From Diphasiastrum complanatum (taxonomy: Eukaryota > Streptophyta > Lycopodiopsida > Lycopodiales > Lycopodiaceae), in NCBI GenBank assembly GCA_029204225.1, contig CM055108.1, forward strand, positions 14,011,955-14,075,954: DNA of 64,000 nt, written 5' to 3'. Shown in pieces: positions 1 through 64,000 of this stretch. Below the pieces are notes generated by a model. That model was not told where the DNA came from. It made no database searches and saw only the letters and a list, made by a program, of their open reading frames with translations. The translations under genes and the position numbers were made by a program. Each line of letters begins with the position of its first letter. Within the stretch, counting starts at the first letter, position 1.

Positions 1-125
1 TTATGTTGTACTTCATATTGTACATATTAGAACACTTGATAAGAGATCTATTATCATGATGGAGATCATTCTTAGGTTGGAGCAAAGTAGTGTTGTAAAA
101 CTAGCAAGTTAATTTGAAGAGGGAG

Positions 126-545
126 TGTGAAAATTGTCAACATTTCCTAGCTAGTTTGAGGCCTAAATTGGCAGTTTTTGTACATAGTTTTGGATCTAAC
201 ATTTCACACGTGTAAAAGAGGCCTATATACTTTTATTTTAGTATATATTTCATGTTGAAGAAGTCTCAAACTTCAGGACCTTCGAAATGACACCAAAATC
301 ATGTTATTTGGAAATATAGGCCAAAATTGGCTATTTTAGGCTACTGGTGCCCTAAATTTGGGTCCTAAGTTCTAGAGAGAGGAGAGAGAGTCATCTCTCT
401 CACCTACATTAGGCTGAAATTCGTGGAGAATAGGTTGGAGAAACTTATTGTATTGTTGAGAGAGATCAATAGATCATTGCCACAGTTTCTTCCTCCATTG
501 AGAGCATTGCTTTGTGTATTGTCTTCAAGCTTTTGCATGAGAGGT
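126..545 (+). repeat. Truncated copia-type LTR preceded by a polypurine tract
   Basis: A purine run ending in GAAGAGGGAG at 116-125 is followed directly by TGTGAAAATTGTCAACA. This is the same PPT-to-LTR junction seen at 861-869 and 30763-30772, so I read 126 as the start of a 3' LTR. Sequence before 126 would be the end of an element that begins outside the window. The right border is a guess, placed where the next element fragment appears to start. Resemblance to the other two LTRs fades quickly, so this is an old or different subfamily copy. Confidence 0.45.
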
Positions 546-743
546 TTCCAGAAGTGTTAGGGTGCTATTGTAGGGCTGATATGCTGTTGTTTTTTGCTGC
601 CATCAGTACCTTTTATTAGTTTCTTTTGTCTCTTGAATGGTTTGTCAAGTTCATGTGTATCAAAGGTAGCATTAGGATGCTTTGCCATTTCTAGCTTTTG
701 TAGCTTGTTGTGCAAAGATCTTAGCCAAGTATTTTGGGAGTTT

Positions 744-868
744 GCATCCATTCAAGATCCACTTTTTTCACATCTTCACCAAAGCATTGGGAAAGGTCTT
801 GTTCATGAAGCATAGGACTTCACTTGGAGTGCTATCAAAGTCTATGCTAAAACTAGTTCAAGAGGGAG
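744..868 (+). pseudogene. C-terminal tip of copia RNase H, with polypurine tract
   Basis: The frame reads a diverged version of the conserved end of copia polyproteins, IFTKALGKVLF then KHRTSLGVL, which normally reads ADIFTKAL. It stops within a few codons of a polypurine tract (AAGAGGGAG, about 860-868). Only the last roughly 40 residues are recognisable; the sequence upstream (546-743) has no clear coding match. Position immediately before an LTR supports the call. It is a dead fragment. Confidence 0.55.
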
Positions 869-1514
869 TGTGAAAGATTCAACTAGTTTCATCATATTTT
901 GCTATATTTTCATATTTGGCATATTGAGGCCAAAACTTGTTTTAGACTTAGAGATTGACTTTTCAAAGTTCATTAGTCTAAATGTCACTTGAATAAACAC
1001 TTTTTGAAAGTGTGGAAAAGTTAGAATGCGAGTTTGAGTAGATTCAAATTTGAATAGTTGGGTACATTGAATCTAGACCCAAAAATAGTAGGGTTAGCAT
1101 TTTGGTGGGAAAGCCAAGTGGCCAAATAGGGTTTGGACCTGTTATAAAAGGATGTAACTCATGGAGAGAGCTTCTCTCTTCTCTATCTCATTTCATGCTT
1201 ATACATGGTTCTCTTGGGTTCTACTATCCATTGGTGCACTATCTTGGTGATTGCTTGCAATTCTAAGTGTAGAATGATCATTTATTTTTATTTTCGGATC
1301 CACACGTGTAAAATATAGTAGCTTGCTGGTTTTGTATGGGAAGCAATAGTACTTTATCATTTCATTCAATTTTGATCAAGTTCTATTAGTGTTTGCATCT
1401 CATTTTGTGTGTAGATGCTGATTTTTCTATATTGGTGAGATTGGTAGTGTATTTCTCTTTCTAACCAAAGATCATTTAAGTGGATTGAATCCTGAGGATC
1501 TAAGATCCTTCACA
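869..1514 (+). repeat. Copia 3' LTR, about 646 bp
   Basis: It starts TGTGAAAG after the polypurine tract and ends TTCACA, giving the short inverted ends typical of LTRs. A TATAAAAGG box at about 1143 would be the LTR promoter. The LTR at 30772-31410 has the same start, a similar length and shared internal blocks (GTGGCCAAAT, GGATCCACA.GTGT), so the two belong to one family. No 5' partner was found in the window. Confidence 0.65.
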
Positions 1515-1548
1515 TGAATCAGATCAAAACTGATTTCTAACAGATCAT

Positions 1549-2415
1549 GCAGAAGGGCAAGAAAATTATCGATTTCCAAAAGCTCGCACACTGGTTTGAC
1601 ATATCACAGGGTGAATCAGTCATCTATCAGGATACGAAAGGATACAAACTGACATATTTTAAAGATTTTGGTTGTCTCACATTTATTAAGTGAGCAAGCG
1701 ATATTATTTATGGTATGATAAGAATTCGACTATCTCTCCATCCAATTTGCAATACCTTATACAAATCCATGAGGGCCAAGAGGTAAACCTAGCAGAAATT
1801 TCTTATCAATTGTTTCTAAAAGCCATGAAAAAGCCTCAGTTAGCAAGACTATGGGGAGCACAACTCAGTTACATAGCGGAATTTCTAGGCCTCCTGATTG
1901 ATGAAGAAAAGGACTTGGTGAAGAAGGATGACGCTAAGAATCTAGAAAGCATGTATGATGTTCGAGAGACAACCGCCAACACACAAGAATAGCGGAACAT
2001 CATTGATGACGACCAAATGAAATTTGACATGGAACAAGATTAGCTAGAAGACACAATTACCCCTACTCTTTTCTTAATTGATCGCATGTTGTAGGATCCA
2101 GAGAAGGAGGAAGAGCCAGCCATGGATACAGGTACCACGACAGTATTAATCCAATCCTCAGATGATATTAGGGCAGATGACCAGGATGAAGCTACAATGG
2201 AAGCTGTCGGAGGACAAGATTTTCAGACAGTAGACGGGCAATTTTTGAATGAAGAAGATAAGGAGGCACAAACACTCGAAAAACTATTGGTAATTTTGAT
2301 GATCTATTTGACCACATGTTATATCCGGCCTTGCAGAATTTGTATTCGTCCACAACAAAAGTGGAAAATCTCAAAAGATTACAACAAGCAGAAGTTGAAG
2401 AATTGCAAGCCCTAA
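1549..2415 (+). pseudogene. Unrecognised broken reading frame, probably from a retroelement
   Basis: One frame reads from about 1549 to 1689. After a frameshift, a second stays open from 1690 to 2415 apart from TAG codons at 1990, 2041 and 2092, ending in TAA. The product would be hydrophilic and acidic in its C-terminal half, with a helical-looking middle (for example NLAEISYQLFLKAMKK). I see no gag zinc knuckle, protease, integrase or reverse transcriptase motif. The layout recalls the equally unrecognised minus-strand frame at 57328-58010. It could be an extra retrotransposon ORF or a host gene relic; no function is claimed. Confidence 0.3.
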
Positions 2416-2512
2416 AGTTTTGAGACAAGCAGTAGCAAAATACTATTGCTAACCTAACTATTTTGGCAAAGCGAGTTAGCAATAGTATTTTGCTGCTGCT
2501 TGTCTCAAACTT
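2415..2512. repeat. Long inverted repeat (hairpin), 38-bp arms
   Basis: The left arm at 2415-2453 and the right arm at 2475-2512 are reverse complements except for one substitution and one extra T. A 21-base spacer separates them. A transcript of either strand would fold into a long stem. It lies exactly at the 3' end of the unrecognised frame at 1549-2415. Confidence 0.8.
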
Positions 2513-3674
2513 GAAATTTTCGACCTAACGACAAGGCTGCAAACATTATCCAAGACTAATATTGCCAATTAATCTTTGTTGAAATTAACCATGCCATCCT
2601 AGTTAACCTATCAATACCACCAAAATGACATCATGACTCATGTTTATTATAAAAAGTCTTGTCACAAAATCCATTGAAATTTTTTAATTCCTACTAAGAA
2701 CTTCCAATATATGTAGCATACCAATTACCATGAGTCTTTTTGTTTTATAAACTTGACATTTTTCACACATTTAAACCTATGCCTCCACATGGCCCTTCAT
2801 GTTTTTCCAGTAAAAATTGTTTTAAAAAGGTCAAGTGTCCTTTGGAGGCTAGGCTAGATAATAGTATCTTCTCCACCTGGCACAAATATATATATATATA
2901 TATATATAGATTTTTTGTAAAACTAAATCGTTTTTAATGAAATAATCCAATGGTATTATTTGAAGATATATTGAAGTCTTGAATTCCATGGTCATCACGA
3001 GATCTAAATAACCTCTTGCCAAATACAACCAAAATACACATCGAAATAACAAAGGTTTCAAAGGATATACAAATTAGATTGGATCTTAACAAAGCATAAC
3101 ATATAATCTATCCAATCCAGCTCAAGGCATCATCGACACGATTTAAAGTACCTACTTGGTACTTAATGTCAAACTCATATTTTTGAACAAGTTCTTACCA
3201 CATGGCCTTACATTTTCTTGGCTCCACTACATCACATATATATTTAAGAAACTTGTTATCCATAATTGTAGTAAATCTGGACCATACAAATAATTTCAAA
3301 ACTTGAATGACCACAAAAAATTTGTTCTCATACATCTGATATATATAGTGAGTTGGGTCCAGCTGTGCTCAAAGGTAACCGGTCTATCATCTCATCAAAT
3401 GTTTGCTCCTACAACATAGTCACTAGCAACCATCTTAACAAAATACAATATGTCAAATTGACTATGTCTAATATGTATGTTGTAGACGTGCAATATTTTA
3501 AAGCCTCAAAGCTTTTATTTAATACATTGGTCCAATGTATTGGAAGACAAAGTCTTCTAAATTGTGAATTTTTTAGCTCCTTTAAGAACATGCATCACTG
3601 GTAATGCATTATGGGAATAATCCTTAATCAATTGATGTGAAGATTTCATGAGTCCTGAGAAGAATTTTACTTCA
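2513..3674. other. AT-rich non-coding stretch with an (AT)n microsatellite
   Basis: No supported gene. An (AT)n tract occupies about 2886-2908. The short frames present have no recognisable motif and look like chance. Confidence 0.6.
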
Positions 3675-3866
3675 CAAAGTGTTTTCATAATTGGCCACTC
3701 TATTATATTTTGAATCTCAATATAGTCACAAAGTGTTTTCATAATTGGCCACTCTAGTATTTTAAATCTCAATTGGCCACTCTAGTGTTTTCATATCAAT
3801 TGGCCACTCTAGTGTTTTCATAATTGGCCACTCTAATATATTTTGAATCTCAATATAGTCGATATC
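3675..3866. repeat. Degenerate tandem repeat
   Basis: The phrase AATTGGCCACTCTA recurs about five times, with GTGTTTTCATA and TTTTGAATCTCAATATAGTC alternating between copies. Units are irregular (about 25-50 bp). It ends just before the LTR at 3881. Confidence 0.75.
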
Positions 3867-3880
3867 TCCAATCATATTTG

Positions 3881-4530
3881 TGTTGGATTTCTATCCTCTC
3901 CATCCCTCATCTCCTCACTAATCTACATCCATTCATTTGTTGTATGTAAATACTTCTAAAGTCGCACAACCTACAGAAGTACAAGGAAAGTTGATGACAA
4001 TATTCCTTCAACTTTCCCGACATCAAAGTGTCTGACTTATTGGCTTACCCAAAGTCTTTGACGATCGTCAAAGATCACTATTCAAAATGGAGCTCTTGTA
4101 AAGAGCAAGCTCGACATCATCATCGACATCTTCTCAAGAGCAATCTCGACATCCACATCATCGACATTGGAGTCTCCGACATCAGAGTCATTGACATCTT
4201 CTCAAAAGCAGGCTCGACATCGAAGTCTCCAACTTTGACTTGTATAATTGGCGACAAATAACAATTGCATGGTGCCTTAATCTCATTTGTAAAGTACAAA
4301 CCTTAATTAGAACTCATTTCAAGAGCAAGGCGGTTACGGGCAAGTGGTGACGGTGCCTAAAGGAGAAAGCAATAACATGGTTATCCGCTCTTCTCTCCAT
4401 TGATCTAACATACACCGACTGCTCTCACGTACATATCTGCCAATGTAAAAGTGTATAAATATAAGATCAATAATTATAATCAAAAAATGAGATGAGTGAT
4501 CAGAGTGCAATAATTTGTTTTTTCTCTTTG
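3881..4530 (+). repeat. Copia-A 5' LTR (about 650 bp)
   Basis: It begins TGTTGGATTT, and its first 80 bases align with the minus-strand LTR fragment at 54956-55031 (shared blocks include TGTTGGATTT and TCCATTCAT). A degenerate initiator-Met-tRNA primer site, TTATATCAGAGT against TGGTATCAGAGC, follows at 4531-4542 and fixes the right border. A cluster of imperfect GACATC-type repeats occupies 4110-4230. Confidence 0.55.
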
Positions 4531-4915
4531 TTATATCAGAGTATTGTTTCAGAAAAAATGCGTCTTCTATATGCATTCAAACTTGTACTATATCTACAAT
4601 TATATAGCTCCTATTCCAACAATCTAAATTGTGTTGTACTTTGTCCAATGCATTTTTATTCAGTGTTGATTCATGCCATGTAGGAAGAAGAAAGTTGCCA
4701 AGAAAAACGACAACAATTAGGAGTAGTCCTAGAAGCAAAGTCAATCCCAGAATCAGCAACCAACTCAAAAAAAGTTATTCTGCAAATACTACAAAAGGAC
4801 AAACCACAAGATCCAGGATTGTCGAATTTTGAAGTTCAAGAACAACAAAAAGAAATAGCATAATCAACAAGCCAATGCAGCTATTAACACAAAGCAGAAT
4901 ATTGAAGTCGACGGA
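4531..4915 (+). pseudogene. Copia-A primer site and gag remnant with a damaged zinc knuckle
   Basis: After the primer-site-like sequence, most of gag is missing. The frame then shows the CCHC nucleic-acid-binding knuckle of copia gag, here CKYYKRTNHKIQDC, with the second Cys changed to Tyr. The related minus-strand copy near 54850 reads CRYCKRNNREIQ. The reading continues in a Q/N-rich linker (QQANAAINT) until it is cut by Copia-B at 4916, and resumes in the protease region at 10718. Confidence 0.65.
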
Positions 4916-6009
4916 TGATGAGAGTCGAGTCGGTGCTCTGATACCACTCTTGAAAATCGAGTCAGGGCTCTGATACGATACCACTGTTGGGAGTCGAGCG
5001 GTGTTCTGATACGAATGATGAGAATCGTGAGAAGAAAAAATCACGACTCTCTTTCGAGATTCGGATGGAATTCATATGCGTTCATTGGGCACTGCCAGCT
5101 TAAACACTTTTACAATCCTCCAGAGGGTAGTCAGGTACTACTGATCTACATTCATTAAATTAATATAGCATTTGAATTCCAACCAAGGTGTGAAATTCAA
5201 AGGGAACAAGAAAACTCAGACATATTAAAATAAACAACATAAGCATTCAACATCCAAGATCAGACACAACCAAAAATAATAATCTATATTGATTTTTCTC
5301 TGATTTCTTCAGGGCACTACATGCGAATCCACGCAGTGCATTGGCGTGAGAGAAGCATGGTTCTCTCACGAGTAGTAGTCTCGCTTTACTAGCGGACAAT
5401 TGGATCTTCTGATCCTAGACAAAATTGTCTTCTCGCACACAAGCAGAGCTTCTGTCTATGTTCGTCTTGATTGCTTACTAGCATCAGACTACTTCTTGTT
5501 GTTCTTTCTTACTTGGTTACACACTGTGTATCCTATTGATATATGTCAAGTATTATTCAGTAAGTATAGTCTCTCCATGCAAATCTAAGATTTGAGTGAC
5601 CATCTACAACTAACCAGAGAATTACAAGAGTGGCGGTTTAGCCACGACCTAGGGAGTATCTGTTGACATCATGCCATCAGGTCAGATCTCTGTACTTCAA
5701 GTACTTGTGTGATCTCTGGTGGTACTCCTTGGAGCGTGAGGACAGAACGAGTTTTGTTTCCACCGTTGGTTTCGTTTACCTCGTTCGCCTTTCTCTCATA
5801 TAGGACCGCAAGAGAATCTCGTTCATGGATCCTTCGTGTTCGTGAACCGTTCGTGTTCGCAAACTGTTGGCCTTCGTCTTCGTTGACTTTCGTGTTCGTG
5901 AAACTCTTTGTGTTTCATGTCTTCAGATGTTCGAGTTCGCGAACATGTTCGTCAGGTGAGGGGCCGTAAGCTAGCAAGGCTTTGTATTCAGAAACACTTT
6001 GTTTCTTCA
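4916..6009 (-). repeat. Copia-B 3' LTR (left copy)
   Basis: On the plus strand it runs from TGATGAGAG to TTTCTTCA, so on the element strand it starts TGAAGAAAC and ends CATCA. It matches 9605-10717 along its length, with scattered substitutions and small indels. The segment 5780-5960 is rich in TTCG/GTTCGCGAAC-type palindromic words. The outer end (4916-5010) carries three primer-site-like units. The pol frame overlaps into this LTR, stopping at 5915. Confidence 0.85.
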
Positions 6010-6022
6010 GCTCCCTCTCAAA
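6010..6022 (-). other. Copia-B polypurine tract
   Basis: The minus strand reads TTTGAGAGGGAGC immediately before the 3' LTR. This is the purine run that primes plus-strand DNA synthesis in LTR retrotransposons. Confidence 0.75.
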
Positions 6023-6608
6023 GCATGGTAGCTTTATGATCCTGAGACTGCTCCTTTGTCTCTCAAAGAGTCCTTTGTCCAGAGCCTTTGTGAAGATGTC
6101 AGCAACCATACCTTTCGTTCCGATGAAAGTGGTCTGCATCATCTTCTTCTCAATCAGATCCCTGATCAAGTGATACTTGATCGCAATGTGCTTCATCCTG
6201 GAATGGAACACGAGATCCTTCGTGAGGTGTATTACAAAGGTGTTGTCCATCTGCAAGACCAGTGGCTCGTTTCTTGTTTCGTCCAATTCGTCCAGGAACT
6301 GCCTTAGCCAGATTATTTTGTTGGCCATCTTTTCTGCTGCTACGTATTTTGCTTTGCAGGACGATTGGGATGGTCTACTTCTTGCTGACCCAGAGAACTG
6401 TTGCTCCTGATGCGATGGTGCATCCTCTTGAGACACTTTTACAGTCGTCCCTGAGAGATGCCCAGCTAACGTCGCTATAGGAAACTATCCTGAGACCTAC
6501 ACCACGACAATAACACAAGCCATAATCCCTCGTTAATTGAAGATATTGCAAAATTTGTTTCGCAGTCTTCCAATGTGTCGAGCCTAGATTCGTGTAGAAT
6601 TGGCTCAA
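6023..6608 (-). pseudogene. Copia-B RNase H region (frameshifted)
   Basis: Two overlapping minus-strand frames carry the copia RNase H domain. The first covers THWKTAKQILQYL and SYSDVSWASL (the Asp of the active site). The second covers KYVAAEKMANKIIWLRQFL, LQMDNTF and VADIFTKAL. A frameshift near 6400-6430 separates them. Together they span the usual length of the domain, which would remove the RNA strand of the RNA:DNA hybrid during reverse transcription. The frame runs on into the LTR. Confidence 0.8.
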
Positions 6609-7137
6609 TATCGTATCTCTGAGAGAAACCCTTCACTACTAGTCTTGCCTTGTATTTCATCACACTCCCATCTGGTCCATATTTGAGTTTGAAAATCCAT
6701 TTGCATTTGACAGTCTTGTGCTTATGAGGTAATGGCTCCAACGTCCATACCTAGTTCTTCCTCATGGACTCCATCTCTTCGTTCATGGCTTGGATCCATT
6801 TGTCCTTTTCTGGACCTTCAATCGCCTCCTCAAATGTTTGTGGTTCGCCACTGAACCCGCAGAATTCTTCTGATGTGAAAGCTGAGCTACCTGGCACAAA
6901 TCTTGCTGGCGCTCTTTGTGGTCTTGGCAACCTTCTGGGAGATTCTCCCGGAACAGCTATGCCTTTTCCCTTGTCTGCTCTACTCAGTCCGGAACCATCT
7001 TGGTTTATAAGAACTACGGCGGCAGGCTGTCTCTCGAATCTTTCTTCGTCTGATTCGTCGCTTGAATGGGAAACGACTCTTTCTTTGTTTTTGTGTTCGT
7101 CCTCTGCTCCCTCTGATGTTGGCAGTAGGTCATAGTA
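6609..7137 (-). pseudogene. Copia-B linker and truncated reverse transcriptase
   Basis: The minus strand reads the integrase-RT linker and then the RT start, EKDKWIQAMNEEMESM, KCKWIFKLKYGPDGSV and KYKARLVVKGFSQ. These normally precede the fingers and palm of copia RT. Right after that (about 6600) the sequence jumps to the RNase H region. The polymerase palm with its YVDD catalytic box is therefore absent, apparently by an internal deletion. A stop also lies near 6751. The enzyme cannot be functional. Confidence 0.8.
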
Positions 7138-8000
7138 CTATCTTTCTAGAACTTCATAGCTAACAGGGTCTTCATTGGCCATTGTCATGCTCTCGTCGAA
7201 TTTGACATCCCTCACTGTTTTCACAGTGTTCATGTCTGGCATGTAAATTCTATAGTATGACAAATTATTGTCATAACCTACCAGAAATCCTTGCTCGGCT
7301 TTCTCATCAAGCTTCTTGCGAAGCTTATCAAGAATATGTGCATATGCTGCACAGCCAAATATTCTGACATGAGACAGGTTGGGCTTTCTACTCCACCATA
7401 GCTCATGTGGTGTCGTGTGAGGAACACCAAATTCACCTGTCCTGTTCTGGATGTATGCGGCTGTAGCTACTGCTTCAGCCCACAGTGCCCTTGGAGCCTT
7501 TGAATAGGCCATCATGCATCTGGCTGCTTCCATTAGGGTCATGTTCTTTCGTTCAGCAACACCATTGTGCTACAGTGTGTAGGCTACAGTTCTTCTGTAA
7601 ATGATGTCACGATCATTGCAGAAGTCAAGGAAGCGATTCGAGATATATTTGCCACCTCGATCTGTTCTGATTTGCCTCACCTTGCTGCCTGTGCATCTCT
7701 CAGTCCAATTCACATAGTTTGTGAATTTATCGAGTGCTTCAGATTTATTTTGAATAAAATACACTCTAGCAAACTTGCTATATCATCAATGAAGGCTATA
7801 TAATATTTTGAACGTCCTATTGAGATCACGTTGAATGGGCCGCAGATGTCAGAGTGCACCAGCTCCAGAATCTTTGTTGTTTAGTAGAAGTCTTTGACGA
7901 ATGGTGTGTGTGATATCTTGCCTTTCAAACATGCATCACAGGTGGCCGAATTGGTTGCATTCGAGATGCTAATCCCTGTTATTGCTCTATGATGACTTGC
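7138..8000 (-). pseudogene. Copia-B integrase (interrupted)
   Basis: The zinc-binding part (CDACLKGK) and the catalytic core are visible: HSDICGPF for the first Asp, IRTDRGGKY for the second, and NGVAERKN for the Glu. These are followed by the C-terminal motifs IFGCAAYAHI and GFLVGYD. All three catalytic acidic residues remain, but stops and frame changes break the frame (for example near 7570 and 7880). The intact product would insert element cDNA into the chromosome. Confidence 0.8.
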
Positions 8001-8531
8001 CTAGTAGAGTGCCATTGAATTCATGTGACAGAGTCTTTTGTGCCACAGAGTGTCTGGTGAGTCGTCATGAGTCTGATGCATCTGATCTGCAAGTAGGCGT
8101 ACCTTCAGATGATATAGGTTCCCTTTCCTTCTGCCTTGAGCAATGAGTGTGCTTGTGCTGGCATCAATCACATTGCATGCTTCGTTAGAAAATGTCACAC
8201 GCATCCCTGCATCTGCTATTCTTGCTACAGATAGCAAGTCTTGTTGTAGAGTTGGCACGAATAGAACGTCTTCGAGTCGTCTGTCTCTACCGTTGGTGTT
8301 GAGCCAGAGTAAGCCAATACCGTTCACCTGAGGTCTGGATCCATCTCCAAGAACTATGAATCTTGAGGAATCTGCACTTCTGAAATCAAACATGATTCGT
8401 TTTGATGTCACGAAGTGCGAGGTGGCTCCTGAATCCATGATCACCTTGTGCGTGTCAGACGTTGATGCTGCACTCACATCTTCACAGATGTAGGTGGTCG
8501 AACAATTTTTGTTCATTCTTTCTTCACCCAT
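8001..8531 (-). pseudogene. Copia-B aspartic protease and pre-integrase domain
   Basis: An open minus-strand frame of 176 codons contains the retroviral-type aspartic protease motif MDSGATSHFVT near residue 32. Further features are VLFVPTLQQDLLSV and the GAG-pre-integrase motif LWHKRLCHMNS near its end. In an active element the protease dimer cuts the Gag-Pol polyprotein. Gag upstream and integrase downstream are in other frames or separated by stops, so this is one surviving block of a broken polyprotein. Confidence 0.8.
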
Positions 8532-8579
8532 CTTCGAGCTCTCGGGCTCCTCGACATAGGAAGAACTATTATCGTTCTC

Positions 8580-8745
8580 CTATCTGTTCTGTGCTAATCT
8601 GTTTCTTGGATTCTGACGACAATCCATGGCTGTGTGACCCTTCTTATGGCAATGGATACACTCAATCTTGGGATTGAGCCAGCAAGTATCTACTATATGC
8701 CCGTCTCTTCTGCATCCCGTGCAGGTCTTCTTGTTGGCATCTTGT
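8580..8745 (-). pseudogene. Copia-B gag C-terminus with two CCHC zinc knuckles
   Basis: The minus strand reads two well-preserved CX2CX4HX4C knuckles in a row, CTGCRRDGHIVDTC and CIHCHKKGHTAMDC. These bind element RNA during packaging. They are out of frame with the preceding gag frame, which stops at 8840, so a frameshift lies between. Two knuckles in tandem distinguish this family from Copia-A and Copia-C, which show one. Confidence 0.8.
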
Positions 8746-8839
8746 CGTTTCGACCTCCCTTTGGTCTTCCAGTTGTTTTTGCTGGTCCCCTCTATTTGCT
8801 GGTCACGATCCTGCCTCTAATTCGACTCCCTCTTAGGCT

Positions 8840-9490
8840 TTAACTGTTTTTTGATTTTTCTCTATTGCCGTAGAGTGCCTGTTCAGAACCATCTTTGTGA
8901 TCAAGATGCTCTCTGGCCTCGACTTCCTCTCGAATCTCGACAATCGCCTTTTCAAGGTTTGTGGTAGGATCTTTCGCAAGTAGGGTTCGTGTCGTCTGCA
9001 AAGATTTGGGTAAGGCTCTCAACAGATATGTGAGTTGCTTCTCAGCTGATACTGCATTCTCTGCTCCTAAGTTGTGTAGTGATAGAAACATATACTTCAT
9101 CTTTCTCACGAAAGAGGTGAGGTCTTTTCCATCCCACTGCAGATTCATTAGCTGATCTTTCAGCATCATAATCTGACTTCTTGATTTTGTCTGAAATCTT
9201 GTGAGCAGTGTATCCCACATCTCCTTAGCTTTGGAGAATGTAGCCAGGTCAAGTGTAAGGCTATCTTTGATGAAAGATAATAGCAAGGCTACTGCCTTGT
9301 TGTTTTTCTCCCTCCATTTGCGTAGCTCCTTGCCTGCTGTCGTAGGCATTTCTTCTGTGCCATCTACCCAGGGGAAGAGTCCTTCGCCCTTGAGTATCAA
9401 GGATGTCTTAACTTTCCAGGCTAGAAAGTTAGATCCTGAAGAATTAAGTATAGTGCAGATCTTGTTCTGCTTGTTGCTGATTGAAGCCAT
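8840..9490 (-). CDS. Copia-B Gag capsid-like protein (UBN2-type)
   Basis: An uninterrupted 216-codon frame. The N-terminus (MASISNKQNKICTILNSSG) leads into the copia Gag signature: FLAWKVKTSLILKGEGLFPWV, then MWDTLLTRFQ, a KDQLMNLQWDGKDLTSF block and YLLRALPKSL. This is the capsid domain that assembles the virus-like particle. It is the best preserved part of Copia-B, but the zinc-knuckle tail has been separated by a frameshift. The start lies about 100 bases inside the primer site, as expected. Confidence 0.8.
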   Translation of the reverse strand: MASISNKQNKICTILNSSGSNFLAWKVKTSLILKGEGLFPWVDGTEEMPTTAGKELRKWREKNNKAVALLLSFIKDSLTLDLATFSKAKEMWDTLLTRFQTKSRSQIMMLKDQLMNLQWDGKDLTSFVRKMKYMFLSLHNLGAENAVSAEKQLTYLLRALPKSLQTTRTLLAKDPTTNLEKAIVEIREEVEAREHLDHKDGSEQALYGNREKSKNS

Positions 9491-9591
9491 TGCTTCTTGA
9501 AGTCTGTTTTTCTTGTCATTTGGTTGATTGTCTGAATGCTTGGCCTCCTAGATCTGCTAGCTTTTTGGCTATGTCAGAATATGATAGAGTG

Positions 9592-9603
9592 GCTCTGATA
9601 CCA
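9592..9603 (-). other. Copia-B primer binding site
   Basis: The minus strand reads TGGTATCAGAGC, complementary to the 3' end of plant initiator methionine tRNA. One base separates it from the LTR end at 9605. Confidence 0.85.
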
Positions 9604-9604
9604 C

Positions 9605-10717
9605 CGATGAGAGTTGAGTCAGTGCTCTAATACCACTGTTGAGAATCGAGTCAGGGCTTTGATACGATACCACTATTGGGAGTCGATCGGTGCTCCGATA
9701 CGAATGATGAGAATCGTGAGAAGAAAAATTCACGAAACATTTGTGACTCTCTTTCGAGATTTGGATGGAGTTCAGATGTGTTCGCTGAGCACTGCCAGTT
9801 GAAACACTCCTACAATCCTTCAGAGGGTAGTTAGGTACTACTGATCTACATTCATAAAACTAATATAGCATTCGACTTCATTTCAACCAAGGTGTGGAAT
9901 TCAAAGGGAACAAGAAAACTCAGACATATTATAATAAACAACATAAGCATTTGACATCCAAGATCAGACACAACCAGAAAAAATAATCTATATTGATTTT
10001 TCTCTGATTTCTTTAGGACACTACATGCGAATCCACGTAGTGCGTTGGCATGAGAGAAGCACGGTTCTCTCACGAGTAGTAGTCTCGCTTTACTAGCGGA
10101 CAATTAGATCTTCTGATCTTAGACAAAATTGTCTTCTCGCATGCAGGCGGAGCTTCTGTCTATGTTCGTCTTGATTGCTTACTAGCATCAGACTACTTCT
10201 TGTTGTTCTTTCTTACTTGGTTACACACTGTGTATCCTATTGATATATGTCAAGTACTATTCAATAAGTACAGGCTCTCCATGCAAATCTAAGATTAGAG
10301 TGATTAACCATCTACAACTAATCAAAGAATTACAAGAGTGGCGGTTTAGCCATGACCTAGGGAGTATCTGCTGACGTCATGCCATCAGGTCAGATCTTTG
10401 TACTTCTGGTACTTGCGTGATCTCTGGTGGTACTCCTTGGAGCATGAGGACAGAACAAGTTTCGTTTCCACCATTGGTTTTGTTTACCTCGTTCGCCTTT
10501 CTCTCATATAGGACCGCAAGGGAATCTCGTTCGTGGATCCTTCGTGTTCGTGAACCGTTCATGTTTGCGAACCGTTGGTCTTCGTCTTCGTTGACTTTCG
10601 TGTTCGCAAAACTCTTTGTGTTTTGTGTCTTCAGATGTTTGAGTTCGCGAACATGTTCGTCAGGCGAGGGGTCGTAAGCTAGTAAGGCTTTGTATTCAGA
10701 AACACTTTGTTTCTTCA
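9605..10717 (-). repeat. Copia-B 5' LTR (right copy)
   Basis: This is the partner of 4916-6009. Sequence identity stops sharply at TTTCTTCA in both copies (6009 and 10717). Beyond that point the left copy enters the polypurine tract and the right copy enters Copia-A. As in the left LTR, the end next to the primer site contains three degenerate primer-site-like units. Confidence 0.85.
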
Positions 10718-11140
10718 ACGTAAGCCTTCACGGTGAAGCATCACCATGTTGATCGATCCAAGGAATGGTTCCTCGATTCTGGAGCAACCCAACATATGAC
10801 AAGTCATCAAGAATGGTTTTCAGATTATTCAGTCTACAACACTAAAAGATTTGTTCACCTTGGAGAAAACAACTCACACATAATTAAAGGTGAAGGTATT
10901 GTAAGGCTGAAATTTCTACATGGGGTGTCGAAGCAAATATAAATGTATTGTATGTCATAAAAATGATGACAAATCTATTGTCAATCAATCGAATTACTGA
11001 TTTAGGACATAAGGTAGAGTTTGAGACAGACTCATGTAAAATTCTTGATAAAAGTAAAAGAGTCCTTGCACTCAGAAAGAGACAAGATTATCTCTATGGA
11101 ATTTCTCATTGCTATTCTACGACTGTACGTGTTTAAGCAG
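10718..11140 (+). pseudogene. Copia-A protease region (after the nested insertion)
   Basis: The host element resumes with the aspartic protease motif WFLDSGATQHMTS, then HLGENNSHIIKGEG and TNLLSINRITDLGHKVEF. A frameshift occurs near 10940. The same block in the minus copy at 54266-54769 (WLLDSGATQHMAS, LGDNSTQAIKGEG) is intact and shows the family relationship. The gag half of this reading lies at 4680-4915, on the other side of Copia-B. Confidence 0.8.
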
Positions 11141-12140
11141 TTCAGCACCTAGTAATAAAGAATTGATTTGACATTATAGACTTGGCCACCTTAATCATAT
11201 GTTGATTGATTATATGTAAAAGCATTCTTCAGCTCTTGATCTAGACTGTCAAATTGTCGACCCTCCTGCCTGCCAAAGTTGTATCAAAGGAAAGCAAACA
11301 AGAAGGCCATTTAAAGTCGAATCAAGAACATATGTCTAAAGATTTGCTAGATGTTGTGCATACTGATATATGTGGCCCGATGCAGACACCATCATTACTT
11401 GGTGCAAAATTCTTTATTACATTTATCGATGATTATTCAAGAAGAACTGATGTATATTTTATGAAGCACAAATTTGAAGCTTTTCAATTCTTGAAACAAT
11501 ACAAAGAGCATGCAGAGTTGCAGACAAGAAAAAGAATCAAAGCTCTTAAGAGCGACAGTGGCGATGAATACATTTCAAAGGAATTCAAAGACTATTGTTC
11601 ATCAGGTATCGAACATCAGTTTGATGCTTCCTATTCTCCACAGTCGAATGGATTGGCCAAAAGGAAGAACAAGACCTTAATTGAGTCTGCCAAATGCATG
11701 ATCACCCATGTTTCATTGCCCAAATCATTATGGCAACATGCTGTATCGACAGTACCATATGTGCAAAATTGATGTCTTACTAAAGGCCTCCCTGACAACA
11801 AAACTCCTCATGAAGTTTGGAGAGGATCCAGACCTTCATTAAAGCATTTGAGAGTATTTGGTTGCACTGCCTATGCTCATGTCCCGAAGGACAAAAGAAA
11901 GAAACTTGATGAGCATTCATTCAAAACTGTTTATATCGGTTATTCTTCTTCTAATGGAATGTATCGACTGTATAATATAGAAACCTGTAAAGTTGTCACT
12001 AACAGGGATGTGACTTTGATTGAAGATCAATTTATTGACTTGAAGGACAAGGACCAGATGCAGTCCACATATTCTGCCCCAACAATTGATATGTATCGAA
12101 GTCCCATTTCGATTTCTTCAAGCAGTCAATTTGTATGATC
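11141..12140 (+). pseudogene. Copia-A integrase with the catalytic Glu lost
   Basis: Recognisable parts in order: WHYRLGHLN (pre-integrase), CQSCIKGKQTRRPFK (zinc-binding), VVHTDICGPM and FITFIDDYSRR (first Asp), LKSDSGDEYIS (second Asp). Next come SPQSNGLAKRKNKT, where the catalytic Glu of the usual AERKN is Lys, and then RVFGCTAYAHVPKDKRKKLD. Several stops and frameshifts are present; one at 11770 is TGA where relatives have an Arg codon. The protein cannot be active. Confidence 0.8.
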
Positions 12141-12329
12141 AGAATCAAAAGACAATGAAGAACCTGCAACTCAGGAGTAGCCAACACAACTGACACCGCC
12201 GACACAGAGTCAAATTTCACAGCCAGAAGCTCAAACAGAGGATCAACAAGAATTTGAGCTCAACTTGTCTGATACACTGATGAATTTGCTCACTATTCTA
12301 TTCAAGAGCCAACCACAGTTGAGGAAGCT

Positions 12330-13082
12330 ATGTCACAGTCAAACTCAGATTTCTGGAAAGAGACTATGGACAAGGAGTATAGCTCACTGCTAAGAAACAA
12401 TACATGGACTGTCACCAAGCTGCCAACAGGCAGAAAGATTATCAACTGCAAATTCTTTAAGATCAAGTATAAAATAGATGGCAGAATCAACAGAAGAAAA
12501 GCTCGACTCGTGGCAAGGGGATTTTCACAAGTTCCCAATGTTGACTACTTTGAAACCTTAGTCCAGTGCTCAAGCACACTTCCATCTGACTACTGTCATA
12601 TGTTGTTGCAACTGATCTTGAGGTACACCGGATGGATGTACAGACAACATTGGAGTTATTGAGGAGGACATTTATATGATCCAGACAGAAGGCTATATCC
12701 TCAATGGTCAAGAAGGCCAGGTATGCAAACTCCATAAAGCTTTGTATAGTTTGAAATAATCGTCTAGATCATGGTTTCATCGAATCAACACATTCTTGAT
12801 CACTCATGGATTTGAACCAAGCTCTGCAGACTGTAATTATACTTCAAAGCTGTTAATCAATTCTTTGTCATCATCACACTCTACGTGGATGATACGTTGC
12901 TAGTTGGCAACAATATCGGTCTGACAAAGGATACTAAGAGGATGCTATCTCAAGAATTTGAGGTGACAAATCTGGGAGAGGCACATTATTGTCTCGGGAT
13001 TCAAAATTCCAGAGACAGAAACAGAAGGCTTCTCTATATCACTCTATAGAGGTACTTCCAGAATTTATTATCACAATTCAAT
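12330..13082 (+). pseudogene. Copia-A reverse transcriptase (broken)
   Basis: It starts with the RT entry segment DFWKETMDKEYSSLLRNNTW and ARLVARGFSQVPNVDYFETL. After frameshifts the catalytic palm motif TLYVDDTLLVGN appears near 12880-12915, then GEAHYCLGIQ. Stops at about 12660, 12700 and 12760 break it. The YVDD box itself is intact. Confidence 0.8.
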
Positions 13083-13337
13083 TTGATGAATTGCAAGCTT
13101 GTGCATAATCCCATGGACCTAGGCTTAAGATTATCTAAGGAGAAATGCCCTCAAACTGATGAGGAGAAGGCCGAAATGAAGGAGTATCCATATCAGTCAA
13201 TTATCGGATCTCTGATGTATGCTATGATATCGACTAGACCTGATCTTGCATATGCCATCAGCTCTTTAGGCCAACATATGGCTATTCCTGATATGGTCCA
13301 CTGGAAAGCTCTTATGAGAGTTCTTAGATATGATAGA
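13083..13337 (+). pseudogene. Copia-A RNase H start, truncated
   Basis: The frame reads MNCKLVHNPMDLG, YPYQSIIGSLMYAMISTRPDL and HWKALMRVLRY, the segment linking RT to RNase H. It then breaks off at about 13337, where unrelated gypsy-like non-coding sequence begins. No 3' LTR of Copia-A follows, so the element lost its 3' end by deletion or rearrangement. Confidence 0.75.
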
Positions 13338-13339
13338 AA

Positions 13340-14080
13340 ATCTTCGCTGAGTTGCTGGAAGCTTCAGTTTCACTCACAGATCTTTCAAATTGAAGGGCGA
13401 AAATTAATTCCCAGCAGATTTGCAAAAACATCAGAAAAATCATCAAAAAACACCAAAAAACCACCACAACCCTAAAAATACAAAAAAATAACCTTCGTTC
13501 GATTCACTGGGCATAGGTGTGATTCAGATCTACCTACTGCCATGTCGGTAAAGATTAATACCAAAAATAGAAGGCCAAAGTGACTGTTCATCTAGTTGTT
13601 GGTAACCTTTTGTGAGAAATTCACAACTTTCTACAAAAATTTAAGTTCTCTGAGAAGAACCTTCACCTAAACCTTTGCCAAAGTCTATGTCAATCTCACT
13701 TACTATTCTCAATAATTAGTAAGTTGGGCAAAGGTTTCCCGAAAGATCAGTTGTCATATTATCATATTTTTGTCAAAAAAAAACCTCTGTTTTGCAAAAA
13801 TACCAGTATTACTTTTGATTCTTGACTAGATCCTTCGCCAAGTTTTTTGAGGATTCTAAATATAGTAATTTACTGATTGTGAGTTCGACGAAGATTAGAT
13901 CTATCAAGATCTTCCAAAAAGTCAATTTTTACTCTCGCCAAGTTGCAAAAACCCTATTTTTTGTCAGAAAGAACCTTTGCTAGTTCTACCAAATATTTAT
14001 TTGTGTCAGATTTATCCATTGTAAAGTTGGCAAAGGTTAATTTTACCAAAACTGTTAGTAAATAGCCAGATCAGTGATTT
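13340..14080 (+). repeat. Non-coding retroelement block shared with 61000-61740
   Basis: The order of phrases matches that at about 61035-61740: AATAGAAGGC.AAAGTGA, GTTGGTAA, a GTAAGTTGG block and TTTTTGTCAA with TTTTGCAAAAATA. The motif CTTCGCC/CGAAGGTT recurs. At 61 kb the block stands directly before a gypsy gag gene, so it is probably a gypsy LTR or leader. Here it abuts truncated Copia-A. Confidence 0.5.
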
Positions 14081-17000
14081 TTTTTACCAATTAATGCCAA
14101 GTGTTATGTGGGTGATCCTGTAAATAGATCAAAAGATTGAGAAGGATTGAACTCAAACCTTCATAGTCTTTGCACATGATATAGCGAAAGTCACGTACAA
14201 AGAACAAAGGTAAGCTACTTGCACTACATGAAAAAGGATTAATGGAACTACATGACACATGCTTTATGAGCAAATTCACTAAACAAAAAGTTGTAGAATA
14301 ATAGCAAATGATGTATACTAGAGTCAACCTGAAGTTAATTATCAAAAGGTTGAAGTTAATTATCAAAATATTGCCAAATTGCAAGCTCCGTCCATGATTT
14401 TCCATCCATTAACTTAGGTTGAAACATGATGTTAAATCAAATGTGACATACTATTACTTGTTTGTGATTGTCTATGTGCAAGCAAGATGTCCATGCAACT
14501 ACCCATACAATAACCATGCATGAACTTTTTTGTTCTCATGCTAGTGTGATATTTTTTTTTAATTATAAAAATCATGTTTTAGCTATTAACATTGTAGCTA
14601 TGGTAATTTAGAGTTTGAAGCAATTGTGCACATGCATTGTCTCTTTGACTAAACTAATAACTATTTTCCATTCACTTTATTTCATTTAAGGATTTTGTAA
14701 ATCAACTCACATTGGTTTCCAGTGGATTTGTGACAACAATAGTTTTTTAGTTACAAGAATTTTTAGTCAAGTAAATCCGGAAAGATTTTGTCTGTCAAGA
14801 AGTTGAATGCTATGCTATAGTTTATGCTTTAGCATGAATTATCAAAGTTAAATGACACAATCAGTTAAACTTGAGCTATTTACATTTGTTATTTTTTATG
14901 ATTGGACATGCCTAATTTAAAATCACAAATGCTTTCTTATGCATGTTATATAGGTTCACATGTAAAGTTAGAAGAGGACACTTTGAAGTTGATGTTTATC
15001 CACACATCACCTTTCTAGGTTACATATCTTTATCAAAAGCTAACATTACATAGGACATGGGCACAAATGCGTTATAAATTTCCATAGACATAGGCATTGA
15101 TTTCAATTACTTTCTCATTACACTTTTAGAAAGATATAGTCATGCATTCAATGCCTTTATTAACACTAAAATGAGACCTTTATTTGTATATATAGGCTTT
15201 TGTTCAATATCATGGAAACATGTTTGTTGTGACATCATCTTTAGTGATTGTTATAATTTACTAGACTTACAACCAAAGAGCAGCTTCCAAGTTCCTTTGA
15301 AAGATATTTACAAAATGGAAAACATCTCATATGAATTAATTTTTAAAGAGATGTCACCATGAATGGTCACTATGACTTCAAAATATCTATGGTCATACGT
15401 GGATAAGTTCTTACATTGATTTGTACTATATTATTTATTAGTCCATTTTTATATAATTTTTCTATCTTATAAAGTGACCTTCACATGGGAATTGTTTGAT
15501 TGATATTAATGTTTTTTTATTATTATTTTTCATCTTGTATGCAATCAACTTCTTACAAAAAATATATTCTTACTACATAACTAGGGAAAAGTCCTCATTG
15601 TAATAAAGTAGCAAGAATATGAATAACAATCTTTCATTAGTAAAACTTCCATTATGATGATGGCTATAACATGTTTAATGTCTACATTTGGTAGCTATAT
15701 TCTTAATTCAAAGATGGTTATCAACTTAAGAGAACCTTTCTGAATTGGTTTAAATCCATGCACTAGAGGTGCATGTCAACTCCTCCACTTTATATTGATT
15801 GTTTAACATTTTATTTGTGTATGATTCACTCATACTATAGTCATTACAAATATGACAGACAATTAACCCTGCTATACATTTTAAACAAGTGTTTGACATT
15901 GTTTATTGTTCACAAGCATAAGGTTAAATTTTCCTGATGCATGCATGTGTGTGTTTGTGTTTGTGTGTGTCCCCTTGTACTTAATATTTCTAGAAATATA
16001 TATTACAACAAATCTAGCACAATATTATTTAGAAGAAATAGGTGTGACTTTATATTAATCTAGTCTTATGAAATAATCAACGATAATAACCATTTGCCAT
16101 TCCTCCAAGTTGAGAAGAATGTACTTGTTTGGACCCATTCATCGACATAATTATGTAGAACAATCTTTTCTTGTGGGAAATGTAGGTGCCAATGCGGATT
16201 CTTCATTGTTATCCTCTTCAATGTCACAATTTGTGGAAGTTGTAGTGTTGGGTTTTTTTCTCTTGTATGGCCTCATTTGTGCAATGATTGAAGTCAAATT
16301 TCTAGCCCCATGGATGGATAGGGAGTCCTAATAAACTCACTCCTTATTAGAGGATGCCCCTTATGAAATAATCTTTACTGTACATTGTCTTTGCAAATCT
16401 TATGGTTTTTTTTTTTTCCCTTCTGCAATTAAAGATTAAGTTGTTATTTGTGTTATTATGACATTTCAAATATTTTGTTGCATAATGATGGGAACAAGTC
16501 ACCTTTTTACCCTCCAAGGTAGTATTATTGGCAATATGCTACAAGTTGCATGAGTAATGTACTATGAAATAATTCATACCATCCAATAGGTAGTGACATA
16601 AATAGAACTTAGTTCATGACCTAGATAACATCATGAAGTATAATATCAACAATTAATGATTGAAACTACTATTGATATGAGTAAGGTTTGGGAAAATGAT
16701 TGACATAGCTGAGCAGAGCTTGTCATATCATGCAATGTGTTCTATTCCATTGTTCATATCACTTTTAGCAATACCTTTAACCAAAAAAATTCTTTTGTCT
16801 TTTTTTGTGTGAACAAGGATAAAACTACAAGCATGCCATGCTTTGGAAACAAAAATGAAAGTGAGGTAAGAATTTGAAAACCAAATGAAAAGTAAAGTAT
16901 AAAAATGGCACAATTAGATCACTTTGCAATTTTTGTCAATTATAGAAACTAGCAAGTTGATGAATCATAATTTTGTTAATAAATCATTTTAATTTTTTTT

Positions 17001-17813
17001 TGATTATTTCTTCTGATTGGCTACTTAGTGTCTAGCAAACCAAAGTGTCTTAATAAATGCGCATCCTAGAATTTTGAATCAAGAGTCTATCTTCCTAACA
17101 AGTTAATACACTTAATTTCCTCCAATTGTACTTGATACTAGTATGTGCTTAGGTGATTAGCATCAAATATAGTTTGGGGTTAGCCAACTACTCTAGCTTA
17201 ATATAACAATATAGAGACGATTGAAATTTCTCCTTTTGGCACCACTATGATCTATTATTTGGCCAAAGAGAAAGAAAAATATAGCTTTTTGAGTTGCCTT
17301 TGTTAGTTTTACAATGAGATAATATTTACATCTAACTACTGAAAGCCATTTGAAAGAAAAAAAACTCTTGGCGTGGCATGGAAAAAATATCACCAACCAC
17401 CATGTGAGACAAATTTGTTGATGATTGAACTGTCAATTGTTGTACGCAACGTTGATAGCCATCTACTTTGTACTTAGCAATCATATTTCAGAGGAATGGT
17501 TATCTAACATAGGACAGATTAGGTAGTAGTAGTTAATTGCTTGTAATCATCCATTAGTACTTAGTTGCTGATTTACAAATGGTAAATTGCACTTATAAAG
17601 ACATGATAGGTGTGTAACAAAAAGTAGACAAGTGCAGAGTAGAATTGTAGATCTAGTGCATCTTCTCCATTTCATATACTTTGATCGTTCCAATATCATT
17701 GTGCTTGATATGAGTACTCAAGTTTTGTCTCATATCACTAATTGCATTTTCATTTCTACTTTAATGCAATTACATTTTTTTCCTTCGTCATCCCTACTAG
17801 CTAACTACCACAT
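14081..17813. other. Long AT-rich non-coding stretch
   Basis: I see no gene, RNA or mobile-element coding motif in these 3.7 kb. Open frames are short (about 100 codons or fewer) and featureless. A small tandem duplication (TTGAAGTTAATTATCAAAA) lies at about 14330-14370 and a GTGT-rich tract at 15945-15970. Confidence 0.55.
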
Positions 17814-17818
17814 TATAG

Positions 17819-18094
17819 AGTTAGAATTAAAGTTAGAATCACTGTGTTACTGTACTGTGGGTCCTATCAGTGGATAAGGATCAGTTGGCCTCGCCACGAG
17901 GCAAGTCGATGGGACACGCGTCCCGCCAACGGCAACCTGGGTCATGCATGGGTTGCCTGAGTGAACAACTATATGTACAGTGTAATTTCATTTTGAAAAA
18001 CACAGTTGCTATGTGAGCTTGCTGAGGAGAGTGATTTTCTATCAGTGTTACTGTGTAGCATGATCTGTGTTCCTGTGCAAAGCAAATTCTAAGT
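17819..18094 (+). repeat. Copia-C 5' LTR (276 bp)
   Basis: Nearly identical to 23584-23859. It contains the palindromic core TCGCCACGAGGC. The right border is set by the primer site TGGTATCAGAGC at 18095. Confidence 0.88.
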
Positions 18095-18106
18095 TGGTAT
18101 CAGAGC
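18095..18106 (+). other. Copia-C primer binding site
   Basis: TGGTATCAGAGC, complementary to initiator methionine tRNA, directly abuts the LTR end. Confidence 0.85.
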
Positions 18107-19397
18107 CGTACAGAGAGTGTACACTATACAGTGTCGTCGTTGAAGAGAGCTTCGGAAGAACTGTTTTCTGAGAGTTGGGGGATTTACAGCGGGTTGAAGA
18201 CGGAAAGAGAAGCACTGGTGCACGGTTTCTAATTTATAGAGGCTTGCTAAGCTCAGCAGAGAGATTATTAGCCTGTGCAAAGCATCAGACAGGGAAAAAT
18301 TTGGTGAAAAATTGACAATTTTGAAGCCAGCTGAAAATTGAAACCAGACTTGGAATTACGATTTTTATACATAACTAGTGATTTCTTCCCTGTTTGTGCA
18401 CCGTTTTGGATGTCGTAAGAACAAGAAGGAAGCTAATCACACTGTCAATCAACCATGGAGAGATTTTGAGGTTTATGCTAGAGATTTGTCTCCAGACAAT
18501 TAACCTAGCAGATTTGCGGTAAAAAGGTGAAAAAAGCCACTTTGTCAAGTTGAGCTAAAATCACCACGGAATTTCCTGATTGAACACTCTACAGTCATAA
18601 ATTTAGTAGGCCAACCCTGCTCCAGGCCTCAGATCGTGCTCAAAATGATCCACAAGAGAGTTTAATCTGATAATTTTCAGAGAAGGGAGGCGCAGCCGCA
18701 GGCAGGGAGGTCGCGGACTGTTCGCACGCCCAACACAATAAACAGCTTAGTGTACCGAAGGCCATAGCAACTGCAGGAGTATGGTTCGATGCCCAAATCT
18801 ACTTTGGACCTTTAGATGAGGTGACAAATGAATCGACGGTCCAATATTTGTGATAGGAAAGAAATTTGAACCACAAGATTTGGTTCAGCCATTGGATGAG
18901 CTTTGAACAGGGCCCTAAGAATTGAAGTGCATTCTGGCCTTCAACTTCATTAAAATTTTCATACTGAAAGTTGAGTTGGGTCCCTTCACAAGTGAAGAGT
19001 GAAGTTTCTTCAAAGTGAAGAAACAGTTCAAAAGCTAGAAAAGTCCCTATTTTCGGGTCCTTTGCCCGTTTTGACCCAAACGAAAGACAATAACCTCCAA
19101 ACGAAAGGCATCCGGACTGTACCTGCAAGTACGGTACAACAAAAAAAAGTGGTTGCAGCGGAGAAAGTGTTCGGAGTACACCAGAAGTAGTTTCACCATT
19201 TCACTGGGCACGTTGTTGGGAGTTGACGACTGAGTGCATTTCGGAAGGCGACGCCGATTTGGCTTTCAAATTGGTGGAAAAGCGGCGAGTGGCCTAGTAA
19301 GAAAAAAAGTGCAGGTCATTATTTTCAACTTCTGACATCACTGTTGGCCTCGACATACTGTTCTTAGCCTAAGGCAGAAGTTTCAAGCAGTTTTGCA
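18107..19397 (+). other. Copia-C untranslated leader
   Basis: About 1.3 kb without a supported frame between the primer site and the gag start. Part of it (about 18880-18990) resembles, in reverse orientation, the region around 38280-38410, with shared words such as GCCATTGGAT, GGGCCCT and TTCATTAAAA. Related leaders therefore exist elsewhere. Confidence 0.55.
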
Positions 19398-20065
19398 ATG
19401 GCAAACATGGGAGAGTCCATTTTGAGTGAAAGTAGCAAATTGGACGGGATTTCCAACTATGCAGTGTGGAAATTCAAAATGAAAAACATACTGATGGAGA
19501 AAGACTTGTGGGAAGTCGTCACAGGTGATGAGAGAAGGCCGCCAAATGAAGCAGACATCAAAGTGTTTGACAAAAAGATGAGGAAAGCTTTCACCTTCAT
19601 TAACTTGTCAGTGAAGGATCACATCATTACCCACATTTGTGATGCTATTACACCTAGATAGGCAGGGATGTGCTAAAGGAGCAGTTTGAGACATCAAATC
19701 CGTCAAGAATCATGTTTCTGAAGTCAAAGTTGAATGGTGCCCGCATGGAACAAGGAGAGCACATTCAGACGTACATGACCAGAATCAAGACAATGAGAGA
19801 TGAACTGCATTCTATTGGAGAGCGCATACGTGATGTGGACCTGGTGCATAATGCATAATGCGGCATTGCAGAACCCTATCAGATGTTTGTGAGCAGAATA
19901 GCATCAAGGGAAAGATTGCCAACCTTTGACGAGCTCACAGGAATCTTGATGCAGGAAGAGCAACGACGAGAAATGGTGAAAGCTAGACATCAAAATACTG
20001 ACGATCAGGCACTTGTGACACGCCAAAAACAAGGCAAGGGCAAGGGCAAGAAGAAGTCTAAGTAG
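19398..20065 (+). pseudogene. Copia-C Gag (frameshifted)
   Basis: It starts MANMGESILSESSKLDGISN, with the copia Gag signature YAVWKFKMKNILMEKDLWEVV. After a frameshift at about 19661, the frame continues with LKEQFETSNPSRIMFLKSKL and the late segment FVSRIASRERLPTFDELTG. A 7-bp tandem duplication (ATAATGC) at about 19846-19859 causes another break. The product would be the particle-forming capsid protein. Confidence 0.8.
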
Positions 20066-20079
20066 CAATTTGTCAAGTC

Positions 20080-20766
20080 TCAAGAGGATGAGGGATCTTC
20101 AAAACTAAGAAGAAAGGCAAGTTCTTCCATTGTGGTAAAAAGGGCCATTGGAAGAGTGAATGTCGCAAATTCCTGGCGGCACAAGGCAAGGGAAAACCAA
20201 AACAAGCATGTAACCTTGTCGATGAGGGTGAGATTGAAGACTCTAGCATCTTCATATCTGCATTGTCATCTAATCAAGATGATCAAGCATGGTATATTGA
20301 CTCAGGAGCCACAAGACACATGACAAGTAACAAGAATTGGTTCAGTAGTTTGAAGTTGTTGGATAATGGAACATCTGTTTCACAAGCAAATGGTGAGGTG
20401 TGCATGATCAAGGAGATAGGCACAATTTCAATCCAACTGCCTGATGGCAAAAGCAGAATGATCAGGGAGGTACTTTACATACCAGGTTTGAAGAAAAATC
20501 TACTTTTTGTTGGAGTCATTACTGATCAAAAGTTGAAAGTAGAATTTGCCCATGATCGTTGCTTTGTGAAGGATGTGAACCAAAAGTTCAAAGTTATTGC
20601 GAATGGAATAATAGAGCCCAATACAAAATTGTACAGGTTGAATGCTACAATCAAGGCGCAACATGGACTTGTATCATCCGTTCTTTTGCAAACTGAGTTG
20701 TGGCACAAGAGGCTTGGTCACTTGAACTTGGGAAGCCTCAGTTTGATGAGAAAATTGGAGATCTAA
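20080..20766 (+). pseudogene. Copia-C zinc knuckle, protease and pre-integrase
   Basis: At about 20118-20165 the knuckle reads FFHCGKKGHWKSEC. The first Cys of the CCHC set is Phe, so zinc binding is lost. From 20263 an open frame carries WYIDSGATRHMTSNKNWFSS (aspartic protease), VLYIPGLKKNLLFVG and LWHKRLGHLNLGS (pre-integrase). The protease Asp-Ser-Gly triad is intact. Confidence 0.8.
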
Positions 20767-21490
20767 CAGGGGTGCCTACCATAGAAGATCACTTGAAATC
20801 GATGTGCGAATCTTGTGTATATGGGAAGCAGCATCGAGAGAAGTTCAATAAAGGGGGTGTTGCAAGAGCAAGAAATCCTGGATTTAATCCACACATATTT
20901 ATGCGGGCCTATGAGGACCATGTCCTTAGGAAAAGCCTTCTATTTCATGACCTTTATTGATGATGTGTCACGTAAGACGTGGATCTACTTCTTGAAGAAG
21001 AAATCAGATGCTTTTGATAACTTCAAGAACTTCAAGAACTTCAAAAACTTGGTCGAAAATCGGACAGGTAGGAAGATCAAAGTCCTAAGATCAGATAGTG
21101 GAGGTGAGTATAAGTCTAATGACTTCAATGATCTTTGTGATCAATGTGGGATTAAAAGACAATTTACACAAGCTCATACTCCTGCTCTCAATGGTGTAGC
21201 TGAGCGCAAAAATCGTACAATTGTGGAAAGTGCCAGATCTATGCTAGTTGAGATGAAACTACCAACAGATTTTTGGTCAAAAGCATGTAGCACGTCAGTC
21301 TATCTTCAAAATAGAAGTCCTACCATTGCCATACCAAAAATAACACCTGAGGAAGCATTCACAAAGAAGAAGCCAAAGGTGAACCACTTGCGAATCTTTG
21401 GATGTAAGGACTTTGTAACATTCCTAAGGAAGAGAGACGTAAACTTGATGTAAAAGCTATCAAGTGCATATTCCTAGGATATGATGATCG
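20767..21490 (+). pseudogene. Copia-C integrase with the first catalytic Asp lost
   Basis: CESCVYGKQHREKF is the zinc-binding end. The core then reads LIHTYLCGPM, where the catalytic Asp of HTDLCGPM is Tyr. Next come MTFIDDVSRKTWIYFL, LRSDSGGEYKS (second Asp) and LNGVAERKNRT (Glu). A FKN repeat (NFKNFKNFKN) reflects a small in-frame expansion near 21020-21050. A frameshift near 21415 splits the IFGCK..VPKEER segment. The enzyme cannot be active. Confidence 0.82.
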
Positions 21491-21491
21491 T

Positions 21492-22796
21492 GTGAAGGGC
21501 TATAGATGTTTTGATCCAGTCAAAAACAAAATCCATATAAGCCGAGATGTTATCTTTGATGAATCCAAGATGTATGAAGATGAAGATGCTGAGAAGATAG
21601 ACACATCCAGTAGGAAAGATGGTATAGTGAGGATACCACTTGATGATAATCCATTCGTTGACCTTTCGAGTGATGAAGATGAGGATACATCTCAAGATAC
21701 TACTACTCAACCTCAAGAAACAGGTTGGAGAGGTAGGGACAAACCTTTTGGTGCAATAAGGATTGAAGTTGCAAGTGACAAACGCAAGGAGAAGGATGTA
21801 TTGTGGGATACATTTTCACCAGGAAGCCGATCACCTGACAAAAAGCTCCCTAAGTGGATTGAGAGATTGATGGAGAGCCGCGACATAGATGACTTTCCAG
21901 GATCATCTAACCAGGGAGAGCTACGAAGATCAACAAGAGAGAAGATACTACCTGAAAGGTATGAAGCAAATTATGCTCTCTTATCTAGCATTATTCAAAG
22001 CAAAGAACCTTCGACTTATGGTGAAGCGAAGGATGATGACATTTGGATCACGGCCATGGAGAGGAGATGGAGTCAATTGCTAAGCATAACACATGGGACT
22101 TAGTAGAACCACCAGTTGGCAAGAAACCCATTGGTTGCAAATGGGTATACAGGACTAAGTACCATGCAGATGGAAGTATAGCAAAGCACAAAGCAAGATT
22201 GGTGATCAAAGGGTACACACAAAATAAAGGCATTGACTATGAGGAGACCTTTGCGCCGGTTTGTAAGTGGAATACTCTACGTCTACTTATTGCTTTAGCT
22301 TCACATTTTGGTTGGCCTTTGCATCAGATGGATGTGAAATCTGCTAAATGGTGAGTTAGAAAAAGAAGTGTTCATGGATCAACCTGAAGGCTTTGTAACG
22401 AAAGAACAGGAAAATAAAGTATGTCGCTTGAAGAAAGCGCTTTATGGTCTTAAACAAGCACCACGTGCGTGGTATAGCAGGATTGATGCCTACTTTCGTT
22501 CAAAGGGGATGGTGAGAACACATTCTGATCCAAATCTATATGTCTTATGCTTTGATGGTATGGTTGCTTTGATTGCTCTTTATGTTGATGACTTGATTAT
22601 TACGGGAAATAATCAAGAGATGATAGACATGATCAAGAAAGACCTCATGGAAAAATTTGAGATGACGGATCTCAGCCTGATGCATTACTGCCTTGGAGTA
22701 GAAGTGTGGCAAAAAGGACATGAAGTGGGTTTAACACAGATGAAGTATGTCAAAGAGTTGCTGCACAGGTTAGGTTGTAGGATTGCAAACCTGTAA
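21492..22796 (+). pseudogene. Copia-C linker and reverse transcriptase
   Basis: The linker (FDESKMYEDED, acidic and Ser/Asp-rich) leads to RT motifs KPIGCKWVYRTKYHADGSI, KARLVIKGYTQ and DYEETFAPV. A small deletion near 22347 shifts the frame inside the DVKSAFLNG motif. The rest reads KALYGLKQAPRAWY and the intact catalytic palm IALYVDDLIITGN, ending near CLGVEVWQ. A frameshift near 22060 lies in the RT entry. Confidence 0.85.
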
Positions 22797-23530
22797 ACAC
22801 TCCTATTGAACCAGGTAAAAAGCTTTCTAAGCTTGATGAATCACAATCATTTGATGCTACGCTATATAGACAGTTAGTAGGGAGCTTGATTTACCTTACC
22901 ACAACTAGACCAGATATATGCTATGTTGTTGGCATTGTAAGTCAGTTTATGGCAGCACCTACAGAAATGCATTGGAAAGCAGCTGAATGCATTTTGCGCT
23001 ATGTGAAAGGCACTTCAGAGTATGGCTTGATTTACAAGAAGCATGACGGTTTACTTGAGTTGTGTGGCTATTTGGATGCGGACTAGGGAGGTGACTATGA
23101 TGATCGTAGATCCACCATAGGATATATATTCTAGTTTTGTGGTAATTGTTTTTCCTGGTCTAGTAAGAAACAAAGTACAATTGCTCTTTCAACCATAGAA
23201 GCAGAGTATAAGGCAATGTGTAGTGCTGCACAAGAAGCTATATGGTTGAGACAAATCTTGGAAGAAATTGGCATGAAGCAGAAAAATCTCACAACTTTAC
23301 ATAGCGACAGTCAGAGTGGCATTCAGCTAGCAAAGAATCCAGTGTTCCATGCAAGAACTAAACACATTGAGATTCAATATCACTTTATACGTGAGAGGCT
23401 GCTGAGTCATGAAATTCATGTTGTTCATTGTAGCACAGAAGAACAACTAGCTGATATTTTCACTAAGCCACTTACTGGAGAAAAGTTTGATAAGTTTAGA
23501 TCAAAGCTTTCTGTACTTAAAGTTTGTTGA
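22797..23530 (+). pseudogene. Copia-C RNase H
   Basis: It reads LIYLTTTRPDICYVVGIVSQ, MHWKAAECILRYVKGT and GYLDAD. TAG codons follow at about 23083 and 23131, where relatives have Trp or another residue. It then continues FSWSSKKQSTIALSTIEAEYKA, TLHSDSQSGIQLAKNP and LADIFTKPLTGEKF. Active-site acidic residues are mostly visible, but the stops kill the frame. Confidence 0.82.
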
Positions 23531-23573
23531 CTTTAAAGCTATGTATATGACTATATAAAAAGTGACTCTACTA

Positions 23574-23859
23574 TAAGGGAGAGAGTTAGAATTAAAGTTA
23601 GAATCACTATGTTATTGTATTGTGGGTCCTATCAGTGGATAAGGATCAGTTGGCCTCGCCACGAGGCAAGTCGACGGGACACGCATCCCGCCAACGGCAA
23701 CCTGGGTCATGCATGGGTTGCCTGAGTGAACAACTATATGTACAGTGTAATTTCATTTTGAAAAACGCAGTTGCTATGTGAGCTTGCTGAGGAGAGTGAT
23801 TTTCTGTCTGTGTTACTGTGTAGCATGATCTGTGTTCCTGTGCAAAGCAAATTCTAAGT
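23574..23859 (+). repeat. Copia-C polypurine tract and 3' LTR
   Basis: The purine run AAGGGAGAG ends at 23583 and the LTR follows at 23584-23859, 276 bp as in the 5' copy. The duplicated target TATAG begins at 23860. Confidence 0.88.
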
Positions 23860-23864
23860 TATAG

Positions 23865-24482
23865 GTTCTAGATGTATTTCACTATCACTGTCCATTCACT
23901 TCAATCTGTGATTCTGAATATCTCAAACATGATATAAATTTTTTGTTTCTAATCTTATCTAACTAACATTTTTCTGATTTTCCACATGGTATTAGAGCAT
24001 CTTACATACAGCTTGATCTCTACTGTCTGATATCTTTTATTTTTTTACATGGTATTAAAGCACATTCTTTAAGTTGCTCGATATTAAAGTGGATCACTAT
24101 CTTGTTTCTATTAGAGCACCAACTAGAAGTGCACATTTACTCAATTTATAATTTCTATCAAAGAATTGATCTCTAAGATGGACACTAGCAATAGTTCATC
24201 TCTCATTGAGAAATTTGATGGAGATATCTGCCATCTCTAAAAAGTTCAAGATCAAGGTGATTTTTCTTTTCAAAGAACTATGGGATATCATTGTCGGCAC
24301 TGAGACAAAGCCAGAGGATGATCTAGCAATGATTTTAAAATGGAGACTAACCGGTGGGAAGCCCTTTGTCATTATCACTCTCAACATCAATGATACTTAG
24401 ATCAGTCATATCAGATCAGCATAGACAGTTGAAAACGCTTGGGACATATAAGCTATACTCTATGACATTAGAGATGTAACCT
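23865..24482 (+). pseudogene. Copia-D: LTR tail, primer site and gag remnant
   Basis: Sequence right of Copia-C ends in GATTTTCCACA, then TGGTATTAGAGC at 23987-23998. This is an LTR end plus a primer site one base off the usual one. Gag starts at about 24178 (MDTSNSSSLIEKFDGD); after a frameshift it gives FLFKELWDIIVGTETKPEDD. It is cut at 24483 by the palindromic element. Two further primer-site-like words lie at about 24049 and 24110. Copia-C may have jumped into the LTR of Copia-D, but I cannot find that LTR's left end. Confidence 0.6.
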
Positions 24483-24662
24483 CAACAGAATTGCTCTCCA
24501 TAGACTGTATATCCAACTAATCAGTAAGTACAAGGATAAAGTTGCTAAAAAGCACTCAAAGGGCTCATAAAAGAAAGATGGCCCGATAATTCTAGAACTA
24601 AACACATGTGGTGCCGTCAAAATAAGAAAGCACTGTATAAGTCGATCATTGCTATTTTAACT
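24483..24662 (-). repeat. Partial LTR at the outer end of the left palindrome arm
   Basis: On the minus strand it starts AGTTAAAATAGC after the purine run ATTGAGGGAGAG and continues to GCAATTCTGTTG. It mirrors 29461-29635. Its start resembles the Copia-C LTR start (AGTTAGAATT), pointing to a related family. It may be truncated. Confidence 0.7.
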
Positions 24663-24753
24663 CTCTCCCTCAATGATCAACGTCTCTCTTTATTTTAGAG
24701 TTTACTCTATTCATGAAACATACCTCCATGATAGTATTACAAGTAAAGGCTTT

Positions 24754-27023
24754 TTACATAACCAGATCTAAGACAAGTTTGGCTCTAAAAGTCTCAAACT
24801 TTTCTTTACTTAAAGCTTTCGTAAATATATCAGCAACTTGTAACAACGTAGAACAATGTACAATACTTATATCTTCAGATTGTAGCTTCTCACGCACATA
24901 GTGATATTTTACCTCAATATGTTTTGTTCTTACGTGAAAGACAGGATTCTTAGCCAATTGTATTCCACTTTGACTGTCACAGAAAATAACAGTAGGGTTT
25001 ACCTGCTTCATGCCAATCTCACATAACAATTTCCGTAGCCAAACAACTTTCTGGGTAGCAGAACTTAACGCTTTATATTCGACTTCTGTAGAAGAAAGAA
25101 AAATAGTATCTTGCTTCTTGCTAGACCATGAAAAACAAACGCTACCAAAATTGAAGGCATAACCTGTTGTTGACTTTCTATCATCTATACTTCCTGCCCA
25201 ATTAGTGTCAACATAACCTTGCAACTTAGGTAAAACACTTTCTCTTTTGTAGATTAGGCCAAGGTTAGTTGTACCTTTTACAAACCTCAAAGTCCTTTTT
25301 GTAACTTTCCAATGGTCCATAGTGGGTGATGACATGAATTGACTAATCAAACTTACAGTATAGCAGATATCAGGACGTGTAGTCGTAAGATATATCAAAC
25401 TCCCAACTTGCTGAAGAAATAGAGTAGCGTCAACATGTGCACTATCATCAATACGAGATAATTTCTTACCAGCTTCGCAAGGGGTGATGGAAGGTTTGCA
25501 CTCTGTCAGTGAAATCTCTCCAATATCTCGCCCACATACTTGTTTTGACATAACCTGATATCACTTTCAGTTTGCCATACTTCGACACCCAAGCAGTAGT
25601 GCATAAGGTCTAAATTTGTCATCTCAAACTGCTTGCATAAGTTGGCTTTGATAGAACGAGTGAGATTCTCATCATTGCCCGTGATAATGATATCATCAAC
25701 ATAAAGTACAATCAGGGCAATGATATTATCATTTATAAGAACATAAAGATCTGGATCTGAATTTGTTCTTGCAAACCCATGAGAAAGAAAGTAATTGTCA
25801 ATGCGTCCATACCATGCGCGTGGCGCTTGCTTAAGGCCATAAAGTGCTTTGTGTAGTTTGCAGACCTTCTGTTCTTGTCCTTTTGCCATGAAGCCCTGCG
25901 GTTGGACCATGTAAACTTCTTCCTCTAAGTCTCCATTCAAAAATGTGGACTTCAGATCCATTTGATGGATCTTCCACTCAAAATGAGATGCTAGGGCAAT
26001 GATAAGACGTAGCGTAGTCCACTTAGCCACCAGAGCAAATGTCTCTTCATAGTTAATTCCTTTGCTTTGCTCATAACCCTTCACTACTAGGCATGCCTTA
26101 TGCTTTGCTATCGTGCCATCCGCATGAGATATTGTTCTAAACACCCATTTGTTGTCAATGGGTTTCTTTCCAAGTGGTAGATCAACCAACTCCCATGTAT
26201 CATGCCAGTGGATGGATTCTATCTCCCCTTCCATTGCCCTTTGCAACTCTTTGTGATCTTCTGTCTCATCAAAGGTTGATGGCTCTCGACACTTCAAGAT
26301 GTCACTCATTAGGGCATAGTTCACATGATAACGATCGGGAGACTTCATTTCCCGCGTTGATTTTCTCACTTCTCCTTGTGTGCTAGATCCTGGTTGATTT
26401 AGCTTTGCGTCCTTCATGATCTTCTCATACCATTTTGGAATCTTAGATTCAGGTGATACACTACGTGGATAGTATGTATCCCAAGGAGTGTCCAAGTAAT
26501 GTCTCTTACTTCCAACCGGTTTCTCCTTTATTACTCCTATTGGCAAGTACCTACCCCTAGGATCTTGACTAGGGGTAGGTACTTGCCAATAGGAGTAATA
26601 AAGGAGAAACCGGTTGGAAGTAAGAGACATTACTTGGACACTCCTTTCGTACTTGCCCTCTCAACTCTCATCTTCACGTGCATCATCTTGTGGAGCGTCT
26701 TCTTCATCTTCTTCTTCCAAAATTGTGGGAAGTCTTTTGATGCTTTCACCACTTGCATGGTCTTCATCTTCATACCTATGCGTCTCATCAAAGATTACAT
26801 CCTTGCTAATATGAATTTTGTTTATTATAGGATCAAAACACTTGTATGCCTTCATCCTCTCGTCATAACCGACGAAGATACACTTGATTGCTTTGGCATC
26901 AAGTTTCTTTCGCTCCTCCTTTGGCACTTGTACATAGGCTTTACATCCAATGACATGAACCTTGTCAATTTTTGGCTTTACTCATGTAAATGCTTCTTCG
27001 GGAGTCACATTTGGAACCGCAAG
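24754..27023 (-). pseudogene. Left-arm copia pol (IN C-terminus, RT, RNase H)
   Basis: From right to left it reads VPNVTPEEAF and VPKEERKKLDAKAIKCIFVGY (integrase C-terminus), then the acidic linker. RT follows with KPIDNKWVFRT, HKACLVVKGYEQ, LKQAPRAWYGR and the intact palm LIVLYVDDIIITGN. RNase H reads LIYLTTTRPDICY, SWSSKKQDTIFLSST, FCDSQSGIQLAKNP and VADIFTKALSKEKF. Reading is nearly continuous below 26560, with one frameshift near 25510-25550. At 26561-26646 the linker is replaced by an inverted copy of the next 78 bases. The integrase catalytic core is missing. Confidence 0.85.
26483..26646. repeat. Perfect 78-bp inverted repeat with 8-base loop
   Basis: Positions 26483-26560 and 26569-26646 are exact reverse complements by eye, with GATCTTGA between them. 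In the right arm of the large palindrome this segment is single. The left arm therefore acquired an inverted duplicate of its own linker, replacing a short stretch of normal sequence. Confidence 0.9.
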
Positions 27024-29369
27024 TGTAATGGTGTAGCTGAAAGGAAAAACATGACTATTATGGAGAGTGCATGCTCCATGATGAAGCAAATGGGCTTGAC
27101 CGATTCACTTTGGTCGAAAGCGTGCAGTGCGACAACGTCCTTGCAAAACAGGAGCCCTACAGTTGCGGTTCCAAATGTGACTCTCGAAGAAGCATTTATA
27201 GGAATAAGGCCAAAAATCGACAAGTTTTGTGTCATTGGATGTAAGGCCTATGTACATGTGCCAAAGGAGGAGCGAAAGAAACTTGATGCCAAAGCAATCA
27301 AGTGTATCTTCGTCGGTTATGATGAAAGGACGAAGGCATACATGTGTTTTGATCCTGTAATGAACAAGATACACATTAGCAAAGATGTGATCTTTGATGA
27401 GATGCATAGGTATGAAGATGAAGACCATGCAAGTGGTGAAAGCATCAAAAGACTTCACACAATTTTGGAGAAAGAAGATGAAGAAGATGCTCCACAAGAT
27501 GATGCAAGTGAAGACGAGAGTCGAGAGAGCGAGTATGAAAGGACACCACTTATTCAAGAGCCTAGGGGGAGGTACTTGCCTATAGGAGCAATAAATGAGA
27601 AATCGGTTGGAAGTAAGAGACATTACTTAGACACTCCTTGGGATACATACTCTCCATGTAGTGTATCACCTGAATCTAAGATACCAAAATGGTATGAGAA
27701 GATCATGAAGGACACAAAGCTAAATCAACCAGGATCTATCACACAAGGAGAAGTGAGAAGGTCAACGTGGGAAATGAAGTCTCCCGATCGTTATCATGTG
27801 AACTATGCCCTAATGAGTGACATTTTGAAGTGTCGAGAGCCATCAACCTTTGATGAGGCAAAAGATCACAAAGAGTGGCAAAGGGCAATGGAAGAGGAGA
27901 TAGAATCCATCCACAGACATGATACATGGGAGTTGGTTGATCTACCACTTGGAAAGAAACCCATTGACAACAAATGGGTGTTTAGAACAAAGTTTCATGC
28001 GGATGGCACGATAGCAAAGCATAAGGCACGCCTAGTAGTGAAGGGTTATGAGCAAAGCAAAGGAATTGACTACGAAGAGACATTTGCTCCAGTGGCTAAG
28101 TGGACTACGCTATGCCTTATCATTGCCTTAGCATCTCATTTTGGGTGGAAGAACCATCAAATGGATGTGAAGTCCGCATTTTTAAATGGTGACGTAGAGA
28201 AAGAAGTTTACATGGTCCAACCATAGGGCTTCATGGCAAAAGGGCAAGAACAGAAGGTATGTACACTACACAAAGCACTTTATGGCCTTAAGCAAGCGCC
28301 ACGCGTATGGTATGGACGCATTGACAATTACTTTCTTTCTCATGGGTTTGTAAGAACAAATTTAGATCCAAACCTTTATGTTCTTATAAATGATGATAAC
28401 ATTGCCTTGATTGTACTTTACGTTGATGATATCATTATCACGGGCAATGATGAGAACCTCACTCGTTCTATCAAAGCCAACTTATGCAAGCAATTTGAGA
28501 TGACAGATTTAGATCTTATGCACTATTGCTTGGGTGTCAAAGTATGGCAAACTGGCAATGATATCAGGTTATGTCAAAACAAGTATGTGGGCGAGATATT
28601 GGAGAGATTTCACATGACAGAGTGCAAACCTTCCATCATCCCTTGTGAAGCTAGTAAGAAATTATCTTGTATTGATGATAATGCACATGTTGACGCTACT
28701 CTATTTCGTCAGCTAGTTGGGAGTTTGATATATCTTACGACTACATGTCTTGATATCTGCTATGTTGTAAGTTTGATTAGCCAATTCATGTCATCACTCA
28801 CTATGGACCATTGGAAAGCTGCAAAAAGGATTTTGAGGTATGTGAAAGGTACACGTAACCTTGGCCTAATCTACAAAAGACAAAGTGTTTTACCTAAGTT
28901 GCAGGGTTATGTTGACGCTGATTGGGCAGGAAGTATAGATGATAGAAAGTCAACAACAAGTTATGCCTTCAATTTTGGTAGCGGTTGGTTTTCATGGTCT
29001 AGCAAGAAGCAAGATACTATTTCTCTTTCTTCTACATAAGCCAAATATAAAGCGTTAAGTTCTGCTACCCAGGAAGCTGTTTAGCTACGTGAGTTGTTAT
29101 ATGAGATTGGCATGAAGCAGGTAAATCCTACTGTTATTTTCTGTGACAGTCAAAGTGGAATAAAATTGGCTAAGAATCCTATCTTTCACGCAAGGACAAA
29201 ACATATTGAGGTAAAATATCACTTTGTGCATGAGAAGTTACAATCTGAAGATATAAGTATTGTACATTGTTCTACGTTATTACAAGTTGTTGATATATTT
29301 ACGAAAGCTTTAAGTAAAGAAAAGTTTGAGACTTTTAGAGCCAAATTTGGCTTAGATCTGGTTATGTAA
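27024..29369 (+). pseudogene. Right-arm copia pol (IN, RT, RNase H)
   Basis: It begins inside integrase at CNGVAERKNMT (catalytic Glu), then SLWSKACSATTSLQNRSPT and VPKEERKKLD. RT has KPIDNKWVFRTKFHADGTI, DYEETFAPVAKWTTL and VLYVDDIIITGN. TAG at about 28225 sits where the left arm has Gln (MVQPQGF). RNase H carries GYVDADWAGSIDD, TAA at about 29037 (relatives have Glu), TAG at about 29082 (Trp in relatives), FCDSQSGIKLAKNP and VDIFTKALSKEKF. Otherwise one frame covers the whole arm, so decay is limited. Confidence 0.87.
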
Positions 29370-29449
29370 AAAGCCTTTACTTGTAATACTATCATGGAGG
29401 TATGTTCCATGAATAGAGTAAACTCTAAAATAAAGAGAGATGTTGATCA

Positions 29450-29635
29450 TTGAGGGAGAGAGTTAAAATAGCAATGATTATACAGTGCTTTCTTATTTTG
29501 ACGGCACCATGTGTGCTTAGTTCTAGAATTATCGAGTCGTCTTTCTTTTATGAGCCCTTTGAGTGCTTTTAAGCACCTTTATCCTTGTACTTACTGATTA
29601 GTTGGATATACAGTCTGTGGAGAGCAATTATGTTG
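29450..29635 (+). repeat. Polypurine tract and partial LTR, right palindrome arm
   Basis: TTGAGGGAGAG (29450-29460) precedes AGTTAAAATAGC, the LTR start. Homology with the left arm ends at 29635. Confidence 0.7.
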
Positions 29636-29671
29636 TCTTGTCTTGTTGCACTTGATGTTGTGCTGTGGTGA

Positions 29672-30226
29672 TTGATCCGGTCGGGTGTTGAAACTGTGTT
29701 CCTTAACTGGGTTTACATTCCTAAGACAAAGAAAGTTCTTATTTCTAAGGATGTTGTCTTTGAAGAGGAGAATGTGGATAAGCTTGATGTTGTTGATGTT
29801 GATCAATCCAACATTTTTTATGGTGATGAAGATGGTTATTTGGATTATGATGGTGGAGATACTTTTCCAAGTAAAGTTCTAAGAAGTTCCTCAAGGGAAA
29901 GACGAAAGCCATCTAGGCTTACATATGATGAGAAGAGTAAGCAAGTTGAAGGTACAGACTTTGCTTTACTCACATGTTTTGGTTCATCTTCTTGTCTAGA
30001 TGATGCTATGCAAGTGGATGATGGTTTTCAAGGAATGGATGCAAGTAAAGGATCTGGAAAAAAAAAATTGTTCAATGGCTTTGATGGTCAAGTGGAAGAT
30101 CAAGAGGTTGATCTCAAAGAGCTTCAACTACACAAAAGGAAATGTCGCAGTTTGGAGTTAGTCAAGAGCATCAAAGGGAAGTCCAAGTGGCAAAGATACT
30201 TTGGATATGTTTTTGCAGGTTATTGA
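29672..30226 (+). pseudogene. Copia-E pol linker fragment
   Basis: An open frame of 184 codons starts within the post-integrase segment VYIPKTKKVLISKDVVFEEENV. It continues in the acidic linker that precedes RT (SSSRERRKPSRLTYDEKSKQ, GTDFALLTCF). It then runs into a Lys-rich, unrecognised tail. The RT and RNase H that should follow are missing, and about 550 bp later the polypurine tract and LTR appear. The long open frame is a surviving fragment of a deleted polyprotein. Confidence 0.7.
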
Positions 30227-30771
30227 AGACTCAATTAAGGTGAAGGGAGCATCAAAGAAGTCTTGTTCAAGTATATTTTACTTGTTCTGTCTCATGTTTG
30301 AGCTATTTCATGTCAATGTGTGCAATTTGTCAAGATATGGTGAAACTAGCTACATTGTCTTGCAATATCTTGTTGTTGGAATTGTACTAGCATTCTTGGA
30401 TGGTTTGGTTGATGGAAATGAAGCTATTGGAGGCTCATTATATCACTCATTCATGATTAGGTCATCAAGTGTTGATGATATCTTATGGCAAGATGGAGAT
30501 GGAGGCTCATTCATTGATTTTCATGGTGAAGACATATCAAGGAAGGACAAAAATGGAGGAGACATGCAAGCATTGAATGATAACTATCATTGATTGTTTT
30601 GTTATTGTTATTTTCCAAAAAGTTCAAATTTTGAAGCATGGAGGAATCATTACAATTACATTCTATTTGGTTCTTCATGTTCTAGTTACATCTTGATGTG
30701 TAAAATTGATTAAAGAAATAGTGAGACATCTAGTTTGGACCCTATTGTGGTAAAACTAGTTGAAGAGGGAG
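30227..30771 (+). other. Copia-E 3' internal region and polypurine tract
   Basis: No domain is recognised. A frame of 130 codons (30201-30593) has no motif I know. TTGAAGAGGGAG at 30760-30771 is the polypurine tract of the LTR that follows. Confidence 0.5.
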
Positions 30772-31410
30772 TGTGAAAATTTGTCAACTAGTTTTGTTGG
30801 TTTATTGGCAGTTTTGGAGGCATCTCAACTTGAAGATAGCTTCATATTTGTCAATAAGGGCCTAAATAGTGGATTTACTATTTTTGGCAAGTAGATAAGT
30901 GGATGATGTCGGATTTGGACCCATTTTAATTGGCTAATTTTGGTACATTGCATCTAGACTAGATTTTCTAGGTTTTTGATGAAGTATCTAGAACTTTCCA
31001 AATTAGGTCAAGTTTGGGCAAGTGGCCAAATGAAAATTTGGAAGCTATAAATAATTGTACTTGTGGAGAAATAATAATCATAGTTTCTTTCTTTGTGGAG
31101 AATTCATCTCTTGGGTTTCTATGTCCATCTCATGTGTTTCTCTCTTGATATCTTGGTTTTCTATGGGTAGAATGTTGATTTCTTGGTTGATCTTGGATCC
31201 ACATGTGTGAAGTACTGTACTTTACTTGCTTATGTATGGACAGGGACAACAATCATATTCAAGTGTTTATGATCAGATGTTTGTGCATTTTTAAGGTCTA
31301 GCATGCATAAAGTAGTGATTTCTATCTTCTAGCTATTTCCAGATGTGCAACCAAATTGGCCCAAGATCTTGTTGATCCACTAACGTATTTTAAATCTGTA
31401 TTTTTTCACA
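30772..31410 (+). repeat. Copia-E 3' LTR (639 bp)
   Basis: It starts TGTGAAAATT and ends TTTTTTCACA, good inverted ends. A TATAAATA box at about 31043 is a likely LTR promoter. It belongs to the same family as 869-1514. Confidence 0.75.
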
Positions 31411-33252
31411 TTATGCACCCCTGAATCTCTTATCCAAAATAGGTCCTTTATGTTTAGGAGGGTCGCCACTCTTAGTAATTGAGATCAAGATCGAAAAGGT
31501 TTTGCCAGCATGTATATGGTGTACTTCACATGGCCCAAACCCCCATCAACCTCTTTTTGTTTGACTTGCTATTTTCCAATTTGATGGTAACTTTTTTTTG
31601 TTAAAGGCTTGTGCATTCTCAAGAATCAAGCTACTTTGGTTAATAAGCTCTTTCATGCATCTCTTTCTCTTGGTCAAACAATTGTTAATGCCCCTCTCTG
31701 GCTCTCACATGCCATTCTTTATGGTCAAATAGATACATGTTCACTACCTTGATACAAAAAAGGTCCTCTCACCCTCTAAGACTTGAAGGATATTATTGAC
31801 TCCCTTGGGCACAACTTATCCAATTCGACATTGTTCTTCTTTGAGTTATCCTTTCCACAAGTGGTTGTAGTGATTTTAGCATCATCACCACTTTCACCAA
31901 AGCCTCTTTTCTCCACTACTAGAGTCCTAAATTTCAACCCTCTTCCTTTGGGCATAGAAGCATCTACTTATGTAGTATCTTCTTTTTTCACCGATTTACT
32001 ATAGCTTAGAAAGGGATAGAGTGACTTTGCGTCTAGCTCAAAAAATTTATTATTTATCATTTGCAAAATACTCTATGAAAACATTTGTAGTTTTGCTTTT
32101 TGTACTATGTCAAAATGCTTCCTCTTAAACCAAATGGCCTTAAAAACATAAGGTAAAATTTGCCCATTTTGTCATGTAAAAAAATAATCTTATAGATGCC
32201 TTTGCCATAAGTATCAATCCGCACATGGGCAAGGATTCCAAACTGGGTGGGCAAGTCCCCAACTCAGGCATGCTACATCATTGTGCCACATGTTGGCTAT
32301 TACCGATTTTGTCAGTTTGCTAAAGAAATTGTGCAACAACTCCTTTTCTATTGGTTTTTTTCATTCCTCAATTGATTTACATAAATTTTGTGTCAAGTCA
32401 TTTCATGGGATATGTGTAAATTGTGCATACTTCGGTTGATCTAGCTACACAAAGGAGCCAAATTGATGTAACAGTCGTCCTTCCACCCTCAGTGTAGTAA
32501 CATGTTGGAAAGATGTTTTCATGCTATTTCGACTTATTGGTATTATTGGCCATGTGATGCCATGGTGAGCGGAGAACTTACTAAAGTTATTTTTGTTTTG
32601 CGTATGTTCGTAATAATAAATACAGCCTCTGTGTCATGTGTTAAGCATTTATAAGGATGAGCATTTAAGCGAATGTGCATGTCATAGGCCTGTCATAATC
32701 CGAGTGTGGTTTGATGTTAGAGAGAATCTTTTAATCATCCACAAGTTACAACATTCCTAGTAGTTATACCCTTGGATGGTTGTAGGCTCATGACTTTCAT
32801 GACATTCATCATTGCCTATACTCTTATTTGTATTTGTGTGACATTATTGTAACTTTTCCTAGTTAAGCTCTTTGTCTTGACTTATGTAGACCTTTTGGGC
32901 TAGGGCCCTTGAGATATTCCATTGGGTTCTAGGACTCATTGATTCTTGTTTTGGCTACATTTGGAAATAGTAGGTGAGCATTTCGAGTTGTTTCAAACTA
33001 AAAAATAAGCTTGTTTTGACACTTATTCAAATAAATTCTCAAACAAAACTACACAGAAAGAAACATTTATCATTTTGCATTGGCACGTTGAATTTGGTCG
33101 ATTGGCCAATTTTGCCCAGACTCTAGTTGTTTCCACATTGCAGTTGATGTCATGTTTTTTTTCTTCTTCCTTATTTCTTTCTTTTTTTGGACCTAAGGAA
33201 GGTTATGAGACTACCTTTTAGTTTCTTTCTCAATTTCTTTTACTTAACGCAT
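31411..33252. other. Non-coding stretch
   Basis: No gene supported. A faint tRNA-derived pattern on the minus strand at about 32225-32295 (GTTTGGAATCC resembling a pol III B box) is too weak to annotate separately. Confidence 0.5.
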
Positions 33253-33331
33253 GTTTGCTTCCAAGGGAGCTCCAATCTGGGATCAAAGAAACTTTGGATA
33301 CCAAGTTAACCAATCGAGCCAATGCCGTTGG
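33253..33331 (-). repeat. tRNA-derived SINE-like unit (copy 1)
   Basis: On the minus strand it has the same layout as the clearer copies at 51 kb: an A-box-like TGGCTCGATTGG, a middle CCAAAGTTTCTTTG and a degraded B-box region. It is a single, diverged copy. Confidence 0.55.
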
Positions 33332-34794
33332 ATTTCTTTCCTATCATGGAACTGCATTTAGACGAAGGTCAACACAATCTTCCTAGTGTCGAGACAAGCA
33401 TTGGAAGGCTATGTTTGTGATCTTCTTGTGCTTTCATGGTCATTGTCGGCGTCATTGTCAGGACCCCTGATTTTGAGGGCTAGTATCCATGTTCCCTTTA
33501 CAAACACAAAAACCAAAATTTAATTTTTTTCAAAGTAATGTATAAAAATCAAAGATTCCACTATTACTAGGTGCTTTGCACTTTGTATGTGCATTACCTA
33601 CATTTGGGCCTTGCATTTGGGAGCCTTATTAGGTTTTAAGGTGTATGCACCAGGATTCAATCCCGTGAACTAACTCATATCTAACTCCAAACAACAATTT
33701 TATAAAAAAAAAAAACCACAGAAAAACTTTTAAAAAAAAGTTAATTGTTGATTAGCCACGTGGCGAGTGGGCCTGGCCACACGTGGGTCATGACCCTGCT
33801 AATTTTGATCGGTCACGTGGACATCTTTGTCGTGGCTCACCTGACTCTTAGTAACAGGGTAGTTTCGTAGAACCCATCGCGGCCGTATGAGATAGCGGGC
33901 CTTGAACGTTGAAACTTGACAGAACGGCTGACTACCATCAACGGGCGCTTGCATGGAAGATGGCCCCCCATAAGAAAAAAGTTGCACCTTATAAAATCAT
34001 TCAGGGTCTATTTTTTGGACATTAGGTGTTGGTTCAATGTATTTTGAGATCCCCTTAGAGGCTTGAGTAGTCCCTTAAGATATAGATACCTCTTGGCCCC
34101 ATGGGCCTTGGGTTGCATGAGGATGAAAATCTCAGAGGCGGTTTGCCAGGTGCCCATCTAACGATGCAACTTTCTTGAAAGATTGCTCCCCCCCCCCCCA
34201 AAAAAAAAAAAAAAAGAGTTTGTTTTTATTGGGAAATGGATTGGCCTTTCAAATTGTGAATCTTGCCATAAAATATGGGAATGTGAAACCATGTTTTATG
34301 GCTCGATGATCGATGAGCTAAGTAAAACCTGTACCCTTAACTAAAGGATAGCCAATGCTATCCAAATTGGCTAGTTATCATCCATACTTCTGTCTACATT
34401 TCTCTCACATATTGTGGTGCTCTTTACAATTTGATTACGAAAGCTTCATTAAACGTGAAAAGGCCATGCGTCAAGTGAAGTTTGGCAAGGAGGGACAAGA
34501 GTCGAGAGTGTCATCCTGAAGGCTTGATTGAGGGAAACAATGTATGATGCCTAAGGGCAAGTACTTTTCTATGGTTTTTTTTTTTCTATGATGTAATTTG
34601 TAGAGACAAATTGCCCCAAAGTAATTAAGACTTTCCCAACTTCAAACCCAGATAGACTTTGATGATATAGAATCATCAAGGTCGATATTCATTTAGGATA
34701 TTGTATGAATTTATTTCCTTAATGAATTGAGTAACATGCATTGATACTTGTAGAACTAAGAATCTTCTATGAACTATGTTTGATGGTATTATGA
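33332..34794. other. Non-coding stretch with a poly-C/poly-A tract
   Basis: No gene supported. A run of C followed by A lies at about 34190-34216. Confidence 0.5.
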
Positions 34795-35210
34795 ACACTG
34801 ACCTTTCTTTGAAGGGATGTGCAGGTACGCACGAACATACCTGATGAATCAGAGCAAGAATAAGAAGCCCTCTAGGCTTAAGGACTGACCTCTCTTTTGA
34901 GGGTATGTGCAGGTACTTGAGAAAGTGCCAGAAGGACAAGAATCGAAACAAGAAGCTTTCTGAGCTTAAAGATAGTATAAAGAAGGCTTCTTGATAAAGT
35001 CTATAAAGAAGGCTCAGAAGAGTCTATAAAGAAGGCTTATTACTAATTCTATAATGAAGGCTTAGTGGAGTCTATAAAGAATAGGATAAGGTCTAGGGTC
35101 TGATCACCCTAGTGACTTTTTCCACCATGATTGAGGATGGGCAACCTCTAGAAAATAAGTGCCAATGACCATGATTGAGGATGGGCAACCTCTAGAAAAA
35201 AGGGCCTAGG
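34795..35210. repeat. Cluster of short direct repeats
   Basis: A block of about 85 bp (CTGACCT.TCTTTGA.GG.ATGTGCAGGTAC) is present twice at about 34797-34965. AGTCTATAAAGAAGGCT recurs about four times at 34975-35090. CCATGATTGAGGATGGGCAA plus the following 12 bases is present twice at about 35126-35200. These may be parts of an unrecognised LTR. Confidence 0.65.
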
Positions 35211-35808
35211 AATTGATGGACATTATGCAAAAACAAGAGGGACATATACATTGGCTCTTCCTTAGGAAGATTGCACTTGGGTGAATTCCCAAGTTGTAAT
35301 CATGAAAAATTATATGTAATTAAAAGTCAAGTTTGAACCTTGTATCACCTACCTCCCACCTACTGTCCACATGCATTCTAGGCTATTTGACACCTAGAAT
35401 GGGGCGCCCTTCTACACTCTCACTTCATATGCCAAATCATCATAATAACTCTCCCAAGCTAATACACATCACCCATTCACCCTCTCTAACTAATACACCT
35501 CATCCATGCACTCCACTCCACCCTAAGTCCAGTTGGAGTCTTCCTCACACCTCACGCACTTGAACTTGAGACCTCACTCACTTTGGAAGGACTCTCCACT
35601 CTCTATGTAAGTGGAAATGCGCCCCGCTACCAGGAGGATTGAAGGATATTGCATCCAAGCTCTACCCATTGAGTGTGTGTTTGTTGTGTATAGGTGCTTT
35701 GCCAAGAGGATTGAGGCATTACCTCAAGGAGGCTATGCTATTTTGTGGATTGCAAGATTTTTGGAGCTCAAACCCTCTCGGATTTCTATCCCTCTTTCAC
35801 ATCACACA
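35211..35808. other. Non-coding stretch
   Basis: No gene supported. C-rich, CT/CA-biased sequence leads up to the microsatellite. Confidence 0.5.
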
Positions 35809-35818
35809 CAAACACACA

Positions 35819-35979
<161 letters not shown>

Positions 35980-36039
35980 ACCTTCTCCTGAAACCATGAT
36001 ATGCTCTTGAAACTGTTACCCATATGTAAGAATGGTTGA

Positions 36040-36340
36040 CAGTACCATTCCATGTCAGGCTATCTGTGGCCTATTGTCCATGCATGTCAGATCTAGAGCT
36101 TGCATGTCAGGCCATCAGTGGCCTATGGTCCTTGCATGTCAGATCTAAAGCTTGCATGTTAGATTTTAAGCTTGCATGTCATACCATCTGTGGCCTATTG
36201 TCCATGCATGTCAGATCTAAAGCTTGTATGTCAGATTTGAAACTTGCATGTCACACCATGCATTGCCTAATGACCATGCATGTCACTTCATGACTGTTGC
36301 ATGTCAAGAAACTAAGATCCATTTGGATTGCATGTCAAAA
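36040..36340. repeat. GCATGTCAG minisatellite
   Basis: TGCATGTCAGATCTAAAGCT and variants recur many times. A longer alternating unit (CCATCTGTGGCCTATTGTC) is interleaved, giving a two-level repeat of about 60 and 20 bp. Confidence 0.8.
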
Positions 36341-37227
36341 ATCTAAGATCCAACATGATTGCAAGTCGGAAGGATTAAGACTTATGAAAAAATTTATATG
36401 CTTTTGATAAGCTAGAAATGAAATTAAGATCATTGAATATAAACTAAGTCTATGTTAAGTTGATTTTCCTACTTTGAGACCCCTATTGGATCCATTGTAT
36501 ATGTAATTGGCATTGGCCAATTGGCTCTGCATAATGACAAGAAAAGAATCCTTCAGGTGGGGGGGGGTCCCCATCTTGACCCCTCAGTGGTTCCGCTGTT
36601 GTGTGAATGCATTTATGAAATGCATTGTTTTCGAGTATTAGTTTCGAAGTCTACTTTGATTTAAAAGTCTTATTTGATTTTCATTTAAGATTCAAGACTT
36701 GATTTATGTGAATGATAAGCCAATAAATCTTTTGGCCTTTAAGAACTTAGGACATGCCTCCACCCTCGAGTTCACAGATGATTAGGCTTTGTTCACTCTA
36801 GATACATGCACACAAATTCACATGCAACTGAAAACCATTCACCAAAAGATCTGCATGCAATACAGGTGAATAACCAAACGATTCTTGCTTCTAATTAACT
36901 CTAAATATTCAGAAAACAGTAGTGCAGTCAGATTAACCTATTGATCTGAAATAAGAAATAAGAAACTAATTATATATCAGCATGCTAGCAATCCAAAGAA
37001 GAAACACCCATCTCTTGATTCTTGGATAGCCCAAGAACATCAAGAACTGAGATGTCAAGAATATGCTTGATCTACACCACAATCTCAGTCTGTTTAGTTT
37101 ACTTGAATGCTGAAACTACTTTAAACAAAAACAAGAAATCTATTCCACTCTAATCCACAACTAACTCACAACCACATTCAAGAAATGGAAGTGCATGTTC
37201 ATAAAAGATTATCACATAATAGTTTGG
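36341..37227. other. Non-coding stretch
   Basis: No gene supported. Confidence 0.5.
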
Positions 37228-37840
37228 CTGTACTGATACAAACTAATGTTTGTTAGTAAATTTCTCAACCAAAACACTTCTTTAATAGATTGAGAAGCAG
37301 CAATGTATTTTGCTTCTGTAGATGAAAGAGCGATAGAGGTTTGCTTACGACTGTTCCATGAGATAGGACCACTGCTGAGGAAGAATGCAAATCCAGATGT
37401 GGACTTACGATTATCTACATCTCCTCCCTAGCTTGCATTGGAATATCCACTAAGCTGATGAAGATTGTCGTTGTTGACATCTCCATAGCAGATGCACTGG
37501 TCCATGGTAGCTCGAATACACCACATGACTCTTATGAGAGCCTTCCAATGGGTACTGCCAAGATTAGCCATAAATTGGCTTAGTGATCTTATTGCAAAAG
37601 AGATGTCAGGCCTTGTACAGACCATTGCGTTCATGAGAGGTCCAAGTATCGATTGATAAGGATACTCTCTCATCTGCTCCTCTTCTTGCTTGGTCTAAGG
37701 ACATTGGTCCTTTGACAATCACAGGCCTGGATCCATTGGTGAGTGAGCTAATTTATAATAATCAGATTATATCTGACAAGAATATTGTGAAGATACCTTT
37801 GTTGAGTAATGTAGATCAGTCATCTCACTCTGTCTCAATA
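37228..37840 (-). pseudogene. Copia-F: RNase H fragment
   Basis: The minus strand reads REYPYQSILGPLMNAM, CTRPDISFAIRSLSQFMAN, HWKALIRVM and GDVNNDNLHQLSGYS, followed by the RNase H active-site block. It is a close relative of the copy at 55318-55905, with DNA similarity end to end over this span. Both ends are abrupt, with no LTR. It is a transposed or recombined scrap. Confidence 0.8.
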
Positions 37841-38229
37841 TTATCACCAATACTAGCTTTCTCCACACAATTCCCCTATCATTCATCCCCATATCACATT
37901 TACCGCCTCTAAACACGCGGTTACCCTATTAGAAGTAATCAATAATGATTTTTAAGCGATAATGCCTCATTGTACCACCATGTAGTAGGTTTCATTAGCC
38001 AAAAATTGCCCCAAATTTGGCCCTATGGTACCCAAATGGCGAATGTAGCCCATCTCCAGGTCACCCGCACTCGGCTTGATATAATGGCAATAAATACTCC
38101 CCAAAAAGTGTTTCTCCCATGCTCAGTGACATCGCTCTATCCGCTGGCTTTGAGCAGCCAGTTTTAGGGGTAAATTTGGCTCAAGGATGGCCAAAATAGT
38201 TGCCTTCTAGCTCTAGCTAGGCCCATTTC
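37841..38229. other. Non-coding stretch
   Basis: No gene supported. Confidence 0.5.
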
Positions 38230-38480
38230 AAAAAAGGCCTTGCATTTTTGAACTAAAATTTCACTTTGAAGTCTCTTTTAATGAAGAATTCCAACTTCAA
38301 TGTCAGGTCCCTTCACTGAATTTCAAAGTGAAATTTTTTAATGAAAAGAAGTCTTATTTTGCCTTTCACTTCTTCAGGGCCCCTTCATTGCTGATCCAAT
38401 GGCAGTTTAACATCTAATGGCCCATGTTTGAAGTTCCCTTCTCCATTGATCTTCCTTGATCAGGATCCAATGGCCTTGCC
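38230..38480 (-). repeat. Sequence related to the Copia-C leader
   Basis: Reverse-complemented, it shares GCCATTGGAT, GGGCCCT.AAGAA, TTCATTAAAA and TCCCTTCA-type words, in order, with 18880-18990 in the leader of Copia-C. Probably a fragment of a related element. Confidence 0.4.
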
Positions 38481-38566
38481 GTTTTTGTGCACCTAGCTTA
38501 GTTCTTAGACATGCACCAATCACTTCGGAGCACTACCTCTGTTCTCCCATGAGGGCTGTCGCGACC

Positions 38567-38570
<4 letters not shown>

Positions 38571-38660
<90 letters not shown>
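38571..38660. repeat. (CT)45 microsatellite
   Basis: An uninterrupted CT run of about 90 bp. Confidence 0.95.
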
Positions 38661-38661
<1 letters not shown>

Positions 38662-40650
38662 CAACGATGGTCGCCTTCCTCCTCATGCAATAGCTCGTTT
38701 TTGCATGATTATGTGGCATTTTCAAGGCTGTTTGATGCCACAGTTGGCTGCGTCCTAGCTCTACAACCAGGAGGAGAATTACCAAATGAGATTTGGCCAT
38801 GAAACAACTGAGAACAGCTGGCTTTTTCGAAACACTCTAGTTTCATGCTATGAAACCCTTCATAGGTCCCTCTCGGGCAATTCTCAGCCTCTTTTTGAGA
38901 TTTTCTTTGCAGAAACAACATCCTTAAGGTCACTCTAGTCCTACCAATCTGATGGGACTGACAACATATGATTTGGTAAAGATTTCACTACAAATAGTCA
39001 GCTTTTCTGAAAGAAGGCAAACAACAACCTTGCAATTAGTAAGTTGGAAATTTGTCATTTATAAATGAACTGATAATAGCTAGAACCCAACCTAAGGCGG
39101 AATGTTGGGTTCCCAAAATTTTATCTTGGAGTTATTTCTGACTATTAGAATTGTTCATGAATGCAAGTTCTCTGTATTGAAATTAAGAGCTATGGCTTTA
39201 TTGTCCTTTATGCATTGGAGTGATTTGCTTTGCTATGTATCATACTATGTAGAGTTTCAGAGATCGTATATTTGAAAAATAATCAGAGTATGTGTAGCAT
39301 ATCGTATTTACACAAAGGTACAATAGGCTGTTATGGTGAAACTTATGGTTGAGGTTTATGTAGAATACAAGAGACATACATGGCCAAAAAGAACATGTTG
39401 GATAGAATGCGACTGTCCATTGGAATGCAATTATAGCCTAGAGATGAACGACTACAGTGCTAGCAGTTTTGAATCTTGAAAATGAGCTATCAGGCATTGA
39501 AGCACTCTACTTGGCTCATCATATGGTTTGGGTGATGTTCGCTCCTTTAGAAAGCTAGTATGCATCATGAATCACTCTAAACTAAGTTTCAGAGTTACTG
39601 TGAATCATTATAATTTTAGGCAAGAATTATTCTGCAAAAAGTTAGAAATACTTGTGGTTTATTATGAAGACACAGTCACTCTATATAGAGCTAATGTTAG
39701 GACACATGTGACAAACATTCATGATAGACAAAATTTGAAGATATTGTATGAATGTAAAATTGAAATAATAATGAAAAAATCTGAACATAGAGAAGTAGTG
39801 TCGAAGGTGTCATAGACCACCATGCACTATGTAGTAGATTTTCGGCTTTTTGTCGTTTCGCTTCGTCACCTTCGCGACAAAGTTGCAGGAGTTCACAATT
39901 TCTGACACACTAAATCAATGTAGTCGAATGTTGATCATTCATTCTACCAAGAACTAAACTACTTAGAAGCATTAAACCATAGACAACAATCTATAAATAA
40001 GAGTTGTGGAGGGCCTCTATGTCACATTTAGTAAATATTAAAGGCATCAAGAGACCTTGCAAATTTTAGATCTAAGCTTGTGGTGGGTGTCCCATTTTTT
40101 AATTTTTCCTTTCAAGGTTTCAAACGCGTTGAGGATGAGGACTAGCTGCGTATGATTATGGAGTGTTATGGGGCCCAACATTTCCTAATTTTATGTTGTG
40201 GCCGATTCGTTCTATAATCTCATTTTTATTTTTTTGGTGAAGAACGTAGCTAACTTTCTATTTAAAAATCAAATTTTTGTTTCTAATCAATAGAAAGTTT
40301 CATGTCAATGACAAGTTACAATATAGCTAACATAGCTTGCTCACATTTGAAGAGACTCTTATCTTCTCAATAAATAGTGCAACATCAACAATGACAAGTT
40401 ACAACATGATAAAATGCCACTTTGATGTCCCTCTATCAAGGCCAAAATAAAATAAAAATTCAAACTGTAGTTAGTAGAGAGAGAGAGAGTGGAATCTACT
40501 CATCCCAAGTGGCATTTGTCATAGCGTACTACCCTACAAGTTAGTAACTATCGACCTCTCTAAAAAGATTGAGGTAGATTGCATGTCAACATGGTTGTCA
40601 CCATTTCATAGCCTACTACCCTACATGTTAGTAACTATCGAACTCTCTAA
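38661..40650. other. Non-coding stretch
   Basis: No gene supported over 2 kb. The longest frame (39528-39815, 95 codons) shows no motif. A (GA)n run lies at about 40476-40490. Confidence 0.5.
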
Positions 40651-40973
40651 AAAGATGCAAATATATGCATTTTGATTTCCAAGGGGGCTCAAACTTGGGA
40701 CCAAAGAAACTTTGGATACCAAGTTAACCAAGTGAGCCAATGTTGTTGGATTGAGATTGCTCATATTGCTTTTTGGTTTCCAAGGGGAGCCTAGAACCTT
40801 GGGACCAAAGAAACCCTTGGATGTCAAGTTGACCAACCTCTTTGGGTGTAGATCGCTCATAATGCATCTTGGTTTCCAAGGGGGGGTTGAAACTTGGGAG
40901 TCAGGACCAAAGAAACTCTGGATGCCAAGCTAACCAACTGAGCCCACCTCATTGTATAGATCGCTCATAGTGG
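40651..40973 (-). repeat. Tandem array of three tRNA-like SINE units with spacer repeats
   Basis: Units lie at about 40669-40750, 40770-40848 and 40866-40956. On the minus strand they keep an A-box-like TGGCTCACTTGG (first unit), a central CCAAAG.TTCTTTGGTC and a degenerate B box. They are separated by a 17-bp direct repeat: GAGATTGCTCATATTGC (40753), TAGATCGCTCATAATGC (40849) and TAGATCGCTCATAGTGG (40957). A weaker relative precedes unit one. The repeats look like target-site duplications, as in the 51-kb array. Confidence 0.7.
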
Positions 40974-41149
40974 CCCGTCAAAGAGTACAGGACCTACTAA
41001 TCAAATACACCCACCCAGCTCACAACCTTCACCGATCAATCACACTCACTCTGTATATTTCATTCGGCCAAGAGTATGTAGCTAGGTGTCTCTCGCGGCT
41101 CGGTGCCTCGAGGGACCCTCTACATCCCATAGATGGTCTCAGTATAAGG

Positions 41150-41379
41150 GCTAAATATTTTTTATGAATTTTGAGAATTCTGTAAATTCGCTTGCTGCCA
41201 AATTTCAGACGGCGGATATTAAAGCTGACGAGTCAGGGGGCTGTTACTTTTTGACGGTCGAGATTATTCCAAACGAGCGGCGTAGATCTTCTCTGGCGTT
41301 AACGGCTTCTGTTAGTAGCTAATCAGGGATTAATTAGCGTAAGTGGTTTAGTTAGGGTTAATCCAGTTCGGTAATCTCA

Positions 41380-41425
<46 letters not shown>

Positions 41426-41430
41426 GGTAG
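41150..41430 (+). promoter_or_regulatory. Probable promoter and start region of the PI4K-gamma gene
   Basis: GC content rises here. A telo-box (TTAGGGTTA, 41352-41360) lies just before a CT-rich tract (41381-41422, about 20 units with one break). Telo-boxes and CT/GA tracts are common near transcription starts of plant housekeeping genes, and GA tracts can be bound by BPC factors. Placement is by inference, about 1.9 kb before the start codon, so an intron in the 5' untranslated region is likely. Confidence 0.4.
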
Positions 41431-43316
41431 AAGAGAAGAGAAGAGAAGAGAGATCTGACAGAAAAGTCAGGAAGACGATGGTGGGATCTATAATTTTCCA
41501 CGATCTGATACTCTCTTGATTGCTCTCTTACATCTCTGGGTTTCTGAGATCTGGCATTCTCGTGATCTCGTACCATCTTCCAGTTTTTGCATTGTTCGAG
41601 GGTGCTGCTTCCTTCGTCTTTCAGGAATCCTGTTTTGGACTTTTTGTGTTCAACGTTTCGGTCGGATTTGTTTGCATTCGTGAAAGCGCCTGGCTTTTCT
41701 TGCTCTCTGTTGCGGATCTGGTAGTGGGTTTGGTGTTCCGGCCAGATTTGTGACAGATCTGTGTTGGGTTTGTTGCATTCTCTCATCAGAGTCTAGTTTG
41801 CAACTTCGTGGTCTTAAGCTGTTATGGTGGTCTGCTTTCTTGCTAAGTTGTAGGGCTTTACTGGACGTTTATAGACCGAACGCTGAGGATGTTTAGTAGC
41901 TTATTATGGGAAAATTTTGCACGCATTGGTAGCTCAACACAGTGCAGATCTGGTAGTTGCTTGCAAACTGATGGAAGTTCCTCTTCAAGATAGTTCGATA
42001 TCATAGTCCCCTGATCTACAAGCTTGAACTTTGCATTCCGTGCTATGTATTGCCTCTGCCGTTCTATGATATGACATTGTACCTTGTGCCTTTGCAAAGT
42101 TCAACGTATATTTTATAATCTTAACAGACTTCATTGCTTATGTGTTTTTCCTGCTGTGAACTTGAAGATACCGAAGTAAGTCATAAGCAGATGCATTTTT
42201 ATCTCACAATAAGTAGGCCATAGAATTCTGCACGTTCACTTCATTCCCTCTGGCTATGGTTTCTGACTTTCTGTTCACAATACTTGGAATCTGTTGCAGG
42301 TAACATTTTGAAGGAACCTCATGAGATACCGAGGTTGAAGTGAGTCTCATGAAATACGAACATCTACTCCATCTTAAAGGCATTCCATTGCCGCTGAAAA
42401 AGTCCTTGCAATTCCCTGCGTGGAGTCTTAGAACGTCCCCGTGAGTGTTGAGTGGGATGTAACTTGTGTCAGAGAATCAATCGGCCGTTTTTGGTGCGAT
42501 TTGTTCTGACATGTTTTCAAGAGTCTCAAATCAACTCATAACGATTCCTTCTTAGCAAACAGGCTATCGGAAGAAAACAACTTCTTCTGAAGAAGAAATC
42601 TTGCATCTTATAGAAGGTACTACATTTCCAAGACTGTTATCGTTAACAAGTCACTGCTCCTACTCTTTGCCATTTGTGACTGCGAGAAAAATTGCCGGCA
42701 TTTTGATTAACTTGTTATGATTCCCAGAATGGCACTGTAAAAATCGGGAATGGCAGCGCTACCAGATTCCTGGATACCATAGAGATACAGAGCCACATCA
42801 CAAGATCTATGCCTGGCAAACAATCAAATCAGCTATTTGCTACTAGAACGTGGTTTGCAGTGTGTTTTACAGCCAGATCTGGACCTCTGAGAAGGTTCGC
42901 GCTATATTTAATAGGAAATGGAAATGGAGATCTTATTTGATGAACGTTGAGAGTTGAACAAGTTGCCAGATAGGTTTTCATTGGTGGAGTTATCATCTAT
43001 GTAACAAGGAGGGCGTATCAAGTGAACATGTAAAGTTCCTGATAACGTAAAAGTTGTCATAGGTGCTCGTTTTCTCCATGTTTTGTATATTGTTGGTCGA
43101 TCAATTAGGAACATTGCTATGTCAGAGGTGTAAGTTCTAAATCGAAGGAGGACCGGAGATGAGGCTTGGTTGATGAAACAAGCCCGTCCATAGTTGATTT
43201 TGTCAGTTTTCATCAAAATAGGTCCTACACTTGAGCCAGGTGACTGATAAAACTTGCTTGAGGGTTTCCAAAAATCTCCAAAGTTGTGAACACTCCGACG
43301 ATTTCAAGCGTCAAGT
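41431..43316 (+). other. Probable 5' untranslated region, perhaps with intron(s)
   Basis: No supported coding frame. TC/T-rich sequence with splice-like sites (for example a polypyrimidine tract and TTGCAG at about 42294-42299) suits a spliced leader. Exact exons cannot be fixed without transcripts. Several short upstream ATGs would have to be removed by splicing or bypassed. Confidence 0.4.
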
Positions 43317-45338
43317 ATGCCTCCTAATATGCAAAGCCCAGTGCGGATTCCAAATGCTGTGGCTGTCCGGGATGCCAGTCATGGTGGAATGGGACCAAAT
43401 ATCCAGAGTTCTTACATGCGAGAAGTTGGCCGTCGTCGCATCTTTGTACAGGTGGATACGGGAAATGTGCTTGGACTGGAGCTGGACAGAGACGAAAAAG
43501 TACAATCAGTGAAGAAGAAAGTGCAGGCAGCACTGTGTGTGCCGACTGAGCAGAGTTCCCTAGTCTTTGGAGATCACGAACTACAAAATGATTTGAGGCA
43601 GGTAAGAAATGACTCCCCTTTACTTCTTGCAAGAGGTTTGCAGAGAAGCTCCTCCACTCCCTGTCTTTCTCCTACATCTGAGGTTTCTAAGCCAAAGGAC
43701 TGGAGTCGACCAATAGAGCTTCTCGGTGGTCCAGACAATTGCTATACGATTAAGAAGCTGATCAGAGCATCAACTAAAGCGATTGAGAAGAGAATGGATC
43801 CTGTGAAAGCAGGTGGTGGTCTTGGCGGGGCTTATTTTTTTAAGAACAGCCGAGGGGAGAATATTGCCCTAGTTAAACCGACTGATGAAGAGCCATTTGC
43901 TCCCAATAATCCCAAAGGATTTGTGGGCAAGGTTCTTGGGCAGCCTGGACTCAAACGATCTATCCGAGTTGGTGAAACTGGTGTTCGGGAGGTTGCAGCA
44001 TATCTTCTTGATCATGAACGTTTTGCCAAAGTCCCAGCAACTGCTTTAGTAAAGGTCACCCACTCCGTTTTCAATGTTAATTTTGATACAGCTATGAGCC
44101 TTCGGAAAGGTGACGGACTTCCTGTAGCAAAAATTGCATCATTTCAGCAGTTCATTCAGCACGATTATGATGCCAACGATCATGGAACGTCATGCTTTCC
44201 TGTGAGCTCTGTGCATAGAATAGGGATTCTGGATCTCAGAATTTTTAACACCGATAGACATGCTGGTAACATCCTTGTGAAAAACCGTAGTGACGGACAG
44301 AGGCTTTTTGAAAAGAGACATCTAGGTGTGAATGAAAGTGTTGAGCTGATTCCTATCGACCATGGACTCTGCTTACCAGAGACTTTGGAAGATCCTTACT
44401 TTGAGTGGCTTCACTGGCCGCAGGCATCTGTACCCTTTTCTGAGGAAGAGCTTAGATACATTAACAAGCTGGAACCATACAAGGACGCCGAGATGCTCAG
44501 GGGGAAATTGCCGATGTTAAGGGAGGCTTGCCTGAGAATGCTGATTCTCTGCACTACATTTTTGAAAATGGGGGCATCTGCAGGTTTGTGTCTTGCAGAC
44601 ATAGGCACAATGATGAGCCGAGAAGTATGTGGGATGGATGAGGAAGCGAGCGAGTTTGAGACTGTCTGCATGCTCTCAAAGCTCGAAGTTGAGGACGTAT
44701 TGGCAGATGCAAGCGTTGAGGGTGAAAAGACGTTCACAGATTGTTCTTCAGAAGAGCAACTTCTTGTAGATCAGTTTCAATTCCACATGGAGCTTGGAGA
44801 GTCTTGGGATGGATTTTCAGATTCTCAAAGCATGCTGCTGGGTTTTTCTCCAAGTTTCTCCTCGTGTTCGGGATATTCATCGCCATCCACTCTTTCACCC
44901 AGGACATCCATCTATACATGTTACGATTCTCTTTCCTTCCAGCACAAATTGCAGCCTCTAGAGGAGGAAATAACAGAAACCTCCGCTATCCCCATTAAAG
45001 CCGTCCCCACTGCAAGTTACGAACAACTGCACAGTCCAGATAAATTGGGAGCTGTGCGTAGTCTAAGCTACATGGGAGGCAATCATCAGTCTTGTAGCCA
45101 TTTGAAGATGAAAAAGATTGGCAATGTGCATGGCAACTCGGTGAAATCGGCATCGGATCCCACTCATGTCTTAAAGAACACCTCAAATGCAAATCTTACC
45201 TTCCTCTCAGACATGAGTGAAAATAAATGGCGGTTGTTTGTGGAGTACTTTCAGGAACTTTTGCAGGATGCATTCACCAATTGGAAGAGTAAGAAGGCGA
45301 GCCTGTCCCAAAAACTGGGAACTTCTTGCCAATTCTGA
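43317..45338 (+). CDS. Ubiquitin-like-domain phosphatidylinositol 4-kinase gamma (PI4KG5/6/7-like)
   Basis: An intact, intronless frame of 673 codons. Residues about 38-106 form one ubiquitin-like domain (RRRIFVQVDTGNVLGLELD, ending NDSPLLLARG). A Ser-rich SSSTPCLSPT linker follows. The PI3/PI4-kinase-like domain begins near 165 with a Gly-rich loop (GGGLGGAYFFKN), the probable ATP lysine at 187 (ALVKP), catalytic loop NTDRHAGN (Asp313) and the DFG-equivalent DHG at 348-350. It ends with the family tail WRLFVEYFQELLQDAF and LGTSCQF. One ubiquitin-like domain and about 650 residues fit plant PI4KG5/6/7. Arabidopsis relatives are reported to act as Ser/Thr protein kinases linked to ubiquitin-proteasome factors, with weak or no lipid kinase activity, so the real substrate is uncertain. 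The first ATG is chosen because its N-terminus matches the family. Confidence 0.95.
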   Translation: MPPNMQSPVRIPNAVAVRDASHGGMGPNIQSSYMREVGRRRIFVQVDTGNVLGLELDRDEKVQSVKKKVQAALCVPTEQSSLVFGDHELQNDLRQVRNDSPLLLARGLQRSSSTPCLSPTSEVSKPKDWSRPIELLGGPDNCYTIKKLIRASTKAIEKRMDPVKAGGGLGGAYFFKNSRGENIALVKPTDEEPFAPNNPKGFVGKVLGQPGLKRSIRVGETGVREVAAYLLDHERFAKVPATALVKVTHSVFNVNFDTAMSLRKGDGLPVAKIASFQQFIQHDYDANDHGTSCFPVSSVHRIGILDLRIFNTDRHAGNILVKNRSDGQRLFEKRHLGVNESVELIPIDHGLCLPETLEDPYFEWLHWPQASVPFSEEELRYINKLEPYKDAEMLRGKLPMLREACLRMLILCTTFLKMGASAGLCLADIGTMMSREVCGMDEEASEFETVCMLSKLEVEDVLADASVEGEKTFTDCSSEEQLLVDQFQFHMELGESWDGFSDSQSMLLGFSPSFSSCSGYSSPSTLSPRTSIYTCYDSLSFQHKLQPLEEEITETSAIPIKAVPTASYEQLHSPDKLGAVRSLSYMGGNHQSCSHLKMKKIGNVHGNSVKSASDPTHVLKNTSNANLTFLSDMSENKWRLFVEYFQELLQDAFTNWKSKKASLSQKLGTSCQF

Positions 45339-45368
45339 GTGCAAAAAGTTTTGTTCTTACCTTGTAGC

Positions 45369-45409
<41 letters not shown>

Positions 45410-45710
45410 GAGAGAGACAGAGCGGGGGGGGGGAGAGGGGGGGAGAACGGGAGTTGGGGTGTCTTGGCTCAAGTTTTGAGCAGGTTTCTGTTTGTTAGAC
45501 TTTGTTACTGTAAGATAAGCTAGTGTAAAAGAAAACAAACCTGGTACAGCAGTTTTCTCGTTTCGTGTTTTAAAGGAAAGGAGTATGCTGAAGACACTAT
45601 TTTACTAGTCATCAGGTAGATTGTGTATGCTGTATAGGTGCAAGTTACCATAGTTTGGGCTGTAATAAGTGCAAGTTACCATAGTTTGGGCTGTAATAAA
45701 TCAGTCTGTA
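45339..45710 (+). other. PI4K-gamma 3' untranslated region with (GA)n and polyadenylation signal
   Basis: An imperfect (GA)n and poly-G tract occupies about 45373-45445. A 30-bp unit (GTGCAAGTTACCATAGTTTG and the next 10 bases) is duplicated at 45638-45667 and 45669-45698. AATAAA at 45695-45700 is a candidate polyadenylation signal. Confidence 0.5.
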
Positions 45711-47010
45711 AGAGAGATCTAGTGTTCAGATATTTGAACTTTGTACACATTTCAAAGTTATATAAAGTTAAACAAGGCACATCTGTTTAGAGCACTGGTT
45801 TTTGTGCAATTGGCAATTTTTGAGATTTAATGTTCCTATAAGTTGAGGCCTGTTTTGTGCAATTGGCAATTCTTGAGATTTAATGTTCTTAGAAGTTGAG
45901 GCTTGCTTTAGTTGATTGAAGTGGAAGCCAACTGACATACTCCTGGTAAGCTCACCATTGCTGACAGTTTGTAGTTGACGCTGTCTCTCCTTGATTTCAG
46001 TCTCTTATTCTCCTATTGACTTTAATGGAAGCAGTCATATATCAAGAGCCAAAGCCTAGCATACGACTAGAAAACAACAATTGCATGAATTTCAAGTGTA
46101 TCTGTTAGACCGTGCACATTAAAAGGAAAGTGCTACAAAGACTTCAAAAGGAAATTGTGGGCACAACCACTTTGTTACGCATGTAATTTTTCATTCTTTA
46201 ATAGCATCCTCCCCTTTGTTAAATGTTTATAGTAGAGATGTGTGAGGTTGATAAGTACTAACCCTTCCACCACCTCTCTGAAATCTAACCATTGAGGAAA
46301 GATGTTCCAATGTAAAATCATGCACCTGTATTCACCAGTGATTTTATGGAGAATGCACGCAGGTGGCAGGATTCTGTAAAGTTAAGAATCTTAACTCTTT
46401 GAGTTAATAGATAACAGGCCTTCCCAGGCCCGTTACCTTTCGTTATTAGCAGGGTTTTGATATACGGTTTTGAAAACATAGAGCGTAGAGGTTACGTATA
46501 CGGTTTTCGGTACAATGGAGAAGCCGTCGCTCATAAATCACTGATAGAATGCTGGAATCGCTGCAACTCATAGAATGCTGGAATCACTGCAAGGGAGGGT
46601 TGATCAGCGTTGTCTCAGAAGAACCAGAGTAGTTTGAATGCCCAGAAATCGCTGCAATGGAGAAATCGCTGCAATGGAGAAAAGTGAAGTATCTGCTGTT
46701 AGCCAGTATGTGCTGATTGATCTGATTGATTGAATAATCGCTTTTGAAGCTTTTGTGCCCCGTGGCATTGCCTCTTTTGGGCGGTTAGCCCTCCTAGAAA
46801 ATCAAAATATTCTACCTGAGAAACAAGAGGCTGAACATCTGCACGCTGTTGGGAATAAGAATTCCTGGTCTGAATATCATCCGATTGAAGCTACATTGTT
46901 TTTCTGACTGTTGTAAAGTACTGTCAATTATCATTTTGTGTGGCTGTAGCCTTGTATACCTCATGAACACGGAAAGATTGGAGGACTAAAGGAGTATCGT
47001 CGAGGCGAAG
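45711..47010. other. Non-coding stretch with small duplications
   Basis: A block of about 45 bp (GCAATTGGCAATT.TTGAGA) is present twice at about 45813-45903. TAGAATGCTGGAATC.CTGCAA and AAATCGCTGCAATGGAG are each duplicated at 46545-46680. No gene supported. Confidence 0.5.
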
Positions 47011-47145
47011 ATGGAAAATGTGGATGGTTTGCTTTGCACAGAAAATATGCTTGGAAGTCCCTGGGGCGATGAAGAAACGGTTGGGTATTTTTCAGACGAG
47101 GAGAACAATGACAATCCTCATTTGTTTCCCAATTTTCCTGTATAA
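47011..47145 (+). CDS. Short LxCxE-containing frame, possibly a D-type cyclin first-exon relic
   Basis: A 44-codon frame begins MENVDGLLCTENMLGS and continues acidic (WGDEETVGYFSDEENND). LLCTE fits the LxCxE motif that binds retinoblastoma-related protein, and plant D-type cyclins carry such a motif very near their N-terminus in an acidic context. The frame ends at CCT|GTATAA, so a splice donor could precede the stop. No cyclin box is seen downstream. It may be a relic, a first exon, or chance. Confidence 0.3.
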   Translation: MENVDGLLCTENMLGSPWGDEETVGYFSDEENNDNPHLFPNFPV

Positions 47146-47711
47146 TTTGTGTATGTATAAAAGTGTGTATACATATTAGTATACAGATCTTTATGCAAAT
47201 CGTATACAATTTTTCTTTACATACAGAGTGGCAGATTATGGCGTTTAAAAAGTCCGTTTTAAGCCCGTTATCAGCAGGCCCTGTATGGTGTAATTAGTTT
47301 CATTAAACAGTATCAATAATGGGCAGAAAAGTCACATGTGCTCATTTAGGGGAAGGGGAGGCTGGGTGCTTGTAACTGTGTCGTTTATTGTTTCAATTCC
47401 AAAGTTGCCTTGGCAGGCAGGACTACATGTTCCGGAAAACGTTACCCTAATCAATGGGTCATTCTTGTTGCTACTTGTAAAATCAATGTCATATTTTTAC
47501 AAAGGAATTGAACACACCTCCTCAGCCGCAATGCATCTAAATTTCTTTAGATGCACTTTCCAAGCATCCGAAGGTGCATGTAAATTTTTTTGACCTTTTA
47601 CTCGAAAGGTGCGTGTATGAAAAATTTATGACAAAAAAAAGTTCAAATAAATATAAAAAGTGTTTTCACTTTGAGGGAGATCCTTCCTCGGAAGAAGGGC
47701 CTTGGAAGGGG

Positions 47712-47712
<1 letters not shown>
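47146..47712. other. Non-coding stretch
   Basis: No gene supported. Confidence 0.5.

Positions 47713-47754
<42 letters not shown>
47713..47754. repeat. (CT)21 microsatellite
   Basis: An uninterrupted CT run. Confidence 0.93.
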
Positions 47755-47760
<6 letters not shown>

Positions 47761-47892
47761 TTTGTTTTATGAAGAAAAGGGAGTGCCTCCCATAGTAAAA
47801 TTTGTGAACAAGTTTTCTTTTTAAAAGCACGTGCAACTTCAACTTTTGACACCTGGAAGGTGCATGTAAAAAAAAGGATATCCAAAGCTAGC

Positions 47893-48175
47893 CATGACCA
47901 TGGCCTAGGGGAGATTTATGTAGTCCTCAATTGTAAGAAACATCTCTTGAAGGAGCTGGTCGTGAGTGACCATGGCCTAGGGGAGATTTTTGTAGTCCTC
48001 AATTGTAGGAAACATCTTTTGCAAGTTGTAGAACACATTTCACATTATCGTTGTGTCATGTCTGAGAGAAAGGTAAGTTTTCAAAAGTTTGAATAAGAAG
48101 TTTGCTAGTTTTTAAACATTTCAATTAGAAGTTTGCTAGGTTTTAAACATTTCAATAAGAAGTTTGCTAGTTGTT
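47893..48175. repeat. Two adjacent tandem duplications
   Basis: A block of about 62 bp containing GACCATGGCCTAGGGGAG occurs at about 47893-47955 and 47968-48030. GAAGTTTGCTAG plus TTTTAAACATTTCAAT then recurs at about 48090-48170, three times in part. They lie just left of the hAT element. Confidence 0.75.
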
Positions 48176-48316
48176 CGAATAGTTTACAAGGCTTCTAGAA
48201 TCTATGGAAATTTTTCTAGCTTATGAGAATGCTTGTGCTCATAAAACAATTTCAACCTTTTATATATATATATATATATATATAGATATATATGTACACA
48301 CAAACACACATATGCA

Positions 48317-48334
48317 CAGCCTTGAAATTTGACC
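48317..48334 (+). repeat. hAT left terminal inverted repeat
   Basis: 18 bp, starting CAG; the exact complement lies at 52234-52251. Confidence 0.85.
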
Positions 48335-50275
48335 GGGTATTATAGGTCAAAACGATTTTGAAACTTAAAAAAAATGGTAATATTAAAAAGTAATTAGATT
48401 TTGAAAGTTAAAATTTATAATTAATTAGTCAGCTTGAAAGTTAAATTTCTTTTTAACCAGTAAAAAAAAAGTCTACTTTTTTTCTTGTTATGGTCACATT
48501 CTTGTGACAGGCAGCAGGCCAGGCGCATTGGGCTGGTCGTTGTACCCTATGCCATATGGGGCTTGTGTCGTGGCACTGTATTCTGTGCGCTGCTCTGCCC
48601 GCAGAATGAAGTCAACCGTCACTGAAATTTGAATGCTCTCTGAAAGTTGTCATTGAATGAAAAGTTTGAAGGTGGAACTTAGAAACTTATGAAAACTTCA
48701 AAAAATATAGAGGTTCGAAGTTTCCATAACGTCTTAAAAAAATTATATATATTCTATCATGATTCCTGCGTGGGCACTGGGCACTTGGCCGTGGGCGCTA
48801 ACCGTCTGACAAGGAAACTTATCAAATTTCAAAGTTGGGTCCAGATTCCAGACTTCAGACTCCGGCCTCTGAATCTTTGATGATTAATCTGATCCTGCGT
48901 GGGCACTTGGCCGTGGCCCGTGGCGCAGAAACTTTTCAGTTTTCAAAGTTCGCTCCTGCCTCTGAATCTTTGATGATTGATCTGACACGTCTCTTTCAGT
49001 TTTCCTGCTGACTCTTGAGTCTTGACTCCTGAGGACCGCACTCTTGCAAGACACGTCTCTTTCAGTTTTCTGCTACTCCTGAGCACCGGACTCTTCGTAG
49101 TGGTCGTGGGCAGCGAGGATGAGCAATGAGCATTGAGAACATGGAAGGCTGAATCTGATCATCGATTTTTAGCAGTTGCTGTTTCCAAGCACGTACGTTA
49201 GTTTGACACGGCGAGGAAGGCTTTTCACACTCCAGAGTCCAATCTCGATTCTCTGTTCTCATCTGCTACCAGCCAGCCTTGGCTTTTCACGCTCATCATT
49301 GCAAGAAGTACATACTACGAACTACATTACTAGGTAATTTTTTCACCTTAAGCAACTAATAAGTGAAAAGGAAGATGTTTCCAACAACTTTGCTTGTATC
49401 ATAGCTCCTTCACGTGCAGGCCTCTAAAACTTTGTTGCAAAGTTCTAACTTCTATTGTAACGTCTTGTTAATGGCTAGAAGTTTTTTTAAAAAATTTGAA
49501 TGCACATGTGTGAAGAGTTGCTGTGTCTTTGTGAAAGCCTTTGGAAAGTTTATTAGAGAGTGAAACATATTATAAGGCATGTAATTAAAGAAGAAGAAGC
49601 CATTTTTACTACTAATTAGTTAGGGAGTTGTCAAAAAAAGACTAGTCACTGAAGGCATGCTACAGTAGTACGTGGTGGAGTCCTAGTCTGTAAATGATGG
49701 TGGCAGAGCTACTAGACAATATTGTATGCTAGAATACAATAAAGTGATCATGTGACATGCCACTAGTTTTCCTTTATTTTGGCAAGCCAACTATGGATAA
49801 CATAACTTTTCTCAGAGTTATGGTTTTTTTCTGCTCAACCTTCATTTCTTTTACTCTAGTCTTTGACTAGATGACGTATTAATTGACGCACATAATACTG
49901 TGTGTATAAGGCTTTGCATTTTTCAACTTGCTTTAAAATTTACACTATAGTCTACAACCCCAATTCCCATCTATTCATTACAAACAAGGTTGTTGGCACC
50001 TTAATTTATATTATAGACTTAAATTATTGCATACAATATTGTTGACACCTTAATTTCAATCCTATTGTAGATCGTATGAACTCTTGACCTTTTGAAAATA
50101 ATATATTTTACATTATGCTTTGAGATATTAAAATATTGCTTGTTAGCTACAAAGCCTATGACTCATGGAGGCATAGGTAAGATCTAAATGTTTCTCTAGA
50201 ATCAAAAGCATACGACCATTTTAACTTGAAAATGTTGTTGTTTCAGGGTCTAGGTCTGATTGCCTTATCAGAATC
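48335..50275 (+). other. hAT 5' non-coding half with direct repeats
   Basis: About 1.9 kb before the transposase frame. Direct repeats include CCTGCGTGGGCACT.GGC at about 48765 and 48893, CCTCTGAATCTTTGATGATT at about 48866 and 48958, and GACACGTCTCTTTCAGTTTT at about 48983 and 49050. An (AT)n tract lies just outside, at about 48260-48290. A good splice acceptor (TTGTTGTTTCAG, about 50235-50246) precedes the frame, so a 5' intron is plausible. Confidence 0.55.
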
Positions 50276-51867
50276 ATGTCTTCTTCTAGGATGGGCAGAC
50301 CCAAGAAAGATACTTCCCAAACAAAACTATTAACGTTCTTGAGAGGTGGTTCATCTTCATCTTCTACACCAACTAAGGAAAATGAAGCTGAACTAGAATC
50401 AATTGAAACAATAGAACTAAGTGAACATGTAGCTAAATTCAAGAGAGTAGTTCCACATTTGATTGGAATCCACTGTATCGCTCATAAAGAAGCTCTTGCG
50501 GCAAGAGATGCAAGTGCAAAAATGGATGGGCTACATTTCATTGATAAGCTGGCAAATGATGTGTATGGGTGGATTGGAATGTCAATCAAGCGTCACCAAC
50601 TTTTTGAAAGTGCATTTCAAGAATTTGAGGATCACAAGCTACAGCTTAAAAGGTATGTGAATACAAGATGGTTATCAAGAGGAGAAGTTATAGAAAGGTT
50701 GGTGCAAATCATGCCATCACTTCTAAACCTTATGTGCACAGAAGACGTAAGGTTATATGACGTCTTGACTATATTTCAAGTTCAGTTTTTCTTGCATCTT
50801 CTAGCTGATATACTTATAGAACTTAATAAGTTAAATAAAAAGTTTCAAGAAGATCACATAGATGTGACCCTTATTGGTATGCAAATTGATTTGACAATTA
50901 ACATTTTGAAAAAACGATATATGAAGCCAAATGGAGAGTTCGGTCTAGGAGCAAAACATATCACATGGTTTTTACAAAATGCTGCTTTAGGGACTCTTGA
51001 GTCCAAAAACAAAGATGGCCAAGTACACACACACTTCTTGAGATTTGAGAAGATGCCCCAATGCACTCAAGGAGGATCTTTAGAGGATTGCATTTTGTTG
51101 GGTCGAGAATATGTGCAAAATGTGGTGGATGCCTTAAACAACAAATTTTTAGATTTGGCACTTTTCAATTCAGCAAAATTGTTTAGCCCATCTCATTATC
51201 ATAAGCAACATGATGCACGAAAAATGTACACCACCCAATGGTTAGAACAAATGTTGGAAAAGTTTAACAGCTGCACATTTTCTTTCATTGTTAACGTCGA
51301 GCGACTACGTGGCGAACTTGATTTGTTTGTGGACACATTGTGGTTAGCATGTGCTGGAAAGGGAATGCATGAAGCATGGGAACAATGTGCAAATGTTAAA
51401 GAATGCTTCTTGGTTTCCAAGGGGAGGCTCGAACCTGAGACCAAAGAAACTTTGGATGTCAAGCTAACCAACTAAGACAACCCCGTTGGGTGCAAATGTT
51501 AAAGAATGCTTCTTGGTAACCAAGGGAAGGCTCGAACCTGAGACCAAAGAAATTCTGGATGTCAAGCTAACCAACTGAGCCAACCCCTCATGATGCAAAT
51601 GTTAAAGAATGGCATGAGAACTTTCCTCAACTCATGAAGCTGTGGCAAATGGTTATAGTTATTCCTACAAGCACATCGTCTTGTGAGCGAGGATTTTCTA
51701 AACAAAATCATATCAAAGTTGATGGTCGAAGCAGATTAGGCATTGATCTTCTTCAAGCTTGCATGAGAATTTCTTTAAATGGCCCAACTATCAGTGATGT
51801 AGAGTGGTCTACTGTTTTTGAGCTTTGGAGATGTTCAAAAGATCGTAGAATAACCAATTTGGAGTAG
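50276..51867 (+). pseudogene. hAT transposase, N-terminally short and interrupted
   Basis: An open frame of 399 codons reads a Ser-rich N-terminus, then VPHLIGIHCIAHKEALAA, YVNTRWLSRGEVIERL and the helical insertion region (GMQIDLTINILKKRY). The hAT family expects a zinc finger (BED or similar) and the first catalytic Asp before these blocks; both are absent. At ANVKE (about 51405) the frame runs into inserted SINE sequence and stops at 51475. After 51611 the original reading resumes as WHENFPQLMKLWQM and the hAT C-terminal dimerisation segment TSTSSCERGFSKQNHIK. It recalls the ZNF862-like hAT group. The protein would cut and paste the element if intact. Confidence 0.82.
51388..51611 (-). repeat. 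Two tandem 85-bp tRNA-like SINE units between three 18-bp target repeats
   Basis: TGCAAATGTTAAAGAATG occurs exactly at 51388-51405, 51491-51508 and 51594-51611. Between these lie 85-bp units at 51406-51490 and 51509-51593. On the minus strand the second unit has an A-box-like TGGCTCAGTTGG and a B-box-like GGTTCGAGCC about 40 bases apart, as in tRNA genes and tRNA-derived SINEs. The 18-mer is also the coding sequence that joins the two halves of the transposase, so it is the duplicated target. No tail or LINE-like 3' part is seen. Confidence 0.82.
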
Positions 51868-52233
51868 ATGAAAATTGGAATATATTTGGAGTTCTTAATA
51901 GAATTGACAATGGACTTCGAACAATGTACCCTTCCAACTTTCAATTTTATCTTTTTATTGTTGTGTTGTATCTCGTTGTTTGAGACTCAAGTTTTGTGTG
52001 ATTTATGATTCAAATGTTTTTCTTTCAAAAGTTAACTTTTTAATGTAACACTTGTAGTGACAGAGCTTTTTTATGAATGGTTAAAATTATTTTACAACAT
52101 GCTTGAAGTCTATATATGTTTTGAAAGGTGGTTTTGTTTTGGGCATGTCATTTGAAAGTCATATTTTAAGGTTAAAGGTTTTGCTGAAAGTCATTTAAAA
52201 TTTTAAAGTGTCAATTTGAAAGTTGAGAGTGAA

Positions 52234-52251
52234 GGTCAAATTTCAAGGCTG
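52234..52251 (-). repeat. hAT right terminal inverted repeat
   Basis: GGTCAAATTTCAAGGCTG, the exact complement of the left end. Confidence 0.85.
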
Positions 52252-52523
52252 CACGTGCATATCACTTTCATGATGGGAGTGGGAAATTGATTGAATAAAC
52301 CTATAATTAAAATCTCACTAAATTATATAAAGATAAAAAAAATTCTAACTTTGAAACAAAGAGGCGAAATGTTAATGTCAAAAATTGACCTGCATGTCAA
52401 TGCCAACAAATGGCTTGTAAGGTTATATTACATTTTTTGGGCAACGCTCTAAAGGTAACCCTTGTCGGTGAAAGGTCCTCTGGAAGTTACATGATACCAT
52501 CATGGCACGGAACTTCTAAAATG

Positions 52524-52605
52524 CTTCTTGGTTTCCAAGGGGAGGCTCGAACCTGAGACCAAAGAAACTTTGGATGTCAAGCCACTACCTTAACTAAAGG
52601 ATTGT
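52524..52605 (-). repeat. tRNA-derived SINE-like unit (copy 7)
   Basis: About 60 consecutive bases match the 51406-51490 unit without a visible difference (GGTTTCCAAGGGGAGGCTCG through GGATGTCAAGC). The A-box end diverges after that. It lies about 270 bp right of the hAT end. Confidence 0.75.
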
Positions 52606-53809
52606 GCAACATTTTAGTATCACTAGATTATGTGGAAATTCATATTCCTTTTGCCAATGCATGGTGCAATGGTGCACGATGCTTGGTGTGGGCTTGCCGA
52701 GCCCATTGAAACACGAGGAAAAAGAATTACATTTCTTTGGACTTTTTAGGTTGCTCAAAGATTTGGCAAATTTATCAATTCTTCAACATAAGCTATATGA
52801 AAGTGAGATGTCAAAATTTTGAAGTCCATAGAAATACTTAGAAGCAAAACTATGGCCTTTCCCAACATGGAATCACAGTCTGAGTTTCATTTATCACATT
52901 TCCTTGTCAAGCTAGCACATCACATAACCTTCAATTCAAAAGGTTGTGTGAAAGAGTAGCTCATATTAATTTTGAAATCTTGATGGAGAAGGTTGCGATA
53001 GAAGTTGTGTTAAAAAAGGAGGCATTATTTACGACCTCCAATAGTATGTTAACAAGTAGGAGGATATAATTCCCTATAAATGTCAAGACTTTTGTGGCTC
53101 ATAAGGAAATTTCACTCATAAAGTATAATGCTTTGTTAATCCTTCACACTTTGGAAACAAGTTTTTGGTGACATTTGCAAAAGCTTCAACTATCATAAAT
53201 TTAAGTGAAGTCCAATAAGTGGTAAATAACATCATGGGACATAAAGGGCATGCAAATTTTATTGAAAACTTTTTTTGTATTCTATTGAATATAGTGTAAG
53301 CTTTACAACTTACCAAGTATGTGACTTGTTTTGAACATGACATTTCCACCATGGCAGGTGTTTTAAATGCAAGGCAAAGTTCAATGTATTGGGCTTTGCC
53401 TTTATCAAGAGATTTTATACAAACTTTTATAGCTTACCAAGCACGTAAAAATTTTGGGCATGACATGTCAGCCATGTTAGAATTTGATTTCACACCAAAT
53501 TCATTCTCTCACAGCTTGCAAAAAACTTTTTGAATTTTGCCTCAAATAAAAGTTTGCATAATCTTGAACAACGTCAAACCTATAGAAGTCAACAAGAATA
53601 TGCTACAGTTTTGAACCCCTCAAAAATACTCATTATTTTGCAACGAGTTTGAGCTCAAGAAGAGTATTCAATAATCACACAATCATTAGCATGAATGCTA
53701 ATACACAATAGAGAAGAAAACCACAATCCATGTATTACTCTAAAGAGGAAGATACAATCCCGAAGATAGAGAGAGAAAAAGTTTAGAAATTTAGAGGATT
53801 ATGGATTGG
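52606..53809. other. Non-coding stretch
   Basis: No gene supported. Confidence 0.5.
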
Positions 53810-54955
53810 AGTGATAAATTGCTGCACAATGTCTGGGCTTTGGCAGTACTTTTTAAATTTGGTAGAGATGTACTCTCCACCGTTGTCAGACCTCAGGGCT
53901 TTGATCATCTTTCCAGTCTCTTTGCTCCTTGAAGATTTTGAAGCAATTAAAAACCTCTGAATTCTTCTTGATAAAAGACACCATAGTTCTTCTGGAGAAT
54001 TCATCAATAAAAGTTATGAAATACTTTGCATTCTTCAAAGAAGCATTCTGCATCGGGCCACAAATTCTTAATGTACAACATCTAACAATCCTCTAGCAGT
54101 ATGCTGATGGCTTGATCTGAATGGTTTCCTAGTCTATTTATCAACTATACAGTCTTGACAGACATGTAATTCGACTTTATTATCAGGATAGTCTAGATCA
54201 AGAATAGTAGAATGTTTGGACATTTGTTGTATATAAGCATGATTCAAGTGACCAAGTCTATAATGCTAAAGTAAACTTTTATCTGCTTGAATAGAAGTAC
54301 TGAGCACCTGACTAGAGGCAGAAAAGCAATGACTTAATCTATACAAGTATCCATGCCTCTTTTCGAGTGCTAGGATCTTGCCTGTCCTATCAACTACTTT
54401 GCATTGATCACATTCAAATTTTACTTTATGTCCTAGATCTGTGATTATGGTTACAGAGAGCAGGTTTGTAGACAAATTGGGTACATACATGACTTTAAAA
54501 AGTAGCTTAGACTGATCATTTGCAAAGCTTAATCTTATAGTACCTTCACCTTTAATAGCTTGTGTGCTATTGTCGCCAAGGTGAACATATTTGTTGGTAT
54601 TGTAGGGTGTATAGGACTCAAAATAGCCAATGAGACTGGCCATATGTTGAGTGGCACCGGAATCCAGAAGCCAAGAACTATCGTTGGATGCTCCTTGATG
54701 GCTGGTCATGAAGGCATCATGATCCGCTTCTTGAATTGGTTGTGGAGCTTCTGTAGCTGCATTGGCCACTTGATTTGACTGTCCCTTGATGTTGTTTTTT
54801 GCTTGTAGTATCCATCATTCTTGAATCTCGCGGTTGTTTCTCTTGCAGTATCTGCAAAACGGCTTCTTCTTAGTTTGCGGATTTGAATGTTCTTTGTGCT
54901 GTGTTGGTTTCTGGTCTTGACAGTCGAGTTTTTTTCTTTTGCCTGTCTTATTTTA
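53810..54955 (-). pseudogene. Copia-G: gag end, protease and partial integrase
   Basis: From right to left: a zinc knuckle FCRYCKRNNREIQ (about 54815-54862), with its final Cys lost. Then a clean 167-codon frame (54266-54769) with SSWLLDSGATQHMAS (protease), LLFKVMYVPNLSTNLLSV and YLYRLSHCF. Further left, interrupted by stops, are ICGPMQNASLKNAKYFITFI and IKALRSDNGGEYIS (second integrase Asp). The element is cut at about 53810, before the catalytic Glu. It is a close relative of Copia-A and shows what Copia-A lost. Confidence 0.8.
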
Positions 54956-55045
54956 CACGTAAATATGTAGACAGCATGAATGGAGGCGGATTAAAATAGG
55001 ATTTAGGAGAGTAGAAGAGATAAATCCAACACCCCCCCTTAATCT
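54956..55045 (-). repeat. Copia LTR fragment with polypurine tract
   Basis: The minus strand reads a purine/G run (AAGGGGGGG, about 55032-55040), then TGTTGGATTTATCTC, the LTR start of the Copia-A family. After only 76 bp the LTR gives way to the gag of Copia-G. It is the truncated 3' LTR of Copia-H. Confidence 0.65.
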
Positions 55046-56500
55046 GGATCCGTGAATGCCGTGATCTTTAGACTGAGCAATGCACAACATTTGTTGTGTG
55101 CATTAACACTTAATGCCTTCGTGAATATATCTACAACCATGTCCTATATTCTATAGTACGTTAAGCTCACCTCCTTGTTGAGAACCTTGCCCCTGATGTA
55201 GTGATATCTGATTTCAATGTGCTTACTCCTAGAGTAAAATCTAGGGTTGGCCGATAAGGCAATAGCACTTTGATTATCACAGAATAAAATTGCGAGGTTG
55301 TACTGATACAAATTAATGTCTGATAGTAAATTTCTCAGCCAAAACGCTTCCTTAATAGATTGAGAGACAGCAATGTATTCTGCTTCCATAGAAGAAAGTG
55401 CGATAGAGGTTTGCTTACGACTGTTCCACGAGATAGGACCGCCATTGAAGAATAATGTAAATCAAGATGTGGACTTACGATTGTCTACATCTCCTCCCCA
55501 GCTTGCATCAGAACATCCACTAAGCTGATGAAGATTGTCGTTGTTGACATCTCCATAGCAGATGCATTGGTCCATGGTAGCTTGAATATATCTCATGATT
55601 CTTATGAGAGCCTTCCAATGGGTAATGTCAGGATTAGCCATATATTGGCTGAGTGAGCTTACTGCAAAAGAGATATCTGGTCTTGTACAGTACATTGCGT
55701 ACATGAGAGATCCAAGTATCAATCGATAAGGATACTCTCTCATCTGCTCCTCTTCTTGCTTGGTCTGGGGACATTGGTCCTTTGACAAATGCAGGTCTGG
55801 ATCCATCGGTAAGTGAGCTAATTTACAATTCATTAGATTGTATCTGTTAAGAACATTGTGAAGATACCTTTGTTGAGTGATGTAAATCAGTCGTCTCACT
55901 CTGTCTCTGTGGATCTGAATGTCCAGACAGAAGTGAGCTTCACCCAGATCAGTCATGTCGAACTCTGAAAACAACATCTGTTTAGAATCCTTGACCAAAT
56001 TGGTATTGTTGCTGAAGAGCAACGTATCATCCACGTATAAGGTGATGATAATGAAGGATTGTTGCACTAACTTGGAATAGACGTTACAATCAGCAGTGCT
56101 TGGTTTGAATCTTTGTCCGATGAGGAATGTGTTGATCCTCTAAAACCAAGCTCTGGCAGACTGTTTCAAGCCGTAAACTGTTTTGTGGAGTTTATAGACA
56201 TGATTTTTCATACCTTCCAAAAAGTATCCTTCGGGCTGGATCATGTAGATGTCTTCTTTCATTCAAATAAGCTGTTTGTACATCAAGTTGATGTACTTCA
56301 AGGTCGGCAGCTACATCATAAGACATGAGTGTTTGGATTGATGAATGTTTGACTACTGGACTAAAAGTCTCGCTGTAGTCAATGTTGGGGATCTGAGTGA
56401 ATTCTAGTGCTACCAGTCTTGCCTTCCTTCATGTTGGAAATTAACCCCATAGTTGTCTCCTTGGTGAATGACTAGTTTCTATTTCATGATTCGTCCTGCA
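55046..56500 (-). pseudogene. Copia-H: reverse transcriptase and RNase H
   Basis: From right to left: a degraded RT N-terminus with VHQLDVQTAYLNE, then an intact palm (FIIITLYVDDTLLFSNN). Next come GEAHFCLDIQ, MNCKLAHLPMDPD, YPYRLILGSLMYAMYCTRPD and GDVNNDNLHQLSGCSDASWG. RNase H follows with MEAEYIAVSQSIKEAFWLRN, LFCDNQSAIALSANP and DIFTKAL. Frameshifts lie near 56160 and 56250 and stops near 55460 and 55145. Copia-F at 37 kb is a piece of the same family. Confidence 0.82.
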
Positions 56501-57130
56501 TGTTTATTGATCTTTGATCTAGAATAAGGTGAAACCTATTTTGGGTTCAAAGTCTGCTTATCTGATACCTATAGGAATCACAAACTTAGACAACCAATTT
56601 ATTTGAAAATCGTCTGCTCCGGCTGATCTCCAGCAAAGGGTAACCAATCCTGTCATAATTTCAAGTTCAGATATTAAGTTCAATAATTTGAAGTCATTGA
56701 AGACTTGGCCATCTTCAAGGACTTCCACGAAATTAGCATTTAGAACAAGTATGCAGAAATACATTACCTTCATGACAGTCTACAAAAATACTCTAGTGTC
56801 GTGACGGTCCGTAGAAATGAACTATGTTTTCAATAGCTTCGGCTTTTTTGCATTTCCCTGAAATTCAACACTTGCATAGTTCAAAAAGTTTAACTTGTAC
56901 AATTCAAAAGTTTAATTGTTTTTAAGACCTTCGGCTTTTTTTGCATTTTTCGGAAAAATGCAAAGAGAGAGAAAATTCTCGAAAGTCATCTATTTTCATA
57001 AGTTAAACTAAAGGGCACCTTCCCCTTTTTAAGGGCACCTTCAGCTTTTTTGCAAAATTTCAAAGAGAGAGAAAAATGTTGAAGGTCGTCTATTTTGAAC
57101 GAGGAACGTTCCCAGTCACTTCCCAAAATT
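56501..57130. repeat. Non-coding, with CTTCGGCTTTTTTGCA repeats
   Basis: CTTC.GCTTTTTTGCA followed by AAAGAGAGAGAAAA recurs at about 56838, 56929 and 57030, with GGGCACCTTC beside the later copies. These words resemble the CGAAGGTT-rich blocks at 58 and 61 kb. No gene supported. Confidence 0.5.
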
Positions 57131-57327
57131 TGCAAAGTGAGAGAATACGCGCAGCTGACGATGTATGCCTAGTGCGACGTCGTGACACAGAAGGCGAGTC
57201 AAGAATGACGATCTTGTTGTGTGGACGACAATGACTATGCGAACTTGAGCCTGGTGAGACTACTCGGCCGGTGCTTCTTCGTAAACTGAAAGCACAGGAT
57301 CCATGTGGAAACCATGGATTTTGTTTT

Positions 57328-58010
57328 CTAGGTGAGAAGGGCTAGAAGAGACAATAAAGAGCCAACAACGAACTGCTGCTTAGTATTGGCCTTAATAGCT
57401 CGTTTGAACTCACCAGAAACAGTCTTGAACCAGTTATATGGTCCAAGAGGGGCTTTGGCCAACTTGGCATAGGACTCCACTATCCTATGGAGGATCTGTG
57501 ATGTGATGCGGTCTTTCCTGAGGTTGCCAACCATCAAGAAGTTGTTCAATAGCTAGGCAACAGCATGTATTGAAGGCTCAGTGATGGCTTCCAGAAGGTA
57601 TCCGTCATTGGTCCAGTGCAGATCATTGGTGAGGTCAATGTATGGCTTGATGGCCTATTTTGTCTGCTTGTGATTGGGTGAGGCCTGTGTACTTGATGCT
57701 ATACCTATGGCTGCAAGGGCGGCCTCAGTGACGCGCACCTTGTGTGTTGCTCCCTGAAAAGTGATATAAAATTTGGATTTCTCTTCTTTCCACGTACTGA
57801 AGGCAAGAGTAATGAAATCCATGTTGATTCTACTGGAAAAGGCTCTCTCATGGATACCCATTGCAGTGAGCAGAGGCTCTGCAAGGGTCATCCACTAAGT
57901 GACCATGCTTGTGCTAGGAAGGATCGTGATGTCCGTTGTAGATGGAACATCACGATGGATAATATAGCGCGGAGACTGGGAAGTATTGGTAGAAGACATG
58001 ATGAGCAAAA
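57328..58010 (-). pseudogene. Unrecognised frame interrupted only by TAG codons
   Basis: One minus-strand frame stays open from about 58212 to 57328 except for TAG at 57892-57894, 57655-57657 and 57553-57555, and TAG again at 57328-57330. A likely start is MSSTNTSQSPRYIIHRDV. Later segments include FITLAFSTWKEEKSKFYITF, NDLHWTNDGYLLEAI and IVESYAKLAKAPLGPYNWF. I recognise no family. It lies downstream, in minus sense, of the gypsy pol at 58805-59960 and may be an extra ORF of that element. It resembles in general character the frame at 1549-2415. Confidence 0.4.
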
Positions 58011-58199
58011 AGGAAATGTAAGGCACATGAAAGTGTATCAGATAGCAATTCAGGAAGTTTGGAAGGCTTTGGTTGCTGAAAAAATTTGCAAGAGCTTCGC
58101 TAGCACAAGTGAGGAATGAATCGAATTCAACCAACTTATAGGTGAATTTGGTGTGTCCATTACACTGAATACTAGTTTGGCTAATCAGTTTTGAACAAA

Positions 58200-58790
58200 A
58201 ATTTGCAAGCATGTATAGTACTATGAAATTAAGCTATAAAAATCTCGGCGAAGGTTTATGAGAATCTGAACCTATCAGACAAACGTTTTTCAAGGCTAGC
58301 GAAGGATGAACCTTCACCCAGGTACTGTCATAAATGCATTTTTTCACAATTTGAACCTATAGACAACCTAATTTTGACATTTTAAGATCATCTAGTAGGT
58401 CGGAGAAGGTTAATTATGAGGTTAAGGTGCTCGGCGAAGGTTCTCAAAATGGCATATCATTGATCCTTCGTCTGACCCAAAAAACTGGAGTTCTCCTGGT
58501 CAGGAACCTTCGTCCAGCCCAAATTAGATCAATCTAGAGTGGATGTATAGTCTGAGAGTTCAGTGAAGGTTTTTGGTACTATATAGGCCACATCTGACCA
58601 AAATAGTGATTTTCTAAGTCATTTTTCATCAAAAAATTACTATGCTTTCTTTGTCCCATGCTGATGACTTTCTACCTTTTGCTCATCAATCTTTTCTTTT
58701 CTTTTTTTCTTCTTTCTTTTACTGTCTTTTTCCAAAAAACTTAGAAATTTAAATACTGAAAACAAAAAATTGGAAAATAGCTAAAATCTA
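58200..58790 (-). repeat. Gypsy-associated non-coding block rich in CGAAGGTT/AACCTTCG
   Basis: The words GGCGAAGGTT, GCGAAGGATGAACCTTC and CGGAGAAGGTTAATT recur in both orientations. It directly follows, on the minus strand, the end of Gypsy-1 pol, so it probably contains its 3' LTR. Borders are not resolved. Confidence 0.45.
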
Positions 58791-58804
58791 AAAAACCATT
58801 GAGA

Positions 58805-59960
58805 TCATGCTTGTTGAACTGGCGGAGCAGGCTGCCAAAACTTGCGTAATCGGCTGTCATTCACCGGAGTATCAAATCGTTTTCCATCCAAGTGCTCAAG
58901 AATTATTGTGCCATAGTTCAGGATTTCCTTCACCTTATACGGGCCTTCACCGATAAACTTCAACTTTCCCTTGATCAGCTTGGTTTTGTACATCAATGCA
59001 AGATCTCCTGCTTTCAGATCTTTTTTGTGCAATCGACGACCGTGCCATGCCTTGCGACGGGCTTTTTATTCTGCTAAGGCATGAACTGTCATTAATCAGG
59101 TTTCACATAATTTGTGCAACGCTTCATGATGGAGTTGTAAAGATTGATCATCATTTAAGCTTTCCATTGCTGCTATGCGTAAGGATGGGATGAAAAATTC
59201 AATCGGCATGACAACATCTTGACCATAGACTAGTTGAAAAGGTGTTTGATTTGTACTATTTTTGTAAGCAGTTCTGAATGCCCATAACACTGCATATAGT
59301 TTATGTTCCCAATCAGACCGACTTGCTTCAACTGTCTTTGTCATAATGGTGCAGACAATCTTATTAGAAGAGTCAGCTTAGCCATTCCCTTTGGGATAGT
59401 AGGGAGTGCTAAATCTGTGTATCACAAAAAAAGCTTTCAGTAAACACTTATTGTTTGATTAACAAAGTGTGTACCCCGGTCACTGACAATCTCAATCGGA
59501 CATCCAGATCTGATTATAATATTTTCATACAAAAAATTGGCCGTAGATTTCGCATCTGCAACTTTGACAGCTTTGGCTTCAATCCACTTGGTCATATAAT
59601 CACTTGCTACGATAATGTATCGGGCCTGAGATCCTTGCACGGCAGGATAAATAGGACCAATATAATCCAGTCCCCATTTTTCAAACGGTGCTTGCGATAA
59701 AACCAGATGCAAGGGTTCATAGTTTTGTCGAGTAGGCCGTCATGCTCGCTGGCAAACATCACACGTCTGAATAAAATTTTATGTGTCCTTATGAAGCAGA
59801 GGCCACCAACAACCTCATTGCAAAAGTTTGCAAATAGTAATATCTGTAGAGAAGTGTCCTCCGCCCATGCCATCATGTGAAAACATGATTAAATCTGGTA
59901 CTTCTTCATGCAGTAAAACACATCTACGTAAAATATTGTCTGATCCACGACGATACAATT
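58805..59960 (-). pseudogene. Gypsy-1 integrase and pol C-terminus
   Basis: From right to left: the zinc-binding domain with GHFSTDITICKLL and CDVCQRA, then FEKWGLDYIGPI (first Asp), YIIVASDYMTKWIEAKAVK and IEIVSDRGTHFVNQ (second Asp). Near the third acidic position, a stop and ADSSNKI replace the usual ES/ERTNK. Next are WAFRTAYKNSTNQTPFQLVYG and the GPY/F-type tail KFIGEGPYKVKEIL. This is Ty3/gypsy, not copia. Several stops (near 59710, 59780, 59455 and 59387) make it non-functional. Confidence 0.85.
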
Positions 59961-60089
59961 GTCCGACAATCAATTGATAAGGTTATAGAACATAATGACT
60001 ATACATCACAGAATAAATTCTATTCTAGCAATCAAGATAGCATGAGACAAGGAGATGCACGAATGCCCTTTGTTCGATCTCTTCTGATC

Positions 60090-60420
60090 TCCAGCCCGAG
60101 GCATTTTTTTTCTATCATTATGGAATCATCCACGAAGATACTCTGTATCACAAAATCTTTTCCTACTCTTTTTATGTAGACATTACAGTTTGGTTGTGTA
60201 GGATTGAAATCTAGAGACTTCAGAAGACTATCGAGCTTCTTATACCAAGCTCGTAATGCATGTTTTAGACCATAGATGCATCTCTGCCACCGTCAAACAT
60301 ATTGTCGATTGTCGGGGTCTTCAAATCCTTCAGGCTGTTTCATGAAGATTTCCTCCTCTAGATCTCCGTGGAAAAAGGCTGTTTTCACATCAATTTGGTA
60401 AATTTCCAGATTGTGCTATG
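60090..60420 (-). pseudogene. Copia-I reverse transcriptase fragment (inverted half)
   Basis: The minus strand reads QIDVKTAFFHGDLEEEIFMK, YGLKHALRAWYKKLD and a palm reading FVDDSIM in place of YVDD. It ends at about 60420, next to a plus-strand RNase H fragment. This is part of a single-element pol whose two halves now face in opposite directions. Confidence 0.75.
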
Positions 60421-60930
60421 ATGGACTACAAAGAAAAGGCCACACCAATGATAGCTGGTGCCAAGCTGACGAAGCAGGATTGCCCAAAAAAAGAAGAGAA
60501 AGAATTGACTCGATGGCAGGTATACCCTATCAAAATCTAATTGGTAGTTTGATGTACCTTACAATTTGTACGAGACCCGATCTAGCTTTCTCTGTTTACG
60601 CCTTAAGCCAATTCTCTTCCAATCCTGGCATGGCACATTGGCAAATGGCAAAACGAATCCTACAGTATCTTAAGGGTACCCAGAATATGAGATCAACCTA
60701 CAAAGCTGAAAACGAGAGAAAATGATTCGAGCTACACCACTACAGTGATGCAAGCTGGGCGAGCTGCATAGATGACAGCAAGTCCATAATTGGAGGATGT
60801 ACCATAGCGTGTGGAGCTGCAATCAGTTGGATATGCAAAAAAGCAAACCTTGGTAGCTCAATCTTCTTGCGAAGCTGAGTACGTCACAGCTTCAAAGGTG
60901 GTGAACAAGGTAGTTCCTTTGCAACCAATT
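60421..60930 (+). pseudogene. Copia-I RNase H fragment
   Basis: The plus strand reads IPYQNLIGSLMYLTICTRPDL, MAHWQMAKRILQYLKGTQN and, after a stop at 60722, HYSDASWASCIDDSKSIIGG. A frameshift follows. It is the portion that would follow RT in copia, but it lies in inverted orientation to the RT fragment immediately left. Confidence 0.8.
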
Positions 60931-60979
60931 ATCGCTTGTAGGCGAGACCGCCCTAATGCAGTGAAGCTATAGATCGAAG

Positions 60980-61965
60980 AGTGAAGGTTACTTCCAAACC
61001 CTTTTTTAGAAATTGAAAAAAAATTATACAAAAAAATAATAATTAAAAACCAACTTTTGCTTGGTCTACTGTATATAGATCTGACCCAAATCTACTTATA
61101 GTCAGGTCAGCGAAGGTTAATTTGAAAAATAGAAGGCTAAAGTGATTGTTCCACTAGTGGTTGGTAATATTTTGTAGAAAATTTTACACCTTTCTGCAAG
61201 AATGTCAGTTTTTTGAGAGGGACATTTTCCAGAGTCACAATCAATCCATCTTGTTATTTTTGGTAATTGGTAAGTTGGACGAACGTTAAGTCAAGGCTAT
61301 TTGTTATACTGAGCTATTTTTGTCAACAAAACTATCATTTTTTGCAAAAATAACAATATCATCTCCAACCTTCATTGACTTCTCTGAGGTTTCCAAATTT
61401 AGTGATCCATTATTTTTTAGTTTTAGTTCCATCAATGTTGTTCAAAAAGTTTAACTTAACCCTCGCCAAGATGCAAAATAGACTATTGTTCGCCAAAATA
61501 ACCTTCCTAGCTCTAGTTTTATTTGTCACATCTACCTACTATCAGACAAGCGAAGGTTAGTTCTTTCATATTTGTCAGAAACAACTAGTTAAGTGATTTT
61601 TTACTCAAAATAGTATTGAAAGCACCCTCATCGAGTTAACCTTCGCCTAGAGAACCTTCACCAGCAACATTTTTGAGGTCTGATTTATCTGATATAGCTA
61701 CTGTCAAATTTGTGAAAGATTTTGTGTTGATTTGATATTGATTCATAGAAATTTCCATTTTTCAGAATGGCGATCGCTTGATCAAGATTTATTTATTTTT
61801 TCAAATTTAGAACTTGATTATCATCAAGTGATCAAGTTTTTGTAGAAGATAGGTTATAATTGAAAAGAAAAAATTTAGATCCAATCTCGTCCAAATCTAG
61901 ATTCGATCTCATCTACAAAGTTTAACTTATAAAGTTTTCATTTTTTTGAAAGATATTCTTAAAAA
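60980..61965 (+). repeat. Gypsy-2 leader or LTR region
   Basis: Non-coding block sharing ordered phrases with 13340-14080 (for example AATAGAAGGCTAAAGTGA and TTTTTGTCAACA). CGAAGGTT/CCTTCGCC words recur. It ends at the gag start at 61966. Confidence 0.5.
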
Positions 61966-63110
61966 ATGGCTGACTTTGGAGATCTTGATCTTGATGGGCT
62001 TCATTTATGTCCTATTATTAGAAGGCCTTTGGGTTAGAATTATCTAGGTATAATAAATTATCAGATCCAATCAGATTTCTTAAAATCTTTACTGAATCTT
62101 GTAAAGTCCATGGAGAAGTTAATCCAGATTACAAACATAAACTATTTCCCATGACCTTGACTGGTGCTGCTCAAGATTGGTTTTATAATCAAGACTTGAC
62201 GGAACGATCTGACTGAGAAGTGATTTAAACTGCACTCATTATGAGATTCAAACCTTAAAAATTCTTGGACGATCCTTCTCTACTACTAAGTAAAATTAAA
62301 ATGGGAAAGAAATATATGGTGCATGATTATATTGAACGAATCAAACATTTGCGCTCTGAATGCGAACCTGATATTTTGAATGATGAGGCTCAAATAATGT
62401 GGTTTTTGGTCGGCTTACCAAAACAAATCAGACGTGAGCTTAAACGTCGCAAATAATACATCACATTGCAACAGTCAATGGATGAACAGATGGTGAGTGA
62501 ACCAAATGTGAGAATGTTGTTGTACACAACTATGCAGACAACCACAACTTTCACAACTATTGCATCCATGAACATCAATGCAACAACCGAATTGATGATG
62601 GACGAGTTCAAAAAACTTGGTCAGAAGCAACAGTTGTAGTTGGATAAGATACAATCACAGTTTGATGCAAAGTTGAAAGCGTTGGGAGAACAAAATGCTA
62701 AGATTGATAAAGCGAGTGAGAAGATGGTTAAAAATTGTCCTAGCGGAGAAAACGTTTGGTGTGTCATCTGTGCTAGAAATCACACCATGAACAAATGTCC
62801 AACAATGAAAAGACATATGACAGATACCTATTGTCATTTGTGCAATTCCAACGGACACGAGACTGTTTTTTGTTCATTCAATCCTCGAATAATCCAACAA
62901 AGATATTCTAAGTATGATTATCAAGAAAATCCTAGATGGAAAGCACCCGATGGTAAGGTCCATGGCCTTGGATTTTCGAAACCACTAGCCTTATCAGGTC
63001 CTCTACTACAACAAGCTCTTCATACCCAATTGCATCATTGCGAAGAACCCTTTAAGATGACAGAGCCTGAGGAGGGCGCAAACAGAGCTGGTCGTGAATA
63101 TTTTGTCTAG
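61966..63110 (+). pseudogene. Gypsy-2 Gag
   Basis: It begins MADFGDLDLDGLHLCPIIRR. After frame changes comes the gypsy Gag core: FLKIFTESCKVHGEVNPDYK, FPMTLTGAAQDWFYNQDL, YIERIKHLRSECEPDI and FLVGLPKQIRRELK. From 62640 a 156-codon open frame has a coiled region and two zinc knuckles, CVICARNHTMNKC (one residue short) and CHLCNSNGHETVFC. Stops near 62036, 62216 and 62454 break it. The protein would form the particle and bind RNA. Confidence 0.8.
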
Positions 63111-63572
63111 TAAGATGAATATTACATTGGGAGACTTCTTAAAGTTGGTGCCTCAAGCCCAGGAAGTATTAGCTAAAATATTGACCAAAATTGAACCAAA
63201 AGTCCAGCGGGACCCATTATATTGTGTCAGATTTGAAGAATCAAAAGAAGTACTCAATGTAGGGGTCATTTGGGAGAGCAAACATAGGAACATCACCTTG
63301 TCAATTCAACATAAACATTTTGATCGTGAGGCAACATTGATAGATGGAGGCTCATGAGTCAACCTTATTTCCACAAAATTGTGTGCCAAATGTAACCTAC
63401 AACTTTTGCAATTAAGTTGGCCGATCAGTCAACGGTTCGACCTAAAGGCATGGTGAAAGATGTACCGATAAAAATTGCTGGTATCCAATTTGTTATTACT
63501 TTTGTAGTAATGGACTTACCATAAGCGATATCAGTTTATCAGATTTTATTGAACACCCTTGGTTGCGAGTCA
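63111..63572 (+). pseudogene. Gypsy-2 aspartic protease
   Basis: The frame after gag reads ITLGDFLKLVPQAQEVLAKI, then REATLIDGGS, a TGA stop, and VNLISTKLCAKCNLQ. This is the gypsy protease flap region in which relatives have Gly at the stop. It continues to IKIAGIQFVITFVVMDLP and, in a shifted frame, EHPWLRVM. RT and RNase H of the gypsy element do not follow; copia integrase begins instead. Confidence 0.7.
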
Positions 63573-63574
63573 TG

Positions 63575-64000
63575 TAATTTTATTTTTCTTAGAAATATGT
63601 TAGCTAAAGAGATTGTTCGAGATTCTGACTGCGATAATATATCAGATCGTACAGTTTGTCAAAGTTGTATTCTAGCCAAGCATGCTAGAACTCCTTTCAA
63701 GTCTGATTTGCAACACACATCCAAAGGTGTGTTAGATATTGTGCACAACGACAAACGTGGACCCATGTAGACTCTCTCGATAGGGGGAGCAAAATACTTT
63801 CTGACCTTCATTGATAGTTATTCAAGGAGGACCGTATTTTCTAAAAAATGATTCAGAAGCCTTCAAGTATTTTCAACAATTTGAGCAAGAATCTGAGAAT
63901 CAGACTTCCAAGAAGATCAAGACTATTTGAACTGATGGTGGTGGAAAATTCATTTCTACTAAATTCAAAGATGGTTGAAAAGCCCATGGCATTCTTAAGC
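63575..64000 (+). pseudogene. Copia-J integrase, running off the window
   Basis: It reads CQSCILAKHARTPFKSDL (zinc-binding end), VLDIVHNDKRGPM (the first catalytic Asp position is shifted and damaged), GGAKYFLTFIDSYSRRT and, after frameshifts, a degenerate second-Asp block. Closest in the window to Copia-A at 11260-11600. Multiple stops; the 3' part lies beyond 64000. Confidence 0.75.

Follow-up and report, generated by a model that had tools for sequence, protein, structure and literature searches.

The window, by which we mean the whole analysed stretch of DNA (64,000 nucleotides of Diphasiastrum complanatum), contains a hAT-type transposase frame that is interrupted by two short units alternating with three copies of an 18-bp repeat. 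This transposase locus comprises the following features:

50225..51475, plus strand: upstream part of the hAT-type transposase frame, counted from stop to stop; it enters unit U1 and stops there
51388..51405, unstranded: first copy of the target repeat, TGCAAATGTTAAAGAATG; it shares the reading frame of the upstream hAT coding part
51406..51490, minus strand: unit U1, 85 bp, with A box TGTCTTAGTTGG, B box GGTTCGAGCC and a 3' hairpin
51491..51508, unstranded: target repeat copy 2, an exact match to the 18-mer
51509..51593, minus strand: unit U2, 85 bp, A box 12/12 and B box 10/11; its 5' hexamer is unlike that of U1
51592..51864, plus strand: downstream part of the hAT transposase, with the C-terminal dimerisation domain PF05699 (E 2.1e-06)
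51594..51611, unstranded: third copy of the target repeat; it shares the reading frame of the downstream hAT coding part

The three identical 18-mers and the two 85-bp units had been noticed in the preliminary description, and all of them proved exact in position and sequence. Tandem Repeats Finder called the array, with a period of 103, at 51388–51611. When up to 3 mismatches were allowed, the 18-mer TGCAAATGTTAAAGAATG had 4 matches in the window; shuffled sequence gave 0.17 on average and never more than 1. The two units, equal in length, differ at 12 of their 85 positions.

The upstream hAT part by itself matched no Pfam family. Joining the two flanks at one 18-mer restored 478 codons with no stop, and the joined frame aligned without a gap over the insertion site with three relatives (P0121, P0122, and P0123). 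Seven transposase hits were obtained in total; P0126 was also aligned and ends before the site, and P0124, P0125, and P0127 were left out. Because the joined frame is open and gap-free with its relatives, one 18-mer represents the target as it stood before insertion and two arose by its duplication, which confirms the earlier view that the 18-mer supplies the joining codons of the split transposase. Between 50225 and 50460, the frame lacks, as judged by eye, part of the N-terminal region present in P0125 (PF14291), perhaps as a result of an internal deletion. Two of the seven hits carried a species name, in both cases Selaginella moellendorffii.

Elsewhere in the window, an open, intronless phosphatidylinositol 4-kinase gamma frame (PF00454, PF00240) lies at 43314–45335 on the plus strand and shows 56% identity to its two best full-length relatives. 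In a tree of 22 sequences chosen from 120 listed, this frame grouped with lycophytes in a set of four (SH-aLRT 95), the join to Diphasiastrum being a long-branch pair. The original assignment of the DNA to a plant was therefore right, and the tree and the hAT relatives add a lycophyte affinity. Remnants of LTR retrotransposons occur on both strands at 8001–8579, 11245–11772, 20092–21453, 25506–29039, 54266–54814, and 55462–56139. Pfam RVT_2, rve, or Pol_BBD was found in 9 of the 10 ORFs scanned for such remnants, which we take to be of the copia type on account of RVT_2. Long, uninterrupted runs of the CT dinucleotide, together with a compound tandem array with a period of 20–72, are located at 35821–35976, 38570–38659, and 36051–36285.

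A profile search of the window detected seven units, that is, U1, U2, and five more at three further loci. All seven have minus-strand sense, and all lie between 33 and 53 kb. Counted by number of modules, as the preliminary description proposed, the window holds one single-unit locus, one array of two units, one array of three, and one truncated copy. The further features are:

33250..33332, minus strand: unit B1, standing alone, with 17-nt flanks that may form an old repeat (11/17)
40668..40750, minus strand: unit A1 of the second array (array A), from the profile search
40751..40768, unstranded: array A spacer repeat TTGAGATTGCTCATATTG
40769..40846, minus strand: unit A2, part of the A-box region absent, from the profile search
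40847..40864, unstranded: array A spacer repeat TGTAGATCGCTCATAATG
40865..40954, minus strand: unit A3, with extra bases ahead of the B box, from the profile search
40955..40972, unstranded: array A right-hand target repeat TATAGATCGCTCATAGTG
52524..52582, minus strand: unit U3, 5'-truncated, 59/59 identical to U1, about 1 kb downstream of the transposase array

Array A (40668–40972) thus consists of three units with 18-nt spacers of its own. When the 15-nt cores of these spacers are scored at one another's places, 13 to 15 of the 15 positions agree, a level that no more than 0.1% of 35-nt stretches drawn at random from the window attain. On the left side of array A no clear repeat copy was found (ungapped, 7 or 8 of 15), and a degenerate left repeat was rejected, since its gapped score was near chance (0.044–0.086). 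A 51-bp direct duplication (94%) is present at 40519–40569 and 40606–40656, the second copy ending 11 nt before A1. The match of 11/17 at B1, in a register picked by eye, was equalled by a fraction of 0.0018 of random 17-mers from the window. Around U3, no perfect target repeat was seen by eye. An inverted 8-mer, CTAAAATG / CATTTTAG, is present in the flanks of U3 at 52516–52523 and 52610–52617; it may be due to chance or may be a sign of 5' inversion. Compared with one another at E up to 0.01, the flanks of the four loci (287–445 bp) share no match, so the repeated entity is the unit itself, with sharp ends. In both arrays the spacer length is 18 nt, and each unit is located 18 bp from the next.

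The sense strand of the units, as indicated by their A and B boxes, is the minus strand. In a scan of both strands of the 64 kb, the top box pair was that of U2 (22/23), followed by those of U1 and A3 (21/23). Among 20 Markov-resampled windows, none reached 22 and three reached 21, and the number of box pairs scoring at least 19 was 41 in the window versus 13 to 38 in the resampled ones. The boxes of U2 (A 12/12, B 10/11) are separated by 32 nt. Those of A2 (9/12 and 9/11) and B1 (10/12 and 8/11) are weaker. The best A-box match starts 11–12 nt past the unit start in U1, U2, A1, and A3. For A2 and B1, it lies at another position and is weaker. TTTT was absent from all six units scanned (all except U3).

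The units had initially been described as tRNA-like. Their A and B boxes bear this out, but ancestry from a tRNA received no call from default ARAGORN or Rfam. With default settings, ARAGORN detected no tRNA in the whole window or, under the standard code, in the three unit regions. With -ps50, these regions together yielded five calls, of which four fall largely on U1, U2, A2, and A3, a count obtained without a shuffled control. At gathering scores, Rfam matched nothing in the window; with E values up to 10 accepted, there was no tRNA match in the searched part, 51300–52700, outside which array A and B1 lie. A cloverleaf tRNA gene was rejected on the grounds that default predictors make no call and that RNAalifold yields a central stem and a 3' hairpin. 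The boxes fit a tRNA parentage, which is putative; no particular tRNA was singled out as the parent.

The units carry no A/T or simple-repeat tail at the 3' end: U1 and U2 end in ..CCAAGAAG directly before the repeat, and the remaining units end alike, with no run. The absence of a tail noted earlier was therefore upheld; as a correction to the earlier description, a terminal 3' hairpin follows the B box. The RNAalifold consensus comprises a central stem and this hairpin (TTGG AAA CCAA; CTTGGAAACCAAG), three of whose four pairs form in 7/7 units and the fourth in 6/7. When five units were folded singly, U1, U2, and A1 formed rods, A3 did so partly, B1 folded otherwise, and none formed a cloverleaf. 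The fold z-scores were -1.18 (U1), -1.54 (U2), -2.84 (A1), -0.48 (A3), and 0.14 (B1); fold stability is notable for A1 alone.

The distribution of the units was explored in twenty 10-kb stretches of the same assembly (ten on C1, one each on C2–C11); one further locus of 200 bases (L001) consisted entirely of N. The profile search found units in none of the 20 stretches, even at E up to 20. A blastn search of the sample at E up to 1 returned ten matches of 16–21 bp (E of at least 0.025), which were taken as chance. Nine of the 20 stretches have repeats in common with the window at 78–92% identity, which fits a single genome. The result of 0/20 implies that the family averages no more than about one locus per 67 kb (95% bound), and hence that the window is locally rich in units: seven of them (four loci) lie in 20 kb, at 33250–52582 and in one orientation, versus none in the 200 kb sampled. 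An exact 27-mer of the unit had no match in either viral_contigs or genome_contigs, as expected for a plant element. No LINE domain was detected in the 12 ORFs scanned out of 17 long ones in the window.

The class of element to which the units belong was considered on this basis. Part of the unit is an imperfect palindrome, and the units might be foldback or MITE-like DNA elements, their boxes being by-products of the palindrome. Such a reading would accommodate the clustering, which is more like local hopping than retroposition, and the high pairing of the rod: in the seven-unit alignment, 88.7% of cells pair in the rod of A1, which was derived from A1's own fold and is thereby favored in that unit, whereas sliding the partner by one column gave 66.0% and 58.0%, and slides of 1–3 columns never exceeded 66.0%. 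However, both-side changes occurred at two pairs only, and shuffles of the 3' letters equalled the observed rod measures in 166, 248, 93, 477, and 28 of 500 cases, that is, in at least 28/500 on each of the five measures; the rod is thus without covariation support. The target duplications known from DNA transposons are far shorter than the 18 bp found here. Since, moreover, U3 lacks only its 5' side and the top Pol III box pair of the window is that of U2, a foldback or MITE-like nature is scarcely probable. From its sequence, the unit is most likely a minimal, tail-less SINE-like retroposon of about 85 nt, its A and B boxes forming an internal promoter of Pol III type. SINE target-site duplications are described as 8–16 nt, generally 10–20 nt, long (PMC8825457). 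The transposase locus has an exact 18-bp target duplication of the kind expected for a SINE; the 18-bp repeats of array A have diverged, B1 has 11/17, and none is visible by eye at U3.

The sequences at the transposase locus point to two separate insertions at the same site (probability roughly 0.55). The principal alternative, possible but doubtful, is a single insertion followed by duplication of the 103-bp module through slippage or unequal exchange between the 18-bp repeats, and then by divergence or gene conversion; the unit hairpin possibly aided such a duplication. The preliminary description had put forward both options. Repeated use of the site was supported, whereas amplification of a unit-plus-target module at this locus was less so, in view of the 12/85 differences between the units, their unlike hexamers, the identical 18-mers, and the undecayed frame.

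Against module copying stands the occurrence of 14% unit divergence beside unchanged spacers. The probability of 12/85 differences between the units with no change in 3 x 18 spacer positions was 0.0155, rising to 0.08 when the hexamer was left out (7/79 versus unchanged spacers); Fisher tests of spacer versus unit variation were not significant (0.12 and 0.34). With the spacer change set at its 95% upper bound (0.054 per site), at least 12/85 differences would arise in place with P=0.20 and at least 7/79 with P=0.76. The spacers by themselves are therefore not decisive, and spacer identity alone would allow module copying. The flanking frame provides a second measure. Divergence in place would be expected to introduce 4.4 stops (2.8 without the hexamer) into this frame, with a probability of 0.009 (0.063) of no stop, under an assumption of neutrality and with the frame counted from stop to stop; the frame is in fact open. 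At an assumed one indel per ten substitutions, 11.2 indels (6.8 without the hexamer) would also be expected, yet the frame is open throughout.

The 5' hexamers of U1 and U2 likewise speak against copying of one module. Of the 12 differences, five fall within this hexamer (P=1.3e-4 in a post hoc test). This concentration would follow if the A box fixed where the RNA begins and the flank of the source supplied its first bases.

The relationships between units bear on the same question, since U1 is closer to U3, and A1 to B1, than to their array partners. U2 and U3 differ at 5/59 positions, versus full identity of U1 and U3 over 59/59; U3 could be a copy of U1. A1 differs from B1 at 13/83 positions and from A2 and A3 at 15/73 and 15/82, respectively. 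An A1–A3 clade was weakly rejected (p-AU 0.037, one of seven groups looked at, uncorrected), and none of the three pairs inside array A was rejected at 0.05 (p-AU 0.0625–0.0956). The seven-row tree has no starred branch and groups A3 with A1 and B1. A sister clade of U1 and U2 was not rejected (p-AU 0.25), which leaves room for module copying.

Further observations are in favor of module copying. Short tandem duplications are frequent in this genome: Tandem Repeats Finder returned 39 rows in the 200-kb sample (period 17–120, up to 4.5 copies), the longest period being 86. The 51-bp duplication adjoins array A, and the imperfect palindrome of the unit could stall replication. In array A, units and spacers have diverged about equally (51/230 and 10/54), which makes the two readings hard to separate there. 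On the side of separate insertions, the right-hand pair of spacers in this array is the most alike (2/18, versus 4/18 and 4/18), the order that addition of units on the 5' side would produce, although three spacers are too few for proof.

A single event with two template jumps, from a unit RNA to the 18-nt target strand and then to a second, different unit RNA, would account for two unlike units flanked by identical repeats of the same age. The enzyme would, however, have to copy exactly one target stagger between the two RNAs, and the unequal repeats of array A suggest more than one date, so that this explanation appears improbable. A dimeric RNA template carrying the spacer was rejected, because spacers are unlike between the arrays and the spacer at the transposase locus matches the target.

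For the preferred reading of two insertions, we infer Pol III transcription and target-primed reverse transcription of the units. Pol III would start at a fixed point 11–12 nt upstream of the A box, the unit RNA would be reverse-transcribed from a nick in the target, and cutting of the second strand 18 nt away would produce the 18-bp duplication. Two such insertions from two different source copies would give the order repeat-U1-repeat-U2-repeat. As the insertion would preserve both the nick site and the 18-bp stagger, the site could be used again. The repeats start with CA in the sense orientation, mostly with CAT, but a preference for a few bases alone cannot place a second copy at the same base. 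It may be supposed that the Pol III promoter of a resident unit directs the next copy to a point 18 bp upstream of that unit's start; successive landings would then extend an array head to tail on the 5' side. Such a self-seeding retroposon, forming arrays of unlike units phased by target duplications, is a speculative and rather unlikely extension suggested by analogy. A resident unit as the beacon is preferred because non-LTR elements of social amoebae land at set distances from Pol III genes. The clustering in one orientation is unexplained by landing at resident units.

In the social amoebae, landing upstream of Pol III genes is described for TRE5 (40–54 bp), NLTR-B (39–64 bp), and NLTR-A (2–6 bp), and TRE5-A requires box B (PMC5911963). 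Retroposons positioned in this way, at a set distance upstream of Pol III genes, would parallel the landing supposed here. They differ in being protein-coding and in targeting real tRNA genes, and TRE5 inserts in the opposite orientation, whereas the landing pad supposed here is a copy of the element itself that shares its orientation.

Tandem SINEs are common, and the units may also be compared with multimeric tRNA-derived SINEs. Head-to-tail multimers make up 40% of B2 copies in the mouse, 49% of Dip copies in the jerboa (up to eight units), and 11.5% of Ves copies in the bat (PMC8466645). Those SINEs share with the present units the formation of multimers from short Pol III-transcribed units, transcription being predicted here. 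For B2 multimers, the source leaves open whether insertion into the tail or dimeric templates were involved (PMC8466645). The units at the transposase locus differ from B2, Dip, and Ves in that an exact 18-bp target copy separates them and they have no A tail. Precise parallel SINE insertions, within 1 nt, have been reported at 0.18–0.29% in whales and 0.01–0.04% in primates (PMC10531181). They resemble our case in that two independent insertions share one place; as described there, they occurred in separate lineages, whereas here the insertions would have piled up on a single chromosome, at one or two of the four loci. Helenus, a TRIM with a tRNA-like LTR, a 4–5 bp target duplication, a primer-binding site, and a polypurine tract (PMC10886601), likewise places a tRNA-like sequence, in direct repetition, on both sides of a middle part; here, by contrast, what lies in the middle is the 18-bp target itself. 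A TRIM of the Helenus type with the 18-mer as its inner part was rejected, as the 18-mer is target coding sequence that occurs outside the units as well. In the literature searched, which consisted mainly of titles and abstract openings and included few subscription papers, no description of SINE arrays spaced by copies of the target was found.

In conclusion, the arrangement at 51388–51611 is real and unusual and represents a variant form of multimeric SINEs. An exact target copy between unlike units, in a broken frame that has not decayed, offers a means of distinguishing re-insertion from copying. Should re-insertion at resident copies prove general, retroposons would have a route to building tandem arrays, and Pol III promoters would be linked to site choice in a land plant.
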